The translations under genes and the position numbers were made by a program. Source: a virus. Taken from it: a stretch of 38,539 bases of DNA. Below are positions 1 to 38,539 of this stretch, in pieces. The stretch is from IMG/VR virus record IMGVR_UViG_3300014050_001467, positions 1 to 38,539 of that record. One strand, 5' to 3'. The stretch's first letter is position 1. Each line of letters opens with the position of its first letter. A model generated the notes under the pieces. That model searched no databases. It was not told where the DNA came from and worked only from the letters and a program-made list of their open reading frames with translations.

Positions 1-2
1 CG

Positions 3-188
3 GTTTTAATGATAGAGAAAGGTTTTACAGGAACAGCTTGGCTTAGTGAAGTGGTTATTGTACCTTTTATGGTATTTCAATTAGTAAGTGCTCTTAAAAA
101 TGCCTCAATGGCTGGATATATTAAAGTGGGCTTATTAAACGAGATATTAGATAAAATAGATAACCACAAAGGAAAAAGACAAGAATGA
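3..188 (+). CDS. Holin-like protein, C-terminal fragment (5' truncated)
   Basis: The gene is cut by the window edge; 61 residues remain in the frame that ends at the TGA overlapping the next start codon (ATGA). The visible part holds a hydrophobic stretch (TAWLSEVVIVPFMVFQLVSA) followed by a polar tail with KVGLLNEILDKIDNHKG. A last membrane segment with a charged, Asn/Lys-rich end is typical of phage holins of the toxin-secretion/lysis type, which permeabilise the inner membrane at lysis. The 4-nt overlap with a secreted nuclease gene suggests co-translation. Holin is an inference from this layout and the tail; other small phage membrane proteins are possible. Confidence 0.4.
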   Translation, partial: VLMIEKGFTGTAWLSEVVIVPFMVFQLVSALKNASMAGYIKVGLLNEILDKIDNHKGKRQE

Positions 189-775
189 AAAAATTAATAT
201 TACTATTTTTATTTCTACCTCTGTTTTCATTTGCTCAAAAACGAGATAGTGTTTATGTTGAAAATAAAGTTTTTACACTAGTGTATTCCGAAGTATTAGA
301 ACAACCAAAATGGGTTAAGTACAAAGTTACTTGTGCTGAAAATAATGTATCTCGTAAAGGATTAGATTTCTACAAAGAAAAAACAATACACACCTCAGAT
401 CATGAAGACTATGTGGCAAATGAATGGGACAAAGGACATATGGCCCCAGCTGCTGCTTTTGGATGTGATGCTGCTTTACTTAAACAAACATTTACTTATC
501 TAAATTCATCCCTCCAACACCAATCTCTAAACAGAGGAGTATGGAAAGAACTTGAAGAATATGAAAGACAGCTAAGACAAAAAGCAGACGATATTGAAAT
601 TTATATTAGAGTAGATTTCAATCCACCTCTCAAAAAGGTAACAGGAGGTGCAACTATACCTAGTGGCTTTTATAAAACAATCAAATCAAAAAAACTTAAT
701 ATAAACGAGTGCTATTATTTTTATAATATAGCTCCTACTAAAGATTTAAAATCACATAAGATTAATTGTGAATAG
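185..775 (+). CDS. Secreted DNA/RNA non-specific endonuclease
   Basis: This is a 196-aa protein of the Serratia-type (NUC1) beta-beta-alpha-metal nuclease family, which cleaves DNA and RNA without sequence preference using one Mg2+. Residues 1-17 form a signal peptide (lysine pair, leucine-rich core, FSFAQ cleavage region), so it should be exported to the periplasm or outside. The family signature DRGH appears as DKGHMAP at 82-88, with H85 the expected general base. The metal-ligand block follows as YLNSSLQHQSLNRGVW (about 105-120), with N116 the likely Mg2+ ligand. It starts 4 nt inside the holin-like gene. The length is short for the family (usually about 230-280 aa). It could attack competing DNA, recycle nucleotides or act during lysis. 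The family call is firm; the role is inferred. Confidence 0.85.
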   Translation: MKKLILLFLFLPLFSFAQKRDSVYVENKVFTLVYSEVLEQPKWVKYKVTCAENNVSRKGLDFYKEKTIHTSDHEDYVANEWDKGHMAPAAAFGCDAALLKQTFTYLNSSLQHQSLNRGVWKELEEYERQLRQKADDIEIYIRVDFNPPLKKVTGGATIPSGFYKTIKSKKLNINECYYFYNIAPTKDLKSHKINCE

Positions 776-777
776 TT

Positions 778-1824
778 ATGAAACAAAAAATATTTCCCTT
801 TTTAATAGCCTTTTCAGCGCTATCGGTTTCGGCATCAGCTGCTTTTTATTCAATTAGTGGCTTAAGTAAACTATTTGCTGGAGCAAGTACCCAAGTAATA
901 ATAATGGCTTCTTCGCTTGAAGTAGCTAAATTAGTTATTGCATCATTGCTTTACCAATATTGGGGTTCAATTAATAGAGCTTTAAGAACATACCTAGTGG
1001 CCGCCGCTGTTGTATTAGTTTTAATTACATCAATGGGAATATACGGGTATCTTTCGAGTGCATACCAATCAACTGCTAATAAAGAAGGAATAGCTACACA
1101 ACAAATTACTGCTCTAGAAACCAAAAAGAAATTATACGAACAAACTAGAGATAACATAATCCAAGAAAAACAATCGTTAGCTAATCTTAAAAATACTTTA
1201 TCCAAAGGTTCAGTAACCCAATACACAGATAAAAAAGGCAATCTAGTAGTTAGGTCAAATAACTCTAGCATAAAGCAAATAGAATCAGCAAATAAAACTG
1301 AGGAAAAATTAACGTATAAATTAGATATAGTAAACGATTCTATATTTGCTTTAGAAAACAAAATATTAGAAACTAAAGTATTTAACGAATCTACAAGTGA
1401 ATTGGGCCCTTTAAAATATTTATCTAATTTATTAGGGGTTTCAATGGATAAAATAGTAAATTGGCTTTTATTAATTATAATATTTGTATTTGACCCCCTT
1501 GCTATTTCACTTGTAATAGCTGCTAATTTTGCTTTTAGTCAATTGCTACCCAAAAAGGAATATCCGTTAGAGGAAAAAATAGAAGATATGAAACGAGTAG
1601 TAGATGCATACGACTCTTTAGAAAAAGAAGCAAATGAATATAGCACCATAGAACAAGCACTAAATGAAATAGAGAATATTAACCAAAGCAATGATTATAA
1701 ACTAATGGAAACCCGATCTAATCCAGACCAACAATGGAAAAAAAATAAAATTAGTGAAGAAATACAAAAAATTAGAGGGAAATTGCCATCCAAAAAAGAT
1801 GATGATACTATAACTTATTTTTAA
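778..1824 (+). CDS. Four-TM membrane protein with central coiled coil, unknown function
   Basis: The protein has 348 aa. Three hydrophobic segments lie at about 5-27, 38-60 and 71-92, then a long charged, heptad-like stretch at about 100-200 (rich in Lys, Gln and Glu), then a fourth segment at about 226-250 (IVNWLLLIIIFVFDPLAISL), and a charged, probably cytoplasmic tail. The coiled coil should therefore sit as a loop between membrane segments on one side of the inner membrane. I recall similar proteins in marine T4-like phages, always of unknown function. The gene starts 2 nt after the nuclease stop, with TAGTT just before ATG, and is followed by a promoter-like site, so it probably closes this transcription unit. 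No enzymatic motif is visible. Confidence 0.75.
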   Translation: MKQKIFPFLIAFSALSVSASAAFYSISGLSKLFAGASTQVIIMASSLEVAKLVIASLLYQYWGSINRALRTYLVAAAVVLVLITSMGIYGYLSSAYQSTANKEGIATQQITALETKKKLYEQTRDNIIQEKQSLANLKNTLSKGSVTQYTDKKGNLVVRSNNSSIKQIESANKTEEKLTYKLDIVNDSIFALENKILETKVFNESTSELGPLKYLSNLLGVSMDKIVNWLLLIIIFVFDPLAISLVIAANFAFSQLLPKKEYPLEEKIEDMKRVVDAYDSLEKEANEYSTIEQALNEIENINQSNDYKLMETRSNPDQQWKKNKISEEIQKIRGKLPSKKDDDTITYF

Positions 1825-1831
1825 AAATAGC

Positions 1832-1862
1832 TTGGCTGTGTAAAACTCTGTTCGTATATTTA
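1832..1862 (+). promoter_or_regulatory. Promoter candidate TTGGC-N18-TATATTTA
   Basis: TTGGC at 1832-1836 and TATATTTA at 1855-1862 are separated by exactly 18 nt in the 56-nt gap between two genes. The same pair with the same spacing occurs before mgsA, folE and the hsp20 leader. The form agrees with the Bacteroidetes primary sigma promoter (TTTG near -33, TAnnTTTG near -7). Transcription would begin about 10-13 nt before the ATG at 1881. Confidence 0.65.
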
Positions 1863-1880
1863 AATAAATAAAGGTTTTAT

Positions 1881-2414
1881 ATGCACTATTGTTATTTAGA
1901 TACTTTCATTAAACACACAGAGGATGTTGTCAATGCTAAATTATCCTCATACCAAAAACTAAATTACAATCGTTTCATGTGGTGGAGAACCCACACAGAC
2001 AATAACGACCCCCTAAGTAAACGTTTGCCCCTTAAAGATCGAATCATTAATGGGGATTTTGAATTTTCGTCATATTACTGGCAAGCCCAATCTGCTGTCA
2101 TAGTAGGCCGAAACAAAGTGGATCTATCTAAAGATGACCACCGAGAACAAATTAACAAAACTTCTATAGATCTTGAGCGTTATAGAAGACTTATTGCTGA
2201 CTTTGAGAAAGAAGAAACAAAGCGCATATGGGAACTTACAGACGCATTTACTAAAGCTTTTAATCTTACTCACGAGGAATTCCACGCTAATTTAGAAATA
2301 TGGGAGGGGGACATATTAGGGTTATATGAATGGCTGTATGTGTCGCGCCCCCTATCTCCGTGTGAATCCCGCAAAATAGCTCGCAAAAAAGGTGGGAAAT
2401 CTAAAAAAAAGTAA
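1881..2414 (+). CDS. Conserved phage hypothetical protein, 177 aa
   Basis: I do not recognise a domain. The protein is hydrophilic, with an aromatic-rich N-terminal half (NRFMWWRTHTDNNDPLSKR at about 30-48; FEFSSYYWQAQSA) and a very basic tail (KIARKKGGKSKKK). The tail suggests nucleic-acid or membrane-surface contact. It is first behind the promoter at 1832-1862. There is no signal peptide or membrane segment. The tryptophan-rich, sequence-specific core argues for a folded protein rather than a random ORF. Confidence 0.7.
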   Translation: MHYCYLDTFIKHTEDVVNAKLSSYQKLNYNRFMWWRTHTDNNDPLSKRLPLKDRIINGDFEFSSYYWQAQSAVIVGRNKVDLSKDDHREQINKTSIDLERYRRLIADFEKEETKRIWELTDAFTKAFNLTHEEFHANLEIWEGDILGLYEWLYVSRPLSPCESRKIARKKGGKSKKK

Positions 2415-2439
2415 TTATATTTAACCATAAATAAAAGTT

Positions 2440-2817
2440 ATGAACCTACGCTACAAATACAAAAAACTATTAGTTTGGCTACAGAGTAAAGCCATTAAAA
2501 ATCCCCCATTAACCGAGCGAGAATATCTAACCAAAAAGGTAATCATCAGACTACTATCAAATCCTAAAACACACTATTTGATGACGCCCTCAAGTCGTTA
2601 TTATATACAAACCGAGGATAAAAGATATACCATTATACTTCAAAACAATTTTGTAAAACTTACAAATCATAGATATTCGTTCGAATTTACTATTGGTTCG
2701 TATGTTTCAAATGAACTTATTAAATTGGTTGAACGGGCTATTGAAAAAAATAGAAGCAAAATGGAAGACGAGCTATCTAAAAATGAAATAAACATACTAA
2801 AAGAATTATTAAAATGA
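2440..2817 (+). CDS. Hypothetical protein, 125 aa
   Basis: No family is recognised. The N-terminus is strongly basic (RYKYKKLLVWLQSKAIKN), followed by an alpha/beta-looking core with alternating aromatic strands (SRYYIQTEDKRYTIILQNN) and a Lys/Glu-rich C-terminal helix. It starts 25 nt after the previous stop with AAAAGTT directly before the ATG, a start context seen at several genes here. It is the last gene before the hairpin and homing-endonuclease insertion. Confidence 0.65.
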   Translation: MNLRYKYKKLLVWLQSKAIKNPPLTEREYLTKKVIIRLLSNPKTHYLMTPSSRYYIQTEDKRYTIILQNNFVKLTNHRYSFEFTIGSYVSNELIKLVERAIEKNRSKMEDELSKNEINILKELLK

Positions 2818-2825
2818 TAAAAATA

Positions 2826-2849
2826 TAAGAGAACAAGATTATTCTCTTA
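2826..2849 (+). other. Intergenic hairpin (weak terminator candidate)
   Basis: An 8-bp perfect stem (TAAGAGAA paired with TTCTCTTA) closes an 8-nt loop. It lies 8 nt after a stop codon. A run of seven T follows, but only after a gap of about 13 nt, so it is not a canonical intrinsic terminator. The T-run may instead belong to the upstream region of the endonuclease gene. Confidence 0.3.
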
Positions 2850-2903
2850 AGAATAAACAGACTTTTTTTATTGTCTTCCACATATTTATAATAAACGGAA
2901 GAT

Positions 2904-3578
2904 ATGAAAAAAAGTGGAATTTATAAGATTACAAATCCAAAAGGGGAAGTTTATATAGGACATTCTAGAGATTTAAATAGAAGAGAAAATAATTATAAGT
3001 TGTTTCAAGTAAAAACCCAACCATTAATTTTAGAATCTTTATACATTTATGGGTGGGTAAACCATACTTTTAAAATTTTAGAATATACTGATAATTTAAA
3101 AGAAAGAGAAAAATATTGGATTAAGAAATTTGATTCTTTTAATAATGGGATGAATAATAATAGGGGTGGAGGAGGACCTGAAGGCCATACTGAAGAGACT
3201 AGAAAACTTATTAGTGAAAAGTCCAAAGCTAATCCTGGAAAACGAGTAAATTCCCACTGGAAAGGAAAACCAAAACCATTACATATAATAGAAGCAAATA
3301 AAGCAAACCCAGGGAAAAGAAAAGACTCCCATTGGAAAGGAAAAACTAGAAGTGAAGAAAATAAACTTAAAATTAGCCAATCTAAAAAAGGAAAACCCAT
3401 CCCATCTAATAATAAACCTATCCTTCAATATACCAAACAAGGGGAATTTATTCAAGAACATCCAAGTATTGAAAAAGCAGCTAAGAATATTGGGGGAAAT
3501 CCAACAGCAATCAATAATGCTTTAAGAAAAGGTGGAGAAGCAACTTCTGCTTCATATATTTGGAGATATAAAAATTAA
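2904..3578 (+). CDS. GIY-YIG homing endonuclease (free-standing)
   Basis: This 224-aa selfish endonuclease has the GIY motif at 5-7, YIG at 17-19, Arg in SRDLNRR (21-27) and the catalytic Glu in LKEREKYWI (65-73). The middle is a DNA-binding linker with NUMOD3-like repeats: ANPGKRxxSHWKGK occurs twice (109-122 and 134-147), then SEENKLKISQSKKGK. The C-terminus (171-224) is a NUMOD1-like helix-turn-helix ending in YIWRYK. Such enzymes cut a target in related phages and spread their own gene. It sits between two unrelated phage genes rather than inside one, with its own AT-rich upstream region that carries ACTTTTTTT and ATATTTATAAT. The family call is secure. Confidence 0.92.
   Translation: MKKSGIYKITNPKGEVYIGHSRDLNRRENNYKLFQVKTQPLILESLYIYGWVNHTFKILEYTDNLKEREKYWIKKFDSFNNGMNNNRGGGGPEGHTEETRKLISEKSKANPGKRVNSHWKGKPKPLHIIEANKANPGKRKDSHWKGKTRSEENKLKISQSKKGKPIPSNNKPILQYTKQGEFIQEHPSIEKAAKNIGGNPTAINNALRKGGEATSASYIWRYKN
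3228..3344 (+). repeat. Internal duplication in GIY-YIG linker
   Basis: Two copies of a 14-codon unit (3228-3269 and 3303-3344) encode ANPGKR-x2-SHWKGK. They are diverged at the nucleotide level but nearly identical in protein, so selection acts on the peptide. They match minor-groove-binding NUMOD3 modules. Confidence 0.7.
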
Positions 3579-3590
3579 AATATAAATAAA

Positions 3591-4376
3591 ATGATAAAAG
3601 TATCACACGAAGTACCTATTTGTTTACTTGAGCATAGCCTTAAATTCAATCAATATCAGTACATATTACCTCACTTACTAGACCAAAACGAGCAATATCG
3701 TGAATTTTTCTATAAATCTAAAGCAGAAGGCCGTTATATTATAATGGATAACTCGCTTCATGAATTAGGAAAAGCATACGATAAATCTCGTTTACTATAT
3801 TGGGTGGATGAACTTCAACCCGATGAGTTTATAGTTCCGGATGTGTGGGAAAATAAAACCCAATCTGTAGTTAGCGCTAGAGAATGGGCGAGTATTAAAT
3901 TACCTAAAAATGTAACTAAAGTAGCAGTAGTGCAAGGTAAAAGTTACGAAGATTTCTCGACCAGCTACCAAACATATAAAGATTTAGGTTATAAGAAAAT
4001 AGCGTTCTCGTATGGTGCTAGTTATTATAACGAAGTATACCCGCATATAAACAAGGATTTTGGTAAAGCCATGGGACGCCTGTGGGTAATTAGTTCATTG
4101 TATAAAAACAAAGTTATCGCGAAAAAAGACCGCATACATTTGCTTGGTACAGCTATGCCTTTTGAATTCAAATTCTATAAAGATTATCCATTTATCGAAT
4201 CTATTGACACCTCAAATCCAATTATGGCTGCTTTAGAAGGAACTAAATATACTGATGGGCAACATCCAAAACCAAAGCTTAACATGAATGAAGTTCAAAC
4301 TTGGCCTATTGAAAAAGTGGATGTAGATTTAGTGAATTACAATGTTATTTTATTTAGAGATATAAACAATTTATAA
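3591..4376 (+). CDS. dpdA: DpdA-like DNA 7-deazaguanine transglycosylase (TGT fold)
   Basis: The 261-aa protein has the layout of the tRNA-guanine transglycosylase superfamily. MDNS at 52-55 (D53) takes the place of the general-base Asp in DSGG. IVPDVWEN (81-88, D84) matches the substrate-binding Asp region, VVQG (113-116) matches the GIVQGG loop, LLGT (184-187) matches the MGVG loop, and SIDTSNP (204-210, D206) sits where the nucleophilic Asp lies. The C-terminal zinc site (CxCxxC..H) of tRNA enzymes is missing and the protein is much shorter than a bacterial Tgt (about 375 aa). It lies 1 nt upstream of queC in a run with queD and queE. In phages this combination is known as DpdA, which exchanges guanine in DNA for a 7-deazaguanine base. 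The DNA target is inferred from context. Confidence 0.82.
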   Translation: MIKVSHEVPICLLEHSLKFNQYQYILPHLLDQNEQYREFFYKSKAEGRYIIMDNSLHELGKAYDKSRLLYWVDELQPDEFIVPDVWENKTQSVVSAREWASIKLPKNVTKVAVVQGKSYEDFSTSYQTYKDLGYKKIAFSYGASYYNEVYPHINKDFGKAMGRLWVISSLYKNKVIAKKDRIHLLGTAMPFEFKFYKDYPFIESIDTSNPIMAALEGTKYTDGQHPKPKLNMNEVQTWPIEKVDVDLVNYNVILFRDINNL

Positions 4377-4377
4377 T

Positions 4378-5289
4378 ATGCAACAAAAATTACCTTTCCC
4401 TAAAGACAATGTTGTCGTTTCACTAAGTGGTGGGATGGACAGCAGCACCTTACTTTTACGCTGTTTGAAAGAATACAAAAATGTTGTAGCTGTAAGTTTT
4501 GATTATGGCCAAAAACATCGAGTTGAACTTGAACGAGCACAATCGTTAGTAAATTATATTAATCAAAATCCCGCTCGTATATTTCACCACGATCGTGCTC
4601 CTGGTGGATTCGAAGAAATATATCCATTAGTACAATATCAAGTAATTAAACTTGATGGACTAAGCCAATTACTTAACTCAGCACTCGTAACAGGTGGAGC
4701 CGAAGTACCTGAAGGACACTATGCTGAGGAAAACATGAAATCAACTGTTGTACCTAACCGCAATAAAATCTTTAGTTCAATTATCCAAGCTATTGCCCTA
4801 TCTATTGCTACTCAGCGAAGCCAAGAATGTGATATTGCTTTAGGAGTACATAGTGGTGACCACTTTATTTATCCTGACTGTAGAGAAGAATTTAGAGATG
4901 CAGACTACGATGCTTTTAGAAAAGGTAATTGGGATTCGCATTTGGTTAAGTATTTTACTCCATACTTACAAGGGAACAAATATACTATTTTAAAAGATGG
5001 AGAAGAATTATGTACAGATCTTAGATTAAACTTTGATGAAGTATATTCGCGTACAAATACTTCCTATAAACCAATGCAACATTTAATTCAATACGATAAG
5101 GATGGTAAATCATGGTTTGAAAAAGAATGGTTTAGCGACTACAAATCAGCATCATCAGTAGAGCGAGTTGAAGCATTCCTTAGATTAGGACGTAAAGATC
5201 CTGTAAGTTATGCGGATGAATATGGTCCTGTAACTTGGGATACTGTTAAAAAACACGTTGAAAAGATAATCGAAGAACATGAGAAGTAA
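4378..5289 (+). CDS. queC: QueC-like 7-cyano-7-deazaguanine synthase, zinc site lost
   Basis: This is a 303-aa PP-loop ATPase. LSGGMDSS near residue 17 is the pyrophosphate loop, FDYGQKHR and LGVHSGDHFIYPDCREEF are QueC signatures. QueC turns 7-carboxy-7-deazaguanine into preQ0 through an amide, using ATP and ammonia. In bacterial QueC the C-terminal part binds zinc with four Cys (C..CGxCxxC). Here the matching segments read TNTSYKP and YKSASSVERVEAF, so all four are Ser, Ala or other residues. The protein is also about 70 aa longer than the E. coli enzyme. It starts 1 nt after dpdA and overlaps the next ORF by 11 nt. Whether it makes preQ0 or stops at the amide cannot be read from the sequence. 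Confidence 0.92.
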   Translation: MQQKLPFPKDNVVVSLSGGMDSSTLLLRCLKEYKNVVAVSFDYGQKHRVELERAQSLVNYINQNPARIFHHDRAPGGFEEIYPLVQYQVIKLDGLSQLLNSALVTGGAEVPEGHYAEENMKSTVVPNRNKIFSSIIQAIALSIATQRSQECDIALGVHSGDHFIYPDCREEFRDADYDAFRKGNWDSHLVKYFTPYLQGNKYTILKDGEELCTDLRLNFDEVYSRTNTSYKPMQHLIQYDKDGKSWFEKEWFSDYKSASSVERVEAFLRLGRKDPVSYADEYGPVTWDTVKKHVEKIIEEHEK

Positions 5290-5479
5290 AAAATCTCTAC
5301 CAAAACCACAATATTATGTTGTGGTGGGCCAAGATGGTTTAGTATTTTCGGGTTTGCAATATGGAGAACCAAAATGGGATGCTAATTGGAACAACGCTAA
5401 ACCTTTAGAACTATCATCAACCCAATATTTATTACGAGGAAACAAATATGAATTAATTAAACAAGAAGAAATTTTATGA
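5279..5479 (+). CDS. Small unknown protein in the deazaguanine cassette, 66 aa
   Basis: The ORF starts inside the last codons of queC (11-nt overlap) and overlaps the thioredoxin start by 4 nt (ATGA), so it is translationally embedded in the cassette. It has a basic start (MRSKKSLPKPQYYVVVGQDG) and beta-strand-like segments with many Tyr and Trp, and no cysteine. I know no function. Its fixed place between queC and thioredoxin argues for a real gene. Confidence 0.6.
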   Translation: MRSKKSLPKPQYYVVVGQDGLVFSGLQYGEPKWDANWNNAKPLELSSTQYLLRGNKYELIKQEEIL

Positions 5480-5727
5480 AACAATTATGGTATTTTAGTG
5501 CCGGATGGTGTTCCGGCTGCAAACAATTAGATCCAGTTATAGACCAAATAAAAAAACAAGGAATCTCAGTCAATAAAATAGATATTGATTACACTCCGGA
5601 TGTAACAACAAAGTATAGAATAGAACTTATCCCTACTGTAATTTTAGTAGAAAACGGGCAAGAAGTTAAACGTTTTACCGGAGCGCGTAGTTTTGAACAA
5701 GTAATGAGTTTTTGCAATGGGAAGTAA
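5476..5727 (+). CDS. Thioredoxin-like protein
   Basis: This 83-aa minimal thioredoxin carries the redox motif WCSGC at 11-15 right after the first strand and the cis-proline loop as LIPTVILVENG. It would reduce disulfides in the cytoplasm; in phages such proteins may serve ribonucleotide reductase or a redox-sensitive enzyme. It is shorter than the usual 105 aa because it lacks the N-terminal strand and helix, as in glutaredoxin-sized phage thioredoxins. It overlaps queD by 11 nt, which suggests it belongs functionally to the cassette, for example by keeping cysteines reduced in QueD or QueE. That link is inference. Confidence 0.88.
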   Translation: MKQLWYFSAGWCSGCKQLDPVIDQIKKQGISVNKIDIDYTPDVTTKYRIELIPTVILVENGQEVKRFTGARSFEQVMSFCNGK

Positions 5728-6256
5728 ATTTCAATCAACAAAATTATTTGACGGGTTTTCTACTGTATTCCGCCAGTGGAGGGCCGAAGGTACTTTATGT
5801 AAATATTTACACGGATATGCTATTAGCTTTAGAGTATGGTTCGAAGGTGAATTAGATGAACGCAATTGGGTTTGGGATTTTGGAGGAATGAAACGTGCCA
5901 AAAACACAATTGACGGCCTGAATCCAAAAGCTTGGATGGACTATATGTTTGATCATACCACTATTATAGCCGAGGATGATCCATATCTAAATCATTTCAA
6001 GCAAATGCACTTTGATGGTATTATTCAACTTCGTCTTTTACCAGCGGTAGGAGCTGAGCAATTTGCTAAATATATTTTTACTAAACTTAATGAATTTACA
6101 TTAACCGAAACCAATAATCGTGTTAGAGTAGCAAAAGTAGAAGTATATGAAAACGAACGCAATTCTGCTACATATGAAGATCCAACCCAAACATTAGTTA
6201 TACCCAAATCAGACAGACCATCTAATTGGTCAGAACCAACATATACCTTATATTAG
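5717..6256 (+). CDS. queD: QueD-like 6-carboxy-tetrahydropterin synthase, altered zinc site
   Basis: This 179-aa protein belongs to the PTPS/QueD family, which converts dihydroneopterin triphosphate to 6-carboxytetrahydropterin. Family landmarks are FSTVFRQW (14-21), the catalytic Cys in TLCKYLHGY (C28), WVWDFGGMK (51-59), FDH (78-80) and a late Glu in VEVYENE. The three zinc His of bacterial QueD (in FxAAH and HGH) align with F18, H32 and Y34, so two of three ligands are missing while Cys and Asp/His of the catalytic set remain. I recall similar FSTVFRQW versions in marine phages, so this is probably a phage subfamily rather than decay. It overlaps the thioredoxin gene by 11 nt. Confidence 0.85.
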   Translation: MGSKFQSTKLFDGFSTVFRQWRAEGTLCKYLHGYAISFRVWFEGELDERNWVWDFGGMKRAKNTIDGLNPKAWMDYMFDHTTIIAEDDPYLNHFKQMHFDGIIQLRLLPAVGAEQFAKYIFTKLNEFTLTETNNRVRVAKVEVYENERNSATYEDPTQTLVIPKSDRPSNWSEPTYTLY

Positions 6257-6278
6257 ATTAATATTAAAAAAATATAAT

Positions 6279-7115
6279 ATGAAATTAAACTTAGTAAAAG
6301 GGGGAATATTCCCTATAAAAGACAATCTTGAAAATGATTCAACAGGATTTAAATACTCAGGAACTTTTCAAGGAGAGGGAAAATTAACAGGCACTGCATG
6401 CCTTTTTATTCGCACATCAGCGTGCAATTTAAGATGTGCTTGGGTTGGGTTAGATGGAAATGGGTCATTATGTGATACTCCCTATTCTAGTCATAATCCT
6501 GAAAAAAATCAAATGGAAGTAGATGATATAATAAGAATAGTACTAGACAATACCCTCTCTCAAAATATTTCCCATATTGTTATTTCAGGGGGAGAACCGA
6601 CTATGCAAACTGAATCTCTAATTGACTTATTAAAGAAGTTAAAAAATAGAGGATATCATACTACTATTGAAACTAACGCAACTTTATTTGACAAATCTAT
6701 TTCTCAATATACTGATTTAGTTTCTATGTCTCCTAAATTATCTTCTTCAACCCCATGGGAAGCCAATTTAAAAAATTCGGGAGTAATATATAAAAAGAAT
6801 TGGGCAGAAAGGCATGAACGAGATCGAATTAATATTGAGGCTATCCAACAATATATTAATGGTTGTAAAGAGTTTGGTAAAGATTTTCAATTAAAGTTTG
6901 TTATTACTACTGATCAAGATATAAAAGAAATTGAAAGTATTTTATCTAAATTAAAAAATTTTGTTCCTTCTGATGTATGTCTAATGCCCGAAGGAGTAGA
7001 TGTTAATACTTTAAATTCAAGAACAGGATGGATTGCGGAACAAGCAGTTATGAGGGGGTGGAGGTTTTGCCCAAGATTGCATATTATGATGTTTGGGAAA
7101 AATAGATATGTGTAA
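6279..7115 (+). CDS. queE: QueE-like 7-carboxy-7-deazaguanine synthase (radical SAM)
   Basis: This 278-aa radical SAM enzyme makes 7-carboxy-7-deazaguanine from 6-carboxytetrahydropterin. It has the QueE entry FQGEG (30-34), the cluster-binding cysteines in RTSACNLRC (C49, C53) and a third, C65, in LCDTPYSS, plus the SAM loop ISGGEP at 102-107. The spacing is CX3C-X11-C, not the CX3CX2C common in radical SAM proteins: about nine extra residues (VGLDGNGSL) lie in the cluster loop. QueE variants with unusual cluster loops are known, so it may well be active. It follows queD by 22 nt and is the last gene before the mgsA promoter. Confidence 0.88.
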   Translation: MKLNLVKGGIFPIKDNLENDSTGFKYSGTFQGEGKLTGTACLFIRTSACNLRCAWVGLDGNGSLCDTPYSSHNPEKNQMEVDDIIRIVLDNTLSQNISHIVISGGEPTMQTESLIDLLKKLKNRGYHTTIETNATLFDKSISQYTDLVSMSPKLSSSTPWEANLKNSGVIYKKNWAERHERDRINIEAIQQYINGCKEFGKDFQLKFVITTDQDIKEIESILSKLKNFVPSDVCLMPEGVDVNTLNSRTGWIAEQAVMRGWRFCPRLHIMMFGKNRYV

Positions 7116-7134
7116 AAAGTTATACATAAATTAT

Positions 7135-7165
7135 TTGGAATTGTAGAATAGATTCCATATATTTA
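7135..7165 (+). promoter_or_regulatory. Promoter candidate TTGGA-N18-TATATTTA before mgsA
   Basis: TTGGA (7135-7139) and TATATTTA (7158-7165) with an 18-nt spacer fill the only gap between queE and mgsA. The -10-like box ends only 3 nt before the mgsA ATG, so a normal start site would give a transcript with almost no leader. Confidence 0.65.
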
Positions 7166-7168
7166 CAT

Positions 7169-7543
7169 ATGCTAAAAATAGCAGTTATAGCACACGATGG
7201 TAAAAAAGCAGACATGGTTGCTTTTATTATGAAAAGGTTAGACTTTTTTAAGAACAACCAAATCATTGCCACCGGAACTACCGGCACCCACATAGAGCAC
7301 GCCGGTATTCAAGTCATTAAAAAGAAATCAGGCCCTTTGGGGGGCGATGCTCAAATAGCAAGTATGATAGCAGAAGGTGAGATAGATGGTGTTGTTTTCT
7401 TTATAGACCCACTTGCTGTTCACCCACACATTGTAGATGTGAATATGTTACTAAGGGTTTGTAATGTTTACAACATACCTCTTGCTACAAATTACGCAAC
7501 AGCTTCCCTGTTAATTGAAGGATTTAAAAATAAAAAGTTATGA
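7169..7543 (+). CDS. mgsA: Methylglyoxal synthase
   Basis: The 124-aa enzyme converts dihydroxyacetone phosphate to methylglyoxal and phosphate. All landmarks are present: VIAHDGKKADM (H9, D10), the phosphate loop TGTTG (36-40), SGPLGGDAQ with the catalytic Asp D60, and HPHIVDVNMLLR with H87 and D90, matching E. coli H98 and D101. It lacks only the short C-terminal extension of cellular forms (about 150 aa). Its own promoter places the ATG 3 nt past the -10 box, suggesting leaderless translation. The stop overlaps the next start by 4 nt. The reaction frees phosphate and bypasses lower glycolysis; why a phage needs it is unclear. MGS-like domains also occur in purH and carB, but those are much larger proteins. 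Confidence 0.9.
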   Translation: MLKIAVIAHDGKKADMVAFIMKRLDFFKNNQIIATGTTGTHIEHAGIQVIKKKSGPLGGDAQIASMIAEGEIDGVVFFIDPLAVHPHIVDVNMLLRVCNVYNIPLATNYATASLLIEGFKNKKL

Positions 7544-7863
7544 ATAAAGAACAACAAGAATTATTGGATGGGGCTTATGAAAACTATCTAAAAGGAGGCC
7601 ACATAAAATGGTTGAATCAGATGGAAGTTGATACTCCTACTGGTAAAATGAACATACCTATACCTTATACACAAGAAGAGTTCATCAACAAATGTAAAAC
7701 CGATTCCGAGTTCTCAGAAAAATGGGGATTGAAGATTGAGGAAAGAGAAGTGTTAAATCAAGTAGACCAAACAAATCCTGTCTTGATAGGGAGTACTGCA
7801 CTTTATCCTCACAAATTAATCACAATATCATATAAAAACGAAACTCTAGAAAGTCATGAATAA
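7540..7863 (+). CDS. Hypothetical protein, 107 aa
   Basis: No domain is recognised. It is an acidic, mostly helical-looking N-terminal half (NKEQQELLDGAYENYLKGG) with a QEEFINKCKTDSEFSEKWG stretch that resembles helical parts of Bacteroidetes phage proteins of unknown function. It overlaps mgsA by 4 nt (ATGA) and the next small ORF by 8 nt, so it is in a tightly coupled run. AAAAAGTT precedes the ATG. Confidence 0.65.
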   Translation: MNKEQQELLDGAYENYLKGGHIKWLNQMEVDTPTGKMNIPIPYTQEEFINKCKTDSEFSEKWGLKIEEREVLNQVDQTNPVLIGSTALYPHKLITISYKNETLESHE

Positions 7864-7975
7864 AGAAGAAATACAACACTGGATTAATCTTTGGTCAAAA
7901 CTAAAAGGCCCCAAGAGCAGAAGCGGTAGTAAACATTTGGAAAAAACATTTAAAACAATAGAAAGTTATGAATGA
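7856..7975 (+). CDS. Small ORF, 39 aa
   Basis: The ATG at 7856 lies in the last codons of the preceding gene and the TGA at 7973-7975 lies 8 nt inside the next one, filling an otherwise unexplained 104-nt gap. The product begins MNKEEIQHWINLWSKLKG and is rich in Lys and Ser. It shares the MNKE start of its upstream neighbour. Its exact fit between two genes is the main support. Confidence 0.45.
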   Translation: MNKEEIQHWINLWSKLKGPKSRSGSKHLEKTFKTIESYE

Positions 7976-8423
7976 CAAAGACAAAATGCTATATTCAGCA
8001 AACAAATTAAGAGATGTGTTATCATCAATTGAAGATATTCTCGAAGGGTATGAAGGGATAGAAGGTAATAAAAATTATGTGAAGTACTGTTATAACAAAG
8101 CAAAAGAAGCTCACTCTGTTGATGATGAATTAGTTAAAATGATTGAAGATACTTATGCTATTGATTTATCACAACGTAGAGGTATTAATATTGCAACATT
8201 AACACATAAACTTGAATTTATGTTTAAGTTGTTAGATGATATCGACACGGCAAGTGATATGTTTAAACCTAAATGGTGTAAAATATCTAGCGTTGTATCT
8301 CACCTTCAACAACTCAGATGGATTTATTGTACCGTTGAAACTGAAAGAAATGAAAGTGGGGATATGATAATAAATGGGGAATGTTTTAAAAAAGAAGATA
8401 GAATCTTACTTCAGTTATCCTAA
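7968..8423 (+). CDS. Hypothetical protein, 151 aa
   Basis: No family is recognised. The sequence is acidic and probably all-helical (DKMLYSANKLRDVLSSIEDI at the N-terminus). GAAAGTT directly precedes the ATG, the start context shared with several neighbours. No membrane segment or metal motif is seen. Confidence 0.65.
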   Translation: MNDKDKMLYSANKLRDVLSSIEDILEGYEGIEGNKNYVKYCYNKAKEAHSVDDELVKMIEDTYAIDLSQRRGINIATLTHKLEFMFKLLDDIDTASDMFKPKWCKISSVVSHLQQLRWIYCTVETERNESGDMIINGECFKKEDRILLQLS

Positions 8424-8454
8424 TTGACATGTACTTTACAAAGTTACAAACTCA

Positions 8455-8673
8455 ATGTTAAACTACGAATTAATAGAACATAGTTATAAAATCACTACCA
8501 CACATAGTGGAAAATTGATAGGTTATTTTATACCTGATGTTGATGGATTTTACTATTTTGAACCCGAAGATGGAAAAGGATATTGGAGCGAACACGCTCT
8601 TTTAGAGTTGGGAAATAAACTCAAAGAGTTAAATCAAGATTTATACGATGAATTAAAAAAATTTGAAAAATAA
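8455..8673 (+). CDS. Hypothetical protein, 72 aa
   Basis: A small protein with beta-strand-like aromatic segments (LIGYFIPDVDGFYYFEPEDG) and a short C-terminal helix. It looks like a compact alpha/beta domain but I cannot assign it. It sits 31 nt after the previous gene and 3 nt before the next, in the same run of small phage genes. Confidence 0.6.
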   Translation: MLNYELIEHSYKITTTHSGKLIGYFIPDVDGFYYFEPEDGKGYWSEHALLELGNKLKELNQDLYDELKKFEK

Positions 8674-8676
8674 GTT

Positions 8677-9423
8677 ATGGAACAACAAAATTACACATTA
8701 GAACAGGCCACCGAAAAATTTGGAAAACCACATAAAATATTTGATATTCAAATAGGAGAAAGACTTTATCCCGTTTATTCAATTGAAGGATATGAACACA
8801 ATTTAGGTAAATGGAATGGATGTCCTGAAACTTGGTGGTTGGACTATTCAGTTTATCATTCGGATAATGATTATGAAGCACCAACTATAAGAGAGCTTAT
8901 CCCATACATTGATAAAGGGGTTCATAGAGTTTGCTGGGAAGTAAATTATAGACAATTTAACTCAACCAAATATAAGTGGGATGAGTTGAGTATTAGAAAT
9001 GGTGGGATATGCACCATTAAAGCAAACGGTGAGGAAGTTTATAAATTTCATTGGAGAGATTTGGGCGGGGCATTGGCTGAAGCACACTCTCTAATAAGTA
9101 AAATATCAGAACATCCTTTTAATTTTATAAACCCAAAAGAAGAGATTGGAAGAAAAATATGGTATTATGGATTACCAGCCACAATTTTATTGGGATATCA
9201 ACCCGGAGAAATTAGGATTAATCCTGATTTGAGTTATATGACATCGGATGAATGGTGGAACGAGCTAGAAAAAAGAAAATCAAATATAGAACCACCAAAC
9301 TCAACACAAAACGAAGATGATTTGTTGGATGCTGAACATTTTGCAGAACACAAAGATTATGGTTCAATAAATCATGGTAGTGTTTTTTATGATGGAATGA
9401 TTAACTGGTTTAGAAAAGATTAA
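8677..9423 (+). CDS. Hypothetical protein, 248 aa
   Basis: No function is recognised. The N-terminal part is rich in Trp and Tyr (GKWNGCPETWWLDYSVYHSD), the middle has KFHWRDLGGALAEAHSLIS, and the C-terminal 50 residues are acidic and low in complexity. It is the largest unknown gene of the 7.5-10.6 kb stretch. AAATAAGTT precedes the ATG. No signal peptide or membrane segment is seen. Confidence 0.65.
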   Translation: MEQQNYTLEQATEKFGKPHKIFDIQIGERLYPVYSIEGYEHNLGKWNGCPETWWLDYSVYHSDNDYEAPTIRELIPYIDKGVHRVCWEVNYRQFNSTKYKWDELSIRNGGICTIKANGEEVYKFHWRDLGGALAEAHSLISKISEHPFNFINPKEEIGRKIWYYGLPATILLGYQPGEIRINPDLSYMTSDEWWNELEKRKSNIEPPNSTQNEDDLLDAEHFAEHKDYGSINHGSVFYDGMINWFRKD

Positions 9424-9463
9424 ATTAGGAGAGTAACACATTTAAAAATTAAAATTAAAAAAT

Positions 9464-9679
9464 ATGAAAAGATTCATGGGAATGATGCCCTCAAATGAAG
9501 TAGAAATCATCAAGAGGATAAAAGACAAGACCGGGATGGGTATTACAATCGAATCGGGAAAAAATGGGTGGACGATTCTTTACGCAGATTCATCATCTGA
9601 ATATCAAGATGTAGAATTAACCGCCGAAGAGAATTTTAACCGGGCGTTGGAAAGATTAAAATCACACGGGTTAATTTAA
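9464..9679 (+). CDS. Hypothetical protein, 71 aa
   Basis: A small protein with a likely helix-strand-helix plan: a basic helix (SNEVEIIKRIKDKTGMG), a strand pair (ITIESGKNGWTILYADSS) and an acidic helix (TAEENFNRALERLKSHG). No family is recognised. It has A-rich leaders on both sides (AAAAAAT before ATG). Confidence 0.6.
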   Translation: MKRFMGMMPSNEVEIIKRIKDKTGMGITIESGKNGWTILYADSSSEYQDVELTAEENFNRALERLKSHGLI

Positions 9680-9708
9680 AAAATAAAAAACAATTAAAAT
9701 AAAAAAAT

Positions 9709-10281
9709 ATGAGTTTAACAAATTACGCAAAAACAGAATTACAGGCAGCCGGTTACTTTGATGAAGATTCCGATTACGGAGGTTTAATTGGAGAGGCTGT
9801 AATGGAACTTATTGAAGTGTTCTCTAAACAAGGACACTCGGGCATGTCTGCTCCTTATGTTGCTTCAATCTTTAACAAACTTGCCAACTTTGAACCTTTA
9901 CTACCTATTACAGGTAAAGATGAAGAATGGGGAGATGTTAAGGAGTTGGGGGGTGGAAAACCTTGGTATCAAAACAGGAGATGTTCTGCTTTATTTAAAG
10001 ATGGGAAGGATGGAAAACCCTACTACATAGACGCAATTATTAAAAGAGACCAAAATGGGATTTGTTGGAGTGGAGTGGCGTGGTTAAATGAAGAAGATTA
10101 CAAATCAGGCGATAGAAGTAAAATGGTTGGAAAGAAGGGGTATGTTAAATCATTTCCTTTTGTTCCTAAAACATTTTACATTGATGTTAAGGATGTTGAG
10201 GTAGCAAAAGATGATTGGGAATCATTTGTTGTTGACCCATCTCAATTGGAAGAGGCGTGGGAGTATTATGATAAGGATTAA
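9709..10281 (+). CDS. Conserved phage hypothetical protein, 190 aa
   Basis: The N-terminus (SLTNYAKTELQAAGYFDEDS) and the central block (WYQNRRCSALFKDGKDGKPYYIDAI) look like a phage protein family I have seen in Bacteroidetes phages and prophages, without known function. The core is rich in strands and aromatic residues, the tail is acidic. It follows the 71-aa gene by 29 nt. Confidence 0.65.
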   Translation: MSLTNYAKTELQAAGYFDEDSDYGGLIGEAVMELIEVFSKQGHSGMSAPYVASIFNKLANFEPLLPITGKDEEWGDVKELGGGKPWYQNRRCSALFKDGKDGKPYYIDAIIKRDQNGICWSGVAWLNEEDYKSGDRSKMVGKKGYVKSFPFVPKTFYIDVKDVEVAKDDWESFVVDPSQLEEAWEYYDKD

Positions 10282-10284
10282 ATT

Positions 10285-10440
10285 ATGAGAATATTAGAAT
10301 ATTTGAAAGTTAGCAAATACAGACTTATAGAGTTTTTTTGCTATACAATATGTGGGATTAAATTTTATAGAAATTATTCAAGATTTTATTGGAAAAATAA
10401 ACCTACGACTCTCCCATACCAAAAAGATTATTATTTTTAA
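10285..10440 (+). CDS. Small basic aromatic ORF, 51 aa
   Basis: An ATG 3 nt after the previous stop opens a 51-codon frame that fills the gap up to 10440. The product is basic and very rich in Tyr, Phe and Lys (RILEYLKVSKYRLIEFFCY at the start). No family is recognised. Spacing and the AAATT-ATG start support it, but composition alone could give such a frame in AT-rich DNA. Confidence 0.4.
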   Translation: MRILEYLKVSKYRLIEFFCYTICGIKFYRNYSRFYWKNKPTTLPYQKDYYF

Positions 10441-10474
10441 ATTACCTTTATCAAATTGATACATATTTATTAAT

Positions 10475-10615
10475 ATGGTAGCATTTCTTATTACATTACT
10501 TATAGTAATCCCTTTATCTGTTCGTTGGGTTAAAAGTATAGATTATATGAAACAAAACCATTCTGATTATAAAGGATTAGATTTGTTTGATGAAGAGGAT
10601 AAAAACATGGTATGA
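10475..10615 (+). CDS. Small single-span membrane protein, 46 aa
   Basis: Residues 2-17 are a clean hydrophobic segment (VAFLITLLIVIPLSV) followed by RWVK, then a polar tail with YKGLDLFDEEDKN. This looks like an inner-membrane peptide with its tail in the cytoplasm. Its stop overlaps the next start (ATGA), a strong sign of coupling. A lone CATATTTA box lies 5 nt before the ATG, without a matching TTGG element. Confidence 0.5.
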   Translation: MVAFLITLLIVIPLSVRWVKSIDYMKQNHSDYKGLDLFDEEDKNMV

Positions 10616-11028
10616 TAAAATTAGTTGATTTACTAAGAGAAAACATAGAAAGCAATATTGTCAATGATGCCAAAACCTTATCTAAAGAAGACTTTTTAGA
10701 AAAATATTCTGCTGAATTTAAAGAATTTGGCACTTATGAACCTCATGGTTATATTTCAATAAACAATAACCAACCTTACATTAGATTAAATGATAAAACC
10801 ATAGAGGTAACCCCATCAGAATACGATAATTGGAATCAATTAAAACTTAAACAAGAATACGATACTAGCAAACCCGTACTACTAAAATACACAGCCGAGT
10901 ATGGCGATGCTCAAGTTGTAGACGGACACCACAGAGTAAAATATATAATAGACAAAGATATTAATAGAGAGTTAGGTTATGTTTTAGACGATGAATCATT
11001 AGAAAATTTTTGGAATACTTTCAATTAA
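10612..11028 (+). CDS. ParB/sulfiredoxin-fold protein
   Basis: The 138-aa protein has VVDGHHRVKY at 102-111, the signature loop of the ParB N-terminal/sulfiredoxin-like fold (DGHHR; H106, H107, R108), preceded by the strand PVLLKYTAEYGDA. Members bind nucleotides or cut DNA, depending on the branch. The first 35 residues (MIKLVDLLRENIES...) are a helical leader like that often found on phage proteins of Bacteroidetes. No helix-turn-helix partner domain is present, so it is not a partition ParB. The substrate is unknown. It is coupled to the small membrane protein by a 4-nt overlap. Confidence 0.6.
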   Translation: MIKLVDLLRENIESNIVNDAKTLSKEDFLEKYSAEFKEFGTYEPHGYISINNNQPYIRLNDKTIEVTPSEYDNWNQLKLKQEYDTSKPVLLKYTAEYGDAQVVDGHHRVKYIIDKDINRELGYVLDDESLENFWNTFN

Positions 11029-11035
11029 ATACAAA

Positions 11036-11548
11036 ATGCCAACAACACTATACACTGAAGCAGAAATAAAAACCATAGTTAAACAAGTAGCAGAACAAAT
11101 TAAAGAACATAAACACGAACAACCTCCTGTGTTAGTTTGTGTATTAAATGGCGCCTTTATATTTTTTGCCGATTTAGTTAGAGAAATAGGAGACTGCGAA
11201 ATAGATTTTATTAGAGTAAAATCATACGAAGGAATTACCCAAGGCGATCTTAAAATTACAAAACCAATTGAAATCTCTATCTGCGATAAAGATGTATTCA
11301 TAGTAGACGACATATACGATTCAGGTAACACTATGAATTATATAATAAAAAAACTCGCAATCGAACGCCCCAAATCACTCATTCCTGTAACTTTATTTAA
11401 GCGTTATTCATCTGATACCCCTGAAAATTTAATTTTTGGACATATGATTAAAGATGAAGCTTGGTTGTATGGGTATGGTTTAGATGGGGAAAATGGATTA
11501 TATAGAAATTTAAGCACAATAAAAGGAACACACGTTGAAGTTGATTAA
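11036..11548 (+). CDS. hpt: Hypoxanthine phosphoribosyltransferase
   Basis: This 170-aa type I phosphoribosyltransferase turns hypoxanthine or guanine plus PRPP into IMP or GMP. The order is VLVCVLNGAFIFFADLVREI (PPi loop region, about 32-51), IDFIRVKSYEG, the PRPP loop VFIVDDIYDSGNT at about 87-99, and a late aromatic/hydrophobic hood. The length equals that of bacterial Hpt (about 175-180 aa). It lies just before folE, so it can raise the guanine-nucleotide pool that feeds GTP into the deazaguanine pathway and DNA synthesis. That functional link is inferred from order. Confidence 0.88.
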   Translation: MPTTLYTEAEIKTIVKQVAEQIKEHKHEQPPVLVCVLNGAFIFFADLVREIGDCEIDFIRVKSYEGITQGDLKITKPIEISICDKDVFIVDDIYDSGNTMNYIIKKLAIERPKSLIPVTLFKRYSSDTPENLIFGHMIKDEAWLYGYGLDGENGLYRNLSTIKGTHVEVD

Positions 11549-11551
11549 AAC

Positions 11552-11582
11552 TTGGATTTCTAAATAAAGGTTATTATATTAA
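11552..11582 (+). promoter_or_regulatory. Promoter candidate TTGGA-N18-TATATTAA before folE
   Basis: TTGGA at 11552-11556, an 18-nt spacer and TATATTAA at 11575-11582 lie in the 49-nt gap between hpt and folE. The box ends 15 nt before the ATG at 11598. Confidence 0.6.
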
Positions 11583-11597
11583 ATCAAAATAAGTTAT

Positions 11598-12302
11598 ATG
11601 CAAGAAATAGAAAACACACGACGCAAACAATATCAAGATATTGAATGCGTACCAATGGGATATGCTAATGGTGTTGCACCTGGTTTCCCATTTACCGACA
11701 GAGAAAAAGATAAAATGATCGAAGAAGCAACCGAAGCATTCGGTCAGTTTCTTGATGCATTAAAATGCGATTGGAGAAACGATCCTAATTCAATGGAAAC
11801 ACCTCGTCGCGTTGCAAAAGCATATGTAAATGATCTATGGAAAGGTAGATATACCCCGTTTACTGAAATTACTTCGTTCCCTTCAGATGGTTACGATGGT
11901 ATTATTATTGAACGTAATATTCAACTTACATCAATGTGCTCACATCACCACCAAACAATTCGTGGAGTAGTACATATTGGTTATGTAGCTGGAAATGAAG
12001 GTAGAGTAATTGGATTATCTAAATTAAACCGAATTGTAGAACATTTTGGACGTAGAGGTGCTATCCAAGAACAACTTACAGCAGCAATTCACCAAGCAGT
12101 AGATAAAGTTTGTGAGCATAATAAAGGTGTAATTGTAACTATAGTTGCTACACACAACTGTGTAAGTTGTAGGGGCGTTAACCACCAAGGAGCTGCTATG
12201 GTAACTACTAAAGCTTCGGGTGTGTTTATGGATAATAATAACCTAGTACGCAAGGAATTTTTTGATTCGCTTAAAATTAATAACGGACATATTACAATTT
12301 AA
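11598..12302 (+). CDS. folE: GTP cyclohydrolase I
   Basis: This 234-aa FolE converts GTP to dihydroneopterin triphosphate, the first step to both folate and 7-deazaguanines. The zinc ligands are kept: SMCSHHH (C114, H117) and HNCVSCRG (C188). The catalytic core also shows VIGLSKLNRIVEHFGRR (137-153) and the QEQLT segment. The first 35 residues are an extra polar extension. Together with QueD, QueE, QueC and DpdA it completes a pathway from GTP to modified DNA. It has its own promoter-like site, and the MazG-like gene follows 5 nt later. Confidence 0.93.
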   Translation: MQEIENTRRKQYQDIECVPMGYANGVAPGFPFTDREKDKMIEEATEAFGQFLDALKCDWRNDPNSMETPRRVAKAYVNDLWKGRYTPFTEITSFPSDGYDGIIIERNIQLTSMCSHHHQTIRGVVHIGYVAGNEGRVIGLSKLNRIVEHFGRRGAIQEQLTAAIHQAVDKVCEHNKGVIVTIVATHNCVSCRGVNHQGAAMVTTKASGVFMDNNNLVRKEFFDSLKINNGHITI

Positions 12303-12307
12303 TATTT

Positions 12308-12817
12308 ATGAAAGACAACAATTACGTACCATTTGTAAGCGAAGTTGAAGAGTTTAACGCTTTAATGGGGAAAAATTGGCAAAACAGAACTACACCTACA
12401 ATTAATCAAGCAGATGCCGAGTTTGTAATAAATTTTATTCAAGAAGAACTTGATGAATTAAAAGAAGCAGTTAAGAATAAAGATATTGTTGAAATATTTG
12501 ATGCTTTGCTTGATATTACTTATGTTGGTTTAGGAAATGGGGCATTAGTATTTGGTTTAAAAGATAAGATATTAGCCGGATATGCCGAAGTTCAAGCCTC
12601 CAATTTATCTAAAATCTGTAAAACTCTTAAAGAGGCTAAAGAAACTGTTAAAATACGTTCTAAAGAACAAGGAGAACCATGCCATTATGAAAAAATAAAC
12701 GATAAATATGTCGTTTATCGTACCTCAGATAATAAGGTAATGAAAAGCCATCTTTACAAAAAACCAGATCTTAAACAATTTCTTACAAAAGAAGAAATAA
12801 ATTTATGTAAAAAATAA
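12308..12817 (+). CDS. MazG-like nucleoside triphosphate pyrophosphohydrolase
   Basis: The 169-aa protein has the all-alpha NTP-PPase pattern: EELDELKEA at 46-54 (E46, E47, E50) followed by EIFDALLDITYVGLG (62-76; D65, D69), the Mg2+-binding EExxE...D...D set. Such enzymes hydrolyse (d)NTPs to monophosphates; phage forms can destroy a nucleotide or act on alarmones. The C-terminal 70 residues are a basic extension (YEKINDKYVVYRTSDNKVMK). It lies between folE and the polymerase and overlaps the polymerase start by 1 nt, so it likely tunes the nucleotide pool. The substrate is not predictable from sequence. Confidence 0.75.
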   Translation: MKDNNYVPFVSEVEEFNALMGKNWQNRTTPTINQADAEFVINFIQEELDELKEAVKNKDIVEIFDALLDITYVGLGNGALVFGLKDKILAGYAEVQASNLSKICKTLKEAKETVKIRSKEQGEPCHYEKINDKYVVYRTSDNKVMKSHLYKKPDLKQFLTKEEINLCKK

Positions 12818-14538
12818 TGAGTTATAAATCGTGCCACGCACAATATGTAAATCCTAATACTTATAAAATTCATTTGTGGGATGACGAAGGTTACAAGTCA
12901 TTCTCTTGGAATTTTTATGCTTATGAGGAATGTGATCCTATAGACGCTGATAGAAATATTAGAGGATTGCGACATGAAACTCTCCGTAAAATAAATAAAT
13001 GGGATAAAGAAAATCCTAAATTACATTTTCACGACATTAAACCCTATCAAAGATTTTTAATTGATAAGTATGGTACTAATGACGAACCTTCAACAACCCA
13101 CCGCGAAATATTTTTTGATATTGAGATTGAAATGGGGGGAGCATTAACTGAAGAATATATTAAAAATGCTCCTAAACCTGTTACCTCTATAGCTTGGTGG
13201 TATAAACAAAAAGACGAATGGGTTATTTTAATTTTAGATTCAAAGGGTGAATTAGAATATACACATGAAGGGAATAAAAAAATAATTCCACTAAAAACAG
13301 AACAAGAATTACTTATGAAGTTTTTAGAATACATTCGTACTATTAACCCCGATATTTTAGTAGGTTATAATAGTGATTATTTTGATATACCCTATCTTTA
13401 TTTTAGAATGTGTAAAATATTTGATGCAGAAATAGCAGGTATGCTTTCACCTATTGGACTTGTTAGAGATGAATCTGAATGGAATGAACACCGCTGGTTA
13501 GATATAGCAGGTTTAGAATCGCTTGATTATATGAAGCTACATAAAAAGTTTAGTTTTAAAGATGAACCATCATATAAACTTGATTTTTTAGGTAAAAAAT
13601 ATGTAAATATAGAAAAAGTTGAGTACGATGGTAGCTTAGATAGATTATTTAAAGAGGATAAAAATAAATTTATTCAATATAACTTTCGTGACGTTGAAAT
13701 CTTAAAAGCACTAGATGAAAAATTTCAATACCTCCCATTAACAAAAAACTTGGCCCATAAAGGTAAAATTAGATACTCAGATGTTTATAAGAATAGTTTT
13801 ATTCACGATGGAGCAATTTCAGCTTATCTACTATCACAAGGTATTATCCCACCTTCACGAGACAAAAATCCTATAACTAAAAAGAATTATGCAGGAGGAT
13901 ATTTATTTTGCCCTAAAGCTGGTTTATACAAATATATGTTTGATGAGGATTTAACTTCGTTGTATCCCTCAATTATAATGTCTTTAAATATTGGTAAGGA
14001 AACACTAGTAGGTAGAATTATTATACCTGATGAAAAAGTTATAGTTGAAAATAAAGAAATATTTAATTGCAGATACGGGCTGAATGATTTAAAACAAATG
14101 GATAGTGAGTTAGTTTTAACTATTCAAAATGCAAAACGTAAAAGCACTCAAATTAAAGTTAAAGATATTATTGATTTAATCGAAAGCGAAAACCTAGCAA
14201 TATCAGCAAATGGAGTAATGTATAGAACTGATTTTGATTCAGTATTGAAAACAATTCTATCAAAATGGTTTGATGAGAGGGTTATTTATAAAAATAAAAT
14301 GAAACAAGCTTATAAAGCAGGAAATAAAGCAGATGGAGAAAAATATCATTTAATGCAACATACTATGAAAATCTTATTAAATTCATTGTATGGTGCTACA
14401 GCTTTGGGTTCATTTAGATACGGAAATGTAGTACTAAGTGAATCTATTACTTTATCAGGTCAACGTATTATTCAAGAATCAGCTTTATTTGCAAACACCC
14501 ATATGAATCAAGTATTAAAAGGAGAAACAACATTATGA
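12817..14538 (+). CDS. 43A: Family-B DNA polymerase, N-terminal part (T4 gp43A-like)
   Basis: The 573 residues carry the 3'-5' exonuclease and most of the polymerase. Exo I is FFDIEIE at 99-105 (D101, E103), Exo II is VGYNSDYFDIPYL near 190-200, and Exo III is YNFRDVEIL near 288-296. Polymerase motif A is DLTSLYPSII near 377-386, and motif B is KILLNSLYGA near 518-527. The frame ends soon after, at MNQVLKGETTL, before the catalytic motif C (DTDS), which lies in a separate gene 1.3 kb downstream. The two parts total 886 aa, close to the 898 of T4 gp43, so nothing essential is missing. Split gp43 of this kind is known in Aeromonas T4-like phages. The stop overlaps the next gene by 4 nt. Confidence 0.95.
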   Translation: MSYKSCHAQYVNPNTYKIHLWDDEGYKSFSWNFYAYEECDPIDADRNIRGLRHETLRKINKWDKENPKLHFHDIKPYQRFLIDKYGTNDEPSTTHREIFFDIEIEMGGALTEEYIKNAPKPVTSIAWWYKQKDEWVILILDSKGELEYTHEGNKKIIPLKTEQELLMKFLEYIRTINPDILVGYNSDYFDIPYLYFRMCKIFDAEIAGMLSPIGLVRDESEWNEHRWLDIAGLESLDYMKLHKKFSFKDEPSYKLDFLGKKYVNIEKVEYDGSLDRLFKEDKNKFIQYNFRDVEILKALDEKFQYLPLTKNLAHKGKIRYSDVYKNSFIHDGAISAYLLSQGIIPPSRDKNPITKKNYAGGYLFCPKAGLYKYMFDEDLTSLYPSIIMSLNIGKETLVGRIIIPDEKVIVENKEIFNCRYGLNDLKQMDSELVLTIQNAKRKSTQIKVKDIIDLIESENLAISANGVMYRTDFDSVLKTILSKWFDERVIYKNKMKQAYKAGNKADGEKYHLMQHTMKILLNSLYGATALGSFRYGNVVLSESITLSGQRIIQESALFANTHMNQVLKGETTL

Positions 14539-14834
14539 TAGCAAAACAATCAATTAGAAGTGGAACTACTATTTACTGCAATGGTAAAAAAGTAGATAAA
14601 GACGAAGTTATTAGTTTAACTAGTGACTTTTCGGAACGTCAAGAAAACTTATTTAGAAAAATGTTAACCCAAGGTGGAACCCTTACTATTAAAGGTATGA
14701 TATTTGAAATATCAGTAGTTGAGCCTTTATACGATAGTAAAGGTGACATTGCAACTTCATATGTAAGCCCGTTTAAAAATTGTGACGACGAATATTATGA
14801 GGAAGAAAATAACGAAACCGAAGAGAACGATTGA
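14535..14834 (+). CDS. Unknown protein inside the split polymerase locus, 99 aa
   Basis: The start overlaps the gp43A stop (ATGA), so it is translationally coupled to the polymerase. The first 80 residues look like a small beta-rich fold (GTTIYCNGKKVDKDEVISL; GGTLTIKGMIFEISVVEP), and the last 20 are almost all acidic or Asn (YYEEENNETEEND). No family is recognised. A similar acidic tail is common in small phage DNA-mimic or clamp-binding proteins, but there is no direct evidence for that here. Confidence 0.6.
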   Translation: MIAKQSIRSGTTIYCNGKKVDKDEVISLTSDFSERQENLFRKMLTQGGTLTIKGMIFEISVVEPLYDSKGDIATSYVSPFKNCDDEYYEEENNETEEND

Positions 14835-15036
14835 TTTACACGGAATCCCCCACTCTAATGTAAAACAAGTATTAGAGGATTTTTACCTATGGAAAGGTAA
14901 AGGAATAGAAGAATCTGTTATTATAACAGGAAAATCAACAGAAATGCAAAAATTAGTATTTGAATTTTTAGATGCATACGATTTTAAGTATATTGTGTGG
15001 GGTGATAATCCAGGCCAAATAAATGTAACATTATAA
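14797..15036 (+). CDS. Smr-domain protein (small MutS-related)
   Basis: From the ATG at 14797 the product has 79 aa; a GTG at 14782 would add five. It carries the Smr landmarks in order: IDLHG near the start, then a helix, VIITGKS, and the final strand GQINVTL. Stand-alone Smr domains bind or nick branched DNA or RNA; the LDLHG-type motif supplies the catalytic Asp and His. It overlaps the preceding gene by 38 nt, so the acidic tail of that gene and the basic start of this one are read from the same DNA. Its place within the split polymerase suggests a replication or repair role, or simply cargo. Confidence 0.78.
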   Translation: MRKKITKPKRTIDLHGIPHSNVKQVLEDFYLWKGKGIEESVIITGKSTEMQKLVFEFLDAYDFKYIVWGDNPGQINVTL

Positions 15037-15098
15037 TTAACTTTTTACAAATAAATTTATTTTTATAATATTTATAATTGATATCGATATTAACTATT

Positions 15099-15818
15099 AT
15101 GAAAAGAAGAATTGATTTAAGAAAATGGAGTAAAGATGGGTCCCAACGTAGGTGCAACATATGTGCTAAATTTTTTGATTTAAAAGAATTAAATGCAAAT
15201 AATAAATGTAAACCTTGTAATACTAAGGCAAAACAAGCTTGGGTAAATGGAACTACTAAAGAATTTAATTTAATTACAAAACAAACCCACCAAAAACTAA
15301 CACAACAGTATTTTGAAGAAAAAATTAAAAAATGTAATACTTGTTTTAATATTAAATCTTTTGAAGAGTTTTATCCTTCTTTTACTTCTTGGGATAAACT
15401 ACAAAATAAATGTAAAAATTGTACTCAAGAATATAATAATTTAAATAATCCCTATTCTAAAGAAAGTAATAGGATAACTAGAAGAAATTCTCAAAAAAAA
15501 CGTTACCATAACGATATAGAATTTAGAATATTATTAAATACTCGAAATCGTATTAATAAAGCACTTAAATGTAAAAAAAATAATTCAACCATTAAAATTT
15601 TAGGTTGTTCTATTAAATATTATATATTATATTTAGAAAAACAATTTGATGAAAACATGTCATGGGGGAATTATGGAATATATTGGGAAATAGATCATAA
15701 AAAACCATGTGCGTCTTTTGATTTAACCAAATTAGAAGAACAACAAAAATGTTTCCATTATACTAATACTCAACCTTTATCTATAATCGAAAACCAAAAA
15801 AAAGGAAGTAAAATATGA
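15099..15818 (+). CDS. HNH homing endonuclease between the polymerase halves
   Basis: I choose the ATG at 15099 (239 aa); a TTG at 15078 is in frame but unlikely. Two Cys4 zinc-finger-like units come first (CNIC...CKPC and CNTC...CKNC), then a basic linker, then an HNH core with WEIDHKKPCASFDL and CFHYTNTQPLSIIENQKKG at the C-terminus. This is the type of free-standing endonuclease that invades T4-like genomes and cuts alleles lacking it. Its TGA overlaps the gp43B start (ATGA), so the second polymerase half is translated directly behind it. The upstream gap carries AACTTTTTA and ATATTTATAAT, also found before the other two intact endonuclease genes. Confidence 0.88.
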   Translation: MKRRIDLRKWSKDGSQRRCNICAKFFDLKELNANNKCKPCNTKAKQAWVNGTTKEFNLITKQTHQKLTQQYFEEKIKKCNTCFNIKSFEEFYPSFTSWDKLQNKCKNCTQEYNNLNNPYSKESNRITRRNSQKKRYHNDIEFRILLNTRNRINKALKCKKNNSTIKILGCSIKYYILYLEKQFDENMSWGNYGIYWEIDHKKPCASFDLTKLEEQQKCFHYTNTQPLSIIENQKKGSKI

Positions 15819-16756
15819 TTAATCTTGAATCTTGCCCATTACATATAATAGGAGATTCCCTTAATAAGAATTTTGTAGCTTATATAGATACCGACTCAGT
15901 TTATATAGATGCCGAACCTCTACTTAAACATTTATATCCTAACTTTAATGAAATGGATGAAGATGAAAAAGATACTAAATTAGAGGAAATAGCACTTAAA
16001 TATCAAGATTTAATTACGAATCACTATACCCAAATGTCTACGGATGTATTTAACGTTCCTATACATCGATTCGAAATGAAAACTGAATGTATAATCCGTT
16101 CAGCATATTTTAGAGCCACTAGAAGATACGCTCAGTGGATTACTAAAAAGGAAGGTGTAGTTAAAAACGAATTAGATATTAAAGGATTAGAGTTTATGAA
16201 AGCTAATTTTCCTCCTATATTTGGAAAGTTTTTTAATTCAATTCTAGAAAAAACACTTAAAGGAGCGAGCCAAAATGAAATCGATGATTTGGTTCTTAAA
16301 TTTAGAGAACATATAATGTCTAAAGATGTTGATATTGCTATATTAGGTAACCCTACAGCTGTAAAAACATTAGACGATTATGTAGTTAAAGATAGAGGTA
16401 AACCCGTTTTATCTTCGATGTTTACCGCTATCGCTCCTAAAGCACCCGCTCCCGTTAAAGCTGCTATTAGATATAATGATTTATTAACCTTTTGGAAATT
16501 AGATAAACAACACTCAAGAATAGTTCAAGGTGATAAAATTAAATGGATTTACTTAAAAGATAATCCCTATAGAATTGATGCACTTGCGTTTTTAGACTTT
16601 GATATGCCCGAAAAGATACTTACATTATTGAATCAATACGCTGATAAACACAAATCATTTGAATCTATATTAGAAAGTAAACTTGAAGGATTTTATAGTG
16701 ATATGGGATGGTCATTGAATCTTAACCCTTACCGAAACATGTTTTTTGAATTTTAA
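15815..16756 (+). CDS. 43B: Family-B DNA polymerase, C-terminal part (T4 gp43B-like)
   Basis: The 313 residues start 20 residues before motif C, VAYIDTDSVYID (D25 and D27 are the catalytic carboxylates), and run through the palm and thumb to the natural C-terminus. The final NMFFEF resembles the hydrophobic clamp-binding tail of T4 gp43 (LDFLFG), fitting the sliding-clamp gene that follows 2 nt later. It must associate with gp43A to make an active enzyme. There is no frameshift between the parts; they are separated by three genes. The start is coupled to the HNH gene by a 4-nt overlap. Confidence 0.94.
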   Translation: MINLESCPLHIIGDSLNKNFVAYIDTDSVYIDAEPLLKHLYPNFNEMDEDEKDTKLEEIALKYQDLITNHYTQMSTDVFNVPIHRFEMKTECIIRSAYFRATRRYAQWITKKEGVVKNELDIKGLEFMKANFPPIFGKFFNSILEKTLKGASQNEIDDLVLKFREHIMSKDVDIAILGNPTAVKTLDDYVVKDRGKPVLSSMFTAIAPKAPAPVKAAIRYNDLLTFWKLDKQHSRIVQGDKIKWIYLKDNPYRIDALAFLDFDMPEKILTLLNQYADKHKSFESILESKLEGFYSDMGWSLNLNPYRNMFFEF

Positions 16757-16758
16757 TT

Positions 16759-17484
16759 ATGATAAGCAAAAATAACCTACAAAAAATTATATCAAAATAT
16801 AACCTAGGAGGATTAGTTGAATCTGTAAAATGGGTTATTAAAGATAAATCTTTACACATTATATTTAATACCCCTAACAAAGCTATGATAGGTGAAATTG
16901 AATATACGGGTATTGATTTACCCGATTCTGAAATTGCTATTTACGATACTAGTCAACTTGATAAGTTAATTTCAATTACAACCGGAGAATTAAATCTTAA
17001 TGTTGTAGAACATAAATTAATTATAGAGGATATGAATTATACTTTAAGCTATCCTTTAGCAGATTCACTACTAATTCAGACTCCTAAACAAGTAAACGAA
17101 TCAAATGGTTATCATATTGAATGTGCTTTAGAAACGGAGCATTTATCTAACATAATTAAAGCTAAAAATGCTTTAGCGAGTGATCATTTGATATTTACCA
17201 TTACTAAAAACTTCGATGGGGATAATGTATTAACAATAATATTTGGTAATAACGAAAGTTATACGAATAAAATCGAATATATGATTGCTAATAGCAATAT
17301 AGACACTAGTGTAAACCCTATGTTTAATTTACCATTTGACTCGGAAGCAATTAAAGTAGTTATGGCTAACAATAAAGACGCAGATGATATTACTATGAAA
17401 TTAAATACTAATGGTTTACTTAAATTAGAATTTGAAGGAGAAAATTGGAAAAGTAAATATTTCTTTGTTAGAAAAGCCGAATAA
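16759..17484 (+). CDS. 45: Sliding clamp (T4 gp45-like processivity factor)
   Basis: The 241-aa protein has the size and strand-rich pattern of T4 gp45 (228 aa) and sits exactly as expected after gene 43. The N-terminal domain starts with a helix (NNLQKIISKYNLGGLVESV), the two halves are each built of beta hairpins, and the end (LKLEFEGENWKSKYFFVRKAE) matches the terminal strands of gp45. It forms a trimeric ring that tethers the polymerase. Identity rests on size, position and the C-terminal pattern, since clamps have few fixed motifs. It is the last gene before the hsp20 promoter. Confidence 0.85.
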   Translation: MISKNNLQKIISKYNLGGLVESVKWVIKDKSLHIIFNTPNKAMIGEIEYTGIDLPDSEIAIYDTSQLDKLISITTGELNLNVVEHKLIIEDMNYTLSYPLADSLLIQTPKQVNESNGYHIECALETEHLSNIIKAKNALASDHLIFTITKNFDGDNVLTIIFGNNESYTNKIEYMIANSNIDTSVNPMFNLPFDSEAIKVVMANNKDADDITMKLNTNGLLKLEFEGENWKSKYFFVRKAE

Positions 17485-17486
17485 AC

Positions 17487-17517
17487 TTGGATATTTTCCA
17501 TTTATTTCGTATATTTA
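17487..17517 (+). promoter_or_regulatory. Promoter candidate TTGGA-N18-TATATTTA before the hsp20 leader
   Basis: TTGGA at 17487-17491 and TATATTTA at 17510-17517 with an 18-nt spacer start 3 nt after the clamp gene stop. It should drive the short leader ORF, hsp20 and perhaps the groES-groEL run. The box ends 4 nt before an ATG, close to the 3 nt seen at mgsA. Confidence 0.65.
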
Positions 17518-17521
17518 TAAC

Positions 17522-17593
17522 ATGAGCAACTTAAGGGCGCTTGCCAAAAAATTAATGTTTAACCCGCTGATCTTCGGACAGCACAAAATTTAA
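17522..17593 (+). CDS. Leader ORF of 23 aa upstream of hsp20 (or structured leader RNA)
   Basis: An ATG 4 nt after the promoter box opens a 23-codon frame (MSNLRALAKKLMFNPL...). The codons end mostly in G or C (GCG, GCC, CCG, CTG, ATC, TTC, CAG, CAC), unlike the A/T-ending codons of all neighbours. The stretch also contains GCTGATCTTCGGACAGC, a small hairpin with a UUCG tetraloop, and one arm of the inverted repeat that encloses hsp20. It may be a leaderless peptide, a regulatory RNA leader, or both. Confidence 0.4.
   Translation: MSNLRALAKKLMFNPLIFGQHKI
17526..17540. repeat. Left arm of 15-nt inverted repeat around hsp20
   Basis: GCAACTTAAGGGCGC; its perfect reverse complement lies at 18026-18040, 485 nt downstream. 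The arms do not extend beyond 15 nt. Nine of 15 bases are G or C-rich in a very AT-rich setting, so chance is unlikely. Confidence 0.8.
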
Positions 17594-17599
17594 TGTGAT

Positions 17600-18019
17600 A
17601 TGAGTACACTATTTTTCGAGAGGAATACCTCACCATTTGATCTCTTATTTAGAGATTTCTTCAAGTCTGAACTAGACTTTCAACCGGCAGCAAATGCCAA
17701 AATTACCCACCCTGTAGATATTTTTGAAACCAAACACGGACTTCACTTTGAAGTAGCGTGTACTGGTCTTTCTAAAGAAGATATTGAATTAAATATTGAA
17801 GGGGATATCCTTAAAATTTCTTATAATAAAGAAACTGGAGAATATGCTGAACGCAGTTATATCTATAAAGGTATAGCTAAACGTTCATTCAATCTAGGTT
17901 ATAAAATCGCTTCTAAATTTGATCTATCTAAAGCAGAAGCAATAATGGAAAACGGATTGTTAGCAATTCGAATCCCATTTGCTGAAGAAGCTAAACCAAA
18001 AGTTCTAAAAATAAAATAA
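17600..18019 (+). CDS. Small heat-shock protein (Hsp20/alpha-crystallin)
   Basis: The 139-aa protein has an N-terminal arm (about 1-35), an alpha-crystallin domain (about 38-130) with THPVDIFETKHGLHFEV, the hallmark late strand NGLLAIRIPF, and a C-terminal VLKIK that fits the I-x-I/V motif used for oligomer assembly. It holds unfolding proteins without ATP. Hsp20 genes occur in marine T4-like phages, where they may help virion proteins. Here it heads a chaperone group with groES and groEL and is enclosed by a perfect 15-nt inverted repeat. Its codons are slightly richer in C than those of its neighbours in the first third. Confidence 0.93.
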   Translation: MSTLFFERNTSPFDLLFRDFFKSELDFQPAANAKITHPVDIFETKHGLHFEVACTGLSKEDIELNIEGDILKISYNKETGEYAERSYIYKGIAKRSFNLGYKIASKFDLSKAEAIMENGLLAIRIPFAEEAKPKVLKIK

Positions 18020-18025
18020 TTACCC

Positions 18026-18040
18026 GCGCCCTTAAGTTGC
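18026..18040. repeat. Right arm of 15-nt inverted repeat around hsp20
   Basis: GCGCCCTTAAGTTGC, the exact reverse complement of 17526-17540, starts 6 nt after the hsp20 stop. In an mRNA it could pair with the leader and close the hsp20 message into a loop; no T-run follows, so it is not a simple terminator. Confidence 0.8.
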
Positions 18041-18060
18041 AATTTTAAAAATAAAAAGTT

Positions 18061-18341
18061 ATGGCAAGAAAAAAAGACCAACAGTATACTAAGTATATTA
18101 AAGACCCTGTATTAGAACCCTACTTTATCCAATTAGAAGAAAGTTGTTATACAGTTCACAAAAGTGTTACAGCTGAGAGTAAAAAGGAATATTCACAAAA
18201 AATAGGCCACTATAAATCTCTCCATATAGCATTAAGTAAAATAGCTGAAGATACTGCTAAAAGTAAAAGTTATGATTCAATAAAAGGATTTATGAACGAG
18301 TATGAAACAATTATTAACAATTTAAACCAAGCTTACAACGT

Positions 18342-18345
<4 letters not shown>
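18061..18345 (+). CDS. Hypothetical protein, 94 aa
   Basis: A basic, probably all-helical protein (ARKKDQQYTKYIKDPVLEPY at the start, then Lys/Glu/Ser-rich helices). No family is recognised. It lies between hsp20 and groES, overlaps the groES start by 4 nt (ATGA), and has AAAAAGTT before the ATG. Its position suggests co-expression with the chaperones. Confidence 0.6.
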
Positions 18346-20271
<1,926 letters not shown>

Positions 20272-20272
<1 letters not shown>

Positions 20273-20535
20273 TGGAAACCCAACAAGTTGAAAAACTAGT
20301 TGAAATTGCCCACCGAGTTAAGGGTAAAGGAGATACTTGGACATTATTAACTAATAACCAAGTATACTCCTCCTTAACAGAGGTATTAAACGCATATTAC
20401 GTTTCAGCAACTCATAAACCTACAGCATTTAGGCTTGAACCTATGAATGGAATTTGTTATATTATAACAACCCAAGAAATAGAAATACCTAAACCACAAC
20501 CTAAAAAATTCGATTTGTATGGAGATTATGAATAG
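20272..20535 (+). CDS. Hypothetical protein, 87 aa
   Basis: No family is recognised. It starts on the last base of the groEL stop (TAATG) and overlaps the clamp-loader gene, so it is locked in the operon. It has a helix (QQVEKLVEIAHRVKGKG) then strand-like parts and a proline-rich end (IEIPKPQPKKFDLYGDYE). Confidence 0.6.
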
Positions 20536-21439
20536 AGAACATACATTACTAGTTGAAAAGTATCGTTCTAGAACACTAGATGAGTATGTAGGTAATGAAC
20601 ATATTAAAGCTACTATTAAAAAATATCTAGAACAAAATGATATTCAAAACTTTTTATTTTATGGTGGTGCGGGCTGTGGTAAAACTACTCTTGCTAAGCT
20701 TATTGTTAATAACTTGGACTGTGACTATCTTTACATCAATAGTAGTGATGAACGTGGTATTGATACTATTAGGGATAAAGTATCTGGTTTCGCTAGTACA
20801 GCCTCTTTCAAACCATTAAAAGTAGTTATATTAGACGAAGCCGATTTTATTACAATTCAGGGGCAAGCAGCGTTACGTAATGTAATTGAGACTTATTCTC
20901 GTACTACACGCTTTATACTTACTTGTAATTATATTGAACGTATTATAGATCCAATTCAATCTCGTTGCCAAACTCTAAAGATTGAGCCCCCATCTAAAAA
21001 AGATATAGCAAAGCATTTAGTTAAAATATTAGATACAGAAAATATACTTTATACTGTTGATGATATTAAAACAGTAGTAAATCATTATTATCCGGATTTA
21101 CGTAAAATGCTTAACACACTTCAATTATCTACTCATGAGAGTGAAATTAGATTAGACCCATCAGTACTAGTATCTTCTAATTATACCGCTGCTGTAGTTG
21201 AAGAATTGAAACAATCTAAGCCTGATTGGAAAGTTATTAGACAAATTATAGCAGACTCAGGTGTAAATGATTTTGAAGAATTATTTAGGTACTTATATGA
21301 TAATGCTTCTGTTTATGCCCCTAATAGAGAGGGTAGTGTAGCAATTTATATCAACGAACATTCCTATCAAGCTAATTTTCGTATAGACAAAGAAATAAAT
21401 GCTATGAGTTTAATAGCTAAACTAATTGATATAAAATGA
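20528..21439 (+). CDS. 44: Clamp-loader large subunit (T4 gp44/RFC-like AAA+ ATPase)
   Basis: Starting at the ATG at 20528 gives 303 aa (an ATG at 20519 adds three). It has the RFC-type start LLVEKYRSRTLDEYVGN, Walker A GGAGCGKTT, Walker B VVILDEADF, sensor 1 LTCNY, the arginine-finger motif SRC, and the later AAA+ lid. Four copies with one gp62 form the T4 clamp loader that opens gp45. The usual RFC zinc site is absent, as in T4 gp44 (319 aa). It lies between groEL and a thioesterase gene, and gp62 follows three genes later. Confidence 0.95.
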   Translation: MNREHTLLVEKYRSRTLDEYVGNEHIKATIKKYLEQNDIQNFLFYGGAGCGKTTLAKLIVNNLDCDYLYINSSDERGIDTIRDKVSGFASTASFKPLKVVILDEADFITIQGQAALRNVIETYSRTTRFILTCNYIERIIDPIQSRCQTLKIEPPSKKDIAKHLVKILDTENILYTVDDIKTVVNHYYPDLRKMLNTLQLSTHESEIRLDPSVLVSSNYTAAVVEELKQSKPDWKVIRQIIADSGVNDFEELFRYLYDNASVYAPNREGSVAIYINEHSYQANFRIDKEINAMSLIAKLIDIK

Positions 21440-21846
21440 AACTATTAGCTACACACCCTATTAAAAAAATGGATTTAGGTTTTCACGGGAACCTATTTGG
21501 GGGTAAATTATTATCTTGGGTAGATGCTGCTGTAGCTGCTTACGCTATGGAAGTATGCCACTCTAAAAATATGGTTACAATAGCTATTGACAAATGTATC
21601 TTTAAAAAATCAGCTAAAGAAGGTTCATTACTTAAAATATACAGCCAATTAAACAATATAGGGAATACATCAGCTACATTTGATGTTGAAGTTAGGTCGT
21701 ACAATGTGTTTAAAGAAGAAGAAGTTATTATATTAACTACATCTATGACATTTGTTAGAATAGACGACGAAGGAGGACCTATACCAATTTCGGAACAAGT
21801 TAAACGAAAATTTAATGAATCTAGGGCAACTGATAGAAGCAAATAA
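21436..21846 (+). CDS. Hotdog-fold acyl-CoA thioesterase
   Basis: The 136-aa protein matches the YciA/BACH-type acyl-CoA hydrolases: HGNLFGGKLLSWVDAAVAAYA (18-37) holds the characteristic N19 and D30 around the long hotdog helix, followed by MVTIAIDKCIFKKSAKEGSLL. These cleave acyl-CoA to fatty acid and CoA. Its start overlaps the gp44 stop by 4 nt, so it is embedded among replisome genes, an odd place for lipid metabolism. It may alter the host membrane or free CoA. The family is clear, the phage role unknown. Confidence 0.85.
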   Translation: MKLLATHPIKKMDLGFHGNLFGGKLLSWVDAAVAAYAMEVCHSKNMVTIAIDKCIFKKSAKEGSLLKIYSQLNNIGNTSATFDVEVRSYNVFKEEEVIILTTSMTFVRIDDEGGPIPISEQVKRKFNESRATDRSK

Positions 21847-22012
21847 CAATTATTATCAAATATACAGAACAATTCAAGAACCAAAAACACTACCTAGTGA
21901 AATGGTTAATGAATTAAGAGATATTTGGTTATGTTCTCACACATTTAGAAAAGACGGTATATTATATTTCTGTCGAGAAGTACAAACAATTGAATACGAA
22001 CCTATAAATTAA
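21815..22012 (+). CDS. Hypothetical protein, 65 aa
   Basis: The start lies 32 nt inside the thioesterase gene and the frame ends 6 nt before the next gene. The product has two Cys and many Tyr (NNYYQIYRTIQEPK; DIWLCSHTFRKDG). No family is recognised. The regular spacing supports it. Confidence 0.55.
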   Translation: MNLGQLIEANNNYYQIYRTIQEPKTLPSEMVNELRDIWLCSHTFRKDGILYFCREVQTIEYEPIN

Positions 22013-22018
22013 AACAAA

Positions 22019-22282
22019 ATGAGTAAACAACCACAACAACAACTTAACATTGACATTAAAACTACAACCCCCATTAAATCACCCGAAGGTAATATGGTGT
22101 TTCAAGAGGGCGTTATTTTGCGAAAAGTATCCAAATTTATTGCGGGTACTGCTGAAGATGGTGTTATCCCCGTACCTGTATTTTTTGATGTTAAAACAAA
22201 TAAAATACTAATTGAGTTATTACCTAAGGAACTTAGAGAAGAATTCCAAGAGTTATATGACAAAGAAGACGCAACAAAATAA
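22019..22282 (+). CDS. Conserved phage hypothetical protein, 87 aa
   Basis: A small, beta-rich protein. DIKTTTPIKSPEGNMVFQEG then VILRKVSKFIAG and IPVPVFFDVKTNK resemble a short protein found next to clamp-loader genes of marine T4-like phages, where some versions hold zinc cysteines; this one has none. The function is unknown. It overlaps gp62 by 26 nt (ATG at 22257). Confidence 0.6.
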   Translation: MSKQPQQQLNIDIKTTTPIKSPEGNMVFQEGVILRKVSKFIAGTAEDGVIPVPVFFDVKTNKILIELLPKELREEFQELYDKEDATK

Positions 22283-22676
22283 GTCATTTACTATATTTGA
22301 TTGGTTGAAGGAGATTACATATACTAAATCTCCTTCCTCTAAATTCAGCAATGAGGAATGGGAATCATTTAATCCCTATATGATATCTCGTTTTTTGAGT
22401 ATGTCAAAAGATTATATTGAATTAGTAAATTATGTTCAAAATATCCCATATACTGAAAAAGAAAAGTATTATAAAATATATTGCGAGTTAATTCCTAAAA
22501 AACAATTTTTTCAAAAATATATTAAATCAACTAAAAAAAGCCCATCAAAAGATATAGTAGAACAAATTAGCAAATACTATGAATGTTCCCTTGGAGAAGC
22601 AGAAGAATATACTTATATTCTAGGAAACAAAGGTATACAAGAAATTTTAAATAAATTGGGATATGAGTCAAAATAA
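22257..22676 (+). CDS. 62: Clamp-loader small subunit (T4 gp62-like)
   Basis: I choose the ATG at 22257 (139 aa) over 22212, since the core starts at FTIFDWLKEITYTK. Further landmarks are FNPYMISRFLSMSKDYIELV, a central Tyr-rich helix pair, PKKQFFQKYIKS, and the ending ISKYYECSLGEAEEYTYILG. This is the pattern of gp62 in marine T4-like phages (PYM-x-RFLS, then RF-x-KY, then YY-x-S). gp62 joins gp44 to load the clamp. With gp43, gp45 and gp44 present, it completes the set of polymerase, clamp and loader. It is shorter than T4 gp62 (187 aa). Confidence 0.8.
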   Translation: MTKKTQQNKSFTIFDWLKEITYTKSPSSKFSNEEWESFNPYMISRFLSMSKDYIELVNYVQNIPYTEKEKYYKIYCELIPKKQFFQKYIKSTKKSPSKDIVEQISKYYECSLGEAEEYTYILGNKGIQEILNKLGYESK

Positions 22677-22887
22677 AACTAGAGAAATAGAAGTAACAGA
22701 TTCTATTGTAGATACAATTGTAGATAAATTTGTTTCTAGAGCTAAATTTGGTAAAAACAAGTACGGAACTGATTTAGATAGAACTGATCTATCAGTAGTA
22801 GACTGGATTACTCATTTTGAAGAGGAGCTAATGGATGGGATTTTGTATTGCCAAAAACTTAGACAAACTTTAATTGATAAAAAATAA
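22663..22887 (+). CDS. Small MazG-like conserved phage protein, 74 aa
   Basis: The protein reads RAKFGKNKYGTDLDRTDLSVVDWITHFEEELMDGILYCQKL, that is KYG, an Asp/Leu linker, then EEEL-x-D-x3-Y. This is the pattern of short MazG-like NTP pyrophosphohydrolase-fold proteins in T4-like phages. Only one metal-binding helix (EEEL) is obvious, so activity is doubtful. It overlaps gp62 by 14 nt and is the last gene before the endonuclease insertion. Confidence 0.6.
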   Translation: MSQNKTREIEVTDSIVDTIVDKFVSRAKFGKNKYGTDLDRTDLSVVDWITHFEEELMDGILYCQKLRQTLIDKK

Positions 22888-22928
22888 GACTTTTTTAATA
22901 TTTATGATTGGATTAAACACTCATAAAT

Positions 22929-23609
22929 ATGGATTATCAAAAAATATACAACCAAATAATAGAAAGAGCTAAAAATCGAATGCTAGAAGGTTATAAAGAA
23001 AAACATCATGTTATTCCTAAATGTTTAGGAGGAAATAATGATAGAAAAAATATAGTTGAATTAACCGCCCGTGAACATTTTTTGTGTCATATGTTGCTTC
23101 ATGAGATGTGCCCCCAAAATGTTAAATTAATTAAAGCTTTATGGTTAATGTCTATTAACAAAAATAAAAAACCACATCAACGATATAAAATTTCATCTAG
23201 AACATACGAACTTCTTAAAATAAAATATTCTAATATAGTTAAAGGGAAAAAAGATAGTTTAGAAACTAGACAAAAAAAATCAATAGCTTTAAAAAAAAGA
23301 ATTATGGACTGGGAAAGTAGAAATTTAAAAGCAAGCGAAAAATTAAAAAATAGAAAAATAACTTGGAATTTAAAAGGAATCCCTAGAAAACCACATAATA
23401 GAAAAACTAATATAGCTATTATGCAGTTTGATTTAAACGGAAATTTTATTAAAGAATATTCTAGTATAGCTGAGGCTGCTGGTAAAAATAGAGCATTACA
23501 TGAGAGTATTAGATGTTGTATACATGGGAAATATAATACTGCTAATGGATATATTTGGAAGAAAAAACAATTTGTAGAAAAATTAAAACAAACTTTAAGT
23601 GGCAAATAA
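22929..23609 (+). CDS. HNH homing endonuclease with NUMOD1 domain
   Basis: The 226-aa protein has an N-terminal HNH core: KHHVIPKCLGG (25-35; H26, H27), N41 in RKNIVELTAREHFLCHMLLH with H50 and H54. A long basic linker follows, and a NUMOD1-like helix-turn-helix closes it (IMQFDLNGNFIKEYSSIAEAA through NGYIWKK). It is a free-standing selfish endonuclease with its own leader. Its end overlaps the next gene, which begins with GTG, so the insertion probably replaced that gene's original upstream DNA. Confidence 0.92.
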   Translation: MDYQKIYNQIIERAKNRMLEGYKEKHHVIPKCLGGNNDRKNIVELTAREHFLCHMLLHEMCPQNVKLIKALWLMSINKNKKPHQRYKISSRTYELLKIKYSNIVKGKKDSLETRQKKSIALKKRIMDWESRNLKASEKLKNRKITWNLKGIPRKPHNRKTNIAIMQFDLNGNFIKEYSSIAEAAGKNRALHESIRCCIHGKYNTANGYIWKKKQFVEKLKQTLSGK

Positions 23610-24546
23610 AATACCACAAATAGTAAAAGAGGTTAAAAAATTTGTTCCTGCTAGCCTTAACCACGCTTATCAAAAACAAATTTCATTTAGCCAATTTTCT
23701 ACATTCCAACAATGCCCACACAAATGGGCATTAATGTATAGGGATGGGCACTATCAATCCGAAGTATCCATTCATATGACATTTGGGACTTCAATGCACG
23801 AAGCTATACAACACTACTTAGATGTAATGTATAATGAAAGTGTTGCTGAAGCTGATAGAATTAATCTAGAAGAATATTTTGAAAATAGATTAAGAGAAAA
23901 CTATAAAAAAGATTATGAGCAAAACAAAAAACAACATTTTTCTAGTTCGTTAGAATTAAGAGAGTTTTTTGAAGATGGAAAAGCTATTTTAGAATGGTTT
24001 AAAAAGAAGAAAAAAGGATACTTTAGTAAACGTAATTGGTGGTTAGTAGGTATAGAAGTTCCTATTTTAATTGCGTTTAATTCCGCTTATAAAAACATAC
24101 TATATAAGGGGTATATAGACGTTGTATTATACAATGAACTTTCAAATAAAATAAAAATAATCGATATTAAAACGTCTACTAGAGGATGGAAAGATAAAGA
24201 AAAAGCAGACGAGGTGAAAATGATGCAATTGATTCTATATAAAAAATTCTTTGCTGAACAATTTAATTTCCCAATAGATAATATTGAAATAGAATATTTT
24301 ATTGTAAAACGTAAACTTCATAACCACCCCGATTACCCCAATAATAGAATACAAACTTATGCCCCAGCTGCTGGTAAAATAAAACTTAATAAAGCAGTTA
24401 ATGCCATAAACGAGTTTCTTGAAAAAACTATGAATAAAGATGGAACACGTAAAACTGATCCTATGATTAAAAATCCTAATAAAAATTGTACTTATTGTCC
24501 TTTTAATAACTCAAAAGAACTTTGTGATAAAGGTGTATTTTCCTAA
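23599..24546 (+). CDS. Cas4/RecB-like PD-(D/E)XK exonuclease with Fe-S cysteines
   Basis: The 315-aa nuclease has QCPHKWALMYRDG (C39), GTSMHEAIQHYLD (H67), GYIDVVLYNE, the core IIDIKTSTRG (PD-(D/E)XK metal site), MMQLILYKK, and a C-terminal CTYCPFNNSKELC (C297, C300, C309). One N-terminal and three C-terminal Cys are the [4Fe-4S] ligands of Cas4/AddB-like exonucleases. Such proteins trim DNA ends and often serve in phage recombination. No cas genes are nearby, so CRISPR adaptation is not implied. The start is GTG at 23599, inside the end of the endonuclease gene. Confidence 0.88.
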   Translation: MANKIPQIVKEVKKFVPASLNHAYQKQISFSQFSTFQQCPHKWALMYRDGHYQSEVSIHMTFGTSMHEAIQHYLDVMYNESVAEADRINLEEYFENRLRENYKKDYEQNKKQHFSSSLELREFFEDGKAILEWFKKKKKGYFSKRNWWLVGIEVPILIAFNSAYKNILYKGYIDVVLYNELSNKIKIIDIKTSTRGWKDKEKADEVKMMQLILYKKFFAEQFNFPIDNIEIEYFIVKRKLHNHPDYPNNRIQTYAPAAGKIKLNKAVNAINEFLEKTMNKDGTRKTDPMIKNPNKNCTYCPFNNSKELCDKGVFS

Positions 24547-24596
24547 AAATATGATATATTTATATACAACAAGTATATGATTAAAAAATTAATGTT

Positions 24597-24791
24597 ATGA
24601 GTAAAAAAGATATGACACTAACAAGTGTAAAAATTCAAAGTGAAATGTTTGAAGAATTTAAAGTTTCATGTGTGAGATATAAATTTTCATTACAAAAACT
24701 AACAGACAGATCTATCCATCTTTATTTAACAGATGAATCTTATCGAAAAAAAATACATTCTCATTCAATTGATCTTGAAAAAGAAGATTAG
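24597..24791 (+). CDS. Ribbon-helix-helix-like DNA-binding protein, 64 aa
   Basis: The sequence TLTSVKIQSEMFEEFKVSC followed by KFSLQKLTDRSIHLYLTD has the ribbon strand, helix, turn, helix plan of small RHH/CopG-like phage regulators, which bind DNA as dimers. The acidic tail ends in DLEKED. It has its own leader with a lone TATATTTA box at 24555-24562 and TTAATGTT before ATG. A toxin partner is not visible downstream. Confidence 0.6.
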   Translation: MSKKDMTLTSVKIQSEMFEEFKVSCVRYKFSLQKLTDRSIHLYLTDESYRKKIHSHSIDLEKED

Positions 24792-24792
24792 G

Positions 24793-24930
24793 TTTTGTAA
24801 CTTTATTAAAGAATGGGATAGTGCTATAACTATTAAAAAAGAACTAAATATTAACAATGTTAGTATTATGCAGTGCTGTAGAGAAATAATTAAAAGTTCT
24901 CACAATTATATTTGGAAATATAAAAAATAG
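24793..24930 (+). pseudogene. Remnant of a homing endonuclease (NUMOD1-like end)
   Basis: An open frame reading through this stretch ends in FIKEWDSAITIKKELNIN, then VSIMQCC and HNYIWKYKK. This fits the C-terminal NUMOD1 helix-turn-helix of the two intact endonucleases (SxxxA..., IxxC, YIWK). No nuclease domain precedes it, because the frame starts inside the ribbon-helix-helix gene. I read it as the leftover of a deleted homing endonuclease. A genuine small DNA-binding protein is less likely. Confidence 0.6.
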
Positions 24931-24972
24931 ATAATATATTACAACCACAACGTTTTAGAAACAAAATAATTT

Positions 24973-26409
24973 ATGAAAGAAGGTTATATCCCCCAAAATC
25001 AAAGAAAAAAAATCCTATTAATGTGTGATGACATTAGAATGCCATCAGGAATAGGTACAGTAGGTAAAGAATTAATAATGGGCACTTGCCACAGATACAA
25101 TTGGGTAAATGTTGGGGGTGCTATTAACCATCCTGACCAAGGCAAACGTTTTGATTTAAGTCAAGATACAAACCAAAACACAGGTATTGATGATTCAAAT
25201 GTAATTTTATATCCCATAAATGGATATGGTGATCATCAATTAGTAACCCAGTTACTGGAAATTGAAAAACCAGATGCTATATTTTTAATTACTGACCCAA
25301 GATACTGGATTTGGTTATTTCAAATGGAAAATGAAATTAGAAAACATATTCCAATAGTTTACTTAAATATTTGGGACGATTATCCTGCTCCCATGTATAA
25401 TCAAACATTTTATGAATCATGTGATGCTTTATTTGGTATCTCAAAACAAACTGTAAATATTAATAAGCTTGTTTTAGGCGATAAAGTTAAAAACAAAATT
25501 ATAAAATATGTTCCTCACGGATTAAACACTAAAATATTTTTCCCTATTGAAAATAAGGAACAAGATAAAGCATTTGTTGAATTTAGAAATCAAGTGTTTA
25601 ATAATAAAAAGTACGAGTTTGTATTATTTTTTAATTCTAGGAATATTAGACGTAAACAAATTCCTGATGCAATTTTAGCATTTAAACAATTTGTGTCTGG
25701 CCTTAATAAAGAGCAAGCAGATAAATGCGCTATGCTTTTACATACAGCGGCAGTAGATGAAAATGGAACAGATTTAATTGCAGTAATTGAAACATTATGC
25801 CCTGAAATTAAAGATAAGTTCTACATTACAAACAGAATGTTTGGCCCTAATGAAATGAATTATCTGTACAATATGACAGATGCTCAAATTCTATTAACAT
25901 CAAACGAAGGGTGGGGGTTATCGTTAACAGAAGCATTATTAGTAGGTAATCCTATTATAGCTAATGTAACAGGTGGTATGCAAGATCAAATGCGTTTTGA
26001 ATTTGAGGATGGTACTTGGATTGATTTTGATGCTGATTTTCCTTCCAACCATAGGGGAACTTACACAAAGCACGGTGAATGGGCTTTTCCAGTTTACCCA
26101 ACTAATCGTTCAATTCAAGGCTCTCCACTAACCCCCTACATTTTTGATGATAGATGTAATTGGGAAGATGCAGCTGAACAAATTACAAAAGTATATAACT
26201 TAAGTGCCGAAGAACGTAAAGCTAGAGGATTAAAAGGCAGAGAGTGGGCTTTAAGTGATGAAGCAGGATTTACTCAAGAACATCAAGCTAATAGAATTAT
26301 AGAAGGATTAGACACATTGTTTGCTACTTGGAAGCCAAGAGAGCAATACGAATTTATAAATGCTAATCAATACAAAAAACCAGTTTTAAATCACAATTTA
26401 ATATATTAA
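24973..26409 (+). CDS. Glycosyltransferase, GT-B fold (GT4-like)
   Basis: The 478-aa protein starts the glycan cluster. The N-terminal Rossmann half has KILLMCDDIRMPSGIGTVGK with the glycine-rich loop, and the C-terminal half has FFNSRNIRRKQIPDAILAF and the donor motif EGWGLSLTEALLVGNPIIA (about 312-330), the E-x7-E nucleotide-sugar signature of retaining GT4 enzymes. It transfers a sugar from a nucleotide donor; acceptor and donor cannot be read. No membrane segment is present. It is followed 1 nt later by a second GT4-like enzyme. Confidence 0.85.
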   Translation: MKEGYIPQNQRKKILLMCDDIRMPSGIGTVGKELIMGTCHRYNWVNVGGAINHPDQGKRFDLSQDTNQNTGIDDSNVILYPINGYGDHQLVTQLLEIEKPDAIFLITDPRYWIWLFQMENEIRKHIPIVYLNIWDDYPAPMYNQTFYESCDALFGISKQTVNINKLVLGDKVKNKIIKYVPHGLNTKIFFPIENKEQDKAFVEFRNQVFNNKKYEFVLFFNSRNIRRKQIPDAILAFKQFVSGLNKEQADKCAMLLHTAAVDENGTDLIAVIETLCPEIKDKFYITNRMFGPNEMNYLYNMTDAQILLTSNEGWGLSLTEALLVGNPIIANVTGGMQDQMRFEFEDGTWIDFDADFPSNHRGTYTKHGEWAFPVYPTNRSIQGSPLTPYIFDDRCNWEDAAEQITKVYNLSAEERKARGLKGREWALSDEAGFTQEHQANRIIEGLDTLFATWKPREQYEFINANQYKKPVLNHNLIY

Positions 26410-26410
26410 T

Positions 26411-27721
26411 ATGAGTAAAAATACGTTTTATATAAGCTGTCCAATTGATACTTACAGCGGTTACGGTGCACGTTCTAGAGATTTAGTTAAAGCAATTATA
26501 GAAACCGATAAATACGATGTTAAAATTATACCACAACGCTGGGGTGGTACTCCTTGGGGATTTACTAAAAATAACCCTGAATGGGAATTTTTAACTAAAT
26601 ATTTTTATAGACACCCCCAATTGATAGAACAACCTGATATTTGGATGCAAATTACCATTCCAAATGAATTTCAACCAGTTGGTAAATATAATATTGGGGT
26701 AACTGCAGGTATGGAAACTACCCATGTTAGAGGAGAGTGGGTTGAAGGAATAAATAGAATGAATTTAACATTAGTATCATCCAATCATTCTAAACAATCA
26801 TTTCTTAACTCAGTATACCAAAAACAAGATAATGGTCAAATAGTAGGAGAAATTAAAGTAGAAAAGCCAATAGAAGTATTGTTTGAGGGTGTAAATTTAG
26901 ATATTTACAAGTTATTAGAGACGCATACTAAAAACGATTTATTTAAGTCCATAGATTCTATACCTGAATCATTTGCTTATTTATATGTTGGCCATTGGTT
27001 ACAAGGTGATATTGGAGAAGATAGAAAAAATACTGGATTGTTAATTAAAGCTTTTTATGAGACATTTAAAAATAAATCTAATAAACCTGCTTTAATATTA
27101 AAAGCTAGTGGAGCAGGATGTTCTTATGTAGACCGAGAAAATATTTTAAGTAAAATAGAACAAATCAAAAATACAGTAGGTTCTAAAAATTTACCTAATG
27201 TTTATTTATTACATGGTGAATTTAAGGATGAAGAAATGAATGAATTATATAATCATCCTAAAGTAAAAGCTATGGTTAATTTAACTAAGGGTGAAGGTTT
27301 TGGGCGTCCATTGCTTGAATTTACTCAATGTAAAAAACCAATTATAACAACTGCTTGGAGTGGTCATACTGATTTTCTTGACCCTCAAATGTCTATCTTA
27401 TTAGGGGGCCAATTAACTCAGGTTCATCCAAGTGCTGCTAATGACTGGATAATTAGAGAAAGTCAATGGTTTTCACCTGATCATGCTCAAATAGGCCATT
27501 ATTTAAGAGATGTATTTGAAAATTATAAAAAGTATATTGACGGTGCAAAACGTCAAGCTTATAAATGCAAAACTGATTTTAACTGGGATAAAATGAAAGA
27601 AAAAGTAGATCAGTTATTTGAATTTTATATCCCTGAATTGCCCAAAAAAGTTCAATTACAATTACCTAAATTGAAGAAAATTGAATTACCTAAGCTTAAA
27701 AAAATAGAAACAAATGGATAA
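26411..27721 (+). CDS. Glycosyltransferase, GT-B fold (GT4-like), with C-terminal repeat
   Basis: The 436-aa protein has an N-terminal domain with DTYSGYGARSRDLVKAI (acceptor-side loop) and ITVGVTAGMETTHV-like segments, the hinge LVSSNHSKQSFLNSVY, and the donor motif GEGFGRPLLEFTQCKKPIITT (about 293-313). The E-x7-E form marks a retaining GT4 enzyme. The last residues are a repeat of LPKLKKIE. It overlaps the next gene by 8 nt. It is paralogous in plan to its upstream neighbour but clearly diverged. Confidence 0.85.
   Translation: MSKNTFYISCPIDTYSGYGARSRDLVKAIIETDKYDVKIIPQRWGGTPWGFTKNNPEWEFLTKYFYRHPQLIEQPDIWMQITIPNEFQPVGKYNIGVTAGMETTHVRGEWVEGINRMNLTLVSSNHSKQSFLNSVYQKQDNGQIVGEIKVEKPIEVLFEGVNLDIYKLLETHTKNDLFKSIDSIPESFAYLYVGHWLQGDIGEDRKNTGLLIKAFYETFKNKSNKPALILKASGAGCSYVDRENILSKIEQIKNTVGSKNLPNVYLLHGEFKDEEMNELYNHPKVKAMVNLTKGEGFGRPLLEFTQCKKPIITTAWSGHTDFLDPQMSILLGGQLTQVHPSAANDWIIRESQWFSPDHAQIGHYLRDVFENYKKYIDGAKRQAYKCKTDFNWDKMKEKVDQLFEFYIPELPKKVQLQLPKLKKIELPKLKKIETNG
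27662..27709 (+). repeat. Two tandem 24-nt units at the end of the glycosyltransferase
   Basis: Units at 27662-27685 and 27686-27709 each encode LPKLKKIE. They differ at silent positions, so the peptide repeat is under selection. It gives a basic, leucine-spaced amphipathic tail, possibly for membrane contact. Confidence 0.7.
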
Positions 27722-28160
27722 CTTAACTATATGTAATCGTTGTGGTAGTGATGCGTGCTATGTTCAAGAAATAAACGATCAAATTAAATTGTATTATTGC
27801 ATGGGATGTGGATTTCAAGCCAATACTATAATGACTCGAGATTCAGAATTTCTAAAAGAACAAATGGAAATTTTACCTGAATTATATAAAGAACTTATGG
27901 TTGAAGACGAAAATGGAACTATTTGGATGCCCTCAATGGTTAATATACCTTCCCAGGGTATGGTATTTGCAGATGGTACTAATAAAAATAATTGGCAATG
28001 GGCAGCTGTAAAAGCAATTCCAATGCCTGAAGAAGAAAAAGCTAAGTTTAAAGCTAAAGGAAAAGATTATGAATGGAAGATGGATATGGAAACGCTAAAA
28101 CATTATCCTGAACGTGGATATTTAGATGCTCTTTCGTATATTGGCGTATTACCTGAATAA
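27714..28160 (+). CDS. Zinc-ribbon phage protein, unknown function
   Basis: The 148-aa protein opens with CNRCGSDACYVQEI and YYCMGCGFQAN, a CxxC...CxxC zinc ribbon at C8/C11 and C29/C32. The rest has a Trp-rich centre (NNWQWAAVKAIPMPEEE) and an acidic helical tail with YLDALSYIGVLPE. I recall similar proteins in marine T4-like phages near glycosyltransferases; no function is known. It overlaps the preceding gene by 8 nt. Confidence 0.65.
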   Translation: MDNLTICNRCGSDACYVQEINDQIKLYYCMGCGFQANTIMTRDSEFLKEQMEILPELYKELMVEDENGTIWMPSMVNIPSQGMVFADGTNKNNWQWAAVKAIPMPEEEKAKFKAKGKDYEWKMDMETLKHYPERGYLDALSYIGVLPE

Positions 28161-28163
28161 ACT

Positions 28164-28790
28164 ATGAAAATAAGTTACGCTATAACAGTAAAAGATGAAC
28201 TAAATGAATTACAGCGTTTAGTTAATTTTCTTATAGATAAGAAAAGAACCGAAGATGAAATCGTAATTCTATACGATTCAAAAGGGGGGAGTAAAGCTGT
28301 AGAAGAATGGTTAAGAGCCAATTCTGTAGCAAGTCATGAATACAGATGGCATAGTAGAGATTTTGATAATCATTTCGCTGACCACAAAAATTACTTAGGT
28401 AGTTTGTGCACCGGTACTTATATCTTTCAAATAGATGCCGATGAGATACCTTACGAGTATTTAATTGAGGAACTACCTTCTATACTAAGACATAACCCGG
28501 CAGTTGACTTATACGCTGTCCCAAGAGTAAACACAGTAGAAGGTTTAACAGCTCAACATATTCAAAAATGGGGATGGAATGTAAATAAGGACGGGTGGGT
28601 GAACTGGCCTGATTTTCAAACTCGTATTTACAAAAATACCCCTGAAATAAAATGGATAAATAAAGTACATGAAAGGCTTGACGGGCATAAGCAATTTACT
28701 TATCTTCCTATGGAAGAGGATTGGGGATTGTATCACCCTAAAACAATTGAAAGACAAGAAAAACAAAACGATTATTACAATACACTATGA
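28164..28790 (+). CDS. Glycosyltransferase family 2-like (GT-A)
   Basis: The 208-aa protein has the GT-A start YAITVKDELNELQRLVNFL, the metal-binding acidic motif QIDADEIP (DxD form), and the later RIYKN and INKVHERLDG block that in WaaE-like GT2 enzymes holds the catalytic base (HE). It should transfer one sugar using a nucleotide donor and Mg2+/Mn2+. It is short for the family (usually about 250 aa) but carries all core motifs. Its end overlaps the epimerase start by 4 nt (ATGA). Confidence 0.82.
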   Translation: MKISYAITVKDELNELQRLVNFLIDKKRTEDEIVILYDSKGGSKAVEEWLRANSVASHEYRWHSRDFDNHFADHKNYLGSLCTGTYIFQIDADEIPYEYLIEELPSILRHNPAVDLYAVPRVNTVEGLTAQHIQKWGWNVNKDGWVNWPDFQTRIYKNTPEIKWINKVHERLDGHKQFTYLPMEEDWGLYHPKTIERQEKQNDYYNTL

Positions 28791-29824
28791 AAACAGCATT
28801 AGTATTAGGAGGTGGAGGGTTTATAGGAGGCCATCTTGCAAAACGACTTAAAAACGAAGGATTTTGGGTTCGCATTGTTGATATTAAAGAAAAACACGAA
28901 TATTGGAATCATAATGATATTTGTGATGAATACATTTGTGGTGACTTAAGAGACCCAATGTTAGTTAGCAAAATAATGTTTACCCCCAATCAAACTTCTG
29001 AATCTGATAATATAAATTCATTTGACGAAGTATATCAACTTGCAGCTGATATGGGGGGAGCAGGGTATATTTTTACAGGTAATAATGACGCAAATGTAAT
29101 GCATAATTCGGCTTTAATTAATTTAAATGTAGTACACGAAGCTACTAAAAAATCAATAAAACGAATATTCTACAGCTCTTCAGCTTGCATGTACCCAGAA
29201 CATAACCAATTAGATCCTAATAATCCTAATTGTGAAGAATCATCTGCTTATCCTGCTAACCCTGACTCAGAATACGGATGGGAAAAATTATTTAGTGAAC
29301 GTTTATTTTTAGCGTTTAATCGTAACTATGGTTTAAATGTTCGAGTAGCTAGATTTCATAACATATTTGGACCTATGGGTACTTGGACTGGCGGTAAAGA
29401 AAAAGCACCAGCCGCTATGTGTCGTAAAGCAGCTGAAGCGTTAATGGATGATGAAATTGAGGTTTGGGGTGATGGATTACAAACACGCTCATTTCTTTAT
29501 ATAGATGAATGTATTGAGATGATTCTTCGCTTTATGAGACAAGAAACATTTTTAGGACCAGTGAATATTGGCTCAGAAGAAATGGTCACTATTAATCAAT
29601 TAGCTGAAATGGCTATCAAAGCTTCAAATAAAAGAGCTTATGTTAAAAATATAGCTGGTGAAGAATTTAAAGCTAAATATGGTTTTAAATGTCCTGTAGG
29701 TGTTAGAGGAAGAAATTCTGATAACAGATTATATAAAGAAAAAATAGGATGGGAACCAACTCAACCACTTTATGATGGCATAGTTAAAACATTTAAATGG
29801 ATTAATGAACAAACAAATAAATAA
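28787..29824 (+). CDS. GDP-mannose 3,5-epimerase-like sugar-nucleotide epimerase
   Basis: The 345-aa extended short-chain dehydrogenase has VLGGGGFIGGHL (NAD loop), the GME-typical ADMGGAGYIF, the catalytic SSSACMYPE block, DSEYGWEKLFSE (Tyr/Lys pair), ARFHNIFGPMGTW, and GGKEKAPAAMCRKA, which binds the substrate in GDP-mannose 3,5-epimerase. That enzyme makes GDP-L-galactose or GDP-L-gulose from GDP-mannose. The match to this family is better than to plain GalE or Gmd. The product would feed the fucosyl/galactosyl-type transferases nearby; no GDP-mannose-forming gene is in the window, so the host must supply it. Confidence 0.85.
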   Translation: MKTALVLGGGGFIGGHLAKRLKNEGFWVRIVDIKEKHEYWNHNDICDEYICGDLRDPMLVSKIMFTPNQTSESDNINSFDEVYQLAADMGGAGYIFTGNNDANVMHNSALINLNVVHEATKKSIKRIFYSSSACMYPEHNQLDPNNPNCEESSAYPANPDSEYGWEKLFSERLFLAFNRNYGLNVRVARFHNIFGPMGTWTGGKEKAPAAMCRKAAEALMDDEIEVWGDGLQTRSFLYIDECIEMILRFMRQETFLGPVNIGSEEMVTINQLAEMAIKASNKRAYVKNIAGEEFKAKYGFKCPVGVRGRNSDNRLYKEKIGWEPTQPLYDGIVKTFKWINEQTNK

Positions 29825-29827
29825 AAT

Positions 29828-30370
29828 ATGATTATTAAAAGCGATCATGGTTTAAAAAGAAAAGAATTATTTTCTAAACATAAAAGAAACCATAATATAT
29901 TTTTTGAAACTGGAACACACCATGGATTTTCATGTCAAATAGCTCTAGATTTAAAATTCAACAAAATCATATCAGTAGAAATAGAACAAGAGTATTATTT
30001 AGAGTGTTATGATAAATTTGTAGATGAAATAAGTGAAGGTAAAATTCATTTATTTTATGGAGACTCTAATATATGGATGGAAAGAATGCTTAAACTAGTA
30101 AAAGAACCAGCACTATTTTGGTTAGATGGACATCCAGATGGTGTGAGTGGAGACCCATTATGGATTGAACTAGAAGAAATAGCTAAACATCCTATTAAAA
30201 CCCATACCATAATAGTAGATGACATCCCAGTATATTTTAATAAAACAACAGTTGAAGATGCTATACTAAAAATTAATCCTAATTATGTTTTCTTATATGA
30301 AGATGCTCTTAATGAGAGTGATATGAAAACTGTTTACAAAGATTATGATTTAGTAGCTTATATTCCTTAA
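29828..30370 (+). CDS. SAM-dependent methyltransferase-like protein
   Basis: The 180-aa protein fits a class I Rossmann methyltransferase: FFETGTHHGFSCQIAL (SAM loop, motif I), ISVEIEQEYYLECYDK (acidic end of strand 2), LFYGDSNIWMERML, FWLDGHPDG (motif IV-like acidic loop) and IIVDDIPVYF. It resembles small O-methyltransferases in glycan clusters (TylF/FkbM type). It would methylate a sugar. It lacks the usual C-terminal extension and might instead be a non-methyltransferase Rossmann protein. Placement between the epimerase and GT10 supports a sugar substrate. Confidence 0.6.
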   Translation: MIIKSDHGLKRKELFSKHKRNHNIFFETGTHHGFSCQIALDLKFNKIISVEIEQEYYLECYDKFVDEISEGKIHLFYGDSNIWMERMLKLVKEPALFWLDGHPDGVSGDPLWIELEEIAKHPIKTHTIIVDDIPVYFNKTTVEDAILKINPNYVFLYEDALNESDMKTVYKDYDLVAYIP

Positions 30371-30385
30371 TAATTGTAATTAGAT

Positions 30386-31198
30386 ATGAAGATAAAAACC
30401 GCTCATTTTGATAGAAATGTGTTTGAGCAAAAATTTAATTCATTAAAAGATATTGATTTTTCATTATTTGTAGATTGTATTCCTGAATCTCAAGATGAAT
30501 TATCCTCAATAAATGTTATTTCATTCCAAGAACCAAATGAATATTTTGGAATACATGATTGGGTTATTAAAAATAAAGACTTATTCTCATTTATATTAAC
30601 TTGGGATGATAAAGTGATAAATAATTGTGAAAACGCTTTATTTTTACCATTTGGATTAAGTTGGTTCACACCTGATCAATATCTTGAAGATAAAGAAAAA
30701 ACATTTGAAATAGCTCATTTACGAGGTAACCTATTAAAAACTTATGGACATTCTTTAAGATTTGAATTATTAGATAGACAAAATGAGATTAATATACCTA
30801 AAAAGTTTTATGATGTCTATGGTGATAGAAATGATATTAAAAACGCTAAAAAAGGTAAAGAAGAAGTTTTTGGTAATCCAATGTTTGGTGTAGCCATTGA
30901 AAATACTCAACATAATGGATATTTCACTGAGAAAATTATTGATTGTTTTCTTCAAAAAACTATCCCAGTATATTGGGGATGCTCCAATATAAATGATTTT
31001 TTCAACCCAGAAGGAATTATTACTTTCACTAGTGTAGATGATTTAATTCGTAAAGTGAATAAATTAGATAAAAATTATTATATGAGTCGTTTAGATGCTA
31101 TAAATGAAAATTATAACACAGCTATTCAATATATTGATTACCCGCAAAACATCTATAACAAAGTATCAGAAATATTTAAGTTTAATAATCTAATTTAA
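30386..31198 (+). CDS. Alpha-1,3-fucosyltransferase-like (GT10)
   Basis: The 270-aa protein contains the GT10 hallmark FGVAIENTQHNGYFTEKI followed by PVYWGCSNINDFFNP, the GDP-fucose-binding block of alpha-1,3/1,4-fucosyltransferases (residues about 172-210). The N-terminal acceptor domain is short. GT10 enzymes use GDP-L-fucose and invert the anomer. GT10 is rare in phages. A GT11-like enzyme is found later in the same cluster. The GDP-fucose source is not in the window. Its last base overlaps the next start (TAATG). Confidence 0.82.
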   Translation: MKIKTAHFDRNVFEQKFNSLKDIDFSLFVDCIPESQDELSSINVISFQEPNEYFGIHDWVIKNKDLFSFILTWDDKVINNCENALFLPFGLSWFTPDQYLEDKEKTFEIAHLRGNLLKTYGHSLRFELLDRQNEINIPKKFYDVYGDRNDIKNAKKGKEEVFGNPMFGVAIENTQHNGYFTEKIIDCFLQKTIPVYWGCSNINDFFNPEGIITFTSVDDLIRKVNKLDKNYYMSRLDAINENYNTAIQYIDYPQNIYNKVSEIFKFNNLI

Positions 31199-31887
31199 TG
31201 AAAGTATTTGTAACAGGAGGTAATGGGCATTTAGGAAAAATGTTAGTTAATTACTTACAGAAAGATCATGATGTGTTAGCTCCTAGTAGTAAGGAATGTG
31301 ATATACTTGATGCTCATAATTTACTTAAAATAATTAAAGATTTTGAACCTAATGTAGTTATCCATTTAGCAGCTTTTGTAGACACATTTGGATGTGAAGA
31401 ACATAAAATAAATGCTTTAGATATAAATGTTTTAGGGACACTTAATATAGTAAAAGCATGTATGCATCTTGATTGTAAGTTTATATATATTTCTTCTGAG
31501 TATGTGTTTAATGGAGATAAAGGACAGTATACTGTTGATGACAGATTAGATCCTATTAACATATATGGAAAAACTAAAGCCGCGGCAGAATATATTATAT
31601 CAACTTTACCAAACCATCAAATAATAAGAGCCCCATTTGTTAGAAAAATATACCCTGAAGTATTTACTGATCAATATTGCTCCAGATACTTTTTAGATGA
31701 AGTTGTAGGAAAAATATCTAAAAATATTTTTGAAAATAATGAAAAAATAATTCATATATCTTCTGAAAGAATGTCATTATATGAGTTATATGTTAAAAAA
31801 GGTATTGATGCTAAACCCATTTCAATGTCAAAAGAACAAAAAAAGAAGTTACCAAAAGATACAAGTTTAGTAAATAATAGTATATAA
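31198..31887 (+). CDS. RmlD-like NAD-dependent sugar reductase
   Basis: The 229-aa protein has VTGGNGHLGKML (nucleotide loop), VIHLAAFVDTFGCE, ISSEYVFNG (Ser of the catalytic set) and IYGKTKAAAE (Tyr-x3-Lys). The order is that of RmlD, which reduces 4-keto-6-deoxysugar nucleotides, but it is shorter than RmlD (about 290 aa) and lacks much of the substrate domain. It would act on a keto-sugar from the RmlB-like enzyme encoded downstream. GDP-fucose-synthase-like activity is an alternative. Confidence 0.75.
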   Translation: MKVFVTGGNGHLGKMLVNYLQKDHDVLAPSSKECDILDAHNLLKIIKDFEPNVVIHLAAFVDTFGCEEHKINALDINVLGTLNIVKACMHLDCKFIYISSEYVFNGDKGQYTVDDRLDPINIYGKTKAAAEYIISTLPNHQIIRAPFVRKIYPEVFTDQYCSRYFLDEVVGKISKNIFENNEKIIHISSERMSLYELYVKKGIDAKPISMSKEQKKKLPKDTSLVNNSI

Positions 31888-31888
31888 T

Positions 31889-32791
31889 ATGAAAAAACAA
31901 AACAAAACAGCATGTGTTGTCTATTATACTGATGATCGGTATGATGGATTAGTTTCTAATGTTAGAAATAGTTTCCTTAAATTTAATGGAGAAGAATGTG
32001 ATTACTATCAAGTAGATTACACTAATCAAGAAACATATAATCAATCCCTTCAATACTATGAATTTGCTCCTGAAACATTTCTAATGCAGTATATATATGC
32101 TTATGAAATTATGAAACAATATGACTATGAAAAAGTCATAATATTAGGATCAGATACAATTGTATGTAGCAGATTAGATGAATTTTTAGATAATAATGAC
32201 ACTCCAATTCTTGCTACTTTGAATTATCCAAATCAAGACTCTACTGAGTACTGGATCACTCCTGATGTTCAAATTCAACTATCTGATGGTTCAATTATTA
32301 AAGATCAATTAAATATAAACGCGGATGTTGCTTGTTTTAATAGCGCTGATGCTTTAAAAGCTGTAATAGATCTAAGTATAGCTCACTATACTAATTTTTC
32401 TATTCAAGGGGGTTTAAATGAAATGGCGTTTGTGAATAAATCATATGATGTAAAGATTGTAGATAGTCCATATCCATTAAGTGAAGTAGTTTATAATGCT
32501 CGTTCTAAAGGTGTATTTGGAACAGATATGATTAGAAAAGGAGTACTAGCTAAATATGGCCCTCAGTATGATGGTCAACCATCACCTATTAAATATTGGT
32601 ATGTTAAAGATAGTAAATTATTCACTCATGATCATAAACAAATTAAATGTTTTCATTTTGTAGAAGGATTAGGAGGAAGACCTTTAGAGAAATTTAATGA
32701 ACTTATTAATGATTTTAAAACAAATTGGTTTAATCAAGATACAATAAACTTCTTTAAAGAAAAATGCGGCTGTTCAGAATTTTTTAATTAA
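31889..32791 (+). CDS. Glycosyltransferase-like protein (GT-A, GT8-like)
   Basis: The 300-aa protein begins with CVVYYTDDRYDGLVSNVRNS and has VIILGSDTIVCSRLDEFLD near 85-105, where GT-A enzymes place the DxD metal motif; here it is SDT, so the metal site is atypical. A later GLNEMAFVNKSYDVKIV segment resembles GT8-type acceptor loops. The end holds a Cys-rich CGCSEF. The call is to fold class; donor and acceptor are unknown. Confidence 0.6.
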   Translation: MKKQNKTACVVYYTDDRYDGLVSNVRNSFLKFNGEECDYYQVDYTNQETYNQSLQYYEFAPETFLMQYIYAYEIMKQYDYEKVIILGSDTIVCSRLDEFLDNNDTPILATLNYPNQDSTEYWITPDVQIQLSDGSIIKDQLNINADVACFNSADALKAVIDLSIAHYTNFSIQGGLNEMAFVNKSYDVKIVDSPYPLSEVVYNARSKGVFGTDMIRKGVLAKYGPQYDGQPSPIKYWYVKDSKLFTHDHKQIKCFHFVEGLGGRPLEKFNELINDFKTNWFNQDTINFFKEKCGCSEFFN

Positions 32792-32818
32792 ATTAAAGAT
32801 ATAAAATAAGATATAATT

Positions 32819-33970
32819 ATGAAACAAGAAAGAAAAGTATGGTATGCCCCTAATAAATTTGAGTCATATGGGGAAGAAGAAATTAAAGCTGTAGAAGCAT
32901 GTCTTCGAGATGGATGGTTAGCTGGGTTTGGTCCTCGCTCAATTGAATTTGAAGAAAAAATAGCTAAACGTTTTGGAAAAAAATATGGAGTATTTGTCAA
33001 CTCAGGCTCATCAGCTTGCCTATTAGCAATTGCTGCTCTTAATTTACCAAAAGGATGCAAAATCATTACCCCAGCATGTACCTTCTCAACTACACTTGCT
33101 CCTATCATTCAATTAGGATTCAAACCGGTATTTTGTGATGTTGGTTTAATTTCATATGTCCCAACAGTTGATGCTATTATTGCTTTAGTTGATGATGAAG
33201 TGAAAGCTATTATGGTACCTAACCTGATTGGTAACAAACCAGATTGGAAAACATTACGTTCTGAATTAAAACGTATTGGAAGAGAAGACATTATCGTAAT
33301 TGAAGACTCAGCAGATACAATTACTTACACTGAAGAAACAGATGTTGCAACTACTAGTTTTTATGCTAGCCATGTTATCACAGCTGGTGGTACTGGTGGT
33401 ATGGTGATGTTCAACGATAAGAAACATGTTGATAGAGCATTACAATATAGAGATTGGGGCCGTATGGGTGATAACTCAGAAATTATGGATGATCGTTTTA
33501 ATCATAGTGTAGATGGTATTCCATATGACCATAAGTTCTTATATGATGTATTAGGATATAATTTTAAATGTTCTGAAATGAGCGCTGCATTTGGACTAGT
33601 TCAATTAGAGCGTTTTGAGACATTCAAAGATATTCGTAGAGATAATATTAAACGTTATTTAGAAAATCTTAAAGATGTAACTGAGATCATTTTACCAGAT
33701 GATAGTATTGAACCAAATTGGTTAGCTATTCCGCTTCAAACAGAAAGACGTTTAGAATTATTAACATTCCTAGAAGATAATAATATTCAAACTCGAGTAA
33801 CATTTGCTGGTAATGTGACACGTCACCCAATTTACAGAGAATATCTTCAACCTTTTGAAAACTCTGATACTATTATGAAAAATGGTTTCTTATTAGGAGC
33901 ACATCATGGTATGACTATTGATGATGTAGATTATGTTTGTAGTAAAATTAAAGAATTCTTTAACAAATGA
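32819..33970 (+). CDS. PLP-dependent sugar 3-dehydratase (RfbH/ColD-like; His replaces Lys)
   Basis: The 383-aa protein is of the DegT/DnrJ/StrS fold: GFGPRSIEFEEKI near the start, SGSSACLLAI (PLP phosphate site), IEDSADT (D163, pyridine N), and the late FAGNVTRHPIYREYL. The active-site loop reads SFYASHVITAGGTGG; the residue aligned with the Schiff-base Lys of aminotransferases is H185. That exchange marks the 3-dehydratases RfbH (E1) and ColD, which remove the 3-hydroxyl of a 4-keto-6-deoxysugar. RDWGRMGDNSE, SVDGIPYDHKFLYDVLGYN and the C-terminus also follow RfbH. The [2Fe-2S] cysteines of RfbH are absent, as in ColD. It overlaps the next gene by 4 nt. Confidence 0.82.
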   Translation: MKQERKVWYAPNKFESYGEEEIKAVEACLRDGWLAGFGPRSIEFEEKIAKRFGKKYGVFVNSGSSACLLAIAALNLPKGCKIITPACTFSTTLAPIIQLGFKPVFCDVGLISYVPTVDAIIALVDDEVKAIMVPNLIGNKPDWKTLRSELKRIGREDIIVIEDSADTITYTEETDVATTSFYASHVITAGGTGGMVMFNDKKHVDRALQYRDWGRMGDNSEIMDDRFNHSVDGIPYDHKFLYDVLGYNFKCSEMSAAFGLVQLERFETFKDIRRDNIKRYLENLKDVTEIILPDDSIEPNWLAIPLQTERRLELLTFLEDNNIQTRVTFAGNVTRHPIYREYLQPFENSDTIMKNGFLLGAHHGMTIDDVDYVCSKIKEFFNK

Positions 33971-34914
33971 AAATAGTATATATAACAGGGTGTTTAGGTT
34001 TTATAGGTTCTTATGTCACCCGAACATGTCTTCAAAAAGGATGGTATGTTAAAGGTGTAGATAAAATAACTTACGCCGCTAATAAAGATTTATTAGATGA
34101 GTTTAATCAATATGAAAATTTTTCATTTGTTAATTGTGATATAAATGATTTAAAATTTCTTTATGATTGTGATTACATTATTAACACAGCTGCTGAAACT
34201 CATGTAGGTAACTCAATAGCTAACAGTGATGAGTTTGTATCCTCAAATGTGAATGGTGTTCATAATTTATTAGAATTAATTAGAAATTATAGACAAGAAA
34301 CATCTAAAACACCTATATTACTTCACTTTAGTACAGATGAAGTATATGGTGACATTGAAACAGGTGCTCATACAGAAACTGATCTATTAAAACCTAGCAA
34401 CCCATACTCAGCTACTAAAGCAGCAGCTGATATGCTAGTGTTAGCTTGGGCTCGTACTTACAATTTACCTTATATTATTGTACGCCCAACTAATAATTAC
34501 GGTGTAGGTCAATATGTTGAAAAGCTAATTCCTAAAGCATGTAAGTATCTTAAATTAGGTAAAAAGATACCTTTACATAACAGTGGAACTCCTATTCGAA
34601 ATTGGTTACATGCTCAAGACACTGCTAATGCTGTTATTACAATAATAGAATCTAATGTACAGAATGAAATTTATAATATATGTGGAGGATTTGAACAGAG
34701 TAATAAAACAACTGTTGAAAAAATATTAAAAGAATATTTTGGAGATATTAATCCTTCTAATTATATTGATACAACATACAGTAGACAAGGACAAGATGTT
34801 AGATATGCCTTAGATGATTCTAAATTAAGAGCATTAGGTTGGGAATCTAAAGCTAATTTTGACCAAGAATTAAAACATATAGTAAGTTATTATAAAGATA
34901 AATTTATATGGTAG
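33967..34914 (+). CDS. RmlB-like nucleotide-sugar 4,6-dehydratase
   Basis: The 315-aa extended SDR has ITGCLGFIGSYV (NAD loop), AAETHVGNSIANSDEFVSSN, the catalytic HFSTDEVYGDIE (Asp and Glu), NPYSATKAAADMLV (Tyr-x3-Lys) and RPTNNYGVGQYVEKLIP. These are RmlB signatures (dTDP-glucose 4,6-dehydratase), which makes the 4-keto-6-deoxysugar. The nucleotide (dTDP, CDP or UDP) cannot be read. It is about 40 aa shorter than E. coli RmlB. The stop overlaps the transketolase gene by 7 nt. Its product is the likely substrate of the 3-dehydratase upstream. Confidence 0.88.
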   Translation: MKIVYITGCLGFIGSYVTRTCLQKGWYVKGVDKITYAANKDLLDEFNQYENFSFVNCDINDLKFLYDCDYIINTAAETHVGNSIANSDEFVSSNVNGVHNLLELIRNYRQETSKTPILLHFSTDEVYGDIETGAHTETDLLKPSNPYSATKAAADMLVLAWARTYNLPYIIVRPTNNYGVGQYVEKLIPKACKYLKLGKKIPLHNSGTPIRNWLHAQDTANAVITIIESNVQNEIYNICGGFEQSNKTTVEKILKEYFGDINPSNYIDTTYSRQGQDVRYALDDSKLRALGWESKANFDQELKHIVSYYKDKFIW

Positions 34915-35525
34915 ACTTAAAAAAACGAATAGTTGAAATAGCTTATAAACATAAGTTAGGTCATTTAGGGAGTTATCTTTCTAGTGTTGAAATAGTTGAT
35001 GAGATATATTCTAAAATGAGTGAAAATGACATTTTTATTCTATCATCAGGACATGCTTCATTAGCAATGTATGTTTGTATAGAAAAATATTTTAATATTG
35101 ATGCTGAGATGTTATTTTTAAAACATGGAGGCCATCCTCATAGAGATGAAAAAAATAAAATATATTGTTCAACTGGTAGTTTAGGATTAGGCTTACCTAT
35201 AGCTTTAGGTAGAGCCTTAGCTAACCCAAATAGAAAAGTATGGGTGTTAATTAGTGATGGAGAAGCAGCTGAAGGAAGTATTTGGGAATCACTTAAAACA
35301 ATACAAGAATTAAACATTAGTAATATTGAAGTATTTGTTAATATAAATGGTTTATGTGCTTATAAAGAAGTAGATATAGATTATATGTCAACTCGACTTA
35401 AAGCGTTTTTACCCCAAATTGAACTAAGATATACCACAGTGGAGCAATATCCATTTTTAAAAGGACTAAACGCTCACTATCACGTAATGTCAGAAGATAA
35501 CTTTAAACAAGTAATGGAATTATGA
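34908..35525 (+). CDS. Transketolase N-terminal-type subunit (ThDP-binding half)
   Basis: The 205-aa protein has the first half of transketolase: LGHLGSYLSSVEIV, SSGHASLAMYVC, CSTGSLGLGLPIALGRAL and the ThDP-Mg2+ motif SDGEAAEGSIWESLKTI followed by FVNINGL. It needs the next gene to form an active site. Stand-alone N-terminal subunits usually have about 270 aa, so this is a compact form. Transketolase moves a two-carbon ketol unit; in glycan clusters such enzymes can attach it to a 4-keto sugar. It is overlapped by genes on both sides, which argues for equal synthesis. Confidence 0.86.
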   Translation: MVDLKKRIVEIAYKHKLGHLGSYLSSVEIVDEIYSKMSENDIFILSSGHASLAMYVCIEKYFNIDAEMLFLKHGGHPHRDEKNKIYCSTGSLGLGLPIALGRALANPNRKVWVLISDGEAAEGSIWESLKTIQELNISNIEVFVNINGLCAYKEVDIDYMSTRLKAFLPQIELRYTTVEQYPFLKGLNAHYHVMSEDNFKQVMEL

Positions 35526-35998
35526 GAAAACTATTTGCGCAAATGCTCCATACTGAAATGGCCACTAATCCTGATATTTACTTAATCACAGGTGATCTTG
35601 GATATGGATTATGGGACAAAATTAAAGATGACTACCCGGATAGATTTTATAATGTTGGTTCTTCTGAAATGGCTATGATGGGAACAGCTATTGGGTTAGC
35701 GATGGATAATAAAATACCTTATGTTTATTCAATCACACCATTTGCTATTTATAGACCATTTGAAATGATACGTAATTATCTTGATCATGAAAAAATCCCA
35801 GTAAATATTATTGGTGGTGGAAGAGATAAAGATTATGGTTACTTAGGATTTTCCCATTGGTCTCATGATGATAAAGAAATAATGGGTGTTTTTCATAATA
35901 TAATTTCAAGTTGGCCTGAAGATGAGAATGAATTATTTGATAGTTTTAGATATTCTCTTGATAAACAATTACCTACCTATATAAACCTTAAACGATGA
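35522..35998 (+). CDS. Transketolase C-terminal-type subunit (pyrimidine-binding half)
   Basis: The 158-aa protein corresponds to the pyrimidine-binding domain: ITGDLGYGLWDKIK, then NVGSSEMAMMGTAIGLAM, where E49 should be the Glu that activates ThDP. It ends after that domain; the third transketolase domain is missing, and the total of both subunits is 363 aa against about 620-660 in classical enzymes. In the family the usual AEQ is here SEM. It overlaps its partner by 4 nt and the next reductase by 4 nt. Confidence 0.85.
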   Translation: MRKLFAQMLHTEMATNPDIYLITGDLGYGLWDKIKDDYPDRFYNVGSSEMAMMGTAIGLAMDNKIPYVYSITPFAIYRPFEMIRNYLDHEKIPVNIIGGGRDKDYGYLGFSHWSHDDKEIMGVFHNIISSWPEDENELFDSFRYSLDKQLPTYINLKR

Positions 35999-36765
35999 AA
36001 GTATTAATTACAGGTGGAAATGGTTATATAGCTAAAAGTATTTGTAAAGCCTTTAAAGACAAATATGATGTGACCTCTATCACAAGACAAGATTTTAATT
36101 TAACATCTTTTCAATCAATGAATGAGTTTTTTCAAAATAAATACTTTGATGTTGTTATACATTGCGCTGTACAAGGAGGTAGTAGATTAAAAGCAGAATC
36201 TTATAAAGATATGGATGCTAATTTAATTTTATACTACAATCTACTCCAACATAAACCCCATTACAATAAATTAATACATTTTGGATCAGGAGCTGAAGTG
36301 AGCGCTCCTGAATCACCATATGGTTTAAGTAAAAGAGTTATAGCAAATTCTATTTCTGAAATAGACAATTTTTATAATATTAAAATATTTGGAGTATTTG
36401 ATGAAAATGAATTAGATACTCGATTCATTAAAGGTAATATTAAACGGTATATAAATAAAGAGCCTATAGTTATCCATCAAGATAAGCTTATGGATTTCTT
36501 TTATATGAAAGATTTGATTTCTTTAGTGGATTATTATATTAATAATAATAATCTACCTAAACAAATGGATTGTTCATATGTTGGACTATATAAATTATCT
36601 GAAATAGCTAATATGATTAACAATTTAGATGATTATAAAGTAGATGTTCATATTGAAAAAGAAGAACCAACTTTATCATATTGTGGAATATCTAATACAT
36701 TATTGAGTTTTGTAGGATTAGAACAAGGAATTAAAGAAGTTTACAATATATTAAAAAATAAATAA
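35995..36765 (+). CDS. NAD-dependent epimerase/reductase (SDR, WcaG-like)
   Basis: The 256-aa protein has LITGGNGYIAKSI (nucleotide loop), VIHCAVQGGSRLKAES, LIHFGSGAEVSAPES and PYGLSKRVIANS (Tyr-x3-Lys). The pattern is that of GDP-fucose-synthase/RmlD-type reductases. It is the natural last step after the dehydratases and transketolase: reduction of the keto group left on the sugar. It is coupled to the transketolase by ATGA overlap. Substrate is inferred from order only. Confidence 0.75.
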   Translation: MKVLITGGNGYIAKSICKAFKDKYDVTSITRQDFNLTSFQSMNEFFQNKYFDVVIHCAVQGGSRLKAESYKDMDANLILYYNLLQHKPHYNKLIHFGSGAEVSAPESPYGLSKRVIANSISEIDNFYNIKIFGVFDENELDTRFIKGNIKRYINKEPIVIHQDKLMDFFYMKDLISLVDYYINNNNLPKQMDCSYVGLYKLSEIANMINNLDDYKVDVHIEKEEPTLSYCGISNTLLSFVGLEQGIKEVYNILKNK

Positions 36766-36767
36766 TA

Positions 36768-37604
36768 ATGTCACAAAAATGTTTTATTACAAATGATGGA
36801 ATAAGTCATCTAGAAATGTTAGGTTCTCAAACCTTTAATTATTTCACTTTATATGCTATAGCTAAAAAAACAGGTCATGATATAGCTATATCTACAGCTC
36901 CTCATCGTTTTCAAGGGTTGCTTCCTCAATGTTTTGACTTACCTTTTTCTTTATTTCCTCAAGATATTCCTTATGAGGTCCATGATTCTAAATTATGTAC
37001 TTCTCCATTAATTGAAGAAGATTTATTTAATTTAGACCCAAATAAAAATTATGTATTGAACGCTCGATTTGATTATGGTTCTCTCTATTGGAGAGATATT
37101 TTAGATGAAATCAAACCATTATTTAAAATCAAACAAATCTTTTTAGATGAAGCTCAAAACATTATACAAAACCTCCATTTACCATCAGAACGACCTTTAG
37201 CTTGCATAACATTTAGAAGAGGTATTTGTTCTTTTTATATGGACAGTTATATGAACTATTATGAGAATGCTTTGAAATTAATACCACCTGATGCTCTTAT
37301 AATGGTGATGTGTGATGATTTTGAATGGGTAAATACTTCTAAAGAATTACAACAACTTTTAAATGGTAGAGATTTTATAAGGGCTAACTATAAAGACTAT
37401 GTACAATTAAGTCTTATAACATTGTGTGACTATAATATTTTAAATCCTTCTAGTTTTTGTTTATTAGGAGCTGTTTTAAGTAAAAAACCTCAAGTCAATA
37501 TATTCCCTAATTTCCATGATACGCCTCTACTTTCATTAGTTGTAGCCCAATTCATGGTTGACAACTGTTTCCCAGACTGGATCCAGGTTAAATTTCAATG
37601 TTAA
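36768..37604 (+). CDS. Alpha-1,2-fucosyltransferase-like (GT11)
   Basis: The 278-aa protein has GSQTFNYFTLYAIAKKTGHD (GT11 motif near the start), the donor block ACITFRRGICS, MVMCDDFEWV (SDDxxW-like), and CDYNILNPSSFCLLGAVLS (motif with Ser-Ser-Phe). These four follow in GT11 order, which uses GDP-L-fucose in alpha-1,2 linkage. The usual HxRRGDY is here FRRGICS, so it may have shifted in specificity. It follows the reductase by 2 nt. Confidence 0.68.
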   Translation: MSQKCFITNDGISHLEMLGSQTFNYFTLYAIAKKTGHDIAISTAPHRFQGLLPQCFDLPFSLFPQDIPYEVHDSKLCTSPLIEEDLFNLDPNKNYVLNARFDYGSLYWRDILDEIKPLFKIKQIFLDEAQNIIQNLHLPSERPLACITFRRGICSFYMDSYMNYYENALKLIPPDALIMVMCDDFEWVNTSKELQQLLNGRDFIRANYKDYVQLSLITLCDYNILNPSSFCLLGAVLSKKPQVNIFPNFHDTPLLSLVVAQFMVDNCFPDWIQVKFQC

Positions 37605-37608
37605 TTAA

Positions 37609-38520
37609 ATGACATATAAGATATTATACCATATAATGCCTTGGGAGATAGATTATGCTCTATTGACTTTCACCCAGCTTAAAAAATCAAAGTATTATCT
37701 AAATGATGAAGATTCAATCATTATTAGTCCTTGTTTAAATTTATCATCATATATTATCAATTGGGAAGAAAGTAAATTACCTAAAGAATTTTTTATAAAT
37801 AAGTTATCTCAAATATCTTTATTACTTGTAGATTACAAATATGAACCTATTATATATGATGGAGATGAATTATATGGACATCTTGATTTTCAACGTGAGT
37901 CTACATCAGCTAATGTAGATTATTATATCAATATATGTCCAGACATGTATTTTAGTGAGTATTTACTTTCTTTACTTATAGAAAGCTCTAAAACTATAAA
38001 AAATAAATACTTCACTATCACCCCAGAAATATATAAATTATGGGACAATTCATGGGATGAAATTACATCTCAAAAATATTTAAATGTTCCTTATGATAAA
38101 TGGGATAAAGTAGATATATTTGATATTAGAGCTGATTTAAAAACTAATAGTGATATTATTTTATCATCTACTCAAAATAGTAAATGGGCTGGGTGGTTTG
38201 ATTTATATAATAAAGAAATGTGGGAAGAATTATGTGCTATACATGATGATTGGAAAGGATATGGACCTCATGATTGGTATTCATTAATGATAACAGAGTA
38301 TGTTAAGTCCCAAGGAGTTGATTTTCAACAATATGTTTTAAGAGGACAAACAATATTCGAATACTCAGTGGGCCCACTTAAAGATGGAGGATTCTCTAAA
38401 TATTATAAAGATATGTTAGTATTAAATAATATACCTAACCAACGACAAATATTTGAATCTCAAATGCAAAAATATTTACAAAAAGGAATACAACAATTAA
38501 AAGAAAAAAATATTTTATGA
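37609..38520 (+). CDS. Glycan-cluster protein, possible glycosyltransferase, 303 aa
   Basis: The function is not recognised. It begins with a strand (YKILYHIMPWEIDYALLTF), then carries ICPDMYFSEYLLSLLIESSK and TITPEIYKLWDNSWDEITSQ, and later WAGWFDLYNKEMWEELCAIH and GYGPHDWYSLMITEYV, which look like the acceptor half of GT-A enzymes. The position between GT11 and another gene supports a glycan role. It overlaps the next start by 4 nt. Confidence 0.55.
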   Translation: MTYKILYHIMPWEIDYALLTFTQLKKSKYYLNDEDSIIISPCLNLSSYIINWEESKLPKEFFINKLSQISLLLVDYKYEPIIYDGDELYGHLDFQRESTSANVDYYINICPDMYFSEYLLSLLIESSKTIKNKYFTITPEIYKLWDNSWDEITSQKYLNVPYDKWDKVDIFDIRADLKTNSDIILSSTQNSKWAGWFDLYNKEMWEELCAIHDDWKGYGPHDWYSLMITEYVKSQGVDFQQYVLRGQTIFEYSVGPLKDGGFSKYYKDMLVLNNIPNQRQIFESQMQKYLQKGIQQLKEKNIL

Positions 38521-38539
38521 AAAAATTTATAGGTACAAC
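38517..38539 (+). CDS. Start of the next gene (3' truncated)
   Basis: An ATG overlapping the previous stop (ATGA) opens a frame reading MKKFIGT up to the window edge. The overlap matches the style of the cluster. Nothing more can be said. Confidence 0.45.

Follow-up and report, generated by a model that had tools for sequence, protein, structure and literature searches.

A covarying long-distance RNA helix flanks the hsp20 gene of a virus and its relatives

Why is a small heat-shock gene in a virus bracketed by a perfect inverted repeat? In the window, as we call the whole 38,539-base virus record analyzed here (G000), GCAACTTAAGGGCGC lies at positions 17526-17540 and its exact inverse at 18026-18040, with 15 of 15 positions matched and a spacing of 485 nt. 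A sequence-only reading of this DNA had described the repeat, its perfection, and the 6-nt distance of the right arm from the hsp20 stop codon exactly as we find them, and its gene assignment is confirmed by PF00011 and phrog_432. It had proposed that the repeat closes the mRNA into a loop, serves as a heat-sensitive switch, or marks the ends of a mobile hsp20 cassette. Our preferred answer, to which we assign a probability of about 0.5, is that the two arms are the strands of a helix (P1) in hsp20 mRNA, which would seal the ends of the message in a closed loop, with a hairpin (P2) acting at initiation and the whole unit being moron-like. The features of the locus, in order, are as follows.

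~17505..18063, + strand: whole hsp20 transcription unit, moved or lost as a block (identity to L026; absent from L374/L375 and L376/L377)
17505..17520, + strand: promoter-like TTTCGTATATTTATAA, adjoining the left arm on its 5′ side; 5′ edge of the exchanged unit
17526..17540, + strand: 5′ arm of P1 (perfect complement of 18026-18040; covariation in relatives)
17558..17565, + strand: conserved UUUAACCC directly 5′ of P2 (leader comparison)
17566..17582, + strand: hairpin P2, GCUG-[A]-UC-UUCG-GA-CAGC, with bulged A at 17570 and loop at 17573-17576 (covariation, cmsearch)
17582..17587, + strand: conserved CACAAA directly 3′ of P2, 13-18 nt before the ATG (CAYAAA in 129 of 163 loci)
17600..18019, + strand: hsp20, 139 aa (Pfam PF00011, E 3.5e-12; phrog_432)
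18026..18040, + strand: 3′ arm of P1, 6 nt past the hsp20 stop (complementarity, covariation; 12-nt remnant in L374 and L375)

The neighbors of hsp20 in the window are a T4-like sliding clamp (phrog_223), a 94-aa gene, GroES, GroEL, and a clamp loader. A TAnnTATA/TAnnTTTA motif is present in 157 of the 163 loci compared, at a median position of 86 nt 5′ of the ATG. We infer that the element at 17505..17520 acts as a promoter and, from this motif, that both arms lie on one mRNA with the 5′ arm at its 5′ end.

The inverted repeat and its counterparts in relatives

The two arms form the sole perfect 15-nt inverted repeat with a span of up to 600 nt in the entire window. Dinucleotide shuffles of the window contain 0.12 perfect 15-nt inverted repeats per window when any composition is allowed, and no 15-nt repeat with at least eight G/C occurs in 150 shuffles. 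When the 115 nt upstream are scored for complementarity to the 50 nt downstream of each of the 58 ORFs of the window, hsp20 ranks at the top with 34.2, compared with 12.5 ± 2.7 for the rest and 20.6 for the runner-up. Because hsp20 stands alone among the 58 ORFs, P1 is not a general trait of the genes of this phage.

As noted before, the left arm lies within a short ATG frame (17522-17593). This leader ORF is not a conserved gene: most relatives lack the frame or have a different one, and the distance from the 5′ arm to the ATG spreads over all three frames.

Relatives were collected from IMG/VR by scans with hsp20 proteins and alignments and by scans with a P2 pattern. They comprise 270 loci with complete flanks, of which 163 are distinct and are used for the P1 statistics; because many relatives are closely related, these locus counts are not counts of independent events. 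When the flanks are read, nearly every locus presents a complementary arm pair at the same two places, spelled in quite different letters. Arms of different relatives read CTTTAGGGAGC, GACCCTAGGGC, TAGCTAGGGCAC, ACGGGCACCCC, CTCGAGAGCG, AGCTGGGGCG, CCTAGGAGGCAG, and AGCAGGGGACC, and that of L384/L385 reads GGTAGGTCTC; in total, the 163 loci hold 104 distinct 5′ core sequences. The mean pairing score with the locus's own 3′ region is 44.1, compared with 22.3 ± 4.1 with shuffled 3′ regions. A GC-weighted score of at least 25 is reached by 95% of the loci with their own 3′ arm, but by only ~8% with an arm taken from a relative whose protein is 40-60% identical. The uninterrupted helix measures 7-20 bp (mean 12.2), and its geometry is near-fixed: the median distances are 55 nt between the 5′ core and the ATG and 8 nt between the stop codon and the 3′ core.

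An independent check starts from a different P2 sequence alone. This sequence leads to 55 contigs, and the readable downstream ORFs are hsp20 in 53 of 53. P1 is present in all 43 distinct complete loci picked in this way, with a minimum score of 22.6 against a shuffled maximum of 18.9. As a comparative result, a covarying long-distance 5′–3′ helix in hsp20 mRNA is near certain, and the end-pairing very likely constitutes a real, previously undescribed RNA control element. The open-access literature that we searched contains nothing on an hsp20 P1/P2 element and no account of RNA thermometers in phage hsp20 genes. Loci with hsp20 but with neither repeat nor compensatory changes were also sought: none is found among close relatives, whereas distant hsp20 genes of cyanophages and pelagiphages are of this kind. 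The P1 scores of cyanophage, pelagiphage, and Pseudomonas phage hsp20 lie inside the shuffled range, with the exception of S-CAM1, which is marginal (22.8 against a shuffled maximum of 22.5).

The mismatches within the arms bear on whether the pairing occurs in RNA or in DNA. Repeats acting as DNA should show G.T and A.C equally often because of strand symmetry, and our mismatch scoring treats G.U and A.C alike. Among isolated interior mismatches, G.U outnumbers A.C by 57 to 19 (3:1, p 1.5e-5); with identical contexts collapsed, the counts are 29 and 13 (p 0.02). The G.U excess, counted over loci that are related, favors pairing of P1 as RNA rather than a role as DNA ends.

P1 is not an intrinsic terminator, as its arms are 485 nt apart and a recognizable terminator follows within 150 nt of the stop codon in only 4 of 163 loci. 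Since few terminators follow the 3′ arm, longer transcripts are plausible, and P1 could be a processing stem like those around ribosomal RNAs, cut by RNase III to free hsp20 mRNA from such a transcript. The helix indeed has its strands on both sides of the gene, often with an internal loop, and the 5′–3′ helix of icaR is an RNase III substrate (PMC3868564). However, uninterrupted P1 helices average only 12 bp, and because the promoter-like motif adjoins the 5′ arm in nearly all loci, no cutting of an upstream transcript would be needed. We therefore regard processing as unlikely.

Three MAG contigs carry both P1 and P2, and two of them bear the label Flavobacteriaceae. The phages appear to be T4-like, with marine or freshwater Bacteroidota as hosts; the MAG labels are a lead to these hosts, not proof.

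The P2 hairpin and the predicted response to heat

P2 is located about 16 nt before the start codon and follows a fixed plan: above a lower stem, an A is bulged out of the 5′ strand, followed by two further base pairs and a loop of about 4 nt. The UUCG-loop hairpin pointed out earlier from the sequence (17566-17582) is real and conserved. Double changes are seen at six of six pairs in 30 chosen sequences, a set pre-selected for pairing. With anchoring on the CAYAAA flank, 41 of 50 distinct leaders fold exactly to the P2 plan, compared with 0.7% of shuffles, and the flank-anchored leaders contain 13 different lower stems.

A covariance model of P2 matches window positions 17560-17588 with E 1.9e-7 (cmsearch). 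One strong copy (E ≤1.3e-4) is present in 12 of 14 other phage records, where further matches are weak and at chance level; G003 yields a weak match only and G006 none, both representing subfamilies with a differing P2. Two exact P2 patterns retrieve 101 contigs across IMG/VR (46 and 55), nearly all with an hsp20-type ORF directly after the hairpin. In the three exceptions (L119, L319, and L336), the downstream ORF is incomplete at the sequence end and its start resembles hsp20. The second-best match to the P2 model within the window, at 30395-30434, close to where the ORF at 30386 begins, scores 17.1 bits with E 0.036 and is probably a chance match.

In partition-function models of the whole mRNA, P1 is formed in 163 of 163 loci. 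Together with the covariation in these loci, this lends strong support, at the level of structure, to the earlier idea that the mRNA is closed into a loop. Modeled access to the start site averages 0.567 with P1 and 0.575 without the 3′ arm over the 163 loci; as removal of the arm hardly alters it, we reject the notion that P1 masks the start site. Of 16 loci tested, 15 are predicted to keep P1 formed up to 65 °C. The exception is L101, in which the chosen arm set is mostly unformed at every temperature modeled.

Because P1 is predicted to last to 65 °C and to leave start-site access unchanged, it is not a simple thermometer, and the heat-sensitive switch once suggested for the repeat is not borne out. 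Nor does P2 rescue the suggestion: its geometry is ROSE-like, yet the window copy holds no Shine-Dalgarno sequence (SD), and melting is predicted for it only at around 60 °C. We consider it very unlikely that heat opens a structure at this locus and so releases hsp20 translation, even though hsp20 is a classic thermometer target, the bulged-purine geometry of P2 resembles that of ROSE elements, and weak ROSE matches occur in cyanophage hsp20 leaders. A related point in its favor is that in an SD-using subfamily (L074, L083, and L095) P2 itself holds the SD and is marginally stable. Rfam searches return no match in the window or the element, and in ten divergent relatives they return no ROSE match and only others that look like chance.

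In the subfamily of L083, L095, L074, L079, and L205, an AGGAG SD lies inside a weak bulged-A hairpin directly 5′ of hsp20. This hairpin is a plausible thermometer.

In cyanophages, pelagiphages, and Pseudomonas phage Callisto, the hsp20 leader is without P1 but contains a covarying bulged-G hairpin, with double changes at seven of seven pairs. Such hairpins are located ~20-70 nt before hsp20 in L310-L314 and L387-L402, and many of these leaders have a second hairpin over the SD. Six weak ROSE matches (ROSE_2/ROSE_3), all below the gathering score and the best with E 0.0099, fall on leaders of five such loci. The bulged-G hairpins are likely ROSE-like thermometers hitherto undescribed in phages. 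The covarying hsp20 element thus far described also connects a small heat-shock gene carried by phages with ROSE-like leaders of other, unrelated phages, for which we find no description in the literature searched. Sequence homology between P2 and the cyanophage hairpins is not supported (best E 0.46 with the P2 model); their geometry alone agrees. The leader of the window may derive from a two-hairpin leader of the cyanophage type, a proposal drawn from shape, since the P2 model misses the cyanophage hairpins.

Exchange and loss of the hsp20 unit

Comparison of the window with L026 reveals ~98.6% identity within the unit and ~50% on either side. The identity begins at the promoter-like element (17505..17520), and the stretch of 95-100% identity spans about 17520 to 18059; the two clamp proteins share only 40% identity. 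Among the best 60 of 97 pairs with near-identical units, this is the one strong case of transfer. In the sister loci L374/L375, the flanks are 88-100% identical, hsp20 and the 5′ arm are gone, and 12 nt of the 3′ arm are left. L376/L377, also without hsp20, retain a CAACT|AGTTG scar from the outer ends of both arms. From these comparisons, phages exchange and lose the hsp20 transcription unit as one block, with breakpoints within ~20 nt of the arms, and the arms decay to remnants once hsp20 is lost. The latter is the outcome of setting genomes with hsp20 against genomes without it, a check that had been proposed for this locus. Carrying both arms and a promoter-like sequence of its own, the unit resembles a moron-like block that would be both inherited and transferred.

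These observations also touch the proposal that the repeat marks the ends of a mobile cassette. The mobile part of it stands, in that distant phages have exchanged the unit and some have lost it; the breakpoints fall at the arms or close to them, and the scar of L376/L377 is a trace. The part in which the arms are terminal inverted repeats recognized at the DNA level is highly improbable. hsp20 alone lies between the arms, with no transposase or integrase inside, no recombinase acting on the arms was found, and nothing in the comparisons indicates that the arms drive the movement. Target duplications are not seen at the empty sites of L374/L375 and L376/L377. The orientation of the unit is constant and its neighbors are mostly the same, hsp20 lying after the clamp gene in 106 of 163 loci. 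Further, the exchanged block extends past the arms to the promoter and the next ATG, the arms are entirely different between clades, and G.U exceeds A.C, which argues for RNA.

Several further observations concern the surroundings of the unit. The collection was scanned for clamp genes with a single clamp protein as query. L378-L380 carry an unrelated ORF of 79-84 aa (MGFKIDKRSAQDRILNQFDRV...) in the place of hsp20 3′ of the clamp gene. The 94-aa gene after hsp20 (18061-18345) has a relative in 107 of 163 loci; its sub-threshold Pfam bromodomain match is probably spurious. A 20-nt sequence at 18044-18063 recurs at 7523-7542, each copy preceding the start codon of a different gene. It is apparently a reused translation-start context, and the exchanged hsp20 unit has its 3′ edge there as well.

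Elsewhere in the window, the gene for a family B DNA polymerase (region 12817-16756) is in two parts, 12817-14538 and 15815-16756. The insertion that splits it includes an endonuclease VII-like ORF (15078-15818), and stop and start codons overlap on both sides. The arrangement may reflect the insertion of a homing endonuclease, an intron, or a gene that is genuinely split. Genes resembling QueC, QueD, QueE, and FolE by eye are located at 4378-7115 and 11598-12302, a likeness that suggests 7-deazaguanine modification of the phage DNA. A long run of co-oriented ORFs at 24973-38520 resembles, again by eye, glycosyltransferases and sugar-nucleotide enzymes.

Proposed closed loop, possible folding switch, and known systems

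The most likely function of P1 is to seal the ends of the mRNA in a closed loop. P1 would form immediately upon transcription of the 3′ arm, burying the 5′ end of the mRNA and its 3′ untranslated region within one helix. With both ends in one helix, the intact hsp20 mRNA would be shielded from end-dependent decay, and the start and stop codons would be kept near each other, allowing repeated translation. P1 would leave the start site open, and P2 would tune or regulate initiation as a structured platform or a protein-binding site.

The main rival, with processing, thermosensing, and DNA ends all less likely, is a folding switch like those of hok and aapA, which we regard as possible but not as the favored reading. 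A local hairpin of the 5′ arm would form first, during transcription of the gene, and would then be invaded by the 3′ arm to give P1, which would switch the translation or the stability of complete relative to incomplete mRNA. In hok and aapA, a 5′ hairpin is likewise replaced by a 5′–3′ long-distance interaction (PMC6733600). The 5′ arm can fold locally in many clades, with stems that are changed yet matching, as in L081 (UGUA-A-CU-UAAG-GG-UACA), L030 (UUGU-A-GC-UAGG-GC-ACAA), and L258 (TAATAC..GTATTA). In the window, a P2-like apical motif, A-CU-UAAG-GG, sits within the 5′ arm (17526..17540), and the general form A-NN-N4-NN is found in 88% of distinct 5′ arms, compared with 31% in shuffles. 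This motif suggests an additional, local role of the arm, one that is not required for simple end-sealing. However, perfect local hairpins are in the minority (8% score at least 18), and the mean z of the local fold is just −0.64, compared with −0.33 for the 3′ region. In addition, P1 has no effect on predicted start-site access, whereas the hok/aapA interaction locks translation off. Rather doubtful, in our view, is a more specific history in which an ancestral ROSE-like leader with two bulged-purine hairpins, of the kind that cyanophage hsp20 retains, was rewired, its first hairpin swapping partners with the strand after the stop codon to give a bistable switch that distinguishes nascent from finished mRNA and thereby senses completeness.

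End-sealing, the preferred role of P1, can be set against several known systems. Like the ROSE families (Rfam RF00435, RF01832, and RF02523), the hsp20 leader belongs to a small heat-shock gene and has hairpins arranged in tandem, in which a purine is bulged out two or three pairs beneath the loop. Unlike ROSE, P2 has a bulged A instead of G, a high predicted melting point, no SD in the window hairpin, and no Rfam match, and hsp20 has a 5′–3′ helix that ROSE is without.

In the coat-protein operator hairpin of MS2/R17, which lies near a start codon, a stem with a bulged A on its 5′ strand is topped by two base pairs and a four-base loop. P2 is like it in shape alone; the loop and flanks differ, and no P2-binding protein is known. 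Morons are independently transcribed gene units in phage genomes. The hsp20 unit is moron-like in being a single gene with its own promoter-like sequence that is exchanged or lost as a block between co-oriented genes. It departs from morons in that a covarying 5′–3′ RNA helix takes the place that a standard terminator hairpin would have.

The closest parallels are mRNAs whose own ends pair. In the type I toxin mRNAs hok and aapA, a long-distance 5′–3′ interaction blocks the ribosome site (PMC6733600). The hsp20 helix shares with them the pairing of the mRNA 5′ end with the 3′ untranslated region and the covariation; a competing 5′ hairpin, clear in a minority of clades, may be a further likeness. 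It differs in that hsp20 is a chaperone gene of T4-like phages, with toxin and antisense RNA absent, in that P1 leaves the ribosome site unhidden in the models, and in that the 3′ arm comes directly past the stop codon. In icaR of Staphylococcus aureus, the 3′ UTR pairs with the Shine-Dalgarno region and translation is blocked (PMC3868564). Here too, the untranslated regions at the two ends of a single mRNA pair with each other, but in icaR the SD region is paired with a long 3′ UTR, whereas the 5′ arm of P1 lies ~55 nt upstream of the ATG, the start is open, and the hsp20 leader of the window has no SD.

Direct 5′–3′ pairing is known for a few bacterial or phage mRNAs, most of them from toxin genes. 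The hsp20 helix adds a covarying case in a chaperone gene, on well over 100 viral contigs and with near-fixed start and stop geometry. Its relatives provide a natural series of rewritten helices, with which the effect of loop closure on the protection and translation of a bacterial mRNA can be tested.
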